64,000 nt of DNA from Anaerolineales bacterium HSG24 (lineage in GTDB: Bacteria; Chloroflexota; Anaerolineae; 4572-78; J111), in contig JAUCGB010000002.1 in the NCBI GenBank assembly GCA_030377895.1, positions 1 to 64,000 on the forward strand, given 5' to 3'. The position numbers and the translations under genes were made by a program. This document shows positions 1 to 64,000 of the stretch, in pieces; within the stretch, counting starts at the first letter, position 1; every line of letters begins with the position of its first letter. The notes under the pieces were generated by a model. The model had not been told where the DNA came from, made no database searches, and saw only the letters and a list, made by a program, of their open reading frames with translations.

Positions 1-1
1 C

Positions 2-1198
2 CAAGCCCTCAGCGGATTTGAGGCGTTAGAGTTGGTTGAACAGGGAGAGCGTTTCGATTTGATCATCCTCGACATCATGATGCCTCGCATGTCCGGCTAT
101 GAAGTCAGCCGCAGATTGCGGGAACGCCACGCGCCTGAACAAGTGCCAGTGATTATGTTGACAGCCAAAAATCAACCCGCCGATATCGTAACCGGCTTTG
201 AGATGGGCGCGAATGATTATCTGACGAAACCTGTCAACAAGGATGAGTTGTTGGCCCGTATCAAAACCCTGTTGAAGCTCAAACAAGCCCATCAAGAACA
301 GTTGAAACTGACGGCAATTCAACATGAACTCTCCATTGCCCATGACATGCAGGAAAGCCTCCTGCCTGACCCTTACCCCGAATGGCCTGATATTGAAGTC
401 GTCTGTTACAGCATTCCGGCTAAAGATGTCGGTGGAGATTTCTATCAATATCACCAATTCGAGACTTTTGAGGTTTTTGAAACCTCAAAAGTCTTAGCTC
501 AGAAATACGCCTTTGCCATCGGTGATGTTTCTGGCAAGGGGGTCTCGGCGGCGTTGCTCATGGCGACGAGTTTGTCTCAGTTTGATGCTTCGCTGGCCCT
601 CGACTTCATGCCTGCTGAACGGTTGGCCTATCTTGATAAAGTGATTTCACCCTACACCAAACCTCGACGGCAGAACTGCGCCATGTGCTACGTTGAATTG
701 AGAATCCCCCGTCGGGGAGGCTTCGCGCTTAAAAATGAAGAATCCCCCGTCGGGGAGGCTCAATTCTTAATTGATGTAGTGAACGCGGGTTGTATTCCGC
801 CCTATATTAAACGTGCGGATGCGGATGGCTCGGTTGAGTTTGATGAAAAGATGGGCGGTTTTTCCTTGGGGCAAGGGCTTGGAGCCAAGCATGGTTATCA
901 GGCCCATACCATTGAATTATCGCCGGGCGACATGGTGATTCTGACTAGCGATGGGGTGGTTGAGGCCAATAACGAAGCGGGGGACATGCTTGGTTTTGAT
1001 AGGCTGATGGAGATTGTTAGGGATTTTGAGCCGGATACTAGCTTCGCGTCGCAAGACCTTCAAGGTTTCAAAAACCTTGAAGGTCTAAATCTGGACGGCG
1101 CGGAGGCCATGCTCGAACATCTCAAGCGAGAGGTGTTCGCCTTTACCGAGGGGGCGGAACAGCATGATGATATGACGATGGTGGTGGTGCGGGTTTGA
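2..1198 (+). CDS. Receiver-SpoIIE (PP2C) phosphatase, 5' end outside the window
   Basis: Partial gene; the frame is open to the left edge, so the true start lies upstream. The visible part starts inside a response-regulator receiver: the phospho-acceptor Asp is in LDIMMP (codon 71-73) and the conserved Lys is in YLTKPV (about 227). A short helix leads into a PP2C/SpoIIE serine phosphatase domain with the metal-binding signatures GGDFYQ, GDVSGKG, TSDGV and the terminal HDDMTMVVVRV. Proteins of this RsbU type dephosphorylate anti-sigma antagonists when the receiver is phosphorylated; that role is inferred from the family. Two foreign-looking palindromic stretches (462-494 and 1054-1086) and a variable loop (702-773) are translated in frame. 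It is the first of four SpoIIE paralogues in 16 kb. Family assignment is secure; the target is unknown. Confidence 0.9.
   Translation, partial: QALSGFEALELVEQGERFDLIILDIMMPRMSGYEVSRRLRERHAPEQVPVIMLTAKNQPADIVTGFEMGANDYLTKPVNKDELLARIKTLLKLKQAHQEQLKLTAIQHELSIAHDMQESLLPDPYPEWPDIEVVCYSIPAKDVGGDFYQYHQFETFEVFETSKVLAQKYAFAIGDVSGKGVSAALLMATSLSQFDASLALDFMPAERLAYLDKVISPYTKPRRQNCAMCYVELRIPRRGGFALKNEESPVGEAQFLIDVVNAGCIPPYIKRADADGSVEFDEKMGGFSLGQGLGAKHGYQAHTIELSPGDMVILTSDGVVEANNEAGDMLGFDRLMEIVRDFEPDTSFASQDLQGFKNLEGLNLDGAEAMLEHLKREVFAFTEGAEQHDDMTMVVVRV
462..494. repeat. 33-bp palindrome inside a coding region
   Basis: Perfect inverted repeat, AGACTTTTGAGGTTT and its complement around a short loop, translated in frame after the GGDFYQYHQF motif. 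It has the same 33-bp length and AGAC...GTCT ends as the copies at 1054, 4072, 8502, 15666 and the intergenic copy at 17431. The paralogue at 3421-3445 keeps only a broken remnant at this place. Confidence 0.8.
702..773. repeat. Variable in-frame insertion in the phosphatase domain
   Basis: Two direct copies of GAATCCCCCGTCGGGGAGGC lie between the CYVEL strand and the FLIDVVNAGC strand of the PP2C fold. The same loop carries related but different sequence at 3646-3797 and 8132-8228, and unrelated low-complexity sequence at about 15335-15388. The GCGCGAAGCCTCCCCG-type sequence also occurs outside genes (about 24484-24508). Confidence 0.7.
1054..1086. repeat. 33-bp palindrome inside a coding region
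   Basis: AGACCTTCAAGGTTT and its inverted copy, read as DLQGFKNLEG. Present at the equivalent codon position in all four SpoIIE genes of this window, so it was probably inserted once and then spread with the domain. Confidence 0.8.
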
Positions 1199-1279
1199 CT
1201 TTAGGAATCGGAATCAAACGCGCAACTTATTTAGGACTCATTCCTTATTTAATTCCGATTTCTTAACTATACTATACTA

Positions 1280-1488
1280 CTGATGCTAACTTTTTCTTTG
1301 GTTTAGCCGGAATCAACACTACAACGGATACTTAACTACGGAACGGGTAGTGGTGCAGAAGTAGTGATATATGTCAGTTACCTACCCGCAAGTTTGGAAC
1401 TTGCGGGTAGGTGATCACTACATGTGCAGGACTACCGAGTTTTGAAGTATCCGCTGTAGTGTTCCCGCCAAAGATTCCGTTAGCGTCA
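1280..1488. repeat. Repeat family A, interrupted by a family B element
   Basis: Fills most of the gap between the first two genes. Ends are CTGATGCTAAC and, inverted, TGACGCTAACGG. The uninterrupted copy is at 4222-4400; here an 89-bp family B element splits it after GGAACGG. This shows B arrived after A. Confidence 0.75.
1347..1435. mobile_element. Family B MITE-like palindrome, 89 bp, nested in family A
   Basis: Imperfect terminal inverted repeats GTAGTGGTGCAGAAGTAGTG and GTAGTCCTGCACATGTAGTG around a strong internal hairpin (CTACCCGCAAG...CTTGCGGGTAG). As read by eye, it is identical over its full length to the copy at 62821-62909, 61 kb away. It encodes no protein. Confidence 0.75.
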
Positions 1489-1579
1489 AATTTGTTTGAC
1501 CTGACTGGTGGCCTCTTTTCGTCAGCAATAAGTATACATCGATTGATAATACAAAATAAATAAAAAAGGAGATAATAGA

Positions 1580-4216
1580 TTGACAGTTCAGCAACCCATC
1601 AAGTTTTTTTTTCTTATGCAAGCGGCAATCTTAAAGTTTTTGGGTAGATTTCCATTACGCGTGGTGCTTATTGTGCCGTTCGTCGTTCAGATTTTTGTTA
1701 TTGTAAGCCTTGTTGGCTGGTTATCGTTCCGTAGTGGGCAGCAAGCAGTAAACAATGTAGCCAGTCAATTGCGCCAGGAAATCACAGCCCGTATTGAAGA
1801 TACGCTAAACGTTTATCTGGAAACACCTCATGTGGTTAATCGGATTAACTTCGAGGCTATCCGGCTAGGACAGTTAGACCTACGCAATATCCCCAGTATA
1901 GAAAAATATCTGTGGAATCAGATACAACAATTTGATACAGTTAGCATGATTGCGTTGGGTACGGAGTTTGGCGATTACATTGAAATGCAACGATTCCAGG
2001 ATGGCGCGGTGAATATTGGGGTTAAAGATGAAAACACCAATGGTATCCTGCAAATTTGGGCTACAGATGCGCGCGGCAACCGTACTAAACTATTAGAAAA
2101 CATCTCGGATTATGACCCCCGAGTGCGCCCTTGGTATCTGGCCGCGGTAAAAACCAAAGTCCCAGTTTGGACAGAAATCTACCCCTACGTTTCAGATGAA
2201 ACATTGGCAATTTCTGCCAACCAACCCTTTTATAGCAACCGCAAAAAACTGGCGGCGGTTGCCAGTACAGATTTAACGCTCTCACAAATTAACAATTTTC
2301 TGGGCAGTCTTGAGGTAGGTAAAACAGGCCACACCTTTATTATGGAACGCTCCGGCCTGCTGGTCGCCTCGTCAACCGGCGAACCGCCAACCGTAGCTAC
2401 AAATTCTGAAGGAGAGTTAGAGCGCCTTAACGCCATTGACAGCCAAAATTTACTGATAAGCCAAACCGCCCAACATCTGGCGCAGCAGTATAACAGTCTG
2501 GATGAAATCACAAGCAATCGGCAACTGGATTTCAACATCGACGGGCAGACTTACTTTTTACAGGTAACTCCTTATAAGGATCCGCGCGGCATCGACTGGC
2601 TAATTGCAGTTGTTATTCCCCAATCCGATTTTATGACGCAAATTAATGCCAATGTTCAAACCACAATTATTTTATCGTTTATTGCTCTGGTTGTAGCCAT
2701 AATTGTTGGTATTATTACTACACGTTGGGTGGTTTATCCCATATTAAGCCTTAATATCGCCGCGGGCAATCTGGCCGCCGGCAACTGGAACCAGTCTATC
2801 CCCGTTGACCGCACCGACGAATTGGGGGGGCTTGCAATCTCTTTTAACAGCATGGCACGTCAATTAAAAGATAGTTTCGACACCCTGCAAGCCAGCGAGG
2901 AAAAATATCGCACCCTGTTTGAAGATTCCAGAGATATGATCTATATCAGCACCCCGGCCGGTCAAATTGTTGATGCCAACTCGGCTGGTTTAAGCCTCTT
3001 TGGTTATACCAAAGAAGAGTTGTTGGAGATAAACGCGCTAGACTTGTACGCCAATTCCGATGATCGTTCCAAATTTCGACAAGAGATAGAGCAGTACGGA
3101 GAGGTGAAGGATTTTGAAATCAAATTCCGCAAGAAAGACGGCACAGAATTAGATTGTATGATAACAGCCACGTTACGGCAGGCAGATGACGGCACGTTAT
3201 TGGGCTATCAAGGTCTTATCCGTGACATCACTGTCCACAAACGGGCTGAAATAGAACGACTGAAATTAACGGCTATTCAACAAGAACTCTCCATTGCCCA
3301 TGACATGCAGGGAAGTCTCCTGCCCGACTTTTACCCTGAATGGACTGATATCGAAGTCGTCTGTTACAGCATTCCGGCCAAAGATGTTGGTGGAGATTTC
3401 TATCAATATCACCAATTCGAGACCTTTGAGGTTTCAAAAACCGCTCAGAAATACGCCTTTGCTATCGGTGATGTCTCCGGTAAGGGTGTCTCTGCGGCGT
3501 TGCTCATGGCGACGAGTTTGTCTCAGTTTGATGCCTCGCTTACACTAGATTTGACACCCGCCGAGCGCATGACTCACCTCGATAAAACCATCTCTCCCTA
3601 CACGAAGCCGCGTCGGCAGAACTGCGCCATGTGCTATGTGGAATTGAGAATTATGAATTATGAATCCCCCGTCGGGGAGGCTTCGCGCTTAAGAATTAAA
3701 AACTCCTCTCCAGCGATGCTTCGCGCTGATGAGTTAAACATGGATAATGACGAAGTAGAGAAACAATTCTTAATTCGGGATTCAAAATTCTTAATTGATG
3801 TGGTGAACGCTGGTTGTATTCCGCCCTATATTAAACGAGTGGATGGCTCGGTTGAGTTTGATGAAGAGATGGGTGGTTTTTCCTTGGGGCAAGGGCTTGG
3901 GGCGAGGCATGGTTATCAGGCCCACACCATTGAATTATCGCCGGGCGACATGGTGATTCTGACTAGCGATGGCGTGGTGGAGGCCAATAATAACGCGGGT
4001 GACATGCTTGGCTTTGATAGGCTGATGGAGATTGTGCGGGGATTTGAGCCGGATACTAGCTTCGCGTCGCAAGACCTTCAAGGTTTCAAAAACCTTGAAG
4101 GTCTAAATCTGAGTGACGGGAACGCCATGCTGGAGCATCTCAAGCAAGAGGTGTTTGTCTTTACCGAAGGGGCGGAACAGCATGACGATATGACGATTGT
4201 GGTGGTCAGGGTGTAA
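1580..4216 (+). CDS. Membrane sensor SpoIIE phosphatase (dCache-HAMP-PAS-PP2C)
   Basis: An 878-aa protein. The TTG start is chosen because AAGGAG lies 8 bp upstream; the first ATG (1616) has no such site. Order: TM helix about residues 26-50, extracellular dCache-like sensor about 55-355 (with YDPRVRPWY typical of Cache), second TM about 357-379, HAMP about 380-432, PAS about 440-555 (EEKYRTLFEDS), and SpoIIE/PP2C about 570-878 with GGDFYQ, GDVSGKG, TSDGV and HDDMT. It would sense an external ligand and control a serine phosphatase in the cytoplasm, the family role being partner-switching control. The catalytic domain holds the in-frame inserts at 3646-3797 and 4072-4104. No antagonist or anti-sigma gene lies nearby. 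Confidence 0.9.
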   Translation: MTVQQPIKFFFLMQAAILKFLGRFPLRVVLIVPFVVQIFVIVSLVGWLSFRSGQQAVNNVASQLRQEITARIEDTLNVYLETPHVVNRINFEAIRLGQLDLRNIPSIEKYLWNQIQQFDTVSMIALGTEFGDYIEMQRFQDGAVNIGVKDENTNGILQIWATDARGNRTKLLENISDYDPRVRPWYLAAVKTKVPVWTEIYPYVSDETLAISANQPFYSNRKKLAAVASTDLTLSQINNFLGSLEVGKTGHTFIMERSGLLVASSTGEPPTVATNSEGELERLNAIDSQNLLISQTAQHLAQQYNSLDEITSNRQLDFNIDGQTYFLQVTPYKDPRGIDWLIAVVIPQSDFMTQINANVQTTIILSFIALVVAIIVGIITTRWVVYPILSLNIAAGNLAAGNWNQSIPVDRTDELGGLAISFNSMARQLKDSFDTLQASEEKYRTLFEDSRDMIYISTPAGQIVDANSAGLSLFGYTKEELLEINALDLYANSDDRSKFRQEIEQYGEVKDFEIKFRKKDGTELDCMITATLRQADDGTLLGYQGLIRDITVHKRAEIERLKLTAIQQELSIAHDMQGSLLPDFYPEWTDIEVVCYSIPAKDVGGDFYQYHQFETFEVSKTAQKYAFAIGDVSGKGVSAALLMATSLSQFDASLTLDLTPAERMTHLDKTISPYTKPRRQNCAMCYVELRIMNYESPVGEASRLRIKNSSPAMLRADELNMDNDEVEKQFLIRDSKFLIDVVNAGCIPPYIKRVDGSVEFDEEMGGFSLGQGLGARHGYQAHTIELSPGDMVILTSDGVVEANNNAGDMLGFDRLMEIVRGFEPDTSFASQDLQGFKNLEGLNLSDGNAMLEHLKQEVFVFTEGAEQHDDMTIVVVRV
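3646..3797. repeat. Long in-frame insertion in the phosphatase variable loop
   Basis: About 150 bp of repeat-like sequence (GAATCCCCCGTCGGGGAGGC, then AAGAATTAAAAACTCC and TAATTCGGGATTC pieces) between CYVELR and FLIDVVNAG. It is open in frame although it resembles intergenic filler. The paralogue at 8132 has a shorter, partly inverted version. Confidence 0.7.
4072..4104. repeat. 33-bp palindrome inside a coding region
   Basis: Same element and same codon position as 1054-1086 (AGACCTTCAAGGTTT and inverse). Confidence 0.8.
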
Positions 4217-4221
4217 AATTA

Positions 4222-4400
4222 CTGATGCTAATTTTTTAGCCGAAATCAACACTACAACGGATACTTAACTACGGAACGGATGGATTTTATTCGTATATAA
4301 TCACTGTAAATAGCAGAGAAATCTCGTTATTGACAAAAAATACCCGTGAGTTTTGAAGTACCCGCTGTAGTGTTCCCGCCAAAGATTCCGTTAGCGTCAG
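4222..4400. repeat. Repeat family A, uninterrupted copy (179 bp)
   Basis: Starts six bases after the preceding stop codon. Ends CTGATGCTAA and, inverted, CTGACGCTAAC; inner arms ACTACAACGGATACTTAA and GAAGTACCCGCTGTAGT are also complementary. No clear target duplication is seen. Confidence 0.7.
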
Positions 4401-4413
4401 TATTATTAATTAC

Positions 4414-4554
4414 CTTTGTACAGGACAAAAAAAGATTGAACTTGTTACAGAAGAAAAAAGGGACACAGATTAACACGGATACACACAGATAAGCCTAAAA
4501 AATCCGTGTTTATCAGCGTTTATCCGTGTCCTAACTGTTTTGTCCGGTACTTAG
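4414..4554. mobile_element. Family C MITE copy 1 (141 bp, 9-bp target duplication)
   Basis: Ends CTTTGTACAGGACAAAA and, inverted, CTAAGTACCGGACAAAA. Flanked on both sides by ATTAATTAC (4405-4413 and 4555-4563). Long inner arms built from CACGGATTAACACGGATA-type words make one hairpin. No open reading frame, so it must be moved by a transposase encoded elsewhere. Confidence 0.85.
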
Positions 4555-4559
4555 ATTAA

Positions 4560-4588
4560 TTACAAAGAATCGCGTTATGTGCTATAAT
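4560..4588 (+). promoter_or_regulatory. Candidate promoter for the solute-binding protein gene
   Basis: TTACAA (4560-4565), 17 bp, TATAAT (4583-4588), about 50 bp before the start codon. The -35 box lies partly in the target duplication at the edge of the family C element, so insertion may have altered expression. Confidence 0.4.
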
Positions 4589-4638
4589 ATAATTCAACAT
4601 ATTCCACAAACAAACTTTTAATATAAGGAGAATTAACT

Positions 4639-6288
4639 ATGCTCTATTTTCAGAATGATAAGACACACCATCCGGCCGTGTTAGACATGCAGAGTGATTT
4701 ACGAAAGGGCAAAATCAGCCGCCGTGAGTTTTTACGCTTTGCTACTCTGTTAGGCGTATCGGCCACAACGGCCGGGTTTATGGCCGGTTGTGGAAATCAA
4801 CCTGCCGCACCAAGTACACCGACTCCAAGCCCCATCAAACGGGGTGGAGTTATGAAAATTGGCACAGCACTTCAGGATGTATCCCATCCGGCGCGTTTAT
4901 CATGGATTGAAAGTGCCAACGTGTTGCGTCAGGTAGCTGAATATTTGACCGAAACGGGTGCGGATGGAATTACTCGCCCTTGGCTGTTGGAACGGTGGGA
5001 GGCCAATGAGGATGTCACCATGTGGACATTGTTCTTAAATAAGGGGATTAAATTTAATAATGGACAGGATTTCACTGTCGATGATGTGATTTTTAACTTT
5101 GAGCAATGGCTTGACCCGACGATTGAATCTTCGATGGGTGATTTACTTTCCTATCTTAGCCCTACTAATATCGAGCGGCTTGATGATTACACCATTCGTC
5201 TCCATCTTGACAGCCCCCAAATCGGCATCCCGGAGCATCTGTTTCATTACCCGGCCCTGATAATGTCGCGTGAGTTTGAAGGGGATTTTATCAAACAGCC
5301 GCTTGGTACCGGCCCATTCACTCTGGCTGAATACACCCTCGGTGATCAGGCTGTTTGCAAAAGACGAAGCGACTACTGGCATAAGGGGGCTGATGGCGCA
5401 CCGTTACCCTATCTTGATGAACTTATTTACATTGAATTAGAAGTAGAAGACCGAATTGAGGCCATACAAGGGGGAGGCATTGACACGTTATATACGCCCA
5501 CCCCGCAGGATTGGAAAGACCTAAAGGATGTGCCTGATGTCTCAGTGTATGATGTCAGCACTGCCCAAACATTTGTGTTGCGAATGAGAGTTGACCAGCC
5601 TCCGTGGAATGATGTTCGGGTTCGGCAGGCCCTCAAGTTGTGTCAAGACCGCCAGAAAATTCTTGATGGTTCCTATTCTGGGCAGGGTGAATTAGGCATA
5701 GATGCCCATGTTGCTCCCATCCATCCGGCCTATTGTGAGAAACCAATCCCTAAATACGACCCCGAAAAGGCCAAAGCATTGTTAGCTGAAGCGGGCTATC
5801 CAGATGGTCTACAGGTTAAGCTGACTACTAAAAATGATCGAAGTGAGCCGGAAATGTCTCGCATTTTACGAAATTTGGCCGCCCCGGCCGGGTTTGATAT
5901 TGAACTGAATATCATTGAACCGGCCAAATATTGGGAACAATGGACAGAAGTCGAGTTGGGTATCACCACCTGGACGCATAGGCCACTTGGCACGATGGTT
6001 TTGTCGCTTGCTTACACCTCTGATAAGGAGGGTAAGCCGGTCAGTTGGAATGAAACCCACTGGGTTGATGAGGAGTTTAACACTTTGCTGGGACAGGCTG
6101 AACGTACTCTGGACATCCCTAAACGGAGAGAGATTATGTGTCAACTGGAAGACATCATGCAAACACGCGGCCCGATTGGGATTAGCTATTGGCGAAAACT
6201 ATGGACGATTATTCGGACTGAATTCAAAAATGTGCGGGCACACCCAACAGCTTACGATCTTTTTTATGATGTGTGGAAGGATGTATAA
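4639..6288 (+). CDS. Solute-binding lipoprotein, SBP_bac_5 (oligopeptide/nickel type)
   Basis: A 549-aa extracytoplasmic binding protein. A twin-arginine signal (SRREFLRF, about residues 23-30) runs into a hydrophobic stretch and a lipobox MAGC, followed by a Pro/Thr linker; it should be exported by Tat and lipid-anchored. The body has the family features, for example FNNGQDFTVDDVIFNFE and GTGPFTLAEY. AAGGAG stands before the ATG. Members normally deliver peptides or similar solutes to an ABC permease, but no permease or ATPase gene is here. The next gene is a membrane dCache-SpoIIE sensor, so a role as ligand-presenting protein for that sensor is possible (inference). Confidence 0.9.
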   Translation: MLYFQNDKTHHPAVLDMQSDLRKGKISRREFLRFATLLGVSATTAGFMAGCGNQPAAPSTPTPSPIKRGGVMKIGTALQDVSHPARLSWIESANVLRQVAEYLTETGADGITRPWLLERWEANEDVTMWTLFLNKGIKFNNGQDFTVDDVIFNFEQWLDPTIESSMGDLLSYLSPTNIERLDDYTIRLHLDSPQIGIPEHLFHYPALIMSREFEGDFIKQPLGTGPFTLAEYTLGDQAVCKRRSDYWHKGADGAPLPYLDELIYIELEVEDRIEAIQGGGIDTLYTPTPQDWKDLKDVPDVSVYDVSTAQTFVLRMRVDQPPWNDVRVRQALKLCQDRQKILDGSYSGQGELGIDAHVAPIHPAYCEKPIPKYDPEKAKALLAEAGYPDGLQVKLTTKNDRSEPEMSRILRNLAAPAGFDIELNIIEPAKYWEQWTEVELGITTWTHRPLGTMVLSLAYTSDKEGKPVSWNETHWVDEEFNTLLGQAERTLDIPKRREIMCQLEDIMQTRGPIGISYWRKLWTIIRTEFKNVRAHPTAYDLFYDVWKDV

Positions 6289-6296
6289 TCAGTAGT

Positions 6297-6436
6297 GACA
6301 AGTGCTTCGTCACTTATCACTTATCACTTATCACTTGTCACTTATCACTTATCACTTGTCACTTGTCACTTATCACTTATCACTTGTCACTTGTCACTTA
6401 TCACTTGTCACTTATCACTTGTCACTTGCCACTTAT
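6297..6436. repeat. Short tandem array of TCACTTATCACTTG-type units
   Basis: About 140 bp of near-perfect 8-9-base units (CACTTATCA / CACTTGTCA). It fills the gap between two genes and stays open in the downstream frame, which makes a false N-terminal extension for the next gene. Related arrays sit at 21995-22030, 22222-22262 and 58151-58186. Confidence 0.85.
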
Positions 6437-6447
6437 GGTCTAAAATA

Positions 6448-8646
6448 ATGTACAAAAAAACGCCACGTAAACTCTTTAGCGGTTTAACGGCCAAACTAAT
6501 TTTGGCCGTTTTGCTTGTTTCGCTCATCCCCTTGAGTTTACTGGCGTTTCTCAATAATCGTAATACCCAAACCATATTAATCGAAAACGCTAACCAATCT
6601 TTATCCGCCGCTGCCTCACAAATAGCGGCCAATCTCGACATATTTTTCAAGATTAACTTAGATAATCTCAAAGTGGAGGCCCAGCTACCGACCTTAATTA
6701 CCTATTTGAGTTTGCCACCCGACCAACGAGCCGGCAGTCTCGCCGAAGAGGCAGCCTTGGCCACTTTGCAAGGGCTAAGGCGCAAAAACCGGATATTTAT
6801 CACCTCGTATGCTTTGTTAGACTATGAAGGGCAGAACGTGCTGGATACCAACCCTGATGGTATTGGACAAGACGAATCTCACGAAGAATATTTTCAAAGG
6901 CCGATAGAATCGGGATTGCCGGAGGTATCACATATTACCCTAGCCAACCCCCATAATCCACATTGGGAAGACATGATTATCCATTTCAGCAACCCCATCC
7001 GAGATACCAACCGGGGAGAGACGATTGGCGTTTTACGGATACGCTACAAAGCGGCGGCTTTGCAACAACTGGTTGTCGCCAATAATGGTTTTGCTGGTGA
7101 AAAATCATACGCCATCCTCTTTGATGAAAACTTGATCTATTTAGCACATGGTACCGCCCCGAATCTGATTTTCAAAACGGTGCAACCACTAGACTCAGAC
7201 CGGATAGCCCATTTACAAGCTCTGGACCGCTTACCTGATCTGCTACCCGATAACCTCTCGACCAACTCATCCGATCTGGCCGATAAGTTAGCCAACGCTA
7301 CTTTTGAACCCATTTTTACCGCCAAATTACCATCAACTGATGATACCTCAACAAGTGATGGGCTTAATTTGATTGTGGTCAAAGAGTTAAAAACACACCC
7401 CTGGTTAGTCATCTTCGTCCAACCGGAGACCGTATTTCTAGCTCCCATCAACGCCCAAACAAGAAATACGATTTATCTGGCCATCGCCATTGGATGCGCG
7501 GTTGTGGCAGTTGCCTTTATGGCCGGACGCACTCTGGCGGCCCCACTTCTGGAACTGACTGAAGCTGTTAGCCGCTTCACCGCCGGTGATTTAGAAGTCC
7601 GGGCCAATATCAAATCGAATGATGAACGGGAGACTCTGGCCGCCAGTTTCAACACTATGGCCGAACAGGTGGGTAGTTTGTTGAAAAATCTGGAGGAGCG
7701 CACCCATGAGCTAGAGGCTGAGATTATTGAGCGCGAACGGGCCGAATCCCAGCTAGTACAGTTATCCGTCATCGAGCGAGAGTTGGTGATCGCTCAACAG
7801 ATACAACAAAACCTTTTACCCCCGACAAAACCTAATTGGCCTGATCTTGATGTAATCTGTTTTAGTAATCCGGCTCGTGAAGTGGGGGGCGATTTATACA
7901 GTTATCATGAATTTCCATTTGCTCAAGAATTCTACGCCTATGCTTTTGCCATTGGTGATGTCTCCGGCAAAGGCGTGTCCGCCGCTTTGCTAATGGCAAT
8001 CGGTCTCTCTCAGTTTGACGCTTCGTTAACCCTCGGCCTCTCCCCGGCTGAACGCATGATCTATCTGGATGAGGCCATTTTGCCCTATACCAAACTCCAA
8101 CACCAGAACTGTGCTATGTGTTATGTTGAATTAAGAATGAAGAATGAAGAATCCCCTGTCGCTGAAAATCAATTCAAAATTCTTAAGCGCGAAGCCTCCC
8201 CGACGGGGGATTCAAAATTCTTAATTGATGTGGTGAACGCCGGTTGTATTCCACCTTACATCAAACGTGCAGATGGTTCGGTTGAGTTTGATGAAGAGAT
8301 GGGAGGTTTTGCTTTGGGGCAAGGACTTGGATCCATGCACGGTTATCAGGAACATACTATTGAACTATTCTCTGGCGACATGGTGATTTTGACCAGTGAT
8401 GGCGTGGTCGAGGCCAACAACGAGGCGGGCGACATGCTCGGCTTTGAGCGGCTAGAGCAGATTGTTAGGGAATTTGAGCCGGATACTAGCTTCGCGTCGC
8501 AAGACCTTCAAGGTTTCAAAAACCTTGAAGGTCTAAATCTGAACGGCGCGGAGGCTATGCTAGAACATCTCAAGCGAGAGGTGTTTGCCTTTACCAAAGG
8601 GGCGGAACAGCATGATGATATGACGATGGTGGTGATTCGGGTATGA
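6448..8646 (+). CDS. Membrane sensor SpoIIE phosphatase (dCache-HAMP-PP2C)
   Basis: A 732-aa protein when started at ATG 6448; the open frame reaches back to 6295, but those 51 codons only translate the short tandem array and are rejected. TM about 12-34, dCache-like sensor about 35-330 (ALLDYEGQNVLDTN), TM about 343-365, HAMP to about 415, a coiled coil, then SpoIIE/PP2C with GGDLYSY, GDVSGKG, TSDGV and HDDMTMVV. Like its paralogues it should dephosphorylate a serine-phosphoprotein in response to an external signal. It lies directly behind a solute-binding lipoprotein. The 3' 250 bp are nearly the same as in the genes ending at 1198 and 15810. In-frame inserts at 8132-8228 and 8502-8534. No clear Shine-Dalgarno site. 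Confidence 0.88.
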   Translation: MYKKTPRKLFSGLTAKLILAVLLVSLIPLSLLAFLNNRNTQTILIENANQSLSAAASQIAANLDIFFKINLDNLKVEAQLPTLITYLSLPPDQRAGSLAEEAALATLQGLRRKNRIFITSYALLDYEGQNVLDTNPDGIGQDESHEEYFQRPIESGLPEVSHITLANPHNPHWEDMIIHFSNPIRDTNRGETIGVLRIRYKAAALQQLVVANNGFAGEKSYAILFDENLIYLAHGTAPNLIFKTVQPLDSDRIAHLQALDRLPDLLPDNLSTNSSDLADKLANATFEPIFTAKLPSTDDTSTSDGLNLIVVKELKTHPWLVIFVQPETVFLAPINAQTRNTIYLAIAIGCAVVAVAFMAGRTLAAPLLELTEAVSRFTAGDLEVRANIKSNDERETLAASFNTMAEQVGSLLKNLEERTHELEAEIIERERAESQLVQLSVIERELVIAQQIQQNLLPPTKPNWPDLDVICFSNPAREVGGDLYSYHEFPFAQEFYAYAFAIGDVSGKGVSAALLMAIGLSQFDASLTLGLSPAERMIYLDEAILPYTKLQHQNCAMCYVELRMKNEESPVAENQFKILKREASPTGDSKFLIDVVNAGCIPPYIKRADGSVEFDEEMGGFALGQGLGSMHGYQEHTIELFSGDMVILTSDGVVEANNEAGDMLGFERLEQIVREFEPDTSFASQDLQGFKNLEGLNLNGAEAMLEHLKREVFAFTKGAEQHDDMTMVVIRV
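8132..8228. repeat. In-frame insertion in the phosphatase variable loop
   Basis: Sequence with AAGAATGAAGAATCCCC, an inverted GCGCGAAGCCTCCCCGAC piece and TTCAAAATTCTTAATTG at the same loop as 702-773 and 3646-3797, with the palindromic core here reversed. Confidence 0.65.
8502..8534. repeat. 33-bp palindrome inside a coding region
   Basis: Same element and codon position as 1054-1086. Confidence 0.8.
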
Positions 8647-8742
8647 TGTGAGACGTATTGCGTAAGATGTAATACGCAACAGAACTATCCCTACGATTGC
8701 CAAACGCGCAACTTATTTAATTCCGATTCCTAACTTGTAGAC

Positions 8743-8882
8743 CTAAGTACCGGACAAAACAGTTAGGACACGGATAAACGCGGATAAACACGAATTTTTT
8801 AGGCTTATCTGTGTGTATCCGTGTTAATCCGTGTCCCTTTTTTCTTCTGTAACAAGTTCAATCTTTTTTGTCCTGTACTCAG
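8743..8882. mobile_element. Family C MITE copy 2 (140 bp, 9-bp target duplication)
   Basis: Inverted relative to copy 1. CTTGTAGAC occurs directly before (8734-8742) and directly after (8883-8891) the element, a clean 9-bp target duplication. Ends CTAAGTACCGGACAAAA and, inverted, CTGAGTACAGGACAAAA. Confidence 0.88.
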
Positions 8883-8919
8883 CTTGTAGACAATAATTTA
8901 TCAAAAGGAGATAAACAAT

Positions 8920-9651
8920 ATGTTTGAGTGGTTGAAAAAAATATTTTCACAAGAAGAAAAATCAAAGGAAATTACCTTGCCAGATGAGGAAGAAGAAGAA
9001 GAGGACGAAGAGAACGAAGAAGAAGAGGAGAGTGACTATATCGAGATTCGAAATATAGGTAAGGACGAAGAGGACATACTTGTTTTGGACATCGATAGGG
9101 TACCCCCTGACGAACGGGAAGACCTTCATGCTACAGTTACAGAACTCACTGATTTACCATTTTTTGAGGATAATGTAGAACATTTCTATACCTTAAAATA
9201 TGCGAAACAGATTCATCAATGCCCTCGTTGTGGTGATTTGCTTCAACAGCAGTATGCCGATTGGGTTTATGCCACCAAGGCTGGCAAAATGAGAATTATG
9301 CTTGCTCCAGCAGGATATTTCTGTCTTAAATGTCCGACGGTTATTGTTGACGAAAATTTGATTAAAAGCGGCATCGATGGAAATTATAAATATCGGGAAA
9401 TCTTAAGCATTGCTCATGATGATGGTGTACTTTCGGGTATGGCAACCTTAAATGGAAAAGAGGTTGTTCTTCTTGTCCGTGATGAGGCTGAGGAAGACGT
9501 TAGCTGGGTATCACCAGATTACGTACCATCAGAGCATGGTAGAAAGAAAATTTCTTCTAACCGAAAATCCACCCAGCGAAAGCGAATGCAAAAGAACTCT
9601 AAAAAACAGCAACGAGCTAAACGGAAAAAGAAGAAACGAAAACGGAAATAA
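8920..9651 (+). CDS. Unknown protein: acidic N-terminus, zinc-ribbon-like core, basic tail
   Basis: A 243-aa protein, not recognised. AAAAGGAGAT precedes the ATG at good spacing. Residues about 20-45 are almost all Glu/Asp. The middle has two cysteine pairs, CPRCG and CLKC, about 35 residues apart, which fits a zinc ribbon or similar metal knuckle. The last 40 residues are Lys/Arg-rich (KKKKRKRK), a likely nucleic-acid binding tail. Such opposite charge at the two ends could self-shield the basic tail. It is monocistronic, set between a family C and a family D element. Its role is unknown; binding of RNA or DNA is only a guess from composition. Confidence 0.7.
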   Translation: MFEWLKKIFSQEEKSKEITLPDEEEEEEDEENEEEEESDYIEIRNIGKDEEDILVLDIDRVPPDEREDLHATVTELTDLPFFEDNVEHFYTLKYAKQIHQCPRCGDLLQQQYADWVYATKAGKMRIMLAPAGYFCLKCPTVIVDENLIKSGIDGNYKYREILSIAHDDGVLSGMATLNGKEVVLLVRDEAEEDVSWVSPDYVPSEHGRKKISSNRKSTQRKRMQKNSKKQQRAKRKKKKRKRK

Positions 9652-9699
9652 AGAGCATGATATGAAGGATGCCGATGTACCGTAAGTTAAACGCGCGGT

Positions 9700-9854
9700 C
9701 TCAGTACCCGACAGAAAAGTTAGCCAAAACTAATTAGCACAGAGTTTCACAGAGGAACACAGAGTTTCACAGAGAAAAAGCGAATTATTTTTTCCTCTGT
9801 GCCCCTCTGTGTTCCTGTTTTAGCTTTCCCTAAACCACTTTGTCGGGTAGCAAG
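9700..9854. mobile_element. Family D MITE-like palindrome, copy 1
   Basis: Ends CTCAGTACCCGACAGAAAAG and, inverted, CTTGCTACCCGACAAAGTGG; inner arms made of CACAGAGTTTCACAGAG words. No target duplication remains here; copies at 33282 and 38237 show 8-bp duplications. Confidence 0.75.
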
Positions 9855-9901
9855 ATTTTGACCTGTACAAAGAATGATAAATCAATTTCGGAGAAAATAT
9901 A

Positions 9902-12900
9902 ATGATAAAAACAGCCTTAAAACTATTCATATCTCTCATCATATTCGTCTCATTCGTCACAACGACTCAGGCGCAGGAAGGTACGATTGCCGAAACGCTC
10001 AAGTTTGACCATGTTTCGGTTGATGACGGACTATCGACCAATGTGACCTATTTTGCCATGCAGGATAACAGCGGGTTTATGTGGTTTGGCACGGCGGATG
10101 GTCTAAACAAGTATGACGGTTATGAGTTTACGGTCTATCGGCAAGACCCCGAAGAGCCGACTACCATCAGCAACAATCGGGTGAACTATATCCTGCAAGA
10201 CCAATCTGGAACATTGTGGGCTGGCACGGCGGGCGGTTTCAATCGCTTCGACAGGGAGACCGAGCGGTTTACTCGTTATACCCATGAGGCCGACAACCCA
10301 AAAAGTCTGAGTCACAACTTCGTCAACGTCATTTACGAGGATCAGACGGATAACTTATGGGTTGGTACGAGTGCGGGCTTAGACCTGTTTGATCGTGAGA
10401 CTGAAACCTTTACCCATTATCATGCTGGTGACATAGAAGCCGATAAACATCAAGCGGTGACGGCTATTTATCAGGATCAGGCCGGGACTTTGTGGATTGG
10501 TACGGATGTGGGCTTGAAAAAATTTGCGATAGAGAGTGAAACATTTACCCCTTATCGGCATGATGAAAACGATCCCACCAGCATCAGCCATGACACGGTG
10601 AATGTCATTTATGAAAATGTTTCGGGGCAGTTGTGGATCGGTACGGTGGGCGGCTTGAACAGATTCAATCGTGAGACTGACACCTTCACCCGTTATCAAG
10701 CCGATGAGACGGACCCGTATAGTCTCAGCGATAACATGGTGACCACGATTACCGAGGATGCGACTCAACAGTTATGGATTGGTACGAGTGGCGGTGGCGT
10801 GAACATATTCGATTCCAGCACCGAAACCTTTACCCCTTACCTGCCTGATCCCAACAACCCTTATAGCCTGAGTGAAGTTGCAGTCAACTCCATTTACGAA
10901 GATCATACTGGCACATTGTGGATAACAACTCTTGCTAGTGGATTGAATAGGCTTGACCCACAAGCCGAAAAATTTGCCCATTATAGCTATAACGAAAATA
11001 ATCCTCTGAGCCTGAGTGACGACAAAATCAGAATCATCCATGAAGACCATGCCGGACTGCTGTGGATTGGCACTGTGGGGGGAGGACTGAATAGTTTTGA
11101 TTATGAAACCAAAACCTTTACCCATTACATGCATGATGAAACCGACCCGCACAGCCTTAGCCATAATACGGTTGTCTCCGCTTATGAGGATAGTCAGGGT
11201 CGATTATGGGTCGGCACATGGGGTGGTGGTTTGAATCGGTTTGACCGAGAGACGGGGCAGTTTATCCGTTATTTGCCCGATGAAACTGATGTGGAGAGTA
11301 TCAGCAACAAGATAATCGCCTATATTTATGAGGACAGTACGGGGGCGTTGTGGCTTGGCATGTGGGGTACAGGCATGGACAAATTCAACCCGCAGACCGA
11401 GCAGATTGTCCATTATTTGCCCGATGAGCAAAATCCCAACAGCATCAGTCACGGTCGAGTCATTTATATTTACGAAGATAGTCTTGGGGCGTTGTGGTTT
11501 GCTACTTATGGTGGGGGGTTGAACAAGTTTGACCGAGAAACCGAAACCTTCACCCTGTATCAGCATGATGATGACCAGCTTGATAGCATTATTGATGATT
11601 TGATTCGGGTTATTTATGAAGACAGTCATGGCACGTTATGGATTGGTACAAACGGAGGGCTGGATAAATTTGATCGAGAAACCGAAACCTTTACCCATTA
11701 CCGGACTCCAAACGGTTTACCCAATAATGTTATTTATGGTATTTTGGAGGATGAGGCCGGAAATCTGTGGCTCAGTACCAATAATGGCCTTTCTAAATTT
11801 AATCCGCAGGAGGAGACTTTTAGAAACTATGATGTCAGGGATGGTTTGCAGGGGGATGCTTTTGCAAATTGGGCGCATTACAAGAGTAAGCGGGGCGAGT
11901 TGTTCTTTGGTGGGAACAATGGCCTTAATGCCTTTTTCCCCGACCAAGTGACCGATAATCCCCATGCTCCGCCTGTCGTGTTGACCGATTTTAGTCTGTT
12001 TAACTTGCCGGTTGGCATTGGTGATGATGATTCTCCCTTGCAGAAACATGTCAACCAAACAGATGACATGAGCCTGACGTATGAGCAGTCGGTTTTCAGT
12101 TTTGAATTTTCCGCTCTAAACTATACCGTGCCGGAAAAGAACCAGTATGCTTACAAAATGGAGGGATTTGATAAAGATTGGACTTATGTGGATAGTAGCC
12201 GACGTTTTGCCACTTACACCAATCTGGACGCTGGTACATACAATTTTCGGGTTAAAGGCTCTAATAATGACGACGTATGGAACGAGGAAGGTGCAAGCAT
12301 CAAGATTACCATTACTCCTCCGTGGTGGGAAACATTATGGTTTAGAGGGACGATGTTACTGCTGGTAGTAGGGTTAGTTTCGGGGGGAGTCTATTGGCGC
12401 ACTCATGCCATTCAGGTGCAAAATCTTATGCTAGAGGCACAGGTCGCCGAGCGAACCAAAGAGTTACAAGAAGCCAAAGAGGTGGCCGAAGTTGCCCAAG
12501 GTGAGGCCGAAATCGCTCGCGAAAAAGCCGAAATCGCCCAAGACAAAGCCGAGGTCGCGAATCAGGCAAAAAGTAGTTTCTTAGCCAACATGAACCATGA
12601 ACTCCGCACCCCGCTAAATGCTATTATCGGTTTTTCTCAGGTGATGATTCGTACCCAAACCCTTTCCTCAGAGAATCTGGAAAATATCGGCATCGTCAAC
12701 CGGAGCGCAGAACATCTGCTGACCCTCATCAATCAGGTGCTTAACCTCTCTAAAATTGAGGCGGGGCGAGAAACTCTCAACAAAAAGAATTTTGATTTGC
12801 AACTCTTGCTCAATGATTTAGAGGACATGTTTAATCTTAAAGCAGACGACAAACGGTTACAACTTTCTTTTGAGTGTGGCGACGAAGTTCCCCGACATAT

Positions 12901-13969
12901 CCGCACTGATGAGATAAAACTCCGTCAGGTCATCATCAACCTGCTCAATAACGCCCTCAAATTTACCGAGGAGGGTGGGGTAACGGTTTCGGTGTATGAG
13001 ATAAGTGGTCAAGAAGCAGGTCAAACTACCTCTAGCAACAAACAGCCCACCATTGGCTTTAGCGTCGCCGATACGGGCGCGGGCATTGCCCCCGAAGACA
13101 TGGTCGACCTGTTTACGGCCTTTACCCAAACCGAAGTCGGACGGCATGCCCAAGAGGGCACGGGGCTAGGTTTGCCGATTAGTCGCAAATTTGTCCAGTT
13201 GATGGGCGGAGACATCACCGTGACCAGCGACCTCGGCCAAGGCACAGTTTTCAGTTTCGCCATTCAGGTTGAGACAATTACCGAATCAGAAATCCAACTG
13301 TCAAAACGGGTTAACAAAAAACATATCATCGCCCTCGAACCCGGCCAGCCGACTTATCGTATCCTGATTGTGGATGATCGTTGGGCCAATCGGCAACTTT
13401 TGATTAAACTATTAAGTCCTTATGGCTTTGAGTTGCGTGATGCCGAAAATGGTCAGCAGGCTCTTGATATATGGCAGGAGTGGAATCCGCACCTAATCTG
13501 GTTAGATATGCGGATGCCGGTGATGGATGGTTACGAAGCGGCCAAACGAATCAAAGAGACTATCAAGGGGCAGGCAACAGCGGTTATCGCCCTAACCGCC
13601 AGCACCCTAGAGGAAGAACGCTCGGTGGTATTATCAGCCGGATGTGACGATTTTATGCGAAAACCATTCCGAGAGGCCGATATTTTCGAGATGATGCACA
13701 AACATATCGGGGTGCAGTATGTGTACGAGGAGCCAGCACAGGCCATCATACAATCGACTACGGAGGTTTTGACCGTTTCTGAGTTACCGGATGAGTGGCT
13801 CGCGTCGTTCCAACAAGCCGTCATCACCGCCGACATGGATGTGATGTTGGAGTTGATTGACGGTCTCGACGATCAACATAACGCGCTGGCTGATGCCTTA
13901 ACCGATTTAGTGAACAATTTTGAATATGAAAAACTACGCGATTTAGTCGAAGGAAAAACTGAGTTATGA
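9902..13969 (+). CDS. Hybrid two-component sensor: propeller, Y_Y_Y, histidine kinase, receiver
   Basis: A 1355-aa protein. Signal peptide about 1-25, about 13 Reg_prop repeats (GLWIGT.GGLN.FD-like) forming a two-blade-set periplasmic propeller to about residue 650, a Y_Y_Y domain about 690-770, TM about 812-832, coiled coil, HisKA with His899 in NHELRTPLN, HATPase with DTGAGI and GTGLGL, and a receiver with Asp1202 in WLDMRMP. This is the architecture of periplasmic carbohydrate-responsive hybrid sensors best known in Bacteroidetes; the ligand here is unknown. No AraC-type output domain follows; a REC-GAF-SpoIIE gene overlaps its stop by 4 bp, so phosphorelay to that receiver is likely. A weak GGAG site precedes the ATG. 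Confidence 0.92.
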   Translation: MIKTALKLFISLIIFVSFVTTTQAQEGTIAETLKFDHVSVDDGLSTNVTYFAMQDNSGFMWFGTADGLNKYDGYEFTVYRQDPEEPTTISNNRVNYILQDQSGTLWAGTAGGFNRFDRETERFTRYTHEADNPKSLSHNFVNVIYEDQTDNLWVGTSAGLDLFDRETETFTHYHAGDIEADKHQAVTAIYQDQAGTLWIGTDVGLKKFAIESETFTPYRHDENDPTSISHDTVNVIYENVSGQLWIGTVGGLNRFNRETDTFTRYQADETDPYSLSDNMVTTITEDATQQLWIGTSGGGVNIFDSSTETFTPYLPDPNNPYSLSEVAVNSIYEDHTGTLWITTLASGLNRLDPQAEKFAHYSYNENNPLSLSDDKIRIIHEDHAGLLWIGTVGGGLNSFDYETKTFTHYMHDETDPHSLSHNTVVSAYEDSQGRLWVGTWGGGLNRFDRETGQFIRYLPDETDVESISNKIIAYIYEDSTGALWLGMWGTGMDKFNPQTEQIVHYLPDEQNPNSISHGRVIYIYEDSLGALWFATYGGGLNKFDRETETFTLYQHDDDQLDSIIDDLIRVIYEDSHGTLWIGTNGGLDKFDRETETFTHYRTPNGLPNNVIYGILEDEAGNLWLSTNNGLSKFNPQEETFRNYDVRDGLQGDAFANWAHYKSKRGELFFGGNNGLNAFFPDQVTDNPHAPPVVLTDFSLFNLPVGIGDDDSPLQKHVNQTDDMSLTYEQSVFSFEFSALNYTVPEKNQYAYKMEGFDKDWTYVDSSRRFATYTNLDAGTYNFRVKGSNNDDVWNEEGASIKITITPPWWETLWFRGTMLLLVVGLVSGGVYWRTHAIQVQNLMLEAQVAERTKELQEAKEVAEVAQGEAEIAREKAEIAQDKAEVANQAKSSFLANMNHELRTPLNAIIGFSQVMIRTQTLSSENLENIGIVNRSAEHLLTLINQVLNLSKIEAGRETLNKKNFDLQLLLNDLEDMFNLKADDKRLQLSFECGDEVPRHIRTDEIKLRQVIINLLNNALKFTEEGGVTVSVYEISGQEAGQTTSSNKQPTIGFSVADTGAGIAPEDMVDLFTAFTQTEVGRHAQEGTGLGLPISRKFVQLMGGDITVTSDLGQGTVFSFAIQVETITESEIQLSKRVNKKHIIALEPGQPTYRILIVDDRWANRQLLIKLLSPYGFELRDAENGQQALDIWQEWNPHLIWLDMRMPVMDGYEAAKRIKETIKGQATAVIALTASTLEEERSVVLSAGCDDFMRKPFREADIFEMMHKHIGVQYVYEEPAQAIIQSTTEVLTVSELPDEWLASFQQAVITADMDVMLELIDGLDDQHNALADALTDLVNNFEYEKLRDLVEGKTEL

Positions 13970-15810
13970 CCGACCAAACTATAAAAGGAACTGTTTTAGT
14001 GGTGGACGACACACCCGCTAATTTACACCTTTTAAGAAATATATTAACCCAACAGGGGTACAAAGTCCGGCCTATCCCGAATGGTATGTTGGCACTCGAT
14101 GCGCTTCAATCTTTCCTGCCCGATCTGATTTTACTAGATATTATGATGCCGGACATGGATGGTTACGAAGTTTGTCAACGACTGAAGGCCAATGACCGAA
14201 CCAAAGATATACCCGTTATTTTTATCAGCGCCATTGATGAACTGGTCAACAAGGTCAAGGCGTTTGAGGTTGGCGGGGTGGATTATATTACCAAACCGTT
14301 TCAGGCTGATGAGGTTTTGGCCCGTATCAAAACGCACCTGACCATCCAAATTATGCAGAAAAAGCTTCAACAGGCTCATGATGAGTTGGAGGTTCGGGTT
14401 GATGAACTATCGACTCTGAACATGATTATTCATGCCGTAGCAACCACCACCAACCTGAATAAAACTTTGCAAAATATTGCCGGAAACATCATGCGTCTGT
14501 TTGAGATGAAAGCCGTTAGCATCGGACTTCTTGATCCAACCAAAACCGAGCTAACCCTCATCACTCAGAATGAACGTCCTGAAGATGACACTCATGTAGT
14601 TGGCTTAACAGTTCCTATTATTAACGACCCATTGACTCAGCAAATGATTGAGAAAGGTGAAACCATTATCATTACCGAGGCCCAAACTAACCCCATCATT
14701 GCCGCGCTCCATGCCGTCATGCGAGCGCGGCAAATCACTTCAATTATGGTGGTGCCGTTGGTGTCCCGTGCTGGTGTGGTTGGCACAATCAACCTATCCT
14801 CGAATGTAGAAAATTATGAGTTTGACGATACTCAAATACAGCTAACCGAAACAATAGCTGGTCAAATCGTCGGAGCGATAGAGAACGTGCGCCTGCATGA
14901 AGAACAACAACAGGCCAATATCGCTCTCTCTGCGGCGAATAAGCGCATGCAGGAGGATTTGGTCTTGGCTCGGAGTATCCAACAAGGGCTACTCCCGCCC
15001 CCACGTCCTGATTGGTCTCAACTGGAGGTGATTTGTTTCACCGCCTCGGCTAACGAAATCGGTGGTGATTTTTACGCTTATCACAGGTTTGAAAACGAAT
15101 CAATTGAAAATCGACAATCAAAAATCGGCTATCAAAAATACGCCTTAGCCGTGGGTGATGTCTCTGGCAAAGGAGTTTCGGCGGCGTTGCTTATGGCGGC
15201 CAGTTTGTCTCAGTTGGAGGCCATGTTTGCCTATGATTATACCCCTGCGAAACGATTAACTTATTTAGATGAAGCGATTATGCACTACGCCAGACCCCGT
15301 TGCCAAAACTGCGCGCTCTGTTATGTCCAATTGGAAGTAAGAAGTAGAGGGAAAACATCTCCCCCTACTCCCTACTCCCTACTCCATGTCATTAACGCCG
15401 GATGTATTCCGCCTTATGTCAAACGTGCGGATGCAGATGGCTCGGTTGAGTTTGATGAAAAGATGGGTGGCTTTGCGTTGGGGCAAGGACTTGGAGCCAA
15501 GCACGGTTATCGGGAACATACCATTGAACTATTCTCTGGCGACATGGTGATTTTGATCAGCGATGGCGTGGTCGAGGCCAACAACAAGGCGGGCGACATG
15601 CTCGGCTTTGAGCGGCTGGAGCAGATTGTTAGGAATTTTGAGCCGGATACTAGCTTCGCGTCGCAAGACCTTCAAGGTTTCAAAAACCTTGAAGGTCTAA
15701 ATCTGAGTGGCGCGGAGGCCATGCTCGAACACCTCAAGCGAGAAGTATTTGCCTTTACGGGCGAGGCAGAGCAACATGATGATATGACGATGGTGGTGGT
15801 GCGGGTGTAG
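13966..15810 (+). CDS. Receiver-GAF-SpoIIE phosphatase
   Basis: A 614-aa cytoplasmic protein whose ATG overlaps the stop of the hybrid kinase (ATGA), so the two are co-transcribed and translationally coupled. Receiver about 9-125 with Asp58 in LLDIMMP and Lys in YITKPF; coiled linker; GAF about 155-310; SpoIIE/PP2C about 340-614 with GGDFYAYH, GDVSGKG, SDGVVE and HDDMTMVV. Expected role: serine phosphatase switched by phosphorylation from the upstream kinase, with a second input by the GAF domain. The variable loop holds SRGKTSPPTPYSLL, a different filler from the paralogues, and the 33-bp palindrome is at 15666-15698. Confidence 0.9.
   Translation: MTDQTIKGTVLVVDDTPANLHLLRNILTQQGYKVRPIPNGMLALDALQSFLPDLILLDIMMPDMDGYEVCQRLKANDRTKDIPVIFISAIDELVNKVKAFEVGGVDYITKPFQADEVLARIKTHLTIQIMQKKLQQAHDELEVRVDELSTLNMIIHAVATTTNLNKTLQNIAGNIMRLFEMKAVSIGLLDPTKTELTLITQNERPEDDTHVVGLTVPIINDPLTQQMIEKGETIIITEAQTNPIIAALHAVMRARQITSIMVVPLVSRAGVVGTINLSSNVENYEFDDTQIQLTETIAGQIVGAIENVRLHEEQQQANIALSAANKRMQEDLVLARSIQQGLLPPPRPDWSQLEVICFTASANEIGGDFYAYHRFENESIENRQSKIGYQKYALAVGDVSGKGVSAALLMAASLSQLEAMFAYDYTPAKRLTYLDEAIMHYARPRCQNCALCYVQLEVRSRGKTSPPTPYSLLHVINAGCIPPYVKRADADGSVEFDEKMGGFALGQGLGAKHGYREHTIELFSGDMVILISDGVVEANNKAGDMLGFERLEQIVRNFEPDTSFASQDLQGFKNLEGLNLSGAEAMLEHLKREVFAFTGEAEQHDDMTMVVVRV
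15666..15698. repeat. 33-bp palindrome inside a coding region
   Basis: Same element and codon position as 1054-1086. Confidence 0.8.
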
Positions 15811-15905
15811 TCATCCGATGACTTGAAGTCATCCGATGACTAGTGATAAACTGCTTCAAACAAAGCAAGCTTTGGACTCCTTATCACTACTTCTGCACCA
15901 CTACC
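15811..15905. repeat. Palindromic filler with half of a family B element
   Basis: TCATCCGATGACTTGAAG and its partner form a hairpin straight after the stop codon, followed by TAGTGATAA...TTATCACTACTTCTGCACCACTAC, whose right half is an inverted family B end. Confidence 0.55.
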
Positions 15906-15944
15906 CGCTAATTTTTGACTACAAAGTAATAAAAGGAGATTTTT

Positions 15945-17255
15945 ATGTATAAACGATTCTGTTTTAATTTGATTGTACTATTGTTGGGGATATGGATAGC
16001 TGGCTGTAATTCAACCTCTGCCCCCCAACCCACCGCACGTCCAGCATCGCCAACGGAGGATCCAACCATCACCTTAACGATGGCATCTTGGCGTTCTGAC
16101 GATGCAGAACAAATGTCTCGTATTTTCGCTAAATTTAATGAGCATTATCCCAATATCAAGATTGTATACGACACGGGTTATCAACCGGATTATGACACAC
16201 CTTTGCTGGCTCAATTGCAAAGTGGTACAGGCCCAGATTTAATCTATCTACGCTCTTTTGATGACTCGCGGTTACTGTTTGAGCAAGGTTTTCTGGAAAC
16301 GCTTAGTGATTTGCCCGGTTTGTCTGAAAATTTTACCCCAGTCATGCAATCTGCTTGGGCTACCGATGAGGGCGTATCTTATGGTGTGCCTTATATCGCC
16401 ACATCCCACGGGGTTTATTACAATGTTGATCTATTCAACGAATTAGGTCTCGATGTCCCGACCAGTTGGGAAACCTTTCTCAGCACTGCCCAAACCATTC
16501 AGGAGGCTGGTTACATCCCTATTGCTAACTCATCGGGCAGTAAATGGGCGATGGCCGAACTAGTTTTTATGAATTTAGCCCCTAATTTTATTGGTGGACG
16601 CGAAGGACGATTGGCCTACCTATCGGGAGAACGTTGTTTAAATGATGAACATGTTGTCGCCGCCTTCCAAGCCATTAAAGATATTGCTCCTTTTTTACCC
16701 CCCAATCATAGTGGCCTAAAGAATCTTGATAGTGTCCAGCTTTTTGCCCAAGGTAAAGCGGCCATGATGTTGGATGGATCATGGGATATTCATTTAATTG
16801 AAGCTCAATCGCCCACCTTTGCTTGGGATGTGTTCGCCCCGCCGCCGCCCCATAATCAACCGGCCTACCTAACCTTTCATCAGGATGTGGGTATGGGATT
16901 AAACGCCGCCTCACCCCATAAAGCAGAAGCTAGAAAGTTTTTAGAGTGGATGACCACCGCAGAATTTGCTGAGTTATTAGGGAACGAACTGCCCGGTTTT
17001 TATCCTATGCACACCAATCCCCCAACCCTAAGCAATAAGCATGCCAACAGCTTTTTGGCTTTAAACCAAGGGCGGGGTCTTGATGTACGGTTTGTTTGGG
17101 ATAAATTGATGGCTAACTCGCCCAATGCCTATATCTTAGTGATGGATGGCACCATTGCCGTAGCTAATGGTGAGCAATCACCACAAGAGGCCGCCGATGC
17201 GTTACAAACTAATTTAGAACAATGGTTTGAGCCAGCCCAAAATTGTAATAAATAA
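15945..17255 (+). CDS. Solute-binding lipoprotein, family 1 (sugar type)
   Basis: A 436-aa binding protein with signal peptide and lipobox IAGC at about residues 18-21, then a Pro/Thr/Ala linker. The body fits SBP_bac_1/8: MASWRSDDAEQMS, YDTGYQPDYDTPLLAQLQSG, GVPYIATSHGVYYN and a C-terminal MDGTIAVANGEQSPQEAAD. AAAAGGAGAT precedes the ATG. Members bind mono- or oligosaccharides for ABC import, but no permease or ATPase gene is near. It sits immediately before a HAMP-type hybrid kinase, so it may supply the ligand signal (inference, parallel to the gene at 4639). A family D fragment begins on the base after its stop. Confidence 0.9.
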   Translation: MYKRFCFNLIVLLLGIWIAGCNSTSAPQPTARPASPTEDPTITLTMASWRSDDAEQMSRIFAKFNEHYPNIKIVYDTGYQPDYDTPLLAQLQSGTGPDLIYLRSFDDSRLLFEQGFLETLSDLPGLSENFTPVMQSAWATDEGVSYGVPYIATSHGVYYNVDLFNELGLDVPTSWETFLSTAQTIQEAGYIPIANSSGSKWAMAELVFMNLAPNFIGGREGRLAYLSGERCLNDEHVVAAFQAIKDIAPFLPPNHSGLKNLDSVQLFAQGKAAMMLDGSWDIHLIEAQSPTFAWDVFAPPPPHNQPAYLTFHQDVGMGLNAASPHKAEARKFLEWMTTAEFAELLGNELPGFYPMHTNPPTLSNKHANSFLALNQGRGLDVRFVWDKLMANSPNAYILVMDGTIAVANGEQSPQEAADALQTNLEQWFEPAQNCNK

Positions 17256-17397
17256 CTTAGTACCTGACAGCCTGAACTAATTAACACAGAGTTTCACAGA
17301 GTTTCACAGAGTTTCACAGAGAAAAAGCGAATTATCCGTTAGCTACCCGCAAGTTCCAAACTTGCGGGTAGCTGGCCACTACCTGTGCAGGACTATA
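17256..17397. repeat. Family D left half joined to a family B right half
   Basis: CTTAGTACCTGACAG and CACAGAGTTTCACAGAG words (family D) run to about 17336 and then switch to the hairpin CTACCCGCAAGTTCC...CTTGCGGGTAG and CTGTGCAGGACTA end of family B. It is a hybrid made by insertion or recombination. Confidence 0.6.
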
Positions 17398-17430
17398 AGT
17401 AGGTGAACATAAATTTTGCGGCAGCCCCTC

Positions 17431-17463
17431 AGACCTGACAGGTTTTAGAAACCTGTCAGGTCT
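17431..17463. repeat. 33-bp palindrome, intergenic copy
   Basis: AGACCTGACAGGTTT and its inverse, 18 bp before the next start codon. The same length and ends as the copies inside the phosphatase genes make it the intergenic reference copy. Confidence 0.75.
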
Positions 17464-17481
17464 TATTATTAGGTATAAATA

Positions 17482-20400
17482 ATGTTCAATATCTCCCGCC
17501 TTCAAATCGGTACAAAAATCATTTTAGGGTATTTGGTTTCGGTTTCTCTGATGGTTGTGATTGGGGTACTTGTAGCGACGCGTCTGACACAGGTTACGGA
17601 AACCGTTAACGATTTAACCACAGTTCAAGCCGTCCAACTCGACCTTTCAAACATGATGGTCGAGCAAATTGTGTTGACTCGTCTTTATGCCAATCGTTAC
17701 ATCCACCATCAAAACCAACAGGATTTAGATGCCTTTAACCACTCTTTTAACCAGTTACAACAGCTATTAATTCAGGCAGAAGAAACGGTCATCAATCCTG
17801 AAAACGTTGCCTTAGATACGTTACATCAAACGCTCCCTGCTTATGGACAGGCTTTTGCTGAAATCACCAATTTGTTAGCAGAACGCTCACAGATTCGCAC
17901 CGAAACATTTGTAACCCAAGAGTATTTTATAGTGTCAAAATTTTCTGCTCTGCGGGTGACGGTTGATTATGCTAGCTCACCGGAGTTGTATATCGCCTTA
18001 AACAATGTGCAAAATCTTTTTTTAAATTTGCGCCTGAATTTGCTTAACTATCTTAATACGGGTGATGAACGTTTTGCCGCCCTATTTGACCTAAACTATT
18101 TGGAATTTCAACAAGATTTAGCTGTGTTTAGGCAAACTTCAACCAATTCCATCCAGCATCAAATTACAGACGAGATAGAAGCGGGGTTAGCAATTTATGT
18201 TGAGGGATTCCAAACCGTTCAGACTGGTCAGATTCGATTAAAAATTCTTGAGCAGAAAACGATGAAACATCTGGAATCTGAAATGAGCCAAGCGGCGTTT
18301 GATATGGCGACTCAAGCTAGGCAGGAATTTCAAGCGAAGAATGAGGCTACCAATACCTTTGTCATGCAAACCCAAATCATCTTACTCAGTGCAATTGCCA
18401 GCGCGGTTATCATTGGCTTGGGGTTAGGTTGGATAATTTCACGTCGACTTACTGCGCCGTTACATCAGGTGGCTCAAACTGCCCAACAAATTGCCAATAT
18501 GGATATTAAAGCTCTATCAACAGAACTGATTTCACTCTCCCAAGGTAGACCACCCCAATCAATTAGCCTGATTGCCTTGCCACTGGAAATAAACACCCAA
18601 GATGAGGTGGGGCAGATGGCTCAGGCATTTAATCAGATTATTTTTAGTTTACAAACAGCTGAAACATCGTTTGCTGATATGTCTGTTTACCTTAATGAAA
18701 TGGCCCAAGCCGCCCATAGTGTGTCCCAAGGTAATTTAGCTGTGGATGTTCCGACCCGTTCTGTGGAGGATGTGTTAGGTAATGCTCTCGCCAACATGGT
18801 GGTTGATTTACGCACCACTCAAACTGAACTACAACAACATCAGGAACAATTGGAAACGCGAGTTATGGAACGAACTAAAGCCTTGGGCGAGAGTGAAGCG
18901 CGATTTCGAGGTTTGTCTGAATCGACCTTTGAAGGGGTTGTGATTCATGAGAAAGGGATGATTTTGGATGTAAATCAGGCTATGGTTGACATGTTTGGCT
19001 ATCAAGCTGATGAATTTATCGGGCAACGGGTTGATAAATTTTTGACTCCAGAATCTCATAAAATGGCTATCAAGCATATCGCTGAGAATAGTGAAGAGCC
19101 GTATGAAGTAGAGGTAGTTCGTAAAGATGGTGTTTTATTCCCAGTGGAGATACATGTAAAAATCGTACCTTATCAAGACCGTAAGGTTAGGGTGGTCGCG
19201 CTACGGGATATTACGTTGTGGAAACAGAGCGAGGAAGCCTTACAACAGGCTAAAGAAAAAGCCGAAGTTGCCAACCAAGCCAAAAGCACCTTTCTGGCAA
19301 ACATGAGCCATGAATTACGCACTCCTCTCAATGGCATTTTGGGCTATGCTCAAATTCTACAACGCCCGCATGATGCCATCACCCAAACCGATGGGATCAA
19401 CCTGATTTACCGGAGTGGCAACCACCTGCTGACTTTGATTAATGATATTCTCGACCTGTCCAAAGTTGAGGCTCATGAAATGGAGCTTTTTCCAGAGGAG
19501 GTAAATTTTTCAAACTTCATGAAGGATGTGGGGGGCATCATCCGCATGCGGGCACAACAAAAGAACCTGCATTTTCTCTATGAGCCGGATGTGACCCTGC
19601 CCCAAATCATCAAAGCTGATCCAACCCGCCTGCGCCAAGTACTGCTCAATCTGCTTGGTAACGCGGTCAAGTTTACGGATGAAGGAGGCGTAACTTTGCG
19701 GGTTACGGTGAGCAGGCAACCCGCCCTCCCCCTAACCCCCTCCCAGAGGGAGGGAGAACTAGCTTCCCCTTTGGGGGGGCTAATCCCATCTCATTCCCAA
19801 ACTCCCCCACTGCCTCGTTCCCAAACTGAGTTTGGGAACGAGATAAATCAGCGACTCAGCGACTCGGATGACCCAGCGGTTTCAGTTGGCAACGCTGAAT
19901 CGCTGAATCAAGGAATTGCTGAATCGCCTGAATCATTTTTGCGCTTTGAAGTTTCCGACACCGGCCCCGGTATTCCAGACGACCAGTTGGAGAATATCTT
20001 CAAACCATTTCAACAGACGGGCGAGGCCGGACAGCGAGCCGAAGGCACTGGTCTTGGTTTGTCCATCAGCCAACAGTTGGTGGCTTTGATGGGCGGTGAG
20101 TTGCAGGTTAAGAGCGAGGTTGGTCAAGGATCAGTTTTCTGGTTTGAAGCCACCTTCTCGGTGATGGATGAATTGCTGGTCAAAGAGACACCGCTTGCCC
20201 GAGAGATTGTGGGGTATCAGCTTGCCTCATCTACTGACATGCATGGCGCGCGTAAATTGAAAATCTTGGTCGTAGACGACAAAGAAGATAACCGTCTGGT
20301 TCTGCTCAAGCTATTAGAGCCGTTAGGGTTTGAGGTAACTCTAGTCATCAATGGCCAAGAGGCGGTTGATCAAGTGCAAACCGTCAATCCCGATTTGATT

Positions 20401-20898
20401 CTAATGGATTTGGTCATGCCGGTGATGACTGGATTTGAGGCGGTCAAGCGGATTCGCCTTATGCCGGAGTTCAAGGATATACCGATTATTGCGGTGTCGG
20501 CCAGTACCTTTGAGATGGATAGGAGCCAGAGTATACGAGTGGGCTGTCAGAGTTTCATCCACAAACCGGTCAAAATAGAGATATTATTTGAGGCAATGGA
20601 AGAGTATCTGCCAATTATCTGGCAATATGAGACTAAAAAACAGTCGCCCAAAGATACACCCTCTGTCTCGGCTCTCTTGGATCAGCCGCTGATTTCACCG
20701 CCTCAAAAAGAGCTAGAAGCTTTGTATGAGCTGACAATGTTTGGTAATATGACTAAAGTACAAAAAAATGCTCAACAACTGAAAATTCTAGACGAAAAAT
20801 ATATTCCCTTTACCACCAGAATAGAGGAGCATGCTCAGGAATTTGAGGATGAAGCAATTTTGCTATTATTGGAGCAATTTATGGAACGCGAAACGTGA
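17482..20898 (+). CDS. Hybrid histidine kinase (TM sensor-HAMP-PAS-HK-receiver)
   Basis: An 1138-aa protein. TM about 13-35, helical periplasmic sensor about 40-290, TM about 296-318, HAMP about 320-430, coiled coil, PAS about 465-580, HisKA with His610 in SHELRTPLN, HATPase about 715-890, receiver with Asp976 in LMDLVMP. Between the N-box region and the G1 box (DTGPGIP) the ATPase carries about 65 extra residues (19715-19920) made of repeat-like DNA, including a perfect palindrome at 19814-19842; the flanking motifs are intact. The sensor reads an unknown signal, possibly from the solute-binding protein upstream. Output may go to the REC-LuxR gene next door. No clear Shine-Dalgarno site. Confidence 0.9.
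19814..19842. repeat. Palindrome inside the kinase ATPase domain
   Basis: CTCGTTCCCAAACTG and its inverse AGTTTGGGAACGAG, preceded by a second hairpin CCTCCCAGAGGGAGGG-like at about 19738-19755. Related GTTCCCAAAC palindromes lie outside genes at about 24424-24453, 25527-25552 and 30487-30518. Confidence 0.75.
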
Positions 20899-20899
20899 A

Positions 20900-20946
20900 G
20901 TTGGTTGAGCTTGTCGAAACCAACGGCCTTCGACAGGCTCAGGCAA
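20900..20946. repeat. REP-like TTCGACAGGCTCAGG palindrome
   Basis: GAGCTTGTCGAA and CTTCGACAGGCTC arms form a hairpin right after the kinase stop. The same word family is at 25296-25425, 32180-32234 and 47847-47900. Confidence 0.6.
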
Positions 20947-20991
20947 CATGGAACGCACTACGCACCACGTTCTACGTTCCACATTTTTTTT

Positions 20992-21999
20992 ATGAATACA
21001 ATTTTGATTATTGACGATAACCGTGAGAATCTCCATGTGGTAGTAGATTACCTGAACAGCCTAGATTTTGTACCTCTGACAGCCCGGAATGGCCAGACAG
21101 GTTTGAAACGGGCTAAAATAGCGCAACCTGATTTGATTCTCTTGGATATTCAGATGCCGGGTATTGATGGCTTTGAAGTCTGTCGCCGTCTTAAAGCAGA
21201 TGAAGCCACCCGACAAATTCCGGTCATCTTCATGACCGTCATGGAAAATGTCGGGGACAAGGTGAAAGGCTTTGGCGTAGGAGGTGTGGACTATATCACC
21301 AAACCTGTACAGATTGAAGAGCTGATGGCCCGCATTAAAGCGCATCTACTCATTCGCAATTTGCGACAGCAGTTGCAAACTCACAATCAACAGCTAGAAG
21401 AACGGGTGGCAGAACGAACAGCTAGTCTGAAGATGGAAATTGCCGACCGTAAAAAATATCAGCAGGAAAAAGATAAACTGTTTGAGATGGTTCACAGTCA
21501 AAGTGAACAACTTCGCAATTTGACCAGTTTGATTATTAGCTCTCAACAGACGAATAAGCAAGATTTAATGAATGACCTGAACCTACATATCGCCCAAAAC
21601 TTGATCGTTTTGCAGACTAATCTCGATATTGCCCAAACCTTACTGGATTACTCAGATGATGACCTCAAACAAAACCGATCATTGTTGCAGGCTCATATTC
21701 AAAAATCGGGCCAAGTAGTGCAACAAATGCAAGATTTCTTGGCTACAATGACCGAAAACCTAGCTATACCTTCTTCAAACCTCTCTGAAAATCTTCTTTT
21801 AAAGTTGACCACACGAGAACGGGAACTGTTACAACTGATGGTTGATGGCAAATCACCTACTGAAATTGCCGAACTACTCCAGATATCCTCTAAAACTGTC
21901 TATTCACACCGTTCTCGTATTATGAAGAAATTAGGTGTCAACAACATTACCGATTTAACGCACGTTGCAGTCGAAAATATACGAATACACGAAGAGTGA
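20992..21999 (+). CDS. Response regulator, receiver plus LuxR-type HTH
   Basis: A 335-aa protein. The ATG at 20992 is chosen; an earlier TTG at 20905 would only translate the REP-like palindrome. Receiver about 4-120 with Asp52 in LLDIQMP and Lys in YITKPV, a long coiled region about 125-265 (EERVAERTASLKME) and a C-terminal GerE/LuxR HTH about 270-330 (LTTRERELLQLM, ISSKTVYSHRSRIMKKL). It should bind DNA when phosphorylated, most simply by the hybrid kinase ending 93 bp upstream. The stop TGA is the first unit of a GTGAATA array. No Shine-Dalgarno site is visible. Confidence 0.9.
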   Translation: MNTILIIDDNRENLHVVVDYLNSLDFVPLTARNGQTGLKRAKIAQPDLILLDIQMPGIDGFEVCRRLKADEATRQIPVIFMTVMENVGDKVKGFGVGGVDYITKPVQIEELMARIKAHLLIRNLRQQLQTHNQQLEERVAERTASLKMEIADRKKYQQEKDKLFEMVHSQSEQLRNLTSLIISSQQTNKQDLMNDLNLHIAQNLIVLQTNLDIAQTLLDYSDDDLKQNRSLLQAHIQKSGQVVQQMQDFLATMTENLAIPSSNLSENLLLKLTTRERELLQLMVDGKSPTEIAELLQISSKTVYSHRSRIMKKLGVNNITDLTHVAVENIRIHEE

Positions 22000-22030
22000 A
22001 TAGTGAATAGTGAATAGTGAATAGTGAATT
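21995..22030. repeat. GTGAATA heptamer array
   Basis: Four to five AGTGAAT units begin on the stop codon of the upstream gene and supply its TGA. Confidence 0.75.
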
Positions 22031-22044
22031 TGTCGAAGGCTAAT

Positions 22045-22185
22045 CTGAGTACAGGACAAAAAAAGATTGAACTTGTTACAGAAGAAAAAAGGGACACGGA
22101 TTAACACGGATACACACAGATAAGCCTAAAAATTCCGTGTTTATCCGCGTTTATCCGTGTCCTAACTGTTTTGTCCGGTACTTAG
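22045..22185. mobile_element. Family C MITE copy 3 (141 bp, 9-bp target duplication)
   Basis: AAGGCTAAT lies directly before (22036-22044) and after (22186-22194). Ends CTGAGTACAGGACAAAA and, inverted, CTAAGTACCGGACAAAA. Confidence 0.88.
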
Positions 22186-22221
22186 AAGGCTAATCTAAAA
22201 TCCTAAAATCGACAATCCGCT

Positions 22222-22262
22222 TTTCACTATCCACTGAATCACTCTTCACTTTTCACTATCCA
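22222..22262. repeat. TTCACTATCCACT / TCACTCTTCACT array
   Basis: Overlaps the last codons of the minus-strand gene that ends at 22239 and supplies its stop. Confidence 0.6.
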
Positions 22263-24059
22263 GACCACCCGCTCAAAGCCCACCGAGACCACCGTATGAC
22301 TCCGCAATCGCAATTTATCCCCGTAAATCTCATGTAAGCCCTGCCGATAGCGGCTCAGTTGGCTATCGGCATCGTTCAACTTGGCCTTAACCGCAGGTAA
22401 CGCTCGCAGTTTTTCCTCGCTCAGATCGCGTATCTCCGCCCCGCTCAACCCTGTTTCTTTCAATTTGACATACTTAAACTCAATCACATGATCCAGCAGT
22501 TGATATTGGCGCATGTCGGGCCGGATGATCATGGTCAAATCGGCGTAGCCCCGTTGTAGGGCGGTTTCCGAATCAATCAGATAGAATATATTGTTGAACA
22601 ACACCGACAGAAAGGCTATTTTGACCATAAACTCGTCTGCTTCTGGGTAATCTCGATTGTCTAAGGCATTAAACCGAGCCTCAATCAGGTCGCAGGTCGG
22701 CTGTAAGTCGCCACTACGATAGAATATCCTGGCCGCTTTTTCTAATTCATTCTTTTTGAAGGTAGGCAGTAGAATCTTCTGCAACCGCTCAAAATAAAGT
22801 CCTCGTATCGTCAAATTCGGGATTCGTAATTTCAATTCACCGTCCAAGGTGACATCCTCGGCAAAGGTCAGCATGCCCAAATAGTAGAGTAACGATGTGA
22901 GCAAGGTGTCATCATCCCCGGCCTCCAACATCTCCCGCACCCCAAACCGGCCCGATATATTGGGCACCGTTAGTGGATTCTGTTCGTTGACCGCCTGTTG
23001 TACCAGTTCTGGGCCACCCGGCAATTGAGCCACATATTCGATTTTGCGTCGGTCTGGAGCCAGATTGCTATCGAGCATGGTGCGTGGATAGCGACAATAG
23101 TCTTGCAACGTCTCTAGAAAATAAAGCACTAAGGTTGGATTATACATGGCCTGACCTGTTTCGGGGGGATGAACAAAGCAGTACCCGTCGTAGTAAGCTC
23201 GCATAATTTCTATGGCCTCCGTGGTCTGTTTCTCCGATAAACCACAGTAGTCGGCCACCTGCTGAACCAACTCAGCCACTTCGGCCTCATGGAAGCCACA
23301 CAAATCGTTGAACTCCGGTCTGAAGTAGATATTCCGAGCCACAAACTGCCCACTGGTCAGATCGCTCATGACCACTGGCGAGACTCCGGTCATGAAGACC
23401 CGCTCCACCCCCAAACCAGCCAACGTCCCTTTGATGACTTTGAACAGGGTCTTGAATATTCCTTCTCCCTGAATCAACTGCTCATACCGTTTTTGTCCCT
23501 GCTCTCGACTAATCATGACCTCGTTGGCGAAGTTGTCGTACTCATCTATCAGCAAGTAGAGCCGATGGGAGGTGGCCTGCATAACCGCTAACAGCGATTG
23601 AAAAGAGGCCAAACCATTGGTCGGATTGATCTCAATTTCATAGCTCAAGTAATCCCGATATTTGATGGCAAAGGTACGGATCTGTTGATTGATATGGTCA
23701 TACAAAAACTGTTCAATCCTATCCACATCGCCCCGTGGATTAACCATCGAGAAGTCCCATTTCAAAACAAAATACTGATTGTGACTCGGAGTCGGATTCT
23801 GCCCAATCGCCAACTGACCGAATAACTCCTCAAATCGGTCTGCCTTGGCCAGGTCGTAATAGTTCTCCAGAATCGAAAGGAGCAGACTCTTACCAAAGCG
23901 GCGCGGACGCAGGAACAGGATATTTTTACCCGTTTCTTCAAGCAGGTGAATCCGGTCGGTACGGTCGATAAATAGATGATCTTCGGTGATGATATTTTCA
24001 AAATTACAATAGCCGTAAGGGAATTTTAGTTTCGATTTTAGTTTCGATTTTAGTTTCAT
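22239..24059 (-). CDS. AAA-ATPase-like / PD-(D/E)XK nuclease family protein
   Basis: A 606-aa protein. AAGGAGGT stands before the ATG. The N-terminal AAA-ATPase-like part has FLRPRRFGKSLLL (residues about 49-61), the degenerate P-loop typical of this family, and LYLLIDEYDNF as Walker B. The C-terminal part has LTMIIRPD...HVIEFKYVK, the D...ExK core of a PD-(D/E)XK nuclease fold. These proteins are often multicopy in environmental bacteria; their cellular role is not established. KLKSKLKSKLK at the start reflects a short DNA repeat (TTTAGTTTCGAT). The last residues VKSEE and the stop are encoded by a TCACTCTTCACT array, so the original C-terminus may have been replaced. Confidence 0.85.
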   Translation of the reverse strand: MKLKSKLKSKLKFPYGYCNFENIITEDHLFIDRTDRIHLLEETGKNILFLRPRRFGKSLLLSILENYYDLAKADRFEELFGQLAIGQNPTPSHNQYFVLKWDFSMVNPRGDVDRIEQFLYDHINQQIRTFAIKYRDYLSYEIEINPTNGLASFQSLLAVMQATSHRLYLLIDEYDNFANEVMISREQGQKRYEQLIQGEGIFKTLFKVIKGTLAGLGVERVFMTGVSPVVMSDLTSGQFVARNIYFRPEFNDLCGFHEAEVAELVQQVADYCGLSEKQTTEAIEIMRAYYDGYCFVHPPETGQAMYNPTLVLYFLETLQDYCRYPRTMLDSNLAPDRRKIEYVAQLPGGPELVQQAVNEQNPLTVPNISGRFGVREMLEAGDDDTLLTSLLYYLGMLTFAEDVTLDGELKLRIPNLTIRGLYFERLQKILLPTFKKNELEKAARIFYRSGDLQPTCDLIEARFNALDNRDYPEADEFMVKIAFLSVLFNNIFYLIDSETALQRGYADLTMIIRPDMRQYQLLDHVIEFKYVKLKETGLSGAEIRDLSEEKLRALPAVKAKLNDADSQLSRYRQGLHEIYGDKLRLRSHTVVSVGFERVVWIVKSEE

Positions 24060-24511
24060 AGTTAAACCTCCTTCTCTTAATTATAGTACAAATGGGCAAA
24101 TGGGCGAATGGGACGTGTGTAACACCTTCGAGCTACGCACCTCGCAGGAGGCAGAGTTGTTCTCCTCCGAGGTGTGCAGTTTTCCTGGTAGTGTTGTTAT
24201 CTTGACTGATGACGCATCGGAATCAATCCCGATGCTAAAAGCTAAAGCAGGCTGAAGCCAGCACCAATGGCACTAGCTACGCGTCGCTATTTAGGCCGCT
24301 TTTAGCGGTCTTGAGCTTTTAGCCTTGTGGCTTTAGCCCAAGGCTATCAGTCAACAGGTCAACACTACCGTTTTCCTACGTGCCCGAATGGGTATCGGAG
24401 GTGTTGGCATGAAATGAAATAACGCGTCTCGTTCCCAACAGGAAACGAGACGCGTTTTCATTCAACGAGACGCTTTTTCATTCAGCGCGAAGCCTCCCCG
24501 TAGGGGGACAA
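24060..24511. repeat. Gene-free stretch of mixed palindromes
   Basis: Contains a hairpin of GCACCTCGCAGGAGGC and CCTCCGAGGTGTGC (about 24136-24179), GCTAAAGC / GGCTTTAGC arms (about 24238-24345), and GCGTCTCGTTCCC / GGAAACGAGACGC (about 24424-24453), then GCGCGAAGCCTCCCCG. No gene is seen. Confidence 0.6.
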
Positions 24512-24817
24512 TTAATTCACGTCCGCGTCCTCCCACCAATCGCTGTCTTTACGAGGTCGCCGTTTGGGCGGTTTATCGGGAGCAAGCGGCTTAAGATCAT
24601 TGTGCTTGAGCAGACGTTTTATTTCCGCCTGCAAGTGAATCCTCTCTTGTTTTGCCTCTCGCAGGGCCTTGTCCTGCTTGTTTTGTGTTTTTTTGATCGA
24701 TGCGGTCTCTTGCCAAAGTGACTTGATTTGGCAAATTGTGCGACCAATCGCCATCTCTGGCTTAATTTGTTCGTGTGTCCACTCTGTGATCAATTTTTTT
24801 AACTCTTTATTGATCAT
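24512..24817 (-). CDS. Small coiled-coil basic-tail protein, diverged paralogue (cassette copy 1)
   Basis: A 101-aa protein of unknown function. The N-terminal half (KKLITEW...EMAIGRTICQIKSL) aligns with the two nearly identical proteins at 32642 and 47171 (KKLLNKW...EMAIGHQLQHISML). A helical heptad-rich middle follows, and a Pro/Lys/Arg tail (PPKRRPRKD) suggests nucleic-acid contact. It lies 140 bp behind the terminator of the structured RNA on the same strand, as the other two do at greater distance. No good Shine-Dalgarno site precedes the ATG. Protein divergence is much larger than that of the RNA. Confidence 0.65.
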   Translation of the reverse strand: MINKELKKLITEWTHEQIKPEMAIGRTICQIKSLWQETASIKKTQNKQDKALREAKQERIHLQAEIKRLLKHNDLKPLAPDKPPKRRPRKDSDWWEDADVN

Positions 24818-24956
24818 AAGATTTAGGGGAGGAGGATGTAGGAAAGGTTACAACAACCTCCGAAACATTCCCTGCGCCCTCCTCTAGCCTCCTTTTTTGT
24901 TCCTGATAAGGAGTGCAAAACTCGCTTTGCAGGCAAGCCTTGCACTCCAGATTAAA

Positions 24957-24990
24957 TAAAAAAACCTCCACGGTGATTGCACCGTGGAGG
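24957..24990 (-). terminator. Intrinsic terminator of the structured RNA, copy 1
   Basis: Perfect 11-bp stem CCTCCACGGTG with a 4-base loop, followed on the minus strand by seven T. Confidence 0.85.
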
Positions 24991-25212
24991 TATAGATTCC
25001 AGCCTGTAACATGGGTTCAGTTGGACAAGTTGTTTAGCCGCCCTGCCGTTTGGGATGGCGCTTATAAGGCCATGCTTATTTACGTACAGGGTAGCCGAAC
25101 TGTCTGCCTAACGACAAACACAATGTTATAATCGGTCTCGCCTCACGGTGATCTGATCACCGGTGTGGAGTTTGGAGTCTGCTCCTCTTTGTGGGGAGTG
25201 ACTCCATCCAAT
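24957..25212 (-). ncRNA. Putative structured RNA, cassette copy 1
   Basis: About 255 bp conserved in three copies (31538-31812 plus, 48168-48420 minus). In RNA sense: hairpin GGAGTC-A-CTCC...GGAG-CA-GACTCC, then CGGTGATC-A-GATCACCG, then a long imperfect stem (TAACAT...ATGTTA closing, GACAGTT/AACTTGTC, CCCTG/CAGGG, ATGGC/GCCAT), and a perfect intrinsic terminator. Stems are kept while loops differ among copies (the second hairpin has three different loops), which supports RNA structure. It resembles no RNA class I can name. A candidate promoter TTGCCA-17-TACAAT lies just outside the block. It could be a trans-acting RNA or an attenuating leader of the small gene downstream. Confidence 0.6.
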
Positions 25213-25295
25213 AGAGAGTAAGTTTTAACGTGACTGAATTGTAATACAGTTTTGGTGAATTGGCAAATTGGCGAGTAGTTAATGAAAAAGAGGCG

Positions 25296-25425
25296 TTGCG
25301 CGTTTCGACATCGCCTTCGACAAGATTTCGGCGTGAGCTACATCGCGCCGCCTTCGACAGGCTCAGGCTACGTAGCTCAGTCGAACGCTCAGGCTACGTA
25401 GCCTGAGCCTGTCGAAGGCGAACTA
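25296..25425. repeat. REP-like TTCGACAGGCTCAGG cluster
   Basis: Several arms of CCTTCGACAGGCTCAGGC and GCCTGAGCCTGTCGAAGG, together a long hairpin. The stretch to 25600 holds GTTTGGGAACG palindromes and no gene. Confidence 0.65.
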
Positions 25426-25601
25426 TCAGCATGTACATGTTTCACCCCCCTCGTACCCAATCTGGAGATTGGGTACGCCGTTGCGTAGAAACCGATCTTG
25501 GGAAACAGAGTTTCCCAAGCAAGTGCGTCCCCAAACAGCGTTTGGGAACGAGTAAACTGGAGAACCAATCCGGTTCGAGAGCCAATCAGTTCAACCTTTT
25601 C

Positions 25602-25657
25602 AGAGCAGAATTACAAGGATATGAGAATTAATTCTCCCATCCTTGTAATTCTGCTCT
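25602..25657. repeat. Family J palindrome, copy 1
   Basis: AGAGCAGAATT...AATTCTGCTCT, 56 bp, with AGAATTAATTCT in the centre. Other copies 25847-25902 and 30750-30806. Confidence 0.65.
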
Positions 25658-25773
25658 AAAAAGAACAAATAACAGGATTACCAGAATTAGCGGATTATTC
25701 ACCCCATACATGGAAAACACCCCATATAAGCAGATACAAATCCGCTAATTCCGGCAATCCCGTTATAAACAAC

Positions 25774-25840
25774 CATGACCACCAACCAACCCAACACAAT
25801 GAATCGCGACCAACTACTCACCATCATTAACCAAGCCAAG
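25774..25840 (+). pseudogene. Duplicated 5' fragment of the LRR-Roc gene
   Basis: The first 22 or so codons (MTTNQPNTMNRDQLLTIINQ) and about 100 bp of upstream sequence repeat those of the gene at 26024, offset by 250 bp. The fragment stops at a family J palindrome. It is a remnant of a tandem duplication that includes one family J copy per unit. Confidence 0.75.
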
Positions 25841-25846
25841 ACCGTT

Positions 25847-25902
25847 AGAGCAGAATCCACAGGATATGAGAATTAATTCTCCCATCCCGTAAATTCTGCT
25901 CT
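25847..25902. repeat. Family J palindrome, copy 2
   Basis: Interrupts the duplicated gene start right after AACCAAGCCAAG. Confidence 0.65.
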
Positions 25903-26023
25903 AAAACAACACAAAAAGAACAGGATTACCAGAATTAGCGGATTTTTTACCCTATACTATGGAAAACACCCCATACAAGCAGACACAAATCCGTTAATTC
26001 CGGCAATCCCGTTATAAACAACC

Positions 26024-28816
26024 ATGACCACCAACCAACCCAACACAATGAGTCGTGACCAACTACTCACCATCATTAACCAAGCCAAGGCAGAAGGCCG
26101 AACAGAACTCAATTTGCATCGCAAAGGTATTTCCGAACTGCGTATTTCCGAACTGCCCGCCGAAATCGGACAGTTGACCAACCTGACATCCCTTTCCCTC
26201 TGGGATAATCAACTGAGCCAACTGCCCAACGAAATCGGACAGTTGACCAACCTGACATCCCTTTCCCTCAGTTATAATCAACTGAGCCAACTGCCCAACG
26301 AAATCGGACAGTTGACCAACCTGACAGACCTTTCCCTCCGTTCTAATCAACTGAGCCAACTGCCCGCCGAAATCGTCCAGTTGACCAACCTGACATCCCT
26401 TGACCTCCGTTCTAATCAACTGAGCCAACTGCCCGCCGAAATCGTCCAGTTGACCAACCTGACATCCCTTTACCTCAGTGATAATCAACTGAGCCAACTG
26501 CCCGCCGAAATCGTCCAGTTGACCAACCTGACATCCCTTTACCTCAGTTTTAATCAACTGAGCCAACTGCCCGCCGAAATCGTCCAGTTGACCAACCTGA
26601 CAGACCTTGACCTCAGTTATAATCAACTGAGCCAACTGCCCGCCGAAATCGGACAGTTGACCAACCTGACATCCCTTGACCTCCGTTCTAATCAACTGAG
26701 CCAACTGCCCGCCGAAATCGTCCAGTTGACCAACCTGACATCCCTTTACCTCAGTTTTAATCAACTGAGCCAACTGCCCGCCGAAATCGGACAGTTGACC
26801 AACCTGACATCCCTTTACCTCAGTTATAATCAACTGAGCCAACTGCCCGCCGAAATCGGACAGTTGACCAACCTGACATCCCTTAACCTCCGTTCTAATC
26901 AACTGAGCCAACTGCCCGCCGAAATCGGACAGTTGACCAACCTGACATCCCTTTCCCTCTGGGGTAATCAACTGAGCCAACTGCCTAACGAAATTGGACA
27001 GTTGACCAACCTGACATCCCTTGACCTCGACTTCAACCCCCTCAACCCAGCCATGCAAAGTGTTTATGAGGCTGGATTAAAAGAGCTACAAACCTACCTC
27101 CGCAGTTTGGAAGATAATGCCGAGCCGTTGTATGAAGCCAAGTTGGTTTTGGTCGGTGAGGGAGGGGTTGGTAAGACAACCCTGCTCAAAGCGTTGACCG
27201 ATCAGGATCCGCAAGCCAACGAACCGACCACGCATGGAGTCGAGATTGCCTTAGAGCCGTTGTATCTAAATCACCCGACGCAAGATGGAGTCGAGATTCA
27301 GTTTAATGCATGGGATTTTGGCGGGCAGGAGATTTATCGAGTCACCCATCAGTTTTTCTTTAGTGAGCGGGCCATCTATCTGCTGGTTTGGGAGCCGCGC
27401 AAAGGGGTGCAACAGTGCCAAGTCGAAGATTGGCTCAAGATGATTCAGTTGCGGGTCGGCGAGGGGGCGCGGGTGATTATCGTCTCCACCCATTGCTGTA
27501 CCGGCGAGCGTATCGCTCGAATCGATGAGCCGGTCTTTCGGCGGGATTATGGGAAGATGATTGTCGATTTTATCGAGGTGGACAGTTTGGTTGATGACGA
27601 GGCAACGGGCGACAAAATAGGCATGGCCCAACTCAAGAAGACCATTGCCAAGGCGGCTAAGGATTTGACCCATGTTGGCATGTTGTTCAACCGCGATTGG
27701 CGGGCGGCGCGGGATGAACTACTTTCTCTAACCGAACCTCGCCTGCCCTATCAGGAATTTGCCGCCGTCTGTCAAACGCACGGCCTCAACGAGATCGCCA
27801 CCAAAACGCTGGCCACCCTCATGCATGATCTGGGCTACATCGTCTATTATGGCGACGACGAACATCTGAAAGAGGATGTGGTCTTACAACCGGAATGGCT
27901 GACCAAGGCCATCGGCTTTGTGTTGGAGGATCGGATCACCAATCAGATGGAAGGTATCCTGCTCGACAATCGCCTCAAAGATGTTTGGTTGAATCATGCC
28001 TTTGCCAATGAACCTCACTACGAATCGTTTCTTTATCCCTTCTTTTTACGGCTCATGGAAAAATATGATGTCTCCTACCGCTTGGAGGAGGGCAACGCTA
28101 GTCTGGTGGCTCAACAGGTTCCGCAAGTTCGGCCCGCTCTGCCTTGGTTGCCGGAGGAGGATATCGCCCCCAACCAGCGCAGAATCTCTCTGGTCTGTGT
28201 GCTGGATGATCTGCCACCCGGCCTCGTGCCGTGGATGATTGTCCGCACCCATGATTATGCCTATCAGCAACCCGCCTCGGACAATCAGGTTCATCTCCTC
28301 CATTGGCAAAAGGGCATGTTTTTGCGCCATCATGATCATGGTCAGGCCATGTTAGAGCTACGGGGTCGGGAGTTCCATCTTTATGTTGAGGCAGTTTGGC
28401 CTCAATATTTCATGAATGTGCTTCACCAAACCTTACAGACTCTGATAACCGATAACTGGCCCGGCTTGCAGGATCGGTATGAGTTTACCGCGCCATGTGC
28501 CAATCCAGAATATTCCCGACCCGTCCTCATAGAGTGTCATGATCCCATCACCGCTCAGACTCTGGGGATCGGCAGGATCATGTCGGTAATGGACAAATGT
28601 TTCAGTCTCGGGGTCAAAGCGGTTCAACCCACCACCGCTGGTGCCGACCCAGATAACACCTGTCCTATCGGTGAGGACTGCATATATCAAATCGGAACTC
28701 AGACTCTCTGGTTTGTCGGGATCATTCAGATAATACGTCCATGTTTCTCGGTCTCTGCTGTCTCGGTCAAGACGACTCAGGCCACCTCCGTTTGTGCCTA
28801 TCCAAAATATTCCTGA
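26024..28816 (+). CDS. LRR-Roc-COR GTPase with a replaced C-terminus
   Basis: A 930-aa protein. About 13 leucine-rich repeats of 23 residues (LSQLPAEIGQLTNLTSLSLW-like) fill residues 25-345; at DNA level they are nearly identical 69-bp units. A Roc GTPase follows with P-loop GEGGVGKTT (about 375-383) and WDFGGQE switch II, then a COR domain to about 800. From about 28485 the reading frame runs antisense through the propeller gene of the other strand, so the last 110 residues are not native. Roco proteins act as dimeric GTP switches; LRRs bind partners; the target here is unknown. No Shine-Dalgarno site is seen before the ATG. Confidence 0.88.
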   Translation: MTTNQPNTMSRDQLLTIINQAKAEGRTELNLHRKGISELRISELPAEIGQLTNLTSLSLWDNQLSQLPNEIGQLTNLTSLSLSYNQLSQLPNEIGQLTNLTDLSLRSNQLSQLPAEIVQLTNLTSLDLRSNQLSQLPAEIVQLTNLTSLYLSDNQLSQLPAEIVQLTNLTSLYLSFNQLSQLPAEIVQLTNLTDLDLSYNQLSQLPAEIGQLTNLTSLDLRSNQLSQLPAEIVQLTNLTSLYLSFNQLSQLPAEIGQLTNLTSLYLSYNQLSQLPAEIGQLTNLTSLNLRSNQLSQLPAEIGQLTNLTSLSLWGNQLSQLPNEIGQLTNLTSLDLDFNPLNPAMQSVYEAGLKELQTYLRSLEDNAEPLYEAKLVLVGEGGVGKTTLLKALTDQDPQANEPTTHGVEIALEPLYLNHPTQDGVEIQFNAWDFGGQEIYRVTHQFFFSERAIYLLVWEPRKGVQQCQVEDWLKMIQLRVGEGARVIIVSTHCCTGERIARIDEPVFRRDYGKMIVDFIEVDSLVDDEATGDKIGMAQLKKTIAKAAKDLTHVGMLFNRDWRAARDELLSLTEPRLPYQEFAAVCQTHGLNEIATKTLATLMHDLGYIVYYGDDEHLKEDVVLQPEWLTKAIGFVLEDRITNQMEGILLDNRLKDVWLNHAFANEPHYESFLYPFFLRLMEKYDVSYRLEEGNASLVAQQVPQVRPALPWLPEEDIAPNQRRISLVCVLDDLPPGLVPWMIVRTHDYAYQQPASDNQVHLLHWQKGMFLRHHDHGQAMLELRGREFHLYVEAVWPQYFMNVLHQTLQTLITDNWPGLQDRYEFTAPCANPEYSRPVLIECHDPITAQTLGIGRIMSVMDKCFSLGVKAVQPTTAGADPDNTCPIGEDCIYQIGTQTLWFVGIIQIIRPCFSVSAVSVKTTQATSVCAYPKYS

Positions 28817-30007
28817 AGGGTTTTCGTTGATACTCCAAACATTAAAACTCAGACTGTCGGAAATTACCGGATGGTTGTGGTAATTTCGGAACATTTTCTT
28901 CTCTGGGTTAAAGAGATTGATTCCGCCGTTTTCAGTGCCGACCCATATCAGGCCCGAGCTGTCTTCATAGAGCGAAGAGATGGTATTATAGCTCAAGCCG
29001 CTGGGTAGGGTTGAATTGTACGTATGGTGGACAAATGTTTCTGTATCCCGATTGAACAGATCAATTCCGTTATTGGTAGCGATCCAGAGCGTACCCGTCC
29101 GATCTTGCATAATCATATTGATATTATTGTCATTCAGGCTATTCGGATCCGTTGGATTATGTTGGTAATGTCTGAATGTTTCCGTGTCCCGATCAAACAG
29201 ATCGAGTCCCTCACCTGTTGTGCCAACCCAGAACGCGCCCGCTTGATCCTCGCATATTGTCTGTACCCTATCGTGACTCAGGCTATGGGGATTTTCAGGA
29301 TCATGCTGATAGCGGAGAAAAGTCTCGGTTTCTTGGTCAAAACGATTCAATCCGCCTTCTGTACCAATCCACAGAACTCCTGCCCGGTCCTCGTATATCA
29401 AATTAACAAGATCATGCCCTATCGTTGCTGGATTGTCGGGGTCGTGCCGATAATGGGTGAATCTCCCTGTCTGTCGGTCAAAGCGATTCAGTCCGCCGCC
29501 ATTGGCGCCGACCCAGAGCGTTCCGCTCCGGTCCTCAAAAATCGCGTAGATACTGTCATGGCTTAGGCTGTGAGGATCATCAGGATCGTGCTGATAGCGG
29601 ATAAACGTCTCTGTTTCTCGGTCAAACATATTCAGCCCACCACTCAATGTTCCGACCCAGATGTTGTCGGCCCGATCTTTATACAAGCCCCTAATCGTAT
29701 TATTACTTAAGCTGTCGGGATCGTCCGGATCATGCTGATAGACCTTAAATTCGTGTCCGTCATACCTGTTCAGACCGTCAAACGTACCAAACCACATAAA
29801 TCCTGCATCATCCTGGACAATGCTTGCTACATAGTCGTTTGAAAGGCCGTCTTCGACAGTGATGTGGTCGAATATGATAGGGAAATTCACTCTTGTTGAA
29901 GAGCCATCGCCACCTTGTGCGGATACAGGTTGAGCTAAAACTGACATGCTCAGGACAATGCACAGTAGAACTGTTTTGTATAATGTTCTCATTTTACTTT
30001 TCTCCAT
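28433..30007 (-). CDS. Two-component propeller protein, truncated
   Basis: A 524-aa protein with signal peptide (about 1-31, ending SAQGG) and about nine Reg_prop repeats (GTLWVGANGGGLNRFDRQT-like). It breaks off after WIGTWRG and ends with KLIPILQAGPVIGYQSL, which is the antisense of the LRR-Roc gene. The second half of a normal sensor (Y_Y_Y, TM, histidine kinase; compare the gene at 9902) is missing. It may still be exported but cannot signal alone. Best described as a truncated or decaying gene. The start MEKSKMRTLYK could also be the second Met. Confidence 0.82.
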   Translation of the reverse strand: MEKSKMRTLYKTVLLCIVLSMSVLAQPVSAQGGDGSSTRVNFPIIFDHITVEDGLSNDYVASIVQDDAGFMWFGTFDGLNRYDGHEFKVYQHDPDDPDSLSNNTIRGLYKDRADNIWVGTLSGGLNMFDRETETFIRYQHDPDDPHSLSHDSIYAIFEDRSGTLWVGANGGGLNRFDRQTGRFTHYRHDPDNPATIGHDLVNLIYEDRAGVLWIGTEGGLNRFDQETETFLRYQHDPENPHSLSHDRVQTICEDQAGAFWVGTTGEGLDLFDRDTETFRHYQHNPTDPNSLNDNNINMIMQDRTGTLWIATNNGIDLFNRDTETFVHHTYNSTLPSGLSYNTISSLYEDSSGLIWVGTENGGINLFNPEKKMFRNYHNHPVISDSLSFNVWSINENPSGIFWIGTNGGGLSRLDRDSRDRETWTYYLNDPDKPESLSSDLIYAVLTDRTGVIWVGTSGGGLNRFDPETETFVHYRHDPADPQSLSGDGIMTLYEDGSGIFWIGTWRGKLIPILQAGPVIGYQSL

Positions 30008-30025
30008 GTTTCATAAATTAAATTG

Positions 30026-30114
30026 GTAGTCCTGCACATGTAGTGATCACCTACCCGCAAGTTCTAAACTGGCGGGTAGGTAACTGACATATATCACTAC
30101 TTCTGCACCACTAT
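30026..30114. mobile_element. Family B MITE-like palindrome, inverted copy (89 bp)
   Basis: GTAGTCCTGCACATGTAGTG to ACTTCTGCACCACTAT, with the CTACCCGCAAG hairpin. It lies about 20 bp before the propeller gene start and differs by a few bases from the copies at 1347 and 62821. Confidence 0.75.
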
Positions 30115-30176
30115 CGGTTAATAGAATGATAGCCTCACTCTTTCAATAACGCCAATAAAACCATGCTACTTCAGAA

Positions 30177-30461
30177 CTGGGCATGGTTCAAAATGAAGGA
30201 CTTCATCTTTACAAATTAGGTATGGCGATAGATTACGTAGGGGCTAGGTAAGGCGGCAAGTATCATGGTTTGAAATCAGAACTTTCATCCGCCTTACCTC
30301 GCCCGTAGCCCACAGGGAACGCTATCTCCGAGTAAACGGGCGAGGCAGGGGCGGAGCGGAGATGGTCGCACATTCCAAGTCTAGACCGCCCCCCTACGGG
30401 TAGCCCCTACCGGACATCGCAATTTGTAAAGATCATTCACCTCAAAATGAACCATGCCCAG
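30177..30461. repeat. Family E long palindromic repeat, copy 1
   Basis: Outer arms CTGGGCATGGTTCA / TGAACCATGCCCAG and ATCTTTACAAATT / AATTTGTAAAGAT, inner arms GTAGGGGCTAGGTAAGGCGG / CCCTACGGGTAGCCCCTAC. Copy 2 at about 33236-33600 is split by a family D element. Confidence 0.7.
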
Positions 30462-30486
30462 AACTGAAAACTGAAAAATAAAAAAA

Positions 30487-30518
30487 GCGTCTCGTTTCCG
30501 GTTTGGGAACGAGACGCT
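30487..30518 (-). terminator. Bidirectional hairpin terminator, probably of xisI
   Basis: GCGTCTCGTT... with complementary ...AACGAGACGC and A-tracts/T-tracts on both sides. On the minus strand it follows xisI. It is also a member of the GTTCCCAAAC palindrome family. Confidence 0.6.
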
Positions 30519-30554
30519 TTTTTTATTTTTTCTTTTTCATGCCAACCATGCCAC

Positions 30555-30587
30555 CACCTGCGAGGTCAAAAACAGACCTCGCAGGTG
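30555..30587. repeat. CACCTGCGAGGTC palindrome
   Basis: 33-bp inverted repeat, CACCTGCGAGGTC and GACCTCGCAGGTG around AAAAACA. Confidence 0.65.
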
Positions 30588-30636
30588 ACGTGAATAAAAC
30601 ATTCAAGATTGAGGAGGTTTTTGATTGACGATTCGT

Positions 30637-30806
30637 ATGACCGCTAATCCAGTTGGCGCGAATGAGGGGTCTCTGAAAACAGTTCGGTTTCTGCGAGTGA
30701 CAATTCGCGGGTTTTTGGATTAGCGGTCATAGTTGGATATTCATTTTTCAGAGCAGAATTTGCAGAATAATAGAATAAAATTCTCCCGTTCTGTAGATTC
30801 TGCTCT
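30637..30806. repeat. Family K palindrome followed by family J copy 3
   Basis: ATGACCGCTAATCCA and TGGATTAGCGGTCAT are the ends of K (30637-30730); J (AGAGCAGAATT...) is at 30750-30806. A K fragment is also at 34278-34320. The open frame across this stretch is a repeat translation, not a gene. Confidence 0.65.
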
Positions 30807-30920
30807 AATGTTACGTTTTCAGAGCGATTCGCATGTTCGTAAACCGCTACAGGGAGGAGTAAAACATTGACCAAAAAACCATTCGTAAAGGGCACAAAAT
30901 CAGCGAACTTACCATGAATC

Positions 30921-31262
30921 CTACGCTACTGCAAACTCAGTATGTTGGCGCATCTCTGGCGGATGGAAGGCTAAGACAATATCCTCTCGTGGTACTCTTG
31001 CCTGTAACAAATCGGTAGCGATTCCATCTTCTGTCCAATCTTCTTCGATATATATTTTGTTATACCGTAAACGTATATGAATTATGATACCACGTACACG
31101 TCCTCGGTCTGTCCAACCAACTTTAAACAGAAAATAATTATCACGCTGTTCATCAAAAGCGACATCTGTTTCTATTTCTGGGCGGGGGTATCGATTAATT
31201 AAATCAGCGTGTCTTTGTAGCGTATCTTTAACAAGAGTACGATATTTAGTTACTCTATCCAT
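30921..31262 (-). CDS. xisI: XisI family protein (fdxN-element excision controlling factor)
   Basis: A 113-aa protein if begun at MDRVTKYR (31262), with AGGAG upstream; the longer frame to 31316 is unlikely because family members are about 110 residues. Family signatures: PEIETDVAFDEQRDNYFLFKVGW, then IHIRLRYNKIYIEEDWTEDG, VPREDIVLAFHPP and the end TEFAVA. XisI was named for excision of the fdxN element in heterocystous cyanobacteria and is usually encoded next to xisH. Here no xisH is present; a family D element begins 58 bp upstream of the start, where xisH would be expected. Its biochemical role is not settled. Confidence 0.9.
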   Translation of the reverse strand: MDRVTKYRTLVKDTLQRHADLINRYPRPEIETDVAFDEQRDNYFLFKVGWTDRGRVRGIIIHIRLRYNKIYIEEDWTEDGIATDLLQARVPREDIVLAFHPPEMRQHTEFAVA

Positions 31263-31320
31263 GTTACAACGGTCTCCTGTGCTATATTGACCATGTTGGT
31301 CATGAGAGTGGTTCAATCTT

Positions 31321-31460
31321 CTTGCTACCCGACAAGTAGTTTAGGGAAAGCTAAAACGGTAACACGAGATTCACGGAGATACACAGAGAAAAAATAAATC
31401 TCTTTTTTAAAAAACTCTGTGTTAATTAGCCTAGTCTAAAAATTTTTGTCGGGTAGTAAG
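31321..31460. mobile_element. Family D MITE-like palindrome, copy 3
   Basis: CTTGCTACCCGACAAGTAG to TTTTGTCGGGTAGTAAG, 140 bp, abutting xisI on one side and the structured-RNA cassette on the other. No target duplication is visible. Confidence 0.7.
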
Positions 31461-31502
31461 TCGAAACGCGCAACGCCTCTTTTTCATTAACTACTCGCCA
31501 AT

Positions 31503-31531
31503 TTGCCAATTCACCAAAACTGTATTACAAT
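31503..31531 (+). promoter_or_regulatory. Candidate promoter of the structured RNA, copy 2
   Basis: TTGCCA, 17 bp, TACAAT. The same pair at the same distance occurs in copy 1; in copy 3 the -10 region reads TTATACT. It would start an RNA of about 275 nt ending at the terminator. Confidence 0.4.
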
Positions 31532-31537
31532 TCAGCC

Positions 31538-31812
31538 ACGTTAAAACTTACTTTCTATTTGGATGGAGTCACTCCCCATAACGAGGAGCAGACTCCAAAC
31601 TCCACTCGGTGAGATCATCACCGTGAGGCGAGACCGATTATAACATTGTGTTTGTCGTTAGGCAGACAGTTCGGCTACCCTGTACGTAAATAAGCATGGC
31701 CTTATAAGCGCCATCCCAAACGGCAGGGCGGCTAAACAACTTGTCCAACAGAACCCATGTTACAGACTGGAATCTATACCTCCACGGTGATTGCACCGTG
31801 GAGGTTTTTTAT
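31538..31812 (+). ncRNA. Putative structured RNA, cassette copy 2
   Basis: Same conserved block as 24957-25212. Hairpins GGAGTC/GACTCC (31565 on), CGGTGA-GATCA-TCACCG (about 31607-31623), long imperfect stem 31641-31762, and terminator 31779-31810. The block is shared with copy 1 out to 31461 (about 350 bp). A conserved 50-bp stretch (AAAAAAGGAGGTTAGAGGAG...) follows the terminator in all copies. The linked small gene is 830 bp downstream because a TA-target element, an F2 palindrome and two 103-bp elements lie between. Confidence 0.6.
31779..31810 (+). terminator. Intrinsic terminator of the structured RNA, copy 2
   Basis: Perfect 11-bp stem CCTCCACGGTG, loop ATTG, then six T. In RNA sense copies 1 and 3 have the loop CAAT, the reverse complement. 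Confidence 0.85.
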
Positions 31813-31957
31813 TTCTATATTTCTTTGTTTTAGTACATAGGAATAAAAAAGGAGGTTAGAGGAGAGCGCAGGGAATATTTCGGAGGTTGCTTGTCACTTT
31901 TCACATGTCGGCATGGTTCATTCTCCGTTAAGTTTGCTTTACAAATAAAACATTGTA

Positions 31958-32055
31958 TAGATGTTCAGATAAACATTTTCAGCCGTTACCTTCCCGCAAG
32001 TTTAGAACTTGCGGGAAGGTTGGTCTTGAATTGAAAACCATTATCTGAAAGACTG
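31958..32055. mobile_element. Family H element (98 bp) inserted at TA
   Basis: Ends TAGATGTTCAGATAA and, inverted, CAGTCTTTCAGATAA, flanked by TA on both sides. The inverted sister locus near 48021 lacks it and reads straight across (CACCTACAATGG), which gives the empty site. The middle is a CTTCCCGCAAG hairpin. Confidence 0.8.
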
Positions 32056-32155
32056 TAGGTGACGCTTGTAGCGTCACTAGTTGCTAAATAAACGCCGTAA
32101 TACCCCCAAGCAATACAGGCGAACGGTCATTGTCACGCTACAAGCGTGACCTACA
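32054..32155. repeat. F2 palindrome in cassette copy 2 (102 bp)
   Basis: TGTAGGTGACGCTTGTAGCG and CGCTACAAGCGTGACCTACA arms. Other copies 33101-33201 and 47924-48025. Confidence 0.75.
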
Positions 32156-32179
32156 TCGTCTTGTGCATGTTTGAGGAGT

Positions 32180-32234
32180 TCGCCTTCGACAAGTTCAGGC
32201 TACGTCTCGTCGCCTGAGCTTGTCGAAGGCGAAA
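32180..32234. repeat. REP-like TTCGACAAGCTCAGG palindrome
   Basis: TTCGCCTTCGACAAG...CTTGTCGAAGGCGAA hairpin, mirrored in cassette copy 3 at 47847-47900. Confidence 0.65.
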
Positions 32235-32291
32235 CGGGCAACTTATTTAATTTCCGATTCCTAAATAGGTTAATCGTTGCTCTACGAAATA

Positions 32292-32394
32292 GGCTATCAA
32301 CTTAACGTGCGACAGATAATATCGTAACACAGTCTTTAGACTGTGCGGCACAGGCTGAAGCATGTGCTACATGTCTCGGCTTACGTTGATAGCC
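32292..32394. mobile_element. Family I 103-bp palindromic element, unit 1
   Basis: Ends GGCTATCAAC and GTTGATAGCC. ACGAAATA lies directly on both sides (32284-32291, 32395-32402), an 8-bp target duplication. It contains the CACAGTCTTTAGACTGTG hairpin. Confidence 0.72.
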
Positions 32395-32433
32395 ACGAAA
32401 TATGAAGAACAACGATACAGTTATGAATAGCAG

Positions 32434-32536
32434 GGCTATCAACTTAACGTGCGACAGATAATATCGTAACACAGTCTTTAGACTGTGCGGCACAGGCTGA
32501 AGCATGTGCTACATGTCTCGGCTTACGTTGATAGCC
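32434..32536. mobile_element. Family I 103-bp palindromic element, unit 2
   Basis: Essentially the same as unit 1, in direct orientation 39 bp further on; the pair is probably a tandem duplication. Both units also occur in cassette copy 3. Confidence 0.7.
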
Positions 32537-32641
32537 ACGAAATATGAAGAATAGCAGAACAGGCAAAGCAAGCATTGCATTCCGCCTGCAACTCATAATT
32601 CTTCATTTTTCATTCCTAATTCTTACAAAGGAGGTAAAACC

Positions 32642-32920
32642 GTGAGTACAGAATCAATCAAAAAGCTATTGAACAAGTGGCAAGTAGAAGACCTGACCAT
32701 CGAGATGGCGATAGGGCATCAGCTTCAACATATAAGCATGTTACACGATACCGACCGTCAAGCTAACATCCAGCGTCATCAAATGATGGTCATGCTCAAA
32801 GAGATTCAAACCACGCTCAAAAGTCTGCGGCACGATGTAGACGCGCTCATCGCCCATACGGGCATGCCGCCCACGCCCCCAAAAGGGAAGCGCGGGCCAA
32901 GAAAAAAAGATGGTGACTAG
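32642..32920 (+). CDS. Small coiled-coil basic-tail protein (cassette copy 2)
   Basis: A 92-aa protein of unknown function. GTG start with AAAGGAGGT 6 bp upstream. N-terminal block KKLLNKW...EMAIGHQLQHISML is shared with the 24512 paralogue; a helical middle with heptads (MVMLKEIQTTLKSLRHDV) and a C-terminal PPKGKRGPRKKDGD tail follow. It differs by one residue from the protein at 47171. The strong ribosome site, own terminator and threefold pairing with the same RNA argue for a real gene. A nucleic-acid binding or RNA-partner role is only suggested by the tail and the linkage. Confidence 0.75.
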   Translation: MSTESIKKLLNKWQVEDLTIEMAIGHQLQHISMLHDTDRQANIQRHQMMVMLKEIQTTLKSLRHDVDALIAHTGMPPTPPKGKRGPRKKDGD

Positions 32921-32961
32921 TCGTTAAAAAACGTCACCCATCGACATGCAACACAAAAAGG

Positions 32962-32990
32962 CGCGGGAAAGAACCCGCGTCTTTTTCTTT
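32962..32990 (+). terminator. Intrinsic terminator of the small gene
   Basis: CGCGGG-AAAGAA-CCCGCG stem followed by TCTTTTTCTTT. Confidence 0.8.
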
Positions 32991-33100
32991 GGGCATTGTA
33001 GTAAAAATAGTCAATTTGGGCAAATTGTTTGATACTGCGGAGATATTCAGACAGGTAAATTATGAGGCTAATATCGGGAAATTGGTCATCTCCTGATAGA

Positions 33101-33201
33101 TGTAGGTCACGCTTGTAGCGTGACAATAATCGTTCGCCTGTATTGCTTGAGGTATTATGGCGTTTATTTAGCAACTAGTGACGCTACAAGCGTCACCTAC
33201 A
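33101..33201. repeat. F2 palindrome, free-standing copy
   Basis: TGTAGGTCACGCTTGTAGCG...CGTCACCTACA, 101 bp; the open frame on the minus strand across it is not a gene. Confidence 0.7.
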
Positions 33202-33235
33202 ATGTTTTATTTGTAAAACAAACTCAACAGATAAT

Positions 33236-33600
33236 GAACCATGCCCACGTTTGGCAATCGTAGGGGCTAGGCAAGGCGGTGCTCAGTACCCGACAGAAAA
33301 GTTAGCAAAAACTAATTAGCACAGAGTTTCACAGAGGAACACGGAGATTCACAGAGAAAAAGCGATTTATTTTTTCCTCTGTGTTCCTCTGTGCATCTCT
33401 GTGAAACTCTGTGTTCCTGTTTTAGCTTTCCCTAAACTACTTTGTCGGGTAACAAGAGGCGGTGTAGCGTTGGTTTGAAATCAGAACTCCAATCCGCCTC
33501 GCCCTGAATCTACGGAATGACGGGCGACCCGTAGGGGGCGGAGAGAACATGGATGTATGTTCCAAAATCAGACCGCCTAGCCCCTACCATAATCTCCGAT
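33236..33600. repeat. Family E copy 2, split by a family D element
   Basis: GTAGGGGCTAGGCAAGGCGG to ACCGCCTAGCCCCTAC arms match 30177-30461. The D element at 33282-33456 interrupts it with an 8-bp duplication. Beyond it, 33601-33855 shows no gene or clear repeat. Confidence 0.7.
33282..33456. mobile_element. Family D MITE copy 4 (175 bp, 8-bp target duplication)
   Basis: AGGCGGTG directly before (33274-33281) and after (33457-33464). Ends CTCAGTACCCGACAG and, inverted, CTTGTTACCCGACAAAG. It lies inside family E, so it is the younger element. Confidence 0.85.
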
Positions 33601-33865
33601 GCAAACGCGCAAGTTATTAAAATCCTGTTCCAAGATATAAGAGGATATTTATGAGGACAAATCGTATTACAAATAAAAAATGGTAGGAAACGAAGAAGAA
33701 CCAAATCATTTTCAAAATAAAGGGTGCTGTTTTGCATCCTTGCGAACCTGTGCTAAGATTCGGAGATTATTATTGACTTGGCTCCCGACATGTCGAAAAT
33801 GCTCATTCCTAAGTTAACATGTTGGGTAGAGAAATCTGCAACCATTGTAATCTTTGGAGGTAATT

Positions 33866-34210
33866 CTGAACGCGAATGATTTAGCCCATGCGGTTTTGGA
33901 AATTGTCGAATCAAAAAAAGCAGCAAATATCCTCATGTTAGACATGAGCGAACTAACCCTATTAGCCGATTACTACGTTTTGTGTGACGCTACTTCTAAT
34001 CGGCAGATTAACGCCATTAAAGATGAACTACTAAAACAGCTAAAGAAAGCCGGAACCCATTTTGTTAGAGTCGAAGGCACTCCCGATTCGGGCTGGATGC
34101 TGGTCGATTTTGGCTCGGTGATAGCTCACATTTTTTCACCGGAACAACGAGCCTACTATCAACTTGAATCGTTGTGGCAAGATGCTCCTGTCGTGGTACG
34201 CATGTTGTAA
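33866..34210 (+). CDS. rsfS: Ribosomal silencing factor RsfS (Iojap family)
   Basis: About 114 aa. RsfS binds ribosomal protein uL14 on the 50S subunit and blocks subunit joining in starvation. Signatures: KKAANILMLDMSELTLLADYYVL, SNRQINAIKDEL, EGTPDSGWMLVDFGSVIAHIFSPEQRAYYQLESLW. Start: the longest frame begins at TTG 33854, but that codon overlaps the GGAGG ribosome site (33856-33860); a CTG at 33866 gives the usual xNAxDLA N-terminus at 5-bp spacing and is preferred, an ATT at 33863 being the other option. It stands alone, without the usual nadD or obg neighbours. Confidence 0.9.
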   Translation: MNANDLAHAVLEIVESKKAANILMLDMSELTLLADYYVLCDATSNRQINAIKDELLKQLKKAGTHFVRVEGTPDSGWMLVDFGSVIAHIFSPEQRAYYQLESLWQDAPVVVRML

Positions 34211-34216
34211 ATTTGG

Positions 34217-34320
34217 TAATAGTGCAGAAGTAGCGATCCGGATCCGTTAGCTACCCGCAAGTTTAGAACTTGCGGGTAGCTTGCGAGTGATAATTCGCGG
34301 GGTTTTTGATTGGCGGTCAT
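34217..34320. repeat. Remnants of family B and family K
   Basis: AATAGTGCAGAAGTAG, the CTACCCGCAAG hairpin (B) and then GATTGGCGGTCAT (K end). The open frame from 34310 through this area is not the true gene start. Confidence 0.55.
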
Positions 34321-34465
34321 ATTCTGCGCCCTATGCTGTCGGCTTCAAGGAAGGTTATCTGGACATGTGCCTTATTCGTTCTTTTCATTATTCGCAAATT
34401 TAACCTGTTTCTATGCCGCGAGATACTCTTTGGCGGCATTTTCATTAGACTTAGAAAATCGTGTC

Positions 34466-36859
34466 ATGGAAAATATATGGTATATTACTCTTATTTGTTT
34501 GATGCTCATACTGTTGATGAGTGCTTGTCAGGTTACAATGGCTACTCCAACCATATCACTGCCAACAGCCACAGTGTCCATTGTTTTACCACCGTCCCCC
34601 ACCCTCAGCCCGACGATTACGCCTCTCTCATCGGTCACCATTGAATCTGAAACTATCGCCATTCCTCAGCCTTCGCCCACCGTCGTACCCGACCCACCCG
34701 GCCCAATTCAACTGATTAGCCGCAAGCCCGATGGTTTTCCCAGCAACGGTGACAGCACCGCACCGGATATATCTGCCGATGGTCGTTGGCTACTGTTTGT
34801 CTCCCGCAGTAACGATTTGGTAGCAAATGATACCAATCAATGCCAGCAAAAAGGGCAAACAGTTGGTTGTGCCGATATTTTTCTGCACGACCGTCAAACC
34901 GGCCTCACTGAGCGGGTCAGCGTGGCTAGTGATGGATCCCAAGCCAATGCCGACAGTTTCAGTCCTCGTGTATCGGGTGACGGCATGGTGATTGTTTTTG
35001 CTTCCCATGCCGACAATTTAGTGGTTGATGATGCCAACGAGGTCAGCGACATATTTATCCATTATCGACCGAGTGGCATCACCCGACTGCTTAGTGGGGC
35101 TGATGATGGTACGATGGCAAATAGTCGTAGTTTTGCCCCATTTATCTCTCAAGATGGGCGATGGGTTGTGTTTACCTCCGAAGCCGATAATCTGATTTTT
35201 GGTGATACCAATGAGTTAGCCGACATTTTTTTATACAACCATGATGCCGGACAATTGACGCGGGTTAGCCTGACCGATACAGGCCAACAGAGTCAACAAA
35301 ATAGCTGGCCCTTGGGCATCTCGGCGCATGGCGAACGGATTCTTTTTGGCTCGGCAGGGTCGTTGTCCGATGGTTTAGACCGAGTTAATCGGCTTTATCT
35401 CCATGAGAATGAGAATAAAGACGAGAATGAGAATAAAAATGAGATAACCCGACAAATCATCCAAGATCAAAGTGGTTTGGGGCTGTTTTCTGCTAGTTTA
35501 TCTGCTGATGGGCGTTGGTTAGTCTATCAAACTTTCATGGGGCATTGGGATATTACGCGCTATGATTTGGAAACAAATACCGAGCAACAAGCAAATTTGG
35601 CGAGTAATGGTCAACCAGCCAATTTTGACAGTTTTTCCCCCGTAATTTCCGCTGATGGTAGCCGAGTCGCCTTCTCTTCTCGGGCTACCAATCTCACTCC
35701 CTATGATACCAATCGTCAAGAAGATATTTTTTTACACGACTATCAAACTGAACAGACGACGCTACTCAGTCAAAATGAAGCAGGGGTGCAGGGTGACGGT
35801 TTGAGCGATCTGCCCGCCATCTCTGCTGATGGAGAAGTCGTGGCCTTCGTCTCTATGGCCGATATATTAACTGGACAGGCTACGCAAAATCGCAATATTT
35901 ACGTGGCTCAATTAGACCTAAGGACGATAAATCGTGAGACAAACGATTCGGGCACGGCCTTAAATACGCTTCAGTTTAATCAACAACAGTTCTCGCCCGA
36001 TTTTCCAATTTCGCAGGTCAAGGTCAGCCCCGATAATGAGCAACTGGCTGTGGTCGGGCAAGGCGGCGCGTTTGTCTACACCTTGCCCGATGTCGAACTA
36101 TATCAACCTTGGTGGATTGGCTCGATTGATGATGTGACATGGTCGCCCGATAGTTACAGTATCGCCACCACCAGCCAAGATGGAGCCGTGCCGGTGTGGG
36201 ATGTTGGCACGGGCGGCAAGGTGAATCTGTTAGGGTTGTTGATTGGGGATGATGAGATAAGCTGGCAACCTGTCGCCGATTGGTCGCCTGACGGTCATTT
36301 TGTGGCCAGTAATAGTATTGATGAGCAGGTCTATTTGTGGCGAGTTGTCTCGGCCACGGCGGAGATTATTCTCAATGAAGATGGAGCGTATGGGGTTAAT
36401 GCCGTCGCCTGGTCGCCCGATGGTCAGCAGTTGGCGGTCAGCGATTCGGATGCGGTGCGAGTGTGGGAGATTGAGTCGAAGCAAAGTCGGGTGATTTTAC
36501 CGAGCGCGCCATATCGGGTTTCCGAACTCGCATGGTCGGAGGAGGGGACTAAACTGGCCTTTGGTAGCGAACTGCTGGCCGATGGACGGGGATTGGTTCA
36601 CGTAAAAGACTTGTCAGGCGGCATGGGCCTTTTTGAAGGGCCAACGCATCCGGTTAACAGTGTGGCATGGTTGCCGGACGAGATTCTCGTTTCGGGCAGT
36701 GCCGATGGGGTGTGGCTGTGGGACGTGTCAACCGGAGAGACCATGATATTTGATGGCTTAGGAACTGTCACCACCGTCGATTGGTCAGCCGATGGGCGTT
36801 ATCTCGTGGCTGGCACAGCAGAGGGAACGATCTATATCTGGTCGGTGGTGACAGAATGA
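34466..36859 (+). CDS. Lipoprotein with TolB-like and WD40 propellers
   Basis: A 797-aa protein when started at MENIWYITL (34466), which gives a clean signal peptide and lipobox LMSAC; the frame to 34310 lacks support. After a Pro/Thr/Ser linker, residues about 75-430 carry PD40/TolB-like repeats (ISADGRWLLFVSRSNDLV, ISADGSRVAFSSRATNL), and about 490-797 carry WD40 repeats (WSPDGQQLAVSDSDAVRVWE). Likely anchored outside the membrane as a binding scaffold; no enzyme motif is seen. LHENENKDENENKNE at about 310-325 reflects a short GAGAATGAGAATAA repeat. The ribosome site is weak. Confidence 0.85.
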   Translation: MENIWYITLICLMLILLMSACQVTMATPTISLPTATVSIVLPPSPTLSPTITPLSSVTIESETIAIPQPSPTVVPDPPGPIQLISRKPDGFPSNGDSTAPDISADGRWLLFVSRSNDLVANDTNQCQQKGQTVGCADIFLHDRQTGLTERVSVASDGSQANADSFSPRVSGDGMVIVFASHADNLVVDDANEVSDIFIHYRPSGITRLLSGADDGTMANSRSFAPFISQDGRWVVFTSEADNLIFGDTNELADIFLYNHDAGQLTRVSLTDTGQQSQQNSWPLGISAHGERILFGSAGSLSDGLDRVNRLYLHENENKDENENKNEITRQIIQDQSGLGLFSASLSADGRWLVYQTFMGHWDITRYDLETNTEQQANLASNGQPANFDSFSPVISADGSRVAFSSRATNLTPYDTNRQEDIFLHDYQTEQTTLLSQNEAGVQGDGLSDLPAISADGEVVAFVSMADILTGQATQNRNIYVAQLDLRTINRETNDSGTALNTLQFNQQQFSPDFPISQVKVSPDNEQLAVVGQGGAFVYTLPDVELYQPWWIGSIDDVTWSPDSYSIATTSQDGAVPVWDVGTGGKVNLLGLLIGDDEISWQPVADWSPDGHFVASNSIDEQVYLWRVVSATAEIILNEDGAYGVNAVAWSPDGQQLAVSDSDAVRVWEIESKQSRVILPSAPYRVSELAWSEEGTKLAFGSELLADGRGLVHVKDLSGGMGLFEGPTHPVNSVAWLPDEILVSGSADGVWLWDVSTGETMIFDGLGTVTTVDWSADGRYLVAGTAEGTIYIWSVVTE

Positions 36860-36952
36860 TTGGAGATTTTAGATTATAGTCTTATAATGAGCCATCCTAT
36901 CTACGTCGAACGGATAACATATACCGTTTAGAATCCAAGTATCTGTTTATCC

Positions 36953-37257
36953 CTGATGCTAACGGAATCTTTGGCGAGAACACTACAGCGGATACTTCAA
37001 AACTCAACGGATATATTTCGCCAATAACGGTATTTCTTTGCTATTTACAGTGATTATATACGGATAAAAACCATCCGTTCCGTAGTTAAGTATCCGTTGT
37101 ACAGTCTTTCAGATAAAGATTTTCACTCGGATAGACAGACCCTAAAGGTTTCTAAAACCTTTAGGGTATTGAACTGCATATACGGATGAAAACCATCCGT
37201 TCCGTAGTTAAGTATCCGTTGTAGTATTGATTCCGGCTAAACCAAAGAAAAAGTTAG
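36953..37257. repeat. Family A, inverted and split by a family H element
   Basis: Family A arms (CTGATGCTAACGGAATC, CCGTAGTTAAGTATCCG) surround a family H piece from about 37102 to 37180 (CAGTCTTTCAGATAAAG, then CCCTAAAGGTTT / AAACCTTTAGGG). The A end is then repeated (two copies of CCATCCGTTCCGTAGTTAAG). Upstream, 36860-36952 shows nothing clear. Confidence 0.65.
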
Positions 37258-37259
37258 GT

Positions 37260-37991
37260 TTATCCCAACCTGCCCGTACATAGAAAATCTTGGCGACAGG
37301 TGGGTGGTCGGTCGGCGCATTGACTGTTTAGGCGCATGCCAAAGTAGGGTGACGGATCGAGCGTGTTCAGAAGATCGGTCTCATTGAGGAACTTACCTTT
37401 TTCATCTGACAAAACAATGCTAAAATGGAGGTGGGTACTAACTGACCGCCATGACCCACCATTATAATCACCCTGATACCCCAACAACATCCCCTGTTTA
37501 ACTGGCAGTTCATAAGTACCCGGCGAAATCTGCTCGATAATGTAACTATTACCAGCTTCATCCGCCATGTGTGCGTAGTAGGTCCATATCTGTCGATTCG
37601 GTTTGATCGGGTCTTCGGGATGGCGAATAACCACTGCACTTTTCCAATTTGGTAACCGAGTCAAAAATCCATCATAAGCCGCGTACACCGGCGTAACCCC
37701 ATTCCCCTCCAAACCAAAAATATCCAATCCAGAATGATTCACCGTTCCCAAAATACTATCTCCGTAGGTGATCCCAATCCAACCGTCGGTCGGCACGACA
37801 AATGGGGCATCCGTACATCGGTCTAGGCTGGTGGCTTGTGGCAAATCAGCCCACCCGATTTGAGATGTGGGCCATAAAAACCGGAGATAGTCGAATACAC
37901 CTTGATGTTGTAAATAGGTATACGCGTCGTCGATGACCATGCAGGTAAATAGAATTAGAATAATCACAATAGCTAGTTTGATTTGTTTCAT
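37260..37991 (-). CDS. M23-family metallopeptidase (LytM-like), membrane anchored
   Basis: A 243-aa protein if begun at MKQIKLAIVI, with AGAGG upstream; two earlier Mets are less likely. One TM helix about 6-22 and an outside M23 domain with the zinc motifs HSGLD and HLHFS (the H-x-H pair). These enzymes cut peptidoglycan cross-links or act as activators. TYYAHMADE fits the domain core. The end CTGRLG and the TAA lie at the edge of a family A repeat. Single-gene unit, opposite to its neighbours. Confidence 0.85.
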   Translation of the reverse strand: MKQIKLAIVIILILFTCMVIDDAYTYLQHQGVFDYLRFLWPTSQIGWADLPQATSLDRCTDAPFVVPTDGWIGITYGDSILGTVNHSGLDIFGLEGNGVTPVYAAYDGFLTRLPNWKSAVVIRHPEDPIKPNRQIWTYYAHMADEAGNSYIIEQISPGTYELPVKQGMLLGYQGDYNGGSWRSVSTHLHFSIVLSDEKGKFLNETDLLNTLDPSPYFGMRLNSQCADRPPTCRQDFLCTGRLG

Positions 37992-38123
37992 TATATTGCC
38001 TCTTTTCATTCTTGTCAGAATATAGGCTAAGACGGTTGGCAAAGCAAGCTTTGCACTCATGCATCAGCAGGATAACGTTTGTTTTAATCTAAGAAAGTTG
38101 TATTGTATTCCGTATTATATATT

Positions 38124-38230
38124 GTTTTAACGAATGTAGCACAGGCTTCAGCCTGTGTTTTAACGAATGTAGCACAGGCTTCAGCCTGTGTTTTAACGAA
38201 TGTAGCACAGGCTTCAGCCTGTGTTTTAAT
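38124..38230. repeat. 33-bp unit repeated three times
   Basis: GTTTTAACGAATGTAGCACA + GGCTTCAGCCTGT, a hairpin per unit, three direct copies without spacers of different sequence; not CRISPR. Confidence 0.8.
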
Positions 38231-38236
38231 CACAAT

Positions 38237-38381
38237 CTTGCTACCCGACAAAGTGGTTTAGGGAAGGCTAAAACAGGGGCACAGAGGAAAAAATAAATCG
38301 CTTTTTCTCTGTGAAGCTCTGTGTTCCTCTGTGAAACTCTGTGCTAATTAGTTTTAGCTAACTTTTCTGTCGGGTACTGAG
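38237..38381. mobile_element. Family D MITE copy 5 (145 bp, 8-bp target duplication)
   Basis: ATCACAAT directly before (38229-38236) and after (38382-38389). It splits a CACAATCTAAAGATTGTG palindrome. Ends CTTGCTACCCGACAAAG and, inverted, CTCAGTACCCGACAG. Confidence 0.87.
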
Positions 38382-38453
38382 ATCACAATCTAAAGATTGT
38401 GCTACATCTCATCAAAACAACATGGAATACGGAATACCAGAAAGAGAAGAAAA

Positions 38454-41400
38454 ATGATGTATCGTAAATTGTCTTATTGGTTTGTTATCACTAGCATCTC
38501 ATTAGTCATCATGGGTTTGGGATTGGCTCAAGCCCAAGGCGGTGGTATTTTTGTTGATACGGGGCAGGAGTTTAGCGACCCACAAGAGTCGTTGGATGTT
38601 GGACTGGCCGATTTTGATGGGGATGGTGACTTGGATGCCTTTATCGTTAACGGCAACAATCAACCCAACCAAATCTGGTTTAGTCAGGGTAACGGTCTAT
38701 ATTCTGCCGGATCGCAAGCACCGGGCGAATCGACCAGTCAGGCCATCGCGGTGGGCGATATTGACGGGGATAAAGATATCGACGCGTTTGTGGCTAACGA
38801 CGGCCCGAACTATATCTGGTTTAACGCCGGAGACGGCAACTTTACCAGTGGCGTTGGATTAGGTGATTCCAACAGTCAAGGGGTAGCCTTGGGCGACCTG
38901 AATGGGGATGCCTTGACCGATACGATTGTGGCTAACAACGGGCCAAACGCGATTTGGCTTAACGATGGCGGCGTGTTCAGCACCACTGTTCCAATGCTAG
39001 GCACGGGCAACAGTCAGGATGTGGCGGTGGCCGATTTTAACGGGGACGGTGCGTTGGACTTGTTTGTAGCCAACAATGGCCCGAACACGGTTTGGCTCAA
39101 CAAAGGGGATGGCACATTTACCGATACCCTACAATCGCTGGGCAACCTGAACAGTCGGGCGGTCTCGGTGGGAGATGTGGACGGTAAAAACGGACCTGAC
39201 GTGTTGGTCGCCAACCGAGGTGATAACAACATGATCTGGTTCAATGATGGCACGGGATACTTCACCCGCGACGCGCAGGGCACTGCCGACCAGCAGAATT
39301 TGGGAGTTGGTTTCAATGAAGATGCCGTGTTGAGCGACCTCGACGGGGATGGTGATTTGGATGCTTTTGTCGTGGCCGAGGCGATTTCCAATCAGGTCTG
39401 GATGAATGATGGAGCAGGCAGCTTTAGCAACAGTGGGCAATCGTTGGGCAGTGGGGCCAGCTACGGGGTGGCGATTGGCGACATTAACGGGGATGGTATG
39501 CCCGATGCCTTTGTCGCCAACAAAGACGAATCTCACACAGTCTGGCTCAACTTCGGTAAGCTGGACGTGGTTCGAATTCGCATGACTCCCGCGCCGGTCA
39601 GCGACCAAGCCGAACGGAACAACCCGATTATCGTACCTTATGCCGATACGGAAAATATCTCTAACGACGGCAACTTGACAGTGCATGGGCATCATAGTGG
39701 ACAGTTCAGTGGCAGTAGTTCGATTGGCCCGCGCTCCATTACCTATACTGCCGCCAGTAACTTTAAGGCTGGTGAACTGATACAGATTTCTACCTTCACC
39801 GACAGCACCAACGCCAATGCCTACGTATGGCAATTTTGGGGCAAAACTGATGGTGGGGTCGGTAAATTTGGCGCAGGTATGGAAACCGCAGACAGCACCG
39901 CCAAGCATAATGATGTGGTGATTGGTGACTTGGACGGCGACAGCTCGCTCGATGCCTTTGTGGTGCTTGATGGTGGGAATCGGATCTGGAAAAACTCCGG
40001 CTCAGGAAGCATGTCTCCTTTTGGTACTGCTATGGGTAGTTCTAATAGTAACGCTGTAGCCTTGGGCGACTTTGACGGCGACGGTTACTTGGATGCCGTC
40101 GTTGCCAACGGACGTAACGACGACACCTCTCAGCCGAATCAGGTCTGGATGAATGATGGAAGTGGTAACTTTAGCAATAGTGGACAAAGTTTAGGCGAGG
40201 CAAATAGTCAAGCTGTGGCTGTAGGCGACCTTGACGGCGACGGTGATTTGGACATTTTTGTCGGTAACGGCTGGAACCCCACAACGATTGCTCCTCCCAT
40301 CGGACATCAGAATGTTGTTTGGATTAACAACGGCTCTGGCGGTTTTACCATCGGGCAAACAATGAACGATTACACCTCAGCCAGTGCGGTGGCGTTGGGT
40401 GACTTTGACGAAGATGGCGATTTGGATGCCTTCGTTACCAACGATAACCAACTGATAAATGACAATGACCGACTTGACCAGCTATGGCTCAATGACGGGC
40501 AGGGCCAGTTTAGTAAAAGTTCGCAAGTTTTTTGGGAGAGTCATGGATCCAACAGTACCAGCGCGGTCTTAGGTGATATAAACAACGATGGTTATCTGGA
40601 TATCGTCATTGGGAACGAGGGTGGGGTTAACCAAATCTGGCTGAACAACGGCCCGCAAGGAAGTTATGGTTTGGGGCAAAGGGTGATAGACTCCGCAGAT
40701 TTTAAGTTTATCCCCAATCAGTCAGTGATATGGCCTTATAGTAACAAAACCCATGATGTCGGTTTAGGTGACTTTAATAACGATGGTTGTTTAGATTTAG
40801 TGCTGGTGGCTAACGGGCCAGATAGTTTTGGCCTTATCTTTGCCAACCAATGTGAGCAACAACTCATCCCGACGGCCGATTATGGCAATTATGCCGCTAA
40901 CCCTATCTTCAAAAATTTGTTGACCCATTTAGCACCACCGAGTCAGATGCAGGCGGTGCAGATTGGTGACATGGACGGGGATGGTGATATGGACGTATTC
41001 ATCGCCACTGCCGACTCTGGTTCCTACAAGTCTGACCGAGTGTGGATTAATCAGGATGATATTAAAGTCATCCGCACCGATCCGCCTCAAAATGGGAGAA
41101 CTATCGCCGATATCAACCAAGTTGAGGTGGAGTTCAGCCGAGGTATCGACTCGAGTTCGGTCAACACCACCACCTTTAGCGTGTGGGGGCAACAAACTGG
41201 CTACTTCGATGCTGATAGTTATCAGGTTCCCGCCCACCTCACCAGCACCATGCGGCTGATCAAATCGGATAGCCCCAAGTTCAAGCCCGGTGAGTTGATT
41301 TTTGGGGGCGTACAAAAAATTATGGCTGATGATGGAGTGGAACTACCCACTCCCCACATGTGGCAGTTTTGGGGCCAAGCGATTGGTGGCTCTGGGGTGT

Positions 41401-44400
41401 TTGCCGAGTTACAGTCGATTGCCAATACAAACAACAGTCAGGATATCGCTCTGGCAAACATCGACGATGATCCCAATGACCGGATTGATGCCTTTGTGGC
41501 CAATAGAGATGGGCCAAATCTATTTTACCAGCACACCGGAGGTAATCCGGACATCTTCCTCACCTCCTCTCCAACTACATTGCCTGGGGACACTCAAAGT
41601 AACGGTGTGGCTTTGGCCGATTTTAATCGAGATGGTTTCATGGATGCCTTGGTTGCCAACACCGGTGAAAATGAGTTGGTTACAGATGTCGGTTCCCAAT
41701 CGACGGGGGTAAAATCTACCAATCCGATCACCACCTCTTTCGATAGTCGAGACGTGGCCGTGGGTGACTTTGGCAGTTTAATAGTTAACGATCAGGGTGA
41801 GCTTGTACTCGCGGCGGTTGACGGTTATCTGGACGCGGTTTTTGTCAACTATGGGGCAGACAACTACGTCTGGCTCAATAACAAAGCTGGTGGATTCATC
41901 AGCAGTACCCTGAGTAGTGCCAACCAGAACAGCCAAGGCGTGGTGGTGGGTGATGTCAGCAACGATGGACGGCTGGACATCATCATCGCCAACGACGGCA
42001 ATAACGAGGTGTGGCTCAATGACGGAGTGGGAGGTTTTAATTATAGTGAACGCCGAGAACATACCCCCGGCGAGGGAAGCAACAGCACCGATCTGGCCTT
42101 AGCCGATTTTAACGGCAATGGTTCCTTAGATTTGGTGGTGGTTAACGCCGATGGGCTGGATTATGTCTGGTTTAATGATGGTTTGGGCAATTTTCAAGAG
42201 AAAAATCGAGAAACTCTGCCCGGCTCTGACCAAGTTGTCTCCAACGGAGTGGAGGTGATTGATGTGGATGGTGATGATGATTTTGACATCTTCGTCGCCG
42301 CAAAGGGGGCCAACAAAGTTTGGCTTAACGAGCCGGTTGACCCAAAAGGGCCGTTCATCATGGGTGAGCCACTCCAAGGCACGGTCAACACCGCCGACAG
42401 TCAAGCTATTGCCGTGGGTGATGTGGATGGCGATGGCGACGTGGATGCCTTCATCGTCAACAACGGAAGCACCAGCCGAGTTTGGGCCAACATCCCGTGG
42501 CCGAAGTTCATCATCAGCAAAGTGGTTGAACCAGCCACGGTTGTGCAACCGAGTGATAAGCTAACTTACACCATCACCATCACCAATGGCGGTGATTTGG
42601 TGGCGAATGATGTGGTGATAACCGACCTGATTCCGACTGGGGCAATTTATGGTAAAGCGATTGAACAGTGGGATGTGGGGGCGTTGAACATCAATGCCAC
42701 AACCTCGGTCAGCTTTCCGGTGACGGTGGGGCTAGCGACCGACAACATTGTTAATGACGAGTACCGTGTCACCTCCCAAGAAATTACGGTCGGGCGCGTC
42801 GGTAACAAGGTCGAGAGTGAAGTCCAAATTCCAATTGAGGAAATTAAGATTATCGGGCCTATTACCGGCTTTATGGGGGTTGATTATCACTTTACGGTAC
42901 AGGTTAGCCCAACTTACGCCACCACGCCGTTTGTTTATCGCTGGCAAAGTAACGGCACACAAAGTGGCCCAACCGAGATATTCAGTCAATCGTTGACCTC
43001 GAACCTAGGCACAATTTCCTGGAATGGCAAAGATAAACTGGGTCGCCAGCCGATTACAGTGACGGTGCAGAACCCACAAAACGAGAGAGAGGCCGTTCAC
43101 TTTATCACCCTGACCACCAACGCGGTGGAACTGGTGCGGATCGAAGGGCCAACCGAACTGGCTGTGGGGCAAGCCTACAGCTTTACCGGCAAAGCTGGCC
43201 CACCGGAGGCGACCACACCTATCACCTATACTTGGCAGGCTGATGGGCAGGACGTTTCGACTCCAGCATGGGTCAACGCCTTTACCCACACCATCCCCTA
43301 CACCTGGGATAGTCCGGGGCAAAAGACGATCATCCTCTCGGCCACCAACTTTGGCGATGTGGTGACGGCTACCCATGTGGTGACGGTGCAGATTCCGCCG
43401 CAACAGGTGGTCATCACCGGGCCGATTACCGGGCCAATCAACATAGGGCATGTCTTTACCGCGACTAGTAGTCCGATTACGACCAGCGTACCGCTAACGT
43501 ATATCTGGCAGGCCAGTAATCAGACGATTACCGAGGTCTACCGTAGCGACCTAAGGCACACCATCCCCCTAACATGGGATGAGGCAGGGCCACAGGTCAT
43601 CACCGTCACCGCCATTAATGCAGGTGGTTCGGCCATGACGACTCACACCATCACCACCAACCTGTTTGGGATCTGTCAGCCGATTACGGGGGTCATGCTC
43701 AGTCGGTATCCGACCAATCAACTGACCACTGATACCAAGATACAGTTTAAGGTAGACATCACCGAGGGCGATCCCTTCTCCTATACCTGGACGCTGGACG
43801 GGGTTTTGCAAGATGAACAGCGCGGTACGTGGGAGCATCAGTTCCCGACGGCCATGAGCTACGTCGTCGGGGTGACGGTCACGAATGATTGTACTCCGCT
43901 CGACCATTACCTGACCGAAACGGTAGTGATTACTGATGTAATCGACAAGGCTGATTTGTCTCAGTCCTATAAAATGGTTAGCTTTACCGACTTTGACGTT
44001 GGAGATAGGCTGACCTATACCATCTTTATCCGTAATATTAGCAATATTCCGGCTTTTGGTACGACGTTGACCGATCCTATCCCTGCGGACGTGTTGTATG
44101 TTTCTGAGACGGCGATGGTTAATGGGCAGGCGTTGACCAACATTTCAGCGACGGGACCAATTGTTTGGTCAGGCGATGTTTATTCGGGTACGCCGGTGGT
44201 GATTAGTTTTGCGGTTGAGGTATTAACGACGACTAATCCAATTACCAATATCGCTACCCTCACCTATTCGGGCACAGACATGCTACTACAGCAAGTATCT
44301 AACTATAATCCCGGCTTTACCCTGAGCATCAACGAGGGGGCATTGTATACCAATATTCCGACCGTCACCCTGCGTTATTCATGGACAGAGCCGTCAGTAG

Positions 44401-45242
44401 GCCGAATGAGTGAGGCACACCTGAGCAATGATGGTGGCTTTGCGGGCACAGGCGACATAGTTATCCGGCAAATAACGCCTGATACGACCAATCCGAATAT
44501 CGAGGCAGAGTGGATATTGACGACTTATGGCGAATATGTGATACCGCGCACGGTCTATGTCCGCTTCCGAGACAGCTTGGGCAAATATTCCTATCCGGTA
44601 CAGGATGACATCATCTACGACCCGATTCCGCCTGAGGCAACCAACATCACCATTAATGGGCTGACGGCTCGCTCGGCAGAGATGCGTCAAACACAACTCG
44701 TTACCATTGGCCTGACCGCTTCCGATGATAATAGTGGCGTGGCTCTGGTTGAACTGAGTAATGACGGCCAAAATTATTCACCGATTAGTTCAGAATCTGG
44801 CACGTTCCAAACCGCATGGCAACTGCAAGGTGGTGCAACCGTTAGCAATACGGGAGGCGACCTTTTTGTGCGAGTTTACGACCGAGCCGGAAACGTCACC
44901 GTTGTGGAGACGGGGGCTGTGCCGCCGGAACTAGTCTCCATTAGTGGCACGCTAACCCCGACCATCGTGGCCGGGTCGCGGCATATCACTCTGACTGCCA
45001 GCGTTCTGCCGCTGACCACCACCATGCCAATCACCTATATCTGGCAGGCGACCGACCGCACCGAGAATGTGGTTTCGAGCAACGAGCTAACCCAGACTAG
45101 CGTGTTGAGTTGGCCGTTGAATTCGGGCGGCTGGAAGACAATCACTGTGACGGTCATGAATGTGGCCGGTACAGTCAGTTCGACCATTGAGGTTTATCTG
45201 CCCGGTGGAATCTACTTGCCGGTTCTGTTACGGCAACAGTAG
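38454..45242 (+). CDS. Giant secreted FG-GAP / DUF11 / PKD-like protein
   Basis: About 2262 aa. Start MMYRKLSYW chosen because a signal peptide follows at once (about 1-31, ending AQAQ). Residues about 35-1340 hold many FG-GAP/VCBS repeats with Ca-binding-like cores (DFDGDGDLDAFIVN, DLDGDGDLD), interrupted by two Ig-like SbsA-type segments (about 370 and 870). Then DUF11 (about 1350-1465), three PKD/Ig-like repeats (about 1475-1760), a second DUF11 (about 1845) and more Ig-like sequence. It ends in GGIYLPVLLRQQ, a tail like the YLPVVIK end of the 58181 gene. Likely a surface or extracellular adhesin or scaffold; no enzyme motif is seen. Confidence 0.9.
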   Translation: MMYRKLSYWFVITSISLVIMGLGLAQAQGGGIFVDTGQEFSDPQESLDVGLADFDGDGDLDAFIVNGNNQPNQIWFSQGNGLYSAGSQAPGESTSQAIAVGDIDGDKDIDAFVANDGPNYIWFNAGDGNFTSGVGLGDSNSQGVALGDLNGDALTDTIVANNGPNAIWLNDGGVFSTTVPMLGTGNSQDVAVADFNGDGALDLFVANNGPNTVWLNKGDGTFTDTLQSLGNLNSRAVSVGDVDGKNGPDVLVANRGDNNMIWFNDGTGYFTRDAQGTADQQNLGVGFNEDAVLSDLDGDGDLDAFVVAEAISNQVWMNDGAGSFSNSGQSLGSGASYGVAIGDINGDGMPDAFVANKDESHTVWLNFGKLDVVRIRMTPAPVSDQAERNNPIIVPYADTENISNDGNLTVHGHHSGQFSGSSSIGPRSITYTAASNFKAGELIQISTFTDSTNANAYVWQFWGKTDGGVGKFGAGMETADSTAKHNDVVIGDLDGDSSLDAFVVLDGGNRIWKNSGSGSMSPFGTAMGSSNSNAVALGDFDGDGYLDAVVANGRNDDTSQPNQVWMNDGSGNFSNSGQSLGEANSQAVAVGDLDGDGDLDIFVGNGWNPTTIAPPIGHQNVVWINNGSGGFTIGQTMNDYTSASAVALGDFDEDGDLDAFVTNDNQLINDNDRLDQLWLNDGQGQFSKSSQVFWESHGSNSTSAVLGDINNDGYLDIVIGNEGGVNQIWLNNGPQGSYGLGQRVIDSADFKFIPNQSVIWPYSNKTHDVGLGDFNNDGCLDLVLVANGPDSFGLIFANQCEQQLIPTADYGNYAANPIFKNLLTHLAPPSQMQAVQIGDMDGDGDMDVFIATADSGSYKSDRVWINQDDIKVIRTDPPQNGRTIADINQVEVEFSRGIDSSSVNTTTFSVWGQQTGYFDADSYQVPAHLTSTMRLIKSDSPKFKPGELIFGGVQKIMADDGVELPTPHMWQFWGQAIGGSGVFAELQSIANTNNSQDIALANIDDDPNDRIDAFVANRDGPNLFYQHTGGNPDIFLTSSPTTLPGDTQSNGVALADFNRDGFMDALVANTGENELVTDVGSQSTGVKSTNPITTSFDSRDVAVGDFGSLIVNDQGELVLAAVDGYLDAVFVNYGADNYVWLNNKAGGFISSTLSSANQNSQGVVVGDVSNDGRLDIIIANDGNNEVWLNDGVGGFNYSERREHTPGEGSNSTDLALADFNGNGSLDLVVVNADGLDYVWFNDGLGNFQEKNRETLPGSDQVVSNGVEVIDVDGDDDFDIFVAAKGANKVWLNEPVDPKGPFIMGEPLQGTVNTADSQAIAVGDVDGDGDVDAFIVNNGSTSRVWANIPWPKFIISKVVEPATVVQPSDKLTYTITITNGGDLVANDVVITDLIPTGAIYGKAIEQWDVGALNINATTSVSFPVTVGLATDNIVNDEYRVTSQEITVGRVGNKVESEVQIPIEEIKIIGPITGFMGVDYHFTVQVSPTYATTPFVYRWQSNGTQSGPTEIFSQSLTSNLGTISWNGKDKLGRQPITVTVQNPQNEREAVHFITLTTNAVELVRIEGPTELAVGQAYSFTGKAGPPEATTPITYTWQADGQDVSTPAWVNAFTHTIPYTWDSPGQKTIILSATNFGDVVTATHVVTVQIPPQQVVITGPITGPINIGHVFTATSSPITTSVPLTYIWQASNQTITEVYRSDLRHTIPLTWDEAGPQVITVTAINAGGSAMTTHTITTNLFGICQPITGVMLSRYPTNQLTTDTKIQFKVDITEGDPFSYTWTLDGVLQDEQRGTWEHQFPTAMSYVVGVTVTNDCTPLDHYLTETVVITDVIDKADLSQSYKMVSFTDFDVGDRLTYTIFIRNISNIPAFGTTLTDPIPADVLYVSETAMVNGQALTNISATGPIVWSGDVYSGTPVVISFAVEVLTTTNPITNIATLTYSGTDMLLQQVSNYNPGFTLSINEGALYTNIPTVTLRYSWTEPSVGRMSEAHLSNDGGFAGTGDIVIRQITPDTTNPNIEAEWILTTYGEYVIPRTVYVRFRDSLGKYSYPVQDDIIYDPIPPEATNITINGLTARSAEMRQTQLVTIGLTASDDNSGVALVELSNDGQNYSPISSESGTFQTAWQLQGGATVSNTGGDLFVRVYDRAGNVTVVETGAVPPELVSISGTLTPTIVAGSRHITLTASVLPLTTTMPITYIWQATDRTENVVSSNELTQTSVLSWPLNSGGWKTITVTVMNVAGTVSSTIEVYLPGGIYLPVLLRQQ

Positions 45243-45246
45243 CTAG

Positions 45247-45305
45247 GCGAATATGCGAATGGGCGAATGGGCGAATGGGCGATTCGGAGATTCGCCCATT
45301 CGCGG
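45247..45305. repeat. GCGAATGGGC array with inverted end
   Basis: Four GCGAATG(G)G units followed by an inverted ATTCGCCCATTCGC, between two genes. Confidence 0.65.
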
Positions 45306-45341
45306 CCTCACGTTTCATAAGGAGTAAGGAGAATCATTACC

Positions 45342-46874
45342 TTGAACCGTCGTTTACTATTGATAATATTGATAATAATCGGTTTGCTCAGTTTTATGGG
45401 AGGCGGTCTATTCATGCTGTTTGGGCCGACCACAACCGACCATCAACCGATTGCTCATGATGTCACACCGTCAGCCACACCTGCGCCCACGTTTGAGCGC
45501 GTTCCGGCGGCCACACCTACGCCCGATGCGGAACATTTTTATGATGAGGGAGTGGCCCAATATAATCTCAATCAGTACGAGGTGGCGATTACACAGTTTG
45601 ACCAAGCTATCTTGCTTCAGGCTAATTATGCCTTAGCTTTTAGTCGACGGGGGCTGGCCTATCGGCAGTTGGAGGAGTACGACCGAGCGTTGGAGGATTG
45701 CGAGGCCGCGATTCGCCTGAACCCTGATGATCCGTTGGGCTATGTCTGTCGGGGGGCGACCTATCGCAGTTTAACCCGTTATCAGCAGGCGTTGGCCGCG
45801 TTTGATGAGGCGATTCGACTCGCTCCTCGTAGTCCATACCCTTATAACAGTCGGGGCTTAACTTATCAAGATATGGCCGATTCTGAGGCTGCGCTGGCTG
45901 ATTTTGGTCGGGCAATTCGATTGCGGCATGAGCCATTAAGCTGGGTCTACAGTAATCGAGGCAACACCTACCGTCAGCTAGGGAACTTTCGGCGGGCGAT
46001 TATCGAGTTTGAACAGGCGATTCAACTCGATCCGACGGATGGGGATTTTTATTATAATCGAGGTGATTTATATGTTGGCATGAACGATTATCAGGCCGCT
46101 TTAGCCGATTTTGAGGTGGCGATTGAACTGACCTCTAGCAAACCTAGTTGGCCTTATTATCGGCGAGGTTTGGTCTATTACAGTTTGGGCGATTATGAGG
46201 CCGCGCTGACCGATTTTGACGCGGCAATTCAGGAGAAGTATGAACGGCTTAGTCGGCCTTATATTGGGCGAGGGCTGGCCCATCTAGCGCAGGAGGAGTT
46301 TGAGGCCGCGCTGACCGATTTTAGTGAAGCTCTCAATCAGCACCCGAATCCACCCGACTGGCCTTATATTGGGCGAGGATTGGTCTACTATTATCAAGGC
46401 GAGTATGAATCTGCGCTGACTGATTTTAGTCATGCCATTGAACTGGCCTCCGATAATTTGGCCTACGCTCACTATAATCGAGGTGATCTCTATTTCACCC
46501 TCAAACAATATGACGAAGCGTTGTCCGATTTTTCAGCCGCTATCAAAGCCGAGCCGAATGATGCCGCGGCATACAATCGGCGGGGGTTGGTCTATGGGAA
46601 CATGGGCGACCATCGTCAGGCCATTGCCGATTTCACCACCGCCCTCACCCTCGACCCAGAATTTGCCGCCGCCTACCGGAATCGGGGTCAAGCCTACAAC
46701 CACATTGGCGGGCATAACAAAGCCGTGGCCGACTTCACCGTCGCTATCACTCTCGACCCAGATGATTCTGCGGCCTATAAACATCGAGGCCAAGCCCGAA
46801 TTGGACTAGGCAACGATAATCGGGCTAAGTTCGATTTAGAACAGGCCGCGACGTTGGATAAGGAAGTGGAATGA
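45342..46874 (+). CDS. Membrane-anchored TPR protein
   Basis: A 510-aa protein. TTG start supported by AAGGAG about 10 bp upstream. TM helix about 4-26, a Pro/Thr/Ala linker, and 12 or so TPR units (for example YNLNQYEVAITQFDQAI, YRNRGQAYNHIGGHNKAVADF). TPRs mediate protein binding, so this is probably a scaffold outside the membrane; the partner is unknown. It follows the giant FG-GAP gene by 99 bp and may be in its operon. The shared GLVYYxxGxYExALxDF motifs reflect internal duplication. Confidence 0.85.
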   Translation: MNRRLLLIILIIIGLLSFMGGGLFMLFGPTTTDHQPIAHDVTPSATPAPTFERVPAATPTPDAEHFYDEGVAQYNLNQYEVAITQFDQAILLQANYALAFSRRGLAYRQLEEYDRALEDCEAAIRLNPDDPLGYVCRGATYRSLTRYQQALAAFDEAIRLAPRSPYPYNSRGLTYQDMADSEAALADFGRAIRLRHEPLSWVYSNRGNTYRQLGNFRRAIIEFEQAIQLDPTDGDFYYNRGDLYVGMNDYQAALADFEVAIELTSSKPSWPYYRRGLVYYSLGDYEAALTDFDAAIQEKYERLSRPYIGRGLAHLAQEEFEAALTDFSEALNQHPNPPDWPYIGRGLVYYYQGEYESALTDFSHAIELASDNLAYAHYNRGDLYFTLKQYDEALSDFSAAIKAEPNDAAAYNRRGLVYGNMGDHRQAIADFTTALTLDPEFAAAYRNRGQAYNHIGGHNKAVADFTVAITLDPDDSAAYKHRGQARIGLGNDNRAKFDLEQAATLDKEVE

Positions 46875-46888
46875 TTCGGGTAGTCTTG

Positions 46889-46930
46889 CTACCCGATAAA
46901 GTGGTTTAGCCAAAGATTCCGTTAGCGTCA
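46889..46930. repeat. Joined ends of family D and family A
   Basis: CTTGCTACCCGATAAAGTGG (D) runs directly into GCCAAAGATTCCGTTAGCGT (A); the rest of both is lost. Confidence 0.6.
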
Positions 46931-46950
46931 GTATTTTTACTACAATATCC

Positions 46951-47091
46951 CTGAGTACAGGACAAAAAAAGATTGAACTTGTTACAGAAGAAAAAAGGGA
47001 CACGGATTAACACGGATACACACAGATAAGCCTAAAAAATCCGTGTTTATCCGCGTTTATCCGTGTCCTAACTGTTTTGTCTGGTACTTAG
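46951..47091. mobile_element. Family C MITE copy 4 (141 bp) with an empty site elsewhere
   Basis: Flanks ACAATATCC (46942-46950) and ACAATGCCC (47092-47100) match at 7 of 9 bases. The sister locus after the terminator at 32990 reads GGGCATTGTAGTAAAAATAG without the element, so it is the empty target. Confidence 0.88.
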
Positions 47092-47100
47092 ACAATGCCC

Positions 47101-47129
47101 AAAGAAAAAGACGCGGGTTCTTTCCCGCG
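47101..47129 (-). terminator. Intrinsic terminator of the small gene, copy 3
   Basis: CGCGGG / CCCGCG stem with a CTTTTTCTTT tract on the minus strand, the mirror of 32962-32990. Confidence 0.8.
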
Positions 47130-47170
47130 CCTTTTTGTGTTGCATGTCGATGGGTGACGTTTTTTAACGA

Positions 47171-47449
47171 TTAGTCTCCATCTTTTTTTCTTGGCCCGCG
47201 CTTCCCTTTTGGGGGCGTGGGCGGCATGCCCGTATGGGCGATGAGCGCGTCTACATCGTGCCGCAGACTTTTGAGCGTGGTTTGAATCTCTTTGAGCATG
47301 ACCATCATTTGATGACGCTGGATGTTAGCTTGACGGTCGGTATCGTGTAACATGCTTATATGTTGAAGCTGATGCCCTATCGCCATCTCGATGGTCAGGT
47401 CTTCCACTTGCCACTTGTTCAATAGCTTTTTGATTGGCTCGGTACTCAC
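47171..47449 (-). CDS. Small coiled-coil basic-tail protein (cassette copy 3)
   Basis: A 92-aa protein, the same as that at 32642 except Pro for Ser at residue 5. GTG start behind AAAGGAGGT. It lies in the inverted cassette copy, with its terminator at 47101-47129 and the structured RNA 720 bp upstream on the same strand. Features as in copy 2: EMAIG block, heptad helix, basic Pro/Lys/Arg tail. Function unknown. Confidence 0.75.
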   Translation of the reverse strand: MSTEPIKKLLNKWQVEDLTIEMAIGHQLQHISMLHDTDRQANIQRHQMMVMLKEIQTTLKSLRHDVDALIAHTGMPPTPPKGKRGPRKKDGD

Positions 47450-47542
47450 GGTTTTACCTCCTTTGTAAGAATTAAGAATGAAAAATGAAGAATTATGAGT
47501 TGCAGGCAGAGTGCAATGCTTGCTTTGCCTGTCCTGCTATTC

Positions 47543-47645
47543 GGCTATCAACGTAAGCCGAGACATGTAGCACATGCTTCAGCCTGTGCCGCACAGTCTA
47601 AAGACTGTGTTACGATATTATCTGTCGCACGTTAAGTTGATAGCC
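47543..47645. mobile_element. Family I 103-bp element in cassette copy 3, unit 2 equivalent
   Basis: GGCTATCAAC...GTTGATAGCC, the mirror of 32434-32536. Confidence 0.7.
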
Positions 47646-47683
47646 CTGCTATTCATAACTGTATCGTTGTTCCTCATATTTCG

Positions 47684-47786
47684 TGGCTATCAACGTAAGC
47701 CGAGACATGTAGCACATGCTTCAGCCTGTGCCGCACAGTCTAAAGACTGTGTTACGATATTATCTGTCGCACGTTAAGTTGATAGC
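47684..47786. mobile_element. Family I 103-bp element in cassette copy 3, unit 1 equivalent
   Basis: Mirror of 32292-32394; TATTTCGT follows on both sides as the 8-bp duplication, with one side shifted by a base change. Confidence 0.65.
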
Positions 47787-47846
47787 TTATTTCGTAGAGC
47801 AACGATTAACCTATTTAGGAATCGGAAATTAAATAAGTTGCCCGTT

Positions 47847-48025
47847 TCGCCTTCGACAAGCTCAGGCGACGAGACGTAGCCTGAGCTTGTCGAAGGCGAA
47901 CTCCTCAAACATGCACAAGACGATGTAGGTCACGCTTGTAGCGTGACAATGACCGTTCGCCTGTATTGCTTGGGGGTATTACGGCGTTTATTTAGCAACT
48001 AGTGACGCTACAAGCGTCACCTACA
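47847..48025. repeat. REP-like palindrome (47847-47900) and F2 palindrome (47924-48025)
   Basis: Same elements and order as 32054-32234 on the other strand. The F2 end here is intact where copy 2 carries the family H insertion. Confidence 0.7.
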
Positions 48026-48167
48026 ATGGTTTTATTTGTAAAGCAAACTTAACGGAGAATGAACCATGCCGACATGTGAAAAGTGACAAGCAACCTCCGA
48101 AATATTCCCTGCGCTCTCCTCTAACCTCCTTTTTTGTTCCTACGTGCTAAAATAAAGAAATATAGAA

Positions 48168-48420
48168 ATAAAAAACCTCCACGGTGATTGCACCGTGGAG
48201 GTATAGATTCCAGCTTGTAACATGGGTTCAGTTGGACAAGTTGTTTAGCCGCTCTGCCGTTTGGGATGGCGCTTATAAGGCCATGCTTATTTACGTACAG
48301 GGTAGCCGAACTGTCTGCCTAACGACAAACACAATGTTATAATCGGTCTCGCCTCACGGTGAGCTTCTCACCGGGTGGAGTTTGGAGTCTGCTCCTCTTG
48401 ACGGGGAGTAACTCCATCCA
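48168..48420 (-). ncRNA. Putative structured RNA, cassette copy 3
   Basis: Third copy of the conserved block. The 5' hairpin reads GGAGTT/GACTCC (a G-U pair replaces C-G), and the second hairpin is CGGTGAG-AAG-CTCACCG with a loop unlike copies 1 and 2; the stem positions hold. The terminator is at 48176-48201 with a following T-tract on the minus strand. The upstream promoter-like region differs from copies 1 and 2 (TTATACT). The linked small gene is at 47171. Confidence 0.6.
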
Positions 48421-48619
48421 ATAGTTAAGTAAGTTTGAATGTGGCTGGAGTATAACAAGGTTTTGGCAAATTGGGCAGTAGTAAATGGAAAAGACGCGTT
48501 TCGGCGAGTTTGGGTGAGGGAGAATAGCGAATTGGCGAATTTGAATCGTCCGAATCGCGTCGTCGTTGCTATGTGGTTAAAAAAGGATGTAAATAAGAAA
48601 TTAAAAGCTGAATGATAAA

Positions 48620-48646
48620 TTGACAAAAATTAGAGGCTAGTATAAT
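48620..48646 (+). promoter_or_regulatory. Candidate promoter of the three-gene operon
   Basis: TTGACA (48620-48625), 15 bp, TATAAT (48641-48646), both consensus boxes though spacing is short. Downstream (48647-48784) are the inverted repeat GTTGCCATAGCAAC and two copies of AACATAAT, possible operator sites in a long leader. Confidence 0.55.
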
Positions 48647-48784
48647 ATGGCTATTATGTTAAAGATTGTTGCCATAGCAACATAATATGGCTGTGGTGCT
48701 TAAGCGGCTATAATTTTGATAAGTACTTTTATGGGCGTGTTGGCAACATAATAATTAGTTAGCTTTACGTAAGAGAGAAAGAAC

Positions 48785-50686
48785 ATGCTAGACATATCAC
48801 CACAACAATTACGTCAATTACATAAAATTCTCGAAATTTGTGCGCCTATTGATAGTAATGAAGGATTTCGTGCAGTTTTTGTTGATTCTCGAATCAGTAT
48901 GTGGCGTAACGATTTACCAGAAGCTACCAAGATAACAAAACGTATTGATTTGGTGATAGATTTTCTACGAGGTAGATATGATGACAATCAGCAAAATGCA
49001 TTAATTTTGCTATTACACGTTCTTGCGGACAGAATCTCAGAGGGAGATAGTTGCAAACACAAACTTTTAAATCTTGCTCAAGGACTTGAAAATAAACAAC
49101 ACAAAAAATTTGCTTTCTCTGGGTCTAGCCCTGCAACTTATGTTGACAAGAGCAAGAAATTTTTCATTAACTTGCTTTCCAATAAGCAATTTGTAATACT
49201 TTTGCTACTGGTATGCTTTACTTTTACCATAGCTATTTATGGCCCAAGTTTTTATCATTGGTGGATGAATAAAGCCAATGAAGACGAATCACTAATAATT
49301 CTAATACCTTATTCAGGACGATTTGCAGAATTAGAGTTCTCACCTGAGCGAGTAATTCGAGACTCTCTCCAAACACAAGTTGAGGAGCTTGTAAGAGAGG
49401 GATACAATATTCGCCTAGAGATATGGACACAAGCAGTTAGTACAGCACAAGAAGCTCGTGAAATTGGTCAGCTTTATCAAGCGACACTCGTAATTTGGGG
49501 AGAATTTGATGATGTCATTGGAATTCGTACATTTATTGAAATTCTTCCAGAGTTGCCATCTTTTGATATTCAGCAAAGTGGAAGTTTCCTTACACTCTCA
49601 CCGTATGTACTCAGACAATCTACAGTTGTTAGCGAAAACACCTTACCAATAGACGCTTTGCAGGAATGTTTGGGTCAAGACTTGGCACATTTAGCCGATT
49701 ACTCTGTTTTACTGTCATTAGGTATTGTGGATATGGCTTGGTCATCGCCTGAACGAGCCGAAGATTTATTCTCACAAGCAATTGAGGTAGTAGAAGCTCC
49801 CCATATCTGTCAGTGGAACTCTGATCAGGCTTACTACTGGCGAGGCACGGCACGTATGATGCAAGATCGCTATTCAGATGCTCGATATGATTTTGAGCAA
49901 GCTGTGCAAGCAAACCCGGACTTTTGGCCAGCGTTTGCACAGCTTGGTAGTGCTAACCTGGCTCTGGGGCAGCCTGATGAAACATATTTCCAGGTTGCTC
50001 TCAAGCATATTCCTCCAGATGACATCGCTAATCGCGTGATTATTCACAGCAACTTGTGTCTGGCACGCATGCCAGGGGATACTCCAGGCGACACCCTGGC
50101 TTGCTATCGTACTGTGAAAGAAGAAATCGGAGACAAGTCGATACCTTCGGAAGTGCAGGTGTTATATCTCATCCACTTGGGATATTGGTACCATCTACAA
50201 AAAAACTGCAACGAGGCTGAACGTCTTTATGATGAGGCTCTAGCGTTCCTGGATGAAGACAAGTTTCCAAGGGCAGTTGCCCTCGTTGAGGAAAACAAAG
50301 GATTAGTTATGCTATGTCAAAAAGAGTATGACCAAGCTGATCAGCATCTTGCCCACGCAAAAATCCTCTACCAAGAAAACGACCAAGTGGTTAGTATGGC
50401 TCGTGTACAAATTCGTATTGGAATGGTGGATTACTTGCAACGTAAACCATCTGCCCCCTCGAAATTTAACGAGGCATTGACGTTAGCAAAACAGGCATCA
50501 TCCCTGTACTACCAAGCATGGGCAAACATCGGCTTGGGTCTGACAGCGGAACAGAATGACAATGCTGAAGTAGCTTGTCAGTATTATCAACAAGCATTGA
50601 ATTTGCTTGAGGATTTAAATTCCCCTGAAATTAAAATGGTGCAGGATCGTATGAAGGAAAGCGCGTGTGAAGCCTTTATACCATAA
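48785..50686 (+). CDS. TPR membrane protein with adaptor-like N-terminus
   Basis: A 633-aa protein. Residues about 5-105 (LRQLHKILEICAP, ITKRIDLVIDFLRGRYDDNQ, ALILLLHVLADRISEGDSC) look like the helical effector-associated (EAD-type) adaptor domains that open many bacterial conflict and signalling proteins; this is by appearance only. TM about 133-155. An outside alpha/beta part about 165-260 (LIILIPYSGRF, ATLVIWGEFDDV) resembles the TolB-N-like segments in other TPR proteins. TPRs fill about 310-620. First gene of a likely three-gene operon, about 140 bp behind a consensus-like promoter. Function unknown. Confidence 0.75.
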   Translation: MLDISPQQLRQLHKILEICAPIDSNEGFRAVFVDSRISMWRNDLPEATKITKRIDLVIDFLRGRYDDNQQNALILLLHVLADRISEGDSCKHKLLNLAQGLENKQHKKFAFSGSSPATYVDKSKKFFINLLSNKQFVILLLLVCFTFTIAIYGPSFYHWWMNKANEDESLIILIPYSGRFAELEFSPERVIRDSLQTQVEELVREGYNIRLEIWTQAVSTAQEAREIGQLYQATLVIWGEFDDVIGIRTFIEILPELPSFDIQQSGSFLTLSPYVLRQSTVVSENTLPIDALQECLGQDLAHLADYSVLLSLGIVDMAWSSPERAEDLFSQAIEVVEAPHICQWNSDQAYYWRGTARMMQDRYSDARYDFEQAVQANPDFWPAFAQLGSANLALGQPDETYFQVALKHIPPDDIANRVIIHSNLCLARMPGDTPGDTLACYRTVKEEIGDKSIPSEVQVLYLIHLGYWYHLQKNCNEAERLYDEALAFLDEDKFPRAVALVEENKGLVMLCQKEYDQADQHLAHAKILYQENDQVVSMARVQIRIGMVDYLQRKPSAPSKFNEALTLAKQASSLYYQAWANIGLGLTAEQNDNAEVACQYYQQALNLLEDLNSPEIKMVQDRMKESACEAFIP

Positions 50687-50783
50687 AGTTTGACCAAAAA
50701 AATTGGTAAGTTTGTGGAAAAGTTAATCACTAGCTCCAAAGGTAATCTTAAGCCATCTTTTATAAACATGTAAGGAGGATATA

Positions 50784-51692
50784 ATGAGCAGTCATATTTC
50801 ACCTGTAAGCCAGACTAATTTAATCAATATGCAAGGTGACACTCTCTCGTGGTCTCCGGATCAAGTAACCACCGTGAACAACGTCTTACACTGTATTGCA
50901 CAAGATGTACCGGTAAATGCTAAAGAGTTCGACGAGAGTTTTACTTTGCTATCTCAGGATTTCGACGGTACGAATTTCTCCCCAATAGGCGGAATGGTCC
51001 AAGATGCATATCAACAAGCAAATACTCCTACACTCAAACTCAGGATCGCAGGGTTTTTTTTCCAGCATACCGAGTTTATGCATACTTTGCTTGAGTCTGA
51101 TCCCAGTGTGAGCCAGACTTTCGATGAGGGAAACCTTGAACGCCTGTGCAATATTGCAAGCGAATCGGATCCGGTCCGTCGGGTTCGGGGACTTCGGGAT
51201 TTTTGTCGTGAGCGTGTTGCAATTAAGCCTGAAGATCACATAGATTCTAAAGAATCTGAAGTGCTGACGGAAAGTCAGCCCCTTATCGGAGAGCCACGGT
51301 ATCCAGAATTGGCGGGTGTGATATCCAGGGGAGACACAGATGATATGGGCGAGATGATTTTGGACGCAGAAGCCAACGGAACATTGCCTCAACTTAGCGA
51401 CAGACTTGCCCAATTTGACCCTGCAGCAGTGAAGCCCCTCTTGAATGTCCTTATGCAAGATAGCCAGCTTAATTCACAACTAGTTTTCGATTTGATGTTG
51501 CAACTTCCCGATTCAGGGGAACATATGATGGATGCTCAGGTAAGCGAACACCTAGATGGTGAACTGCACGAGATAGGGCGCAACGAACTTGAACAATTGC
51601 TACTGAGTCCCGTATCTCCTGGTTCTATTGCCCAAACTTACCATCCGGCTGCTTTTTGTTCTCATGTGATGGGAATGTTAGTCCGGGATTAA
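50784..51692 (+). CDS. Unknown 302-aa protein of the operon
   Basis: Not recognised. TAAGGAGGATAT before the ATG is a strong ribosome site. It is acidic, soluble and mostly helical by appearance, with no Cys pair, P-loop or membrane segment. Two features stand out: an SDPVRRVRGLRDFCRERVA stretch about 130-150 and a leucine-rich C-terminal third (LLNVLMQDSQLNSQLVFDLM). It is set 98 bp after the first operon gene and 70 bp before the next, on the same strand, so it probably works with them. Confidence 0.75.
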   Translation: MSSHISPVSQTNLINMQGDTLSWSPDQVTTVNNVLHCIAQDVPVNAKEFDESFTLLSQDFDGTNFSPIGGMVQDAYQQANTPTLKLRIAGFFFQHTEFMHTLLESDPSVSQTFDEGNLERLCNIASESDPVRRVRGLRDFCRERVAIKPEDHIDSKESEVLTESQPLIGEPRYPELAGVISRGDTDDMGEMILDAEANGTLPQLSDRLAQFDPAAVKPLLNVLMQDSQLNSQLVFDLMLQLPDSGEHMMDAQVSEHLDGELHEIGRNELEQLLLSPVSPGSIAQTYHPAAFCSHVMGMLVRD

Positions 51693-51761
51693 TCAGGGTG
51701 CGCTTGGTACTCCCGGCAAGAGACATTATCATTCTCCAAAATCGGATAGCTGGAGACCATT

Positions 51762-54700
51762 ATGAATTCACAATCTAGAGAACCCAATGCTTACCCCGAT
51801 TCACCCGATCTACACCCCAACCTGCTCCTGGGCAGCTTGCAATTACTCTCCTGGCTCTTCTACCCCACAGCTTGGCGCAGCCACGTGGCCCGCATTGATC
51901 CCGACTTGAGACCCGACTTCTGCCTGATGGAGTTAAATCGGGAGCAGTGGCGTAGCCCAGTCTTACGGCGGATGCTGATACAAGGATACATTATCCTACC
52001 TGCTCTGGTTAGCCTGTTGATTGGCTTGGTGTTGCTAAGCTTGAGCTGGCCTGTTGAAGATATAGTGATCGTCATTCCGATCGTTGTTGCGTTCATTGTT
52101 GCGTTCGCTGTAGTGGTCGGCGTGGTGGGTAGTGTAGCGGTTGGTGTGGCGGGCAGCGTAGCAATCGGTGTGGTATTCGTCGTTGCGTTCGGCATGGCGG
52201 ACACCGTGGCAGGCGGTGTGGTATTCGTTGTAGCGGGTGCCGTTGCGTTCGGTGTGGCGGGCACCGTGGCAGGCGGGATAGCGAACCAAACACGGTCATA
52301 TTCGTTGATCCGGCAATTAGGCGATGTGGTTGTTGGCATCGTGACATTCGTTGTGATGGTCGTTGTGATGGTCGTCGTTGCGTTCGATGTGGCGGACACC
52401 GTAGTGGGTGACGTGATGGATGATATGGTAGCGTTCGGCATAACGTTCGGCGTGGTACTCGGTATGACAGTGGGCTTGCGCACTCGCAACTGGCGGGCTG
52501 GCGTAGCGTTCGGCGTTATGTTTGTTGTTGTGTTCAGTGTGGCGTTCGGTGCCTTGGGAACCTATACGGAGATCAATGTGGCAGGTAACGTAGCGCTCGG
52601 CGTGGTATTCGCCATAGTACTCGGCATAGTGTTCGGATTGGCCGAGCGTATAGCGGGACCGTGGGCCGGGGCGATAGCCGGTGGACTAGGAGGGGGAGGG
52701 GGATGGTTGGCTTTCTGGATCGCCATTACTATTGAGGAGCTTTCTCTTTGGCCAACTTTGCCGCTTGGCTTGGTCGGACTTCTATTGGGATTGACGCTGG
52801 CACTGTGGCGACCAGTGGTGCTTTGGGTTAATAAGCGACGCCTGGTGATTCATCACCAGGTTAATAAGACAAAGCCTCCTTCCCAGATGCGTCCGGCAGA
52901 ACCCACCAAAGATGTCTTTCACCTCGAGGAAATGGTTAACGAGCCAGACGATCTTATCACTGCCAGTCACATTACAACGTGGTTCTACAGCAGTCTCAAC
53001 CAACCTAACATTGCGGTTGCCAGTCAAGCACTGAAACAGCGTGGTACAGGCCTGCCTTTCAACTTGTTGTCCTCCTCGATAAAGGATATTGTTATTTCCG
53101 GGCATGCAAATTCAGCCATCTGCAAAGAAGTTTCTTCCAAAATCTTTAACGCGATTCTTGAAATAGATGAAGCAAACATCAAGCAAACCCTGATCGTCAC
53201 CGGAGCAGGGCTGATACGGGTTAAAGATGATGTACAAAAACCACCTTCAAGTGTAGAGAAACGCCGCCCGCGGTTACGAAAAAAACATTCGCGGACTGAT
53301 AAGCAACTTACACCACCTCTGAGGAATCTACAGAACGATTTATCTGCTGTTGAGAGGGGGACTGGACTAGCACAAGTAAAGACAGAGCAAAACCAATCCT
53401 ATGATGATTGCGTCAGAGCGATTCGAATACAAATCCAGCAGACAATTAAAGACAACCATAATAGTCCTGTTCTGCTGCACCCCGCCAAGGGAGCATCCGC
53501 AGCCAGTGGCGTGATCCTGCCATTCTACCAACTGCGTGGCCCTAATCTGGCTCCCCTACAGTTTACGCTGTCACGTAGTCTGTTGGGGTCACAGTTTGAA
53601 GAACTGATCGAAGCGCACAGTCATGAACTTCGTGAAGGGATGATTGAGGATGCCAAGCGGCGTTTAGCCATCTATGAGGAATGGAAAAAAGATGATGTAA
53701 GACAATTGAAAGGATTACTGTACAGAATGATGGCAACAGTGGCAGCAGGTGGAGACATTGCCGCGCTTACTGAAAAGTACTTCCAGGTCTTGATGAAAGA
53801 CAAACCTCTTGACTTCCCTATCGTTTCACTCCGCCAGCAGTTTAAGACCACAGACTTTGCTAACACTAACATCGTCCAACAGCGAACTGAGCGTCTGACT
53901 GCGTTTCTGCAAAGTAATCATTTCACACTCGCCCCATCCGCGCTTCTGTCCATCCAAGAACCAGAGTATCCCATCGCGGGAACGCGCAACTATGATGATC
54001 CATACGTACAGAATGTTGGCGAAGTTACAGAGTATATTAGCCTACAGGAGTTAGTCGAGTGGCACTTGCCCGATATGATCGGCCACAACGAAGATTGGAT
54101 TGAGCGGATGGATGACTTTCTGCGCAAGTTTGATCCAGAAGATCCAGATTACGAAGGTGAACGGCTTGATACCATAAACACTAATGTCTTTTTGGATTCA
54201 TTCTTACGTGGATGGCCTCCGGTGTTTCTACAGCAAGTAGAAGTCCGTGAGCAATACAACCAATGGGTCCAACAGCAACGTGCAGTTATTTGGCGCAAGA
54301 TACATACACACCTGCGTAAATGCGGAATCAACATGCTCCCGCTGCAAGCAGACAGCGTGATTTTTGAGGTCGTTGAAAAAGGTAACTGCTTCGTCATCAC
54401 ACCTCATTATCTAACTACTACCCAAACACTAGCTACTTACCTGGCCCCTGAGATGGGTATTCCATACTATATCAATCACTGGCAACACCGTGAACGCACT
54501 GTTTCTTCTCCTCAGATCTTTGGAAACAATCGTAGGCTGGCACGAAAAACCTACCGAAAGGCCAAAAGGCATTTATCCAACGGTCAATTTGAAACAGCCC
54601 TTGAATGCTTTAAGCAATCACTGCGTATACACCCTACATGGACCGCCGAAAATCTATTTAGCGACAGCTGGAAGATTCTCAATAGTGACACAGATATCTT

Positions 54701-56384
54701 GCTAGAACATCGCCTTGAATTATTTGAGACTATGAAGTTATTTGACAAGAACATGGAGGCAGATCTTCCAAAGTTTAAAAAAGGTTCGTTGGGGTTTTTC
54801 GTGCAAACTCTATTTGCACAGAATCTACCAGAGAGTTTTAACAAGCTATTTGTACGGAATCTGCCAGAGAGTCTTAAAAAATTCAATCAGCAGTATCCAC
54901 TTTTCTTACCAGAACCTTATGTCTTACTGGCTTACTATGAACATGCCAAGAATACACCGATCCAAGACATACAAATCAAGATGGCTGATCTTCGCCAGCA
55001 AGCCGATGACATCCTTGATCAACTCGTTAAGGATCAAGTCATTATACTAAACGAGAAAACGGGTGAATACAAGCTGAATCTCCACAAAGAAGAGGCTCAA
55101 CGCTTTGCTTGGGGCCAGCAGCCTATTCTTGTAAACGAGGAAACGGGCGAATACTACCTGAATCCCCTCATAGAATTGGTGAAAGAACAACCAACTCGTC
55201 TAGATCAGCGGGATGCGCTCCTTGAACAAATTAAAGGACTGGAGCAAGAACGTGATAAGTTGAACCGTCAGATTTGGATGACGTTACAGCGTCAAGCAAA
55301 TGCGCCGCTTCGTCAAGCGATGATGCTTGATGATAAGTATGTAAAACAGGTTCTCCTCAAGCAAAATCACCAGAGCGTTCATTCAGGTGCTTACAAGGCG
55401 CATATAGCTCCGCTACATATCCTACAGTATGCCCATGGATGCCTCTGCATTGAACGCGAGGTCATGGAAAGGATCTACGACAAGGGCGGGCGTGATCTAT
55501 CCTATTACGACCAAATCAAAAATGACGACAACGGAAAAGCTTTAAGAGCTGTCAAGAAAGTTGTCAAGATTTTAGCAGAAATCAAAAAGAACAGTGATCT
55601 CGAAACACGCGACCTTGATAGACTAGACAATGCCATCGAACATCTAGACAACTACAAAACTCTCGATACGCTGTCCAAACGCAATATCCAGGCCCTTATC
55701 GATCGCATACGAGGACACTACCTTAGTGAAGCATGGCGCGGATATCAAAGCGCGTACAAAGTGGTCGAGATTAACGAAACTCGCCAGCAATTTAGCCTAT
55801 GTAGCTACAAACAGGGGCAATATCGCACTGCACTCGGAGCCTTTAGAGGAAACACTCAGTCGCCACCTATGAGCAGCATACCTGATACAATATTTGAGGT
55901 ATTCAAACCTGATCTGACTATATTGCCACCAAGCGCTCGCATACAGCTTAACAAGCGGAACTGTACAATTGACGTAATTTCTCAGGCAAACACTTCACAG
56001 CCGATCATTCAATATCTCGGATTAAGTGACGAAGTGCAGGATCACCTTGCCAGTGAGCTGGAGCGAGGTGGATATGTGAACCGAATAAAGCAGACAGGGC
56101 TTTCACCAGCTTACGGTGTTCTGTTGACTCCTATAGCGCGAATACCACAGGCACTTGCATGGTATCGTATTCTCGAATCGTTGGAGCCGTGGTTAATTCG
56201 CGTTATGGCTTACTCGGGATTGTCTCCTGGACCAATTAATCCAAAATACCGTAAAGAAGCACTATCCGCTTTTGATCATACAGCAATTGTAGAAACGGTT
56301 ATTGTTGAGCAGGAAAAAGCCGAGCAGAGCGCATTAGCACGTTTTTCCAACGAATATAGCACAGTGGAGATCGAGAGGATTTGA
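51762..56384 (+). CDS. Large multi-TM protein of unknown function
   Basis: A 1540-aa protein, third gene of the operon. Residues about 70-360 are membrane segments made from degenerate Val/Ala/Gly repeats (VAFGVAGTVAGG, VVFVVAGAVAFG) encoded by GTGGCGGGC/GTTGCGTTCGG-type DNA. The rest is cytoplasmic by appearance: a basic linker about 490-530, a helical region, TPR-like GQFETALECFKQSLRIHP at about 945, a coiled region near 1160, and a C-terminal domain ending EYSTVEIERI. No NTPase P-loop, protease or nuclease motif is visible. The N-terminal PYDPTAWRSHV-like start and the multi-TM block suggest a membrane platform. Partner genes are the two upstream. Confidence 0.78.
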   Translation: MNSQSREPNAYPDSPDLHPNLLLGSLQLLSWLFYPTAWRSHVARIDPDLRPDFCLMELNREQWRSPVLRRMLIQGYIILPALVSLLIGLVLLSLSWPVEDIVIVIPIVVAFIVAFAVVVGVVGSVAVGVAGSVAIGVVFVVAFGMADTVAGGVVFVVAGAVAFGVAGTVAGGIANQTRSYSLIRQLGDVVVGIVTFVVMVVVMVVVAFDVADTVVGDVMDDMVAFGITFGVVLGMTVGLRTRNWRAGVAFGVMFVVVFSVAFGALGTYTEINVAGNVALGVVFAIVLGIVFGLAERIAGPWAGAIAGGLGGGGGWLAFWIAITIEELSLWPTLPLGLVGLLLGLTLALWRPVVLWVNKRRLVIHHQVNKTKPPSQMRPAEPTKDVFHLEEMVNEPDDLITASHITTWFYSSLNQPNIAVASQALKQRGTGLPFNLLSSSIKDIVISGHANSAICKEVSSKIFNAILEIDEANIKQTLIVTGAGLIRVKDDVQKPPSSVEKRRPRLRKKHSRTDKQLTPPLRNLQNDLSAVERGTGLAQVKTEQNQSYDDCVRAIRIQIQQTIKDNHNSPVLLHPAKGASAASGVILPFYQLRGPNLAPLQFTLSRSLLGSQFEELIEAHSHELREGMIEDAKRRLAIYEEWKKDDVRQLKGLLYRMMATVAAGGDIAALTEKYFQVLMKDKPLDFPIVSLRQQFKTTDFANTNIVQQRTERLTAFLQSNHFTLAPSALLSIQEPEYPIAGTRNYDDPYVQNVGEVTEYISLQELVEWHLPDMIGHNEDWIERMDDFLRKFDPEDPDYEGERLDTINTNVFLDSFLRGWPPVFLQQVEVREQYNQWVQQQRAVIWRKIHTHLRKCGINMLPLQADSVIFEVVEKGNCFVITPHYLTTTQTLATYLAPEMGIPYYINHWQHRERTVSSPQIFGNNRRLARKTYRKAKRHLSNGQFETALECFKQSLRIHPTWTAENLFSDSWKILNSDTDILLEHRLELFETMKLFDKNMEADLPKFKKGSLGFFVQTLFAQNLPESFNKLFVRNLPESLKKFNQQYPLFLPEPYVLLAYYEHAKNTPIQDIQIKMADLRQQADDILDQLVKDQVIILNEKTGEYKLNLHKEEAQRFAWGQQPILVNEETGEYYLNPLIELVKEQPTRLDQRDALLEQIKGLEQERDKLNRQIWMTLQRQANAPLRQAMMLDDKYVKQVLLKQNHQSVHSGAYKAHIAPLHILQYAHGCLCIEREVMERIYDKGGRDLSYYDQIKNDDNGKALRAVKKVVKILAEIKKNSDLETRDLDRLDNAIEHLDNYKTLDTLSKRNIQALIDRIRGHYLSEAWRGYQSAYKVVEINETRQQFSLCSYKQGQYRTALGAFRGNTQSPPMSSIPDTIFEVFKPDLTILPPSARIQLNKRNCTIDVISQANTSQPIIQYLGLSDEVQDHLASELERGGYVNRIKQTGLSPAYGVLLTPIARIPQALAWYRILESLEPWLIRVMAYSGLSPGPINPKYRKEALSAFDHTAIVETVIVEQEKAEQSALARFSNEYSTVEIERI

Positions 56385-56657
56385 TGATGTGGGTGTTTCG
56401 CGGTATCATCTCACCTACATGAACAAACAGTTGTCAGAGGATTGCTCCTCTGCTACCCATCCCCCGTATCAAAAAATGACACGATTTCGGGTAAACGAAT
56501 CACACCCAAACATTGCACTGGATTGAACACCACGGGCATGGTTGGTCGGCGGAGTTTCGTGAGCGGTGTTCAACTCAGTGAATTTGGTCTTAACACAATC
56601 GAAAACTGTTTGTTTCAAAGCCATCGCTTCTGGTATAATGAGGGTGGTTTTTTATTT
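56385..56657. promoter_or_regulatory. Gene-free stretch with a candidate promoter
   Basis: TTGTTT (56610-56615), 18 bp, TATAAT (56634-56639) is the only signal I see; upstream are hairpin-like GGTGTTCAA / TTGAACACC words (about 56524-56574). A family D element follows at once, so any transcript now reads through it. Confidence 0.4.
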
Positions 56658-56728
56658 CTTGCTCCCCGACAAAGTAGTTTAGGAAAGGCTAAAACAGGAA
56701 CACAGAGTTCAGGCTGTCGGGTACTGAG
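56658..56728. repeat. Family D short derivative (71 bp)
   Basis: CTTGCTCCCCGACAAAG to GTCGGGTACTGAG; the middle of the element is deleted. It is followed by AACGCGCAACTTATTTAGGA-type filler seen also at about 1215 and 8703. Confidence 0.7.
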
Positions 56729-56821
56729 GAATGAGTCCTAAATAAGTTGCGCGTTTGGCAATCGATGCAAATGCACATGTTAATTAATTCCGATTCCTTA
56801 TCTAACGTAAAACCAACAATA

Positions 56822-56872
56822 ATCAGGGATAATCAAAACCGAAACTATATCACCTAATCAATTATCCCTGAT
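56822..56872. promoter_or_regulatory. Inverted repeat upstream of trxB
   Basis: ATCAGGGATAAT (56822-56833) and ATTATCCCTGAT (56861-56872), 12 of 12 complementary, 27 bp apart, 54 bp before the start codon. It is a possible paired operator or an RNA hairpin. Confidence 0.45.
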
Positions 56873-56925
56873 AGCATGAGTTGTATGTAATATCAGGGCA
56901 CTAAATTTTTTATAGGAGTATTACC

Positions 56926-57852
56926 ATGACAGTAAGAAATGTGATAATTATCGGTTCTGGCCCAGCCGGATTAACCGCCGCCATCTACGCGGCCCGAGGG
57001 GGACAGGATCCCCTCGTTATTGAAGGCTTCCAAGCTGGTGGGCAGTTGATGACTACGACCGAGGTGGAAAACTTCCCCGGTTTTAAGGATGGGGTTATGG
57101 GGCCGGATTTGATGATGGAGTTGCGCGCCCAAGCCGAGCGATTCGGCACCGAACTCTTGACCTTAGATGTGACCAAGGTTGAGCTAGATGGCGACATCAA
57201 AAAAGTGTGGGTTGATGAGACCTTGTACGAAGCCAAAACCGTCATCATCTCGACGGGCGCGTCGGCTAATCTGCTTGGACTTAAGAACGAGAGTCGCTTG
57301 ATGGGGCGTGGGGTCAGCACATGTGCCACCTGTGACGGATTCTTTTTCCGTGATAAAACGATTGCCGTGATCGGTGGTGGCGATAGCGCGATGGAGGAGG
57401 CCACCTTTTTGACCAGATTTGCTCAGAAAGTGTATGTGATTCACCGTCGCCAAGGATTCCGATCATCTCAAATCATGCTAGAAAAAGCCAAAAATAATCC
57501 AAAAATCGAGTTTGTACTCGATACGGTGGTCGAAGATGTGATCGGCGCAGAGGGCGTGGAGGCGATTGCCCTTAAAAACGTGCAAACCAACGAACAGTCA
57601 CAACTTCCCTTAGATGGGATGTTTGTGGCAATTGGTCACACTCCAAACACCAAACTATTTATCGGACAAGTCGATGTCGATTCCGGTGGCTACATCATCA
57701 CCTCGTCCGACAAAACCCATTTGAGCGCAACCAGTCTGCCCGGCGTGTTTGCCTGCGGCGATGTGCAAGACAGCCACTACCGGCAAGCTATCACCGCCGC
57801 GGGAAGCGGTTGTACTGCCGCCTTGGATGCCCAACATTATCTGGAAGGTTGA
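56926..57852 (+). CDS. trxB: Thioredoxin reductase
   Basis: A 308-aa flavoenzyme that passes electrons from NADPH through FAD to thioredoxin in the cytoplasm. FAD site GSGPAGLTAAIYAA (about 8-21), redox pair CATCDG (about 133-138), NADPH site GGGDSAMEEA (about 151-160), FVAIGHTPNT and the second FAD motif GVFACGDVQD near the end. The length is typical. Clear TAGGAG before the ATG. It stands alone; no thioredoxin gene is adjacent. Confidence 0.96.
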   Translation: MTVRNVIIIGSGPAGLTAAIYAARGGQDPLVIEGFQAGGQLMTTTEVENFPGFKDGVMGPDLMMELRAQAERFGTELLTLDVTKVELDGDIKKVWVDETLYEAKTVIISTGASANLLGLKNESRLMGRGVSTCATCDGFFFRDKTIAVIGGGDSAMEEATFLTRFAQKVYVIHRRQGFRSSQIMLEKAKNNPKIEFVLDTVVEDVIGAEGVEAIALKNVQTNEQSQLPLDGMFVAIGHTPNTKLFIGQVDVDSGGYIITSSDKTHLSATSLPGVFACGDVQDSHYRQAITAAGSGCTAALDAQHYLEG

Positions 57853-57873
57853 ACTAACGAATTAACGTTTGTA

Positions 57874-57970
57874 TAGATGTTCAGATAATGTTTTGGAGTT
57901 CGAGACCCTAAAGGTTTTAGAAACCTTTAGGGTATGTCCGTCTGAGTAAAAAACTTTATCTGAAAGACTG
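57874..57970. mobile_element. Family H element (97 bp) at TA
   Basis: TAGATGTTCAGATAA to TTATCTGAAAGACTG, with TA on both sides (57872-57873, 57971-57972) and a CCCTAAAGGTTT / AAACCTTTAGGG hairpin inside. It joins a GTAGTAGGCGAT...CTACTAC palindrome (to about 58017). Confidence 0.72.
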
Positions 57971-58022
57971 TAGTAGGCGATTCATCGCCCTCAAAGGCAC
58001 TGAAGTACCTACTACGAGCTTC

Positions 58023-58150
58023 TCTTACTACCCGACAAAAATTTTATCCTGAACTAATTAACACAGAGTTCACAGAGGAACACAGAGTTTCACAGAGAAA
58101 AAATTCTCTTTTTCTCTGTGAAACTCTGTGTTTCTTTGTCGAGTAACAAG
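58023..58150. repeat. Family D element (128 bp)
   Basis: CTTACTACCCGACAAAA to TTTGTCGAGTAACAAG with CACAGAGTTTCACAGAG arms; no target duplication seen. Confidence 0.7.
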
Positions 58151-58186
58151 TTTCACTCTTCACTTCTCACTCTTCACTCTTCACTT
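58151..58186. repeat. TTCACTCTTCACT array at a gene end
   Basis: Short units run into the stop codon (TCA at 58181-58183) of the minus-strand gene and supply it. Confidence 0.7.
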
Positions 58187-61100
58187 AATCACCACCGGAA
58201 GATAGACCGCCTCGCTGGCCGACTCAAACATGGCGAACTCGGTTAGGTGGCAGATATCAACCTCGATATAATCTGGCCCGTAGTTGTACTGCGATTCCGG
58301 CGAGCATGTTGTGGCCACGTCTAACCATTGGCTCGTGCTGACATCCCGATAGTAGAGTCGAATCTGCTCTGGTTTGTGACCAGTCGGGTTGTAGTAGCGG
58401 CGCATGGTGACAGGTGTTTGGAACGGATTGGCGACCGCTTTATCCCCTTGAGCCGCTTTCAGCTCAAACGCTTGTCCGACAATTGATGTGCCGTCTGGGG
58501 CAGGTGCGCTGGGTAAGATAAGCGGTGTATAGGTGAAGGTGGTCGTCTTCGCCAACGAATCGGCGGGGATGTCTATGGTAAAGGTCAAGCCTTGGCTCAA
58601 GTCCAGTGTGCCACCTGGGGCTTCTACCTCGCGCACCAGTTCGTTTTGATTAAACAATACTTGGTTTGAGCCGTCCTCAGCACTACTGTTTGCCACAAAG
58701 GTATCGAGGTCGCTATCCCCATCTAAGTCGCCCAACACAACGGCTTGAGTGTTATCCTGACCAAGACTCTGACCACTATCGTTCAGCGTACCAGTTCCAT
58801 CGTTAAACCAAACCGTGTTTGGCCCTTCGCCGCCCACGATCACATCTAAATCATCATCCTCGTCAAAGTCGCCCAAGGCAACAGTTTGACTATTTGAATT
58901 CTCGAAGTTTTGATTACTATCTACAAATTTGCCGTTTCCATCATTAAACCAGACGGTATTAGCCCCGTTGTTGCCGACAACCATGTCCAACAGATTATCG
59001 CCGTTTAGGTCGCCCAACACAACCGCTTGGGTGTCCCCATTGTCGATGGTTTGTCCGGAATCGTTGAACACCCCTTGCCCATCATTAAACCAAACGGTAT
59101 TTACGCCATCATTGCCAAACACGGCATCGATAGCCCCATCGCCATTGATATCGCCCAGAGAGACGGTTTGACTGTTGCCAGTATCGAGCGATTGTTCTCC
59201 AATGGAGAACGTCCCTTGTCCATCGTTGAACCAAACCTCGCTCGCCCCGTTGTTGCCGACGACCAAATCGAGAGTACCGTCGTTGTTTAAGTCACCCACT
59301 GAAACGGCTTGACTATCGGACTCGCCTAACGTTTGCGTGCCGGAAGTAAACGTGCCTTGTCCGTCATTAAACCAGACCTCATTCGCGCCCTCGTTGACGA
59401 CCACCGCATCCGCGTCCCCATCGTTATCAAAATCGGCCAAGGCTACGGCCTGACTGGAATCATTCCCAAGTTGTTGACCGCTATTGCTAAGTGTTCCTTG
59501 TCCGTCATTAAACCAGACCTCATTCGCGCCCTCATTGGCAGTCAGGATATCCAAATCGCCGTCCCCGTCAATATCCTTCATGTCCGCGGCTCGACTTCTG
59601 GATCGGCCTAAATCTTGCCCGCTTTCCACAAATGTACCTTGGCTACCGACCAAAATCTTGGTGGTGACAGAAACAGTGCCTTGCGCCTGAATCCCATAAT
59701 CAGCCCGAACACCATAATCAAAATTAACGATGTCGATACCGCCCGGTGCTTGAACCAAGAAGGTTGCTATAGCTGTTTTTCCCGTCTCCAAGATGGGGAC
59801 GACTGACCAGTTAAGCACATCGTCAATCATCACGTTACCGCCCGACACATAACTGGCACTAATTGGAAGCGTATCGGTGATAAAGATGTTTTGCGCTGGT
59901 GCGTCGCCGGTGTTGGTGATGTTAAGGGTGTAGATGACATACTGCTCCTGACGAACTCGGTCAGGCCCCGATTTGCTGATGGTTAGTTGAGGTAATCGAG
60001 GCGAAACGGCCATGGTCGTATCGTCATCCTCATCAACACTGTTATTACCCGGCGTTGAGTTCGGGTCAACCGAGTGGGCACTACTGATTTGGGCGTAGTT
60101 GGTATAGATTCCTGTCCCCATGATTTCGGCTTCGAGAATCAAACTTGTTTGCTCGCCACTAATCACCGTGCCAACCGCCCACATGCCTGTATTTTTATCA
60201 TACTCACCCTGACCCGCATCTGCCGAAACAAAATCGTAGCCATTCGACAACATGTCATGAACAACAATCGCTTCGGCGGTACGCGGCCCATGATTGGTGA
60301 TGGTCAAGGTGAATTTGATATTACCCCCCAAGGCTGGGCTAGTCGTATCAGTGGTCTGGCTCAACGACAGGTCGGCTTGGGGTAGCAACGCCGATTCAAA
60401 CGCCCCGATGTCGCACCGTGTACTAACCGGATTAGGCCGTGGTTCACCCCGTTGATCGGTGATTAGTTCTGTATCACATGTTGTGGCATCAACTGCCGGA
60501 CTATCGGGTAATAGAGCATAAGTTAAGGTATTACCGCCATTGTCCTGTAACGGGCCGAGGCGGGGATCAACGCCAATTAAATCCTGCTCGCCAAAGCCAC
60601 TACTTTCTCCTAAATCGCCGATAATGTTATCGCCTAAGCTGGTAAAGGAGCCATCAACATCAGGGGCTTGCCCCCCATTGTCAATATTGTTGGTGATAAT
60701 GCTGTTTTTGATGTAAGCAATGTAATTACTATGGGATGCAGGAGAAGCATTAAAAATGCCACCACCATCGCTACGGTCACTTTCAGCGTCCAGGGTTTGA
60801 TTACTGATGACAGTGCTATGGGTCATGGTTAAAAGAGTATCGTTATAAATTGCCCCGCCACTAGACATCGCTTGGTTATCAGACCATGTGGTGTTGTAAA
60901 TTGTTGTTATACCTGTACCGTCATAATTTCCAGAAGAATACAGACCACCGCCAACACCTTGGCTGTAATTGTTGGTAATGGTACTGTTATCAATATGAAC
61001 CTCTCCAAAATTAGAAATACCACCCCCGCTAGATGTAGCAAAATTACTGATTATCGTGCTACTATCTATATATAACGGTTTGGTATACTTATTGTATATT

Positions 61101-62719
61101 CCCCCGCCAAACCCGTTAAGCGCGAAGCCACCGTTGTAAGCGCGGTTATTATAAATCCGGCTACCCCTAATTTTGCCGGATCCGTCATTATAGATTGCTC
61201 CCCCATCTCCGCTCGAACTTTGGTTGGCGTTGGCAATGTTGCCCGCGAGGGTGCTATTGATGATCGTGAACTCTGAACGGTTATAGATGCCTCCCCCAGT
61301 ATCATTGGCCGAATTGCTCAAAATGTGCGTTCCGGTAAGCGATAAACTCCCTCTATCGACGTATATTCCCGCTCCACTGTAACCGGCCTTGTTTTGGTCA
61401 ATGGTCGTATTAGTAATTCCTAACTGCCCATTGCTTATATAAATTGCCCCACCATGATGGTTAAGAGTGATATTGTTTGACAGGGTGCTACTGATGACAT
61501 CCAAACGGCCACTAGTGAGAAAAATCCCGCCGCCTTGTGCCGTAGCCGTATTACTCGAGACGCTGGTTTCCAGTAACTCATAACTGCCATTTCCACAGAA
61601 CGCGCCTCCTTGTTCAGCTCGATTATGTAGAACTTGGGTTTGGGTAAGGTAGATACGATTGCTCTCTAAAGCCCCCATCAACGCCCCGCCACAGTTGGCC
61701 GAGTTCTCAGTTATCTCACTGTTGTTGATATGTAGGTCGCTACCGTTGTTGTACAGCCCACCACCACCACCACCACTGTTTTGGTCAATATTAGCAACAT
61801 TGCTATAGATCCTACTCTGCTCTATTATCAAATCAGCATTGTTCCAAATACCTCCTGCACTAAACTGGGCTTGGTTATGGCTAATAGTGCCATTGGTTAT
61901 GGTCATGACCATGCCGTTGTAAAGCCCGCCCGCTTTACCCATAGAGACATTATTTGTAACATTACTATTTGCCAACGTGACCTGACCAGTGTTTTTTAAC
62001 CCACCCCCGTCTCCAGCTTGGTTGTTCGATATATCGCTCTCCAAAACATAAACCGAGCCTTTCTCATTATAAATTCCGCCCCCCTCACTCGATGCGATTG
62101 CTGTAACGGTGTTTGAGACGACATTATGACTAACTGTCGTCTGACTCAAACTGACCACACCTTTTAGATTATAGATTCCGCCACCGTAAAATTTGGCGGT
62201 ATTGCTGGTAATCAGGCTTTGGTTCAGGGTCAACTGTCCCTGATGAATATAAATACCACCACCATGATCGGTTGTAGTGGCATTAGGCATGGATATCGCC
62301 GCCCCATTCTTTAGAGTCAGATTATTGAGCGTGATATTTCCAGTGCTGGTGATGAGGAGCAGGCGGAAATTGGTTGCTCCGTCCCGCTGAATCGTGGCCC
62401 CGTTCCCCTCGATGGTCATGGCACTGTTGATAACTGGCAGACCATTTGGCCCGTCGGTGTTGTTATCGGGCGTGGTTAAGCTGTAGATACAATCGTTGTT
62501 CAGGTTGATAATATCCGCTTCTCCGTTGTTGTTGGCCGTGTTGATGGCCGTAATCAGTTCTGCCGCGTCACACGAAACTGTGATAGTCTCCGCCTGAATC
62601 AAGGATACCGTGACGGCACTGAGTAATAATGCGAATAACAAGGCTATAAAGCCAATTGACTTATAGCGTAATACTTGTGACTGCTTTGTTTGTGTAGAAC
62701 TAAACTGTGAATTTTGCAT
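58181..62719 (-). CDS. Giant secreted beta-helix / DUF11 / FG-GAP protein
   Basis: A 1512-aa protein. Signal peptide to about residue 45 (SLIQAETI). Residues about 50-730 are right-handed beta-helix repeats (GGGIYN, GGAIYN, IINSTLAGN, TNN), as in polymorphic outer-membrane-like and pectate-lyase-fold proteins; then DQRGEPRPN...CDIGAFES, two DUF11 domains about 790-1020, seven or so FG-GAP repeats about 1035-1390 (DINGDGAIDAVFGNDG), a ZU5-like stretch and the tail VYLPVVIK. Likely cell-surface or released. No catalytic motif is seen. AGGAG lies about 12 bp before the ATG. The stop codon belongs to a TCACTCTTCACT array. Confidence 0.9.
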   Translation of the reverse strand: MQNSQFSSTQTKQSQVLRYKSIGFIALLFALLLSAVTVSLIQAETITVSCDAAELITAINTANNNGEADIINLNNDCIYSLTTPDNNTDGPNGLPVINSAMTIEGNGATIQRDGATNFRLLLITSTGNITLNNLTLKNGAAISMPNATTTDHGGGIYIHQGQLTLNQSLITSNTAKFYGGGIYNLKGVVSLSQTTVSHNVVSNTVTAIASSEGGGIYNEKGSVYVLESDISNNQAGDGGGLKNTGQVTLANSNVTNNVSMGKAGGLYNGMVMTITNGTISHNQAQFSAGGIWNNADLIIEQSRIYSNVANIDQNSGGGGGGLYNNGSDLHINNSEITENSANCGGALMGALESNRIYLTQTQVLHNRAEQGGAFCGNGSYELLETSVSSNTATAQGGGIFLTSGRLDVISSTLSNNITLNHHGGAIYISNGQLGITNTTIDQNKAGYSGAGIYVDRGSLSLTGTHILSNSANDTGGGIYNRSEFTIINSTLAGNIANANQSSSGDGGAIYNDGSGKIRGSRIYNNRAYNGGFALNGFGGGIYNKYTKPLYIDSSTIISNFATSSGGGISNFGEVHIDNSTITNNYSQGVGGGLYSSGNYDGTGITTIYNTTWSDNQAMSSGGAIYNDTLLTMTHSTVISNQTLDAESDRSDGGGIFNASPASHSNYIAYIKNSIITNNIDNGGQAPDVDGSFTSLGDNIIGDLGESSGFGEQDLIGVDPRLGPLQDNGGNTLTYALLPDSPAVDATTCDTELITDQRGEPRPNPVSTRCDIGAFESALLPQADLSLSQTTDTTSPALGGNIKFTLTITNHGPRTAEAIVVHDMLSNGYDFVSADAGQGEYDKNTGMWAVGTVISGEQTSLILEAEIMGTGIYTNYAQISSAHSVDPNSTPGNNSVDEDDDTTMAVSPRLPQLTISKSGPDRVRQEQYVIYTLNITNTGDAPAQNIFITDTLPISASYVSGGNVMIDDVLNWSVVPILETGKTAIATFLVQAPGGIDIVNFDYGVRADYGIQAQGTVSVTTKILVGSQGTFVESGQDLGRSRSRAADMKDIDGDGDLDILTANEGANEVWFNDGQGTLSNSGQQLGNDSSQAVALADFDNDGDADAVVVNEGANEVWFNDGQGTFTSGTQTLGESDSQAVSVGDLNNDGTLDLVVGNNGASEVWFNDGQGTFSIGEQSLDTGNSQTVSLGDINGDGAIDAVFGNDGVNTVWFNDGQGVFNDSGQTIDNGDTQAVVLGDLNGDNLLDMVVGNNGANTVWFNDGNGKFVDSNQNFENSNSQTVALGDFDEDDDLDVIVGGEGPNTVWFNDGTGTLNDSGQSLGQDNTQAVVLGDLDGDSDLDTFVANSSAEDGSNQVLFNQNELVREVEAPGGTLDLSQGLTFTIDIPADSLAKTTTFTYTPLILPSAPAPDGTSIVGQAFELKAAQGDKAVANPFQTPVTMRRYYNPTGHKPEQIRLYYRDVSTSQWLDVATTCSPESQYNYGPDYIEVDICHLTEFAMFESASEAVYLPVVIK

Positions 62720-62820
62720 GGTTATGTAAATCTCCTAATGAATCGTATAATAAAATTCCTCTTTCGGATAATCATTTTCAGGGATACGGTATTTAGTGCC
62801 CATTGCGCTCATTTATTTGG

Positions 62821-62909
62821 GTAGTGGTGCAGAAGTAGTGATATATGTCAGTTACCTACCCGCAAGTTTGGAACTTGCGGGTAGGTGATCACTACATGTG
62901 CAGGACTAC
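62821..62909. mobile_element. Family B MITE-like palindrome (89 bp) supplying a stop codon
   Basis: As read by eye, identical to 1347-1435. Its last bases GGACTAC contain, on the minus strand, the TAG stop (62906-62908) of the histidine kinase. Confidence 0.78.
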
Positions 62910-64000
62910 CTTATTTGAATCCGAACCGTGAAATTAACGGTTGTGCCTTGACCCAATTCGCTTTCTACCCAGATACGTCCGCCCCATTTCTCGACCATTT
63001 CTTGACATATAATCAGCCCCAATCCGGTGCCTTTCTCTTTTGCCGTGCCTAAAGTGGTCACATGCTCCCCGGTCTGGAACAGCTTTTGTTTAACCTCGTC
63101 ACTCATGCCCACCCCCGTATCAGCCACCGAAACTTGGACAAATTTATCATCCAACTGTTCAGCCCTGATGCAAATCTCGCCTTGGGTGAGGGTAAACTTT
63201 AGGGCATTTGAGGTCAAATTGCGGATAACGGTATCGAGCATGTACGGGTCTGCATTAACAATAATATCTGATGATACCTGAGCATGTAACTTAATTTCTT
63301 TGTTTAGGGCATTTTCTTTGAGTAACTCAACCGTAACTATCGCCATTTCCTGTAAAATAATCGGCTGTGGGCTGTAGGTCATGTGGCCTTGTTGCAACCG
63401 TGACCATTGTAATAGGTTCTCTAACAAATCGTATACATTTTTGGCCGAGTGATGAATGGATGCTCCTATATCTCGAATCTCATCAGTTGAGAACGTATCC
63501 GCCATCTCCATCAGCAGTTCCGATGAACCTAGTACGGGCATAAACGGCCCTTTTAGGTCATGAGCCACAATCGAAAAGAAGCGGTCTTTATCAACATTTA
63601 GTTGAGCTAACGCCGCATATAAACGGGCATTTTGAATCGCAACTGCGGCTTGTGAGGCAAAAATCTGAGCTGTTTTCGTTTCCTCCTCCTTAAAAGCATC
63701 CACCTGAAAGCTATCAATCGTCAACATGCCCGACACCTTTGTCTCTATCAATAATGGCGCGCTCATCCAACCCCGAATTCGCTCATCCCCTCCCCAAAAC
63801 TCATCATAATTCGGTAATTGATGCACGTCGGCAATGACATGGGGTTGTTTGGTTCGGATGGCTGTTTGACCAAAATCATCATCAGACAAAGGAACATGTC
63901 GCCCGATATAAGATTGCGCCAACTCTGAGCCACCCACCAAAACCATGCTGTTCTCCTCAAGGATAAACAAGCCACAACCATCACATTGAATCACCTGTTG
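62906..64000 (-). CDS. GAF-domain histidine kinase, 5' end outside the window
   Basis: Partial; the frame is open to the right edge (the visible GTG at 63992-63994 sits inside the GAF domain). About 364 residues visible. GAF about 1-125 (CDGCGLFILEEN, GWMSAPLLIE, FASQAAVAIQNARLY), HisKA with the phospho-acceptor His in VAHDLKGPF, HATPase with NLTSNALKF, DTGVGMSD and GTGLGLIICQEMVEKWGG. Cytoplasmic sensor kinase; the ligand and the response regulator are not in the window. The stop codon TAG comes from the family B element at the 3' end, so the original end may have been one or more codons different. Confidence 0.9.
   Translation of the reverse strand, partial: QQVIQCDGCGLFILEENSMVLVGGSELAQSYIGRHVPLSDDDFGQTAIRTKQPHVIADVHQLPNYDEFWGGDERIRGWMSAPLLIETKVSGMLTIDSFQVDAFKEEETKTAQIFASQAAVAIQNARLYAALAQLNVDKDRFFSIVAHDLKGPFMPVLGSSELLMEMADTFSTDEIRDIGASIHHSAKNVYDLLENLLQWSRLQQGHMTYSPQPIILQEMAIVTVELLKENALNKEIKLHAQVSSDIIVNADPYMLDTVIRNLTSNALKFTLTQGEICIRAEQLDDKFVQVSVADTGVGMSDEVKQKLFQTGEHVTTLGTAKEKGTGLGLIICQEMVEKWGGRIWVESELGQGTTVNFTVRIQIR

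Follow-up and report, generated by a model that had tools for sequence, protein, structure and literature searches.

The window, a 64,000-nucleotide stretch of DNA from Anaerolineales bacterium HSG24, encodes two solute-binding proteins (SBPs), each followed by a membrane sensor. We consider it likely that each SBP and its adjoining sensor form a multi-part receptor, with the SBP as the ligand-binding subunit. The SBPs stand before receptors, not transporters, and the same receptor families lie behind varied SBPs elsewhere; therefore, the SBPs most likely signal to the receptors. The dCache-HAMP-SpoIIE sensor at 6448 is referred to as S1 and the hybrid kinase at 17482 as S2.

Table 1 Features of the two SBP-sensor loci, in window positions.
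Feature	Coordinates	Strand	Basis and remarks
SBP_bac_5 family solute-binding lipoprotein	4639..6288	+	ORF call and Pfam; lipobox in a Tat-like signal sequence; transporter genes absent nearby
7-bp tandem repeat array TCACTTA, 18 copies	6310..6436	+	Between the SBP gene and the S1 gene
S1 sensor: TM - dCache - TM - HAMP - SpoIIE phosphatase	6448..8646	+	ORF opens at 6295; Pfam and model
SBP_bac_1 family solute-binding lipoprotein	15945..17255	+	ORF call and Pfam
S2 sensor: TM - helical bundle - TM - HAMP - PAS - HisKA - HATPase - REC hybrid kinase	17482..20898	+	ORF call and Pfam
REC-LuxR response regulator directly after the S2 kinase	20905..21999	+	ORF call and Pfam

ORF calling recovered both SBP genes, the S2 gene and an S1 frame of 6295-8646, and Pfam agreed with the sequence-only reading in placing a dCache-HAMP-SpoIIE sensor and a TM-HAMP-PAS hybrid kinase after the SBPs. 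The matches were to SBP_bac_5 for the 4639 protein (247.5 bits), SBP_bac_1 for the 15945 protein (137.4 bits), dCache_1 (48.3 bits, cut-off 45), HAMP, and SpoIIE for S1, and HAMP-PAS-HisKA-HATPase-REC for S2. A lipobox-bearing signal sequence was read by eye in each SBP; the one in 4639 is Tat-like (RR). The ATG at 6448, the start proposed earlier for S1, is the likely translation start because the ORF that opens with GTG at 6295 crosses the repeat array; a homologue in a relative (G001) starts at the matching place. Between the two TM segments of S2 (read by eye) is an extracytoplasmic helical region with a weak 4HB_MCP_1 match, and thus there is a surface for an SBP to touch there too. The REC-LuxR regulator is, from its position, the probable partner of the S2 kinase. 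STAS and HATPase_c_2 partner-switch genes are found at 79.6-80.4 kb on the same contig.

We profiled the neighborhoods of relatives, as the sequence-only reading had proposed, and found the linkage conserved for both pairs and widespread in the S1 family. Among 66 S1-type sensors of the class (66 of 80 places were analyzed; 12 of the 14 left out were among the lowest-scoring), an SBP gene stands directly before 25 (position -1), and a co-directional SBP lies within 3 kb of 31. At the same loci, an SBP precedes none of 74 other signaling genes at -1 (Fisher P 3.5e-10 against the 25 of 66, which is indicative because the sequences are related), nor any of 12 sensors of another dCache family used as a control. 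SBP linkage was also detected at 54 of 80 S1 loci in named genomes, a set that overlaps with the class set such that the counts are not additive. The cyanobacterial loci were linked in 35 of 38 cases, mostly with a 9-bp gap. ORFs were called mechanically, and intervening or spurious ORFs put three NMT1 genes at -2 instead of -1 (L176, L184, and L194); the genes upstream of two other sensors (L185 and L208) are not SBPs by Pfam. SBP family names in these counts come from phmmer against Pfam-confirmed representatives. No SBP lies at -1 in 41 of the 66 sensors or within 3 kb in 35, and 14 of 15 pseudomonadotal loci are without an SBP neighbor; therefore, the S1 domain can work unlinked. The family is spread over Chloroflexota, Cyanobacteria, Myxococcota, and one betaproteobacterium.

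Both sides of the S1 pair vary. Six Pfam families occur among the linked SBPs, and the outputs behind the S1 domain include SpoIIE, histidine kinase, GGDEF, adenylate cyclase, and HD. SBP labels are clustered on the S1 tree (17 changes compared with 28.9 when shuffled; none of 200 shuffles was as low). An SBP_bac_5 clade of the window and three relatives (G001, G011, and G005) is matched by an S1 clade of the same four, with SH-aLRT of 100 each, and in G005 the two genes are on different contigs. The gene pairs, their domains, the conserved linkage, the swapping of partners and outputs, and the matched clades are all direct observations. We are evenly divided on whether the S1 dCache is a general SBP adaptor, that is, one docking domain for both SBP structural classes and almost any output, with new receptors arising by exchange of the SBP gene before it or of the output after it. 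The SBP families concerned would be SBP_bac_1, SBP_bac_5, NMT1, PBP_like_2, Bmp, and Peripla_BP_6, and the outputs SpoIIE phosphatase, kinase, GGDEF, adenylate cyclase, and HD.

We infer an SBP-sensor complex, together with its ligand, sign of regulation, and downstream target, along the following lines. The lipoprotein SBP would be anchored outside the membrane, bind its solute, and dock on the adjoining sensor at its extracytoplasmic domain (the dCache at 6448 or the helical bundle at 17482). Docking or its loss would then be passed on as a change in the sensor via TM2 and HAMP. At 6448, the SpoIIE-type phosphatase would dephosphorylate a STAS anti-anti-sigma protein, freeing a sigma factor, and at 17482 a phosphorelay would lead to the LuxR-type regulator at 20905. 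The earlier suggestion that these SBPs present ligands to sensors and do not serve transport is supported by the conserved linkage, with physical presentation as its predicted step.

As the sequence-only reading had also noted, neither SBP has ABC transporter genes nearby. On the window's contig there is no PF00528 permease (28 matches, all on other contigs of this 75% complete genome) and no PF00005 ATPase above the cut-off (a single sub-cut-off match at 27140). Permeases and ATPases were not found within 6 kb for 23 of the 25 adjacent SBP-S1 pairs, with many of the contigs short and detection limited. At one locus (L162), an NMT1 SBP, an ATPase, a permease, and an S1 sensor lie in one row, and therefore some SBPs may do both jobs. 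Dual use, in which the SBP serves a distant transporter as well as the sensor, is a possible though minority explanation, and it has a precedent in CBP, which acts in chitin uptake and on ChiS (available part of PMC10208484); transport and signaling by one SBP is also stated in the available part of PMC10384115. Against dual use, L162 is the only one of 66 S1 loci with a transporter in line, and a separate paralogue of the 4639 SBP (61-62% identity) lies beside permeases and an ATPase on another contig (C168) of the same genome.

The S1 model (pLDDT 89.5) has a dCache fold (DctB, Z 22.9; PscC, Z 20.3). It also resembles the dCache part of Dret_0059 (PDB ID: 5ere; Z 20.0, rmsd 2.6, 211 aligned), a solved single chain in which an SBP part of Peripla_BP type is fused to a tandem PAS-like (dCache) domain, whereas the S1 pair is encoded by separate genes. 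Cytosine is listed as bound in the 5ere dCache part. This, and the many S1 sensors that have no SBP neighbor, would suit a dCache that senses its own small ligand while the neighboring SBP binds or senses the same compound for another purpose. We regard this as unlikely, as six SBP families accompany the one dCache family and the Arg and Asp of the neighboring control family (R-x-R-P-W-Y and Asp) are replaced in S1 in an alignment of 147 rows, duplicates included. Arg, aromatic, and Asp residues form the ligand-binding motif of the amino acid or amine sensors dCache_1AA and dCache_1AM (available part of PMC10104139), a motif that we applied by its published description. A joined model, in which the SBP stop was ignored and 4639-7509 translated into a single chain (2 SBP rows and 27 sensor rows), gave pLDDT 61.6 and pTM 0.47 with the SBP part mostly below 50 pLDDT, and is neutral on docking.

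The C168 paralogue would also fit a purely transport role, in which the SBPs feed transporters encoded at other sites (the Dpp/Opp-like system of C168 in the case of 4639) and lie beside sensors through co-regulation. Permeases are sometimes common to several SBPs in ABC systems, for example MppA with Opp. We find this slightly less probable again, as the linkage persists across changes of SBP family and sensor output, the SBP and sensor clades agree even when the genes are unlinked, and most adjacent pairs showed no transporter genes within the limits given above. Co-varying permeases had been named as a counter-test, and the transport-type SBP_bac_5 nearest relatives of 4639, the C168 paralogue among them, lie beside permeases and an ATPase and fall outside the sensor-linked clade. 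The 4639 SBP is below the cut-offs of the DppA, NikA, and OppA equivalogs (best 121.5 compared with 600). Chance adjacency is highly improbable: both gene classes are numerous, and an SBP precedes 40 of the 672 remaining co-directional genes at the loci, many of which were fetched for their SBPs, but the empty controls, the cyanobacterial linkage, and the label clustering contradict it.

A known receptor of SBP-sensor type is the Vibrio AI-2 receptor LuxP-LuxQ, in which a stand-alone SBP (LuxP) serves a membrane sensor with a tandem PAS-like extracytoplasmic domain (LuxQ). The S1 pair is likewise a stand-alone SBP and a sensor; however, LuxP is a class I SBP while those with S1 are mostly class II, and S1 outputs are SpoIIE or other. 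The LuxQ-periplasm Pfam family had no match in the S1 proteins scanned (E 0.001), a comparison with the family profile, and LuxQ is absent among the matches listed for the S1 model, which is compatible with kinship. TorS combines a helical sensor region with a hybrid kinase, and S2 has the same layout. In TorT-TorS, AioX-AioS, AgtB-AgtS, and CuaD-CuaS, the SBP gene adjoins the sensor gene and the SBP acts on the sensor (available parts of PMC11113362, PMC5908839, and PMC10384115). Each of these has one SBP and one kinase, whereas S1 combines with six families of SBP and with five or more types of output. In Vibrio chitin sensing, the membrane hybrid kinase ChiS is controlled by the periplasmic chitin-binding SBP CBP (PMC10208484, in part), and the 4639 SBP matches a solved chitin oligosaccharide binding protein (1zty) at 1.5e-11. 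Apo-CBP represses ChiS, whereas the window SBP adjoins a dCache-SpoIIE phosphatase. In our best reading, the window pairs would be SBP-dependent receptors on the lines of LuxPQ, TorTS, or CBP-ChiS, built as a mix-and-match module.

Receptors that depend on an SBP are known in principle; what looks new is a variation on them, namely the S1 family, the breadth of its SBP partnerships, and SpoIIE as its output. The available part of PMC9602780 does not list a SpoIIE type among SBP-activated receptors. Such receptors have so far been known system by system, and S1 is a single sensor-domain family with six SBP families and many outputs, which names dozens of receptor pairs for testing. It would place a SpoIIE phosphatase, and with it a sigma-factor partner switch, under proposed SBP control. 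S1 linkage is also a pointer to those 'orphan' SBPs that serve in sensing instead of import, and unlinked SBP-receptor pairs could be predicted from the matched clades.

In the S2 family, SBP linkage was found in 6 of 22 sensors (of 24 places found), and the four sensors closest to S2 each lie behind an SBP_bac_1 with 56% identity or more; one of the four (G002) has SpoIIE in place of the kinase output. Identification of the 17482 kinase as TorS (TIGR02956) was rejected on score (341.3 bits compared with a 676.5 cut-off), with the best stretch in the kinase part. A profile search of PDB sequences with S2 gave no match to TorS, a sequence-level result compatible with a shared fold, and weak matches to ancestral PcpI (1.6e-7) and 2yfa (0.0018). 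Two S2 relatives (L209 and L211) precede apparent CheW genes, as read from the sequences.

The two solute-binding protein (SBP) lipoproteins of the window each precede a gene for a membrane sensor, and ORF and Pfam calls agree for both pairs. The sequence-only reading had placed these SBPs away from ABC transporter genes, and this was confirmed: a genome-wide Pfam search found no PF00528 permease on the window's contig (all 28 matches are on other contigs) and no PF00005 ATPase match over the cut-off there. Against the NCBIfam equivalogs DppA, NikA and OppA, the first SBP scored below each cut-off. S1 and S2 denote the sensor modules of the first and second pairs.

SBP-sensor gene pairs in the window
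Feature	Position	Source
SBP_bac_5 protein, 549 aa	4639-6288	Pfam
S1 sensor ORF: dCache_1, HAMP, SpoIIE	6295-8646	Pfam
SBP_bac_1 protein, 436 aa	15945-17255	Pfam
S2 sensor: HAMP, PAS, HisKA, HATPase, REC	17482-20898	Pfam
REC-LuxR regulator, after S2 sensor	20905	Pfam

An array of 18 copies of the 7-bp unit TCACTTA (6310-6436) lies between the SBP and S1 sensor genes and leaves the frame open from a GTG at 6295. Because this stretch is a repeat, the first sensor start is most likely 6448, the start named originally. Gain or loss of copies could change how far apart the two genes lie or how they are coupled.

Of 61 genomes searched, 35 hold relatives of the SBP_bac_5 protein (E 1e-40), whose neighbourhoods were inspected. 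The adjacency is kept in two relatives' genomes, G001 (sensor 74%, SBP 86%) and G011 (52%, 70%), where an S1 sensor directly follows the SBP; the G011 sensor differs in its output, with PAS and an end without assigned domain. Most other SBP_bac_5 relatives adjoin a pair of permease genes and a gene for a fused ATPase, as does a paralogue (61-62% to the 4639 SBP) on C168, another contig of the window's genome. The three sensor-linked SBPs form a clade with one protein of genome G005 (SH-aLRT 100), and their three sensors form a clade with one from G005 (SH-aLRT 100). In G005 the SBP and S1 genes are on separate contigs, and the 13-kb stretch with the SBP has no permease and one ORF with weak ATPase similarity (22%). 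The taxonomic family of the window's organism accounts for 12 of the 61 genomes searched, and the same four of these 12 appear in both clades, a chance of about 1 in 495 draws by simple arithmetic that ignores relatedness.

Across the class Anaerolineae, S1 is present in 57 of 396 genomes, at 80 places; linkage counts rest on the 66 places fetched with their neighbours, window included. L numbers denote individual loci here and below. A same-strand SBP gene sits immediately upstream in 25 of 66 loci, with families named by Pfam on representatives: NMT1 (9), SBP_bac_1 (8), SBP_bac_5 (3), Bmp (3), Peripla_BP_6 (1) and PBP_like_2 (1). NMT1 is the second gene upstream in three further loci, two have an SBP downstream only, and 35 lack any SBP within 3 kb. 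Of the 25 SBP-linked loci, two (L183, L202) showed a permease or ATPase gene no more than 6 kb away, on the opposite strand. The controls gave no SBP immediately upstream of other signalling genes in the same loci (0/74) and none among co-directional upstream genes of a control dCache family, that of window protein 1580-4216 (0/12; seven further members had an opposite-strand neighbour and four an edge). SBP labels required 17 changes on the S1 tree versus 28.9 when shuffled (0 of 200 shuffles as low); SBP_bac_5 partners fall into one group, as do Bmp partners, and NMT1 takes nine changes.

At locus L162 (2107-7957), alone among the 66, genes for an NMT1 SBP, an ABC ATPase and a permease stand in that order before the S1 sensor; the arrangement may represent a stage between transport SBPs and receptor SBPs. 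At L164 (2097-9041) the order Bmp SBP, S1 sensor, Peripla_BP_6 SBP and second apparent membrane sensor looks like two tandem SBP-sensor pairs.

A scan of named genomes revealed 80 S1 loci, 54 with an SBP immediately upstream (NMT1 42, SBP_bac_1 7, SBP_bac_5 2, Bmp 2, Peripla_BP_6 1); this set overlaps with the 66 loci of the class. By phylum, the counts were 35/38 in Cyanobacteriota, 16/25 in Chloroflexota, 2/2 in Myxococcota and 1/15 in Pseudomonadota, and the SBP-S1 gap is 9 bp in most cyanobacterial loci. Outputs behind S1 (Pfam) include SpoIIE (window, Leptolyngbyaceae L302), kinase (L296), hybrid kinase (L153, L263, L322), GGDEF (L260), adenylate/guanylate cyclase (Microcoleus L252), HD (L149), GAF (L161, L164, L197) and, in a gammaproteobacterial locus with no SBP, GGDEF-EAL (L311). 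L302 is an independent NMT1-S1-SpoIIE case. The SBP is absent from most of the S1-type loci L311-L328 (mostly gammaproteobacteria), where a conserved ~650-aa gene on the opposite strand adjoins most of the sensors.

S2 was detected in 19 of the same 396 genomes, at 24 places. The adjacency of the second pair is kept too, with SBP_bac_1 directly upstream of S2 in the window, G001, G002 and G148 (SBP/sensor identities of the last three to the window pair 97%/94%, 60%/39% and 56%/35%); in the G002 sensor, SpoIIE replaces the kinase as output. S2 is preceded by Peripla_BP_4 in L210 and by a different SBP_bac_1 in L214, and 16 of 22 S2 loci have no upstream SBP. Relatives of the SBP_bac_1 protein (35-38%) lie beside apparent sugar permeases, read from sequence, in L076, L081 and L082. 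An FGE-sulfatase (formylglycine-enzyme-like) gene occupies the partner SBP position at L208 (4611-5681). Single ~1,300-aa ORFs at L079 (8076-11924) and L081 (7951-11877) each contain three tandem SBP_bac_1-like regions, followed in L081 by a GH9 cellulase and two apparent permeases.

The extracytoplasmic part of S1 is a dCache domain in the predicted model (46 sequences, pLDDT 89.5, pTM 0.80), which matched DctB (Z 22.9, rmsd 3.1, 252 aligned), PscC (Z 20.3) and the C-terminal part of 5ere (Dret_0059; Z 20.0, rmsd 2.6, 211 aligned). 5ere combines an SBP and a dCache-like domain in a single chain. In the control dCache family, all 17 members have both Arg, the Trp and the Tyr of the motif D-x-R-x-R-P-W-Y, and 12 of them keep the later Asp. 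The S1 alignment (147 rows, some duplicate) mostly reads DES-xx-DYF there, with Ser for the first Arg in 108 rows; 112 rows have R/S/K where the later Asp would be. For amino acid receptors, PctA among them, the motif positions named are R126, W128, Y129 and D173 (PMC10104139), and we infer that these are the same columns as the control-family Arg/Trp/Tyr/Asp. Joined SBP-sensor structure prediction gave no reliable model.

For many kinases activated by an SBP, the SBP gene lies next to the kinase gene, and orphan SBPs have been described (PMC11113362). SBP activation is regarded as general: 13 of 22 SBP families in one set are known to touch receptors, and the receptor types named are chemoreceptors, sensor kinases, diguanylate cyclases/phosphodiesterases and Ser/Thr kinases (PMC9602780). 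The term 'three-component system' is in use (PMC10384115), AioX has been described (PMC5908839), and sensor domains with an SBP fold have been reported (PMC3831638). Titles and abstract openings in the open-licence literature yielded no description of the S1 family or its SBP linkage, which is weak evidence of novelty.

The SBP-sensor finding is real, and the original proposal of a signalling role was a good one. As read from gene order and sequence, the pairs are most likely SBP-dependent receptors with unusually broad partner choice. The lipoprotein SBP would bind solute outside the cell and dock on the sensor encoded beside it, which would pass the signal on by way of TM2 and HAMP. ChiS of V. 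cholerae is repressed by CBP without chitin and activated by chitin-bound CBP (PMC10208484), so the effect on the sensor here could be of either sign. The SpoIIE output of 6448 fits partner switching: the contig also carries STAS and HATPase_c_2 genes at 79,642-80,381, beside a further SpoIIE match at 80,544; the 6448 phosphatase may act on the STAS protein from this region.

Window 1-15810 encodes four SpoIIE proteins whose sensor parts differ. In the three compared (1580, 6295, 13966), the SpoIIE ends are 64-72% identical, which suggests recent shuffling of one output module. An ORF of 243 aa (8920-9651) with an acidic stretch near its start and a Lys/Arg-rich end had no Pfam or NCBIfam match. 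The 10-bp unit CACAGAGTTT is repeated in 3.7 copies at both 9738-9774 and 17285-17321, in each case a short distance before a hybrid-kinase gene (9902 and 17482).

Follow-up and report, generated by a model that had tools for sequence, protein, structure and literature searches.

A multicopy structured RNA with an intrinsic terminator upstream of small coiled-coil genes in Anaerolineales bacterium HSG24: a candidate leader in the place of an XRE repressor

Introduction

In a 64,000-nucleotide stretch of the genome of Anaerolineales bacterium HSG24 (GenBank assembly GCA_030377895.1, contig JAUCGB010000002.1, positions 1 to 64,000; here called the window), a block of DNA with conserved hairpins and a terminator recurs three times, each time with a small gene further down on the same strand. 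What is this block, and does the gene beyond it belong to it? An earlier note, made from the letters of the window, offered two guesses, a trans-acting RNA with a protein partner or an attenuator leader. Here we describe the RNA, its copies and the genes that accompany it, and weigh these and other explanations.

Results

Matches to RNA models placed the three blocks at 24959-25214 (minus strand; 113.4 bits with R1 and 235.7 bits with R2), 31556-31810 (plus) and 48170-48424 (minus), at the places and on the strands given in the earlier note, with 92.5-96.5% pairwise identity. Its count of three proved too low for the genome, which holds about a dozen copies: whole-genome searches gave 13, of which 11 are near-complete (the set of 11 used for stem counts includes the copy of the sister species) and two, on contigs C76 and C194, are cut by contig ends. 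The near-complete copies of this genome lie on contigs C89 (three), C172, C56, C63, C25, C53, C64 and C72, whilst the sister species HSG25 (genome G011) has one, on contig C36. Since the two genomes are 75% and 80% complete, these copy numbers are minima.

Scanning 298 genomes of the class, and 25 of the order, with the RNA model gave no further copies. Occurrence in other genera was rejected, the model matches in genome G009 being due to chance and one of them lying inside a palindromic repeat. An origin from phages or plasmids was likewise rejected, as neither gave any match to the RNA and the sole viral pattern match was a chance one inside a protein-coding gene. The suggestion that no named RNA class has this shape was borne out over the whole window, where no Rfam 15 family reached its gathering cut-off and six loci gave chance-level matches only. 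Identity with 6S RNA was rejected because RF00013 matches other single loci, on C44 and on G011:C127, above the Rfam cut-off. A terminator-only remnant, very like the terminator of the RNA and lacking its 5' domain, was seen at about 690-731 of contig C116, with a hisG-like gene some 200 bp downstream.

Each near-complete copy shows the same order of parts, namely a promoter position, hairpin 1, hairpin 2, a 30-nt core, a middle part varying from type to type, and an intrinsic terminator that carries a T tract, the structured leader measuring ~180-260 nt. In copy 1, on the minus strand throughout, hairpin 1 (GGAGTC...GACTCC with an inner CTCC/GGAG) occupies 25174-25205, hairpin 2 (strands 1 and 2, CGGTGAT/ATCACCG) 25146-25162, the core GAGGCGAGACCGATTATAACATTGTGTTTG 25115-25144 and the terminator (strands 3 and 4, 12 bp followed by T7) 24964-24991; the terminators of copies 2 and 3 lie at 31778-31805 and about 48175-48202. 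The core, GAGGCGAGACNGATTATAACATTGTGTTTG and close variants of it, is almost invariant across the long and short copies and across both species.

A promoter-like site, usually of the form TTGNCA, 16-17 bp, TANNNT, is found ~21-35 bp before the RNA block in the near-complete copies. In copy 1 it reads TTGCCA-17-TACAAT (25238-25266, minus; 10/12 of the consensus, ~25 bp before the block) and is the only such site in 24480-25400; copy 2 has the same sequence at 31503-31531 (plus), the sole such site in 31400-33000, and in copy 3 the promoter is damaged by a short deletion. Most long copies have strong promoters and the short ones weaker sites, those of the short copies C64, C72 and G011:C36 being individually no better than shuffled sequence.

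Several observations indicate a structured, non-coding RNA with a terminator, as the earlier note had held. The window copies fold better than their dinucleotide shuffles (z about -3.6 to -4.2), and among the 11 near-complete copies, G011:C36 included, compensatory changes occur at four stem positions, two in the outer and one in the inner part of hairpin 1 and one, an A-T/G-C change, in hairpin 2. Copy 3 does have the G-U change in its hairpin 1, and the loops of hairpin 2 do vary, both as described earlier. Stem counts were made from hand-extracted strands, typed into a table from the aligned sequences, because MAFFT does not align hairpin 1 of the long copies correctly with that of the short ones. 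Pairing held in 122 of 128 cells over eight distinct sets, a level reached by 1 of 2000 strand shuffles, which is support and not proof, the shuffle taking no account of relatedness and the RNAs of one genome being so closely related that they offer little independent evidence. There is no conserved reading frame in the RNA, since loop lengths shift by single bases, and reading of the RNA sequences revealed no tandem repeats.

Downstream, the same-strand small genes reported for the window are there, a type-A gene of 101 aa with a basic tail at 24512-24817 (minus) after copy 1, and type-B genes of 92 aa at 32642-32920 (plus; tail KRGPRKK) after copy 2 and at 47171-47449 (minus) after copy 3; direct adjacency does not hold, the spacers measuring 141, 831 and 720 nt respectively and reaching 878 nt in the whole family. 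The type-B spacers (31900-32600 and 47500-48050 in the window) are filled by several families of palindromic repeat, which are present at other places in the genome too. For 12 copies the downstream flank can be seen, and nine of them are followed on the same strand by a gene of this coiled-coil/AT-hook family, namely the long or intermediate window copies 1-3, C172, C56, C63, C76, C25 and C53. The RNAs concerned belong to three diverged lineages (the long type, C25 and C53). By our estimate, from ~21 such genes in 4 Mb, a same-strand family gene would fall within 1 kb by chance with a frequency of roughly 0.003 per copy, and the linkage is far above this.

The protein after copy 1 had been read as a strongly diverged version of the other two; it is rather a different paralogue or subfamily, 27% identical to the proteins of copies 2 and 3 and 83-89% identical to those of the C56, C76 and C63 copies. 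The idea that constraint acts more tightly on the RNA than on the protein did not survive either, for copies 2 and 3 share 97.8% identity in the gene and 92.5% in the RNA, whilst copies 1 and 3, with RNAs 96.5% identical, carry genes of unrelated subfamilies. RNA and gene modules have therefore been exchanged, so that comparing the two is uninformative on relative constraint. The AAAAAAGGAGG stretch said to be kept after the terminator is indeed kept (24851-24898, minus, after copy 1, where it forms the leader of the type-A gene); it is found also at C56, C63 and C172, and again at copies 2 and 3, which have no type-A gene.

RNA-linked type-B genes have a ribosome-binding leader in common with their XRE-linked relatives. 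At the type-A genes (24512-24817 in the window; C56, C63 and C76) there is no Shine-Dalgarno site at the ATG, for which reason a second control step is possible. The type-A gene is preceded by a CCTCC-rich stretch, a potential pairing partner of the AAAAAAGGAGG stretch that lies upstream of it.

The small proteins share LL..W....LTVEMAIGH.LQH as their N-terminal motif, together with a long helix and a tail, KRGRPRK, that is basic and AT-hook-like. The family has ~21 matches in this genome and 16 in G011, with more in several genera, and a match in 24 of the 298 genomes of the class. They fall in no curated family, Pfam, NCBIfam, PHROG and PADLOC gave no toxin match, no nuclease family was matched, and there was neither a PDB relative nor a fold match, so that a known fold or family was rejected; the predicted structure is a helix plus a long coiled coil. 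The family is Anaerolineae-wide and mostly without the RNA. A protein occurring mostly without the block had been named beforehand as an argument against the pairing, and in part this is what was found: most members are RNA-free, yet linkage recurs in three RNA lineages.

Across at least three genera, most of the RNA-free members have a 70-aa XRE/HTH_3 gene as their divergent neighbour, and this gene is absent at every RNA-linked member tested. Promoters differ accordingly between the two groups. Using a scan limited to the sigma-70 consensus, which weak or non-sigma-70 spacer promoters would escape, a site of at least 10/12 was found within 180 bp of 18 of 19 XRE-linked small genes (5% in shuffles) and near the gene in none of nine RNA-linked spacers, C25 having one site 321 bp upstream. 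The divergent pair of a 70-aa XRE/HTH_3 gene and a coiled-coil/AT-hook gene is itself unnamed, occurs in multiple copies both here and in the sister genome, and is found in other Anaerolineae as well (for example L104 on C120, 921-1196, and L124, L125, L130, L140 and L142).

Three copies, C64, C72 and G011:C36, all of the short form and spread over two species, have no small gene downstream. Within ~50-100 nt after each there is a second hairpin, also conserved, GTAGYACCCATC...GATGGGTGCTAC. Its outer stem varies in sequence by locus and keeps its pairing, and the hairpin occurs at only these three places in the two genomes. These copies stand at gene flanks, and at all three the RNA is absent from the matching flank in the other species; the latter are not clean empty sites, because only one flank aligns. 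The second hairpin is an 80-bp element with a GGTGGCTCC-like apical portion (L117, L118 and L139).

Discussion

The best explanation, which we offer tentatively and as nearly balanced between true and false, is that a module of promoter, structured leader and terminator controls the small genes by read-through, having replaced an XRE repressor and its promoter. As part of that explanation, and no more firmly, the structured RNA may be a genus-specific regulatory module that has been copied around the genome. The replacement is suggested because the RNA-linked genes have neither the XRE gene nor a near-gene promoter; lacking the latter, their nearest strong promoter is the one before the RNA, which places the gene behind its terminator. 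The RNA module upstream of the small gene, with its sigma-70 promoter, leader and intrinsic terminator, would then take the place of the XRE repressor and the XRE-controlled promoter. By default, transcription would stop at the terminator (strands 3:4) and yield a discrete small RNA. Were hairpin 2 to open, its 3' strand (strand 2) could pair with the 5' strand of the terminator (strand 3), and this 2:3 pairing would block the terminator and let RNA polymerase continue into the small gene. The sequences show where promoters and terminators lie, the conserved stems, the feasibility of 2:3 pairing, the linkage and the lack of both the XRE gene and a promoter close to the small gene; we infer the switching, the prior presence and loss of the XRE gene and the accumulation of terminated RNA.

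Hairpin 2 and the terminator can trade strands, and in all 11 copies strand 3 keeps a given A where strand 2 has U at one position and lacks that A where strand 2 has any other base there, whilst strand 4 does not follow; this correlation stems from two or three independent changes only. At least two separate joint changes are needed because C36 otherwise groups with C64 and C72, and C25 resembles the long forms. For the nascent RNA, seven of the eight copies tested have a 2:3 fold no more than 2 kcal/mol above the best one. Once the RNA is full-length, the terminator is preferred or roughly on a par in seven of eight (the exception being the gene-less C72), and in the long window copies it is preferred, nearest-neighbour energies being a weak guide to folding. 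Against a leader stand the three copies without a small gene and the spacers as long as 878 nt. An attenuator leader is the better-fitting of the two earlier guesses, given that a near-gene promoter is missing from RNA-linked genes and present at XRE-linked ones; the trans-acting RNA with a protein partner fits less well.

The arrangement resembles transcription attenuators such as the B. subtilis rplJL leader, which has anti-antiterminator, antiterminator and terminator strands (PMC4538822), in its promoter, its 1:2 hairpin, its possible 2:3 pairing, its 3:4 terminator and the gene beyond. It differs from them in that ~75-160 nt of structured RNA lie between strands 2 and 3, in being a multicopy module exchanged between genes and found also without a gene, and in having no known ligand or protein.

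Rather unlikely, in our view, is a stand-alone family of trans-acting small RNA genes, spread by duplication, whose terminator always works and whose adjoining small genes are passengers. A promoter position and a terminator in each near-complete copy, gene-less copies in two species, long spacers full of palindromic repeats and a near-invariant 30-nt core resembling a binding or seed region would all suit such RNAs. Passengers would not account for one gene family after nine of 12 visible copies, with those genes lacking a near-gene promoter, and among 123 candidate genes of the regions analysed no plausible target emerged, the small-gene mRNAs not being among the high-ranking partners of either the core or hairpin 1; base pairing of either part with these mRNAs was accordingly rejected. 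The size of the RNA, its promoter and terminator and a possible rod-like fold recall 6S RNA, from which it is set apart by the separate canonical 6S of this genome and its sister and by its more than 10 copies, as against one main copy per genome.

That the sequence is a non-autonomous mobile or decaying MITE-like repeat, with a promoter and terminator of no present cellular role, seems quite improbable. Compensatory stem changes and a near-invariant core among diverged copies point to function, and inspection showed no terminal inverted repeats or target duplications, even though the RNA is dispersed, all three gene-less copies sit at gene-flank sites where the other species has none, and the second hairpin element occurs only beside them. 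Coxiella burnetii provides a precedent in the small RNAs derived from its QMITE1/2 elements, which have sigma-70 promoters (PMC5896051); these are likewise dispersed, 150-400 bp long and have hairpins, whereas here no terminal repeats were seen, one gene family is linked and stems keep their pairing by compensatory changes. We think it very improbable, too, that RNA and protein form a pair like type III toxin-antitoxin systems or AbiF, in which the RNA would bind and restrain the downstream protein and the terminator would set their ratio. Published AbiF/RCd22 and ToxIN loci share the layout of promoter, non-coding RNA, terminator and small gene (PMC12373285; PMC8860590), expressed by read-through (here inferred) and without a promoter of its own, and a basic, AT-hook-like tail would suit an RNA-binding partner; the present RNA, however, has no tandem repeats, most members of the protein family adjoin an XRE gene without any RNA, and the predicted helix and long coiled coil is not toxin- or HEPN-like, with Pfam, NCBIfam, PHROG, PADLOC and PDB fold comparison giving no toxin, nuclease or endoribonuclease match.

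Returning to the leader explanation, a wider version, which we consider unlikely, is that a portable cassette of promoter and RNA switch repeatedly replaced XRE within one genus, leaving paralogues under protein or RNA control, and that a sister form of the RNA carries the second hairpin instead of a gene. If true, this would be a recent natural swap of a protein repressor for an RNA leader, with both states among the paralogues of one genome, and the origin and spread of leader-RNA control would become directly testable. Neither the RNA family nor the Anaerolineae-wide gene pair of XRE plus coiled-coil/AT-hook protein, both newly defined here, has a name. Beside copy 3, on the opposite strand and beginning ~360 bp from the RNA, lies a gene (48785-50686) for a protein with a bDLD1 (bacterial death-like domain) and TPR repeats.
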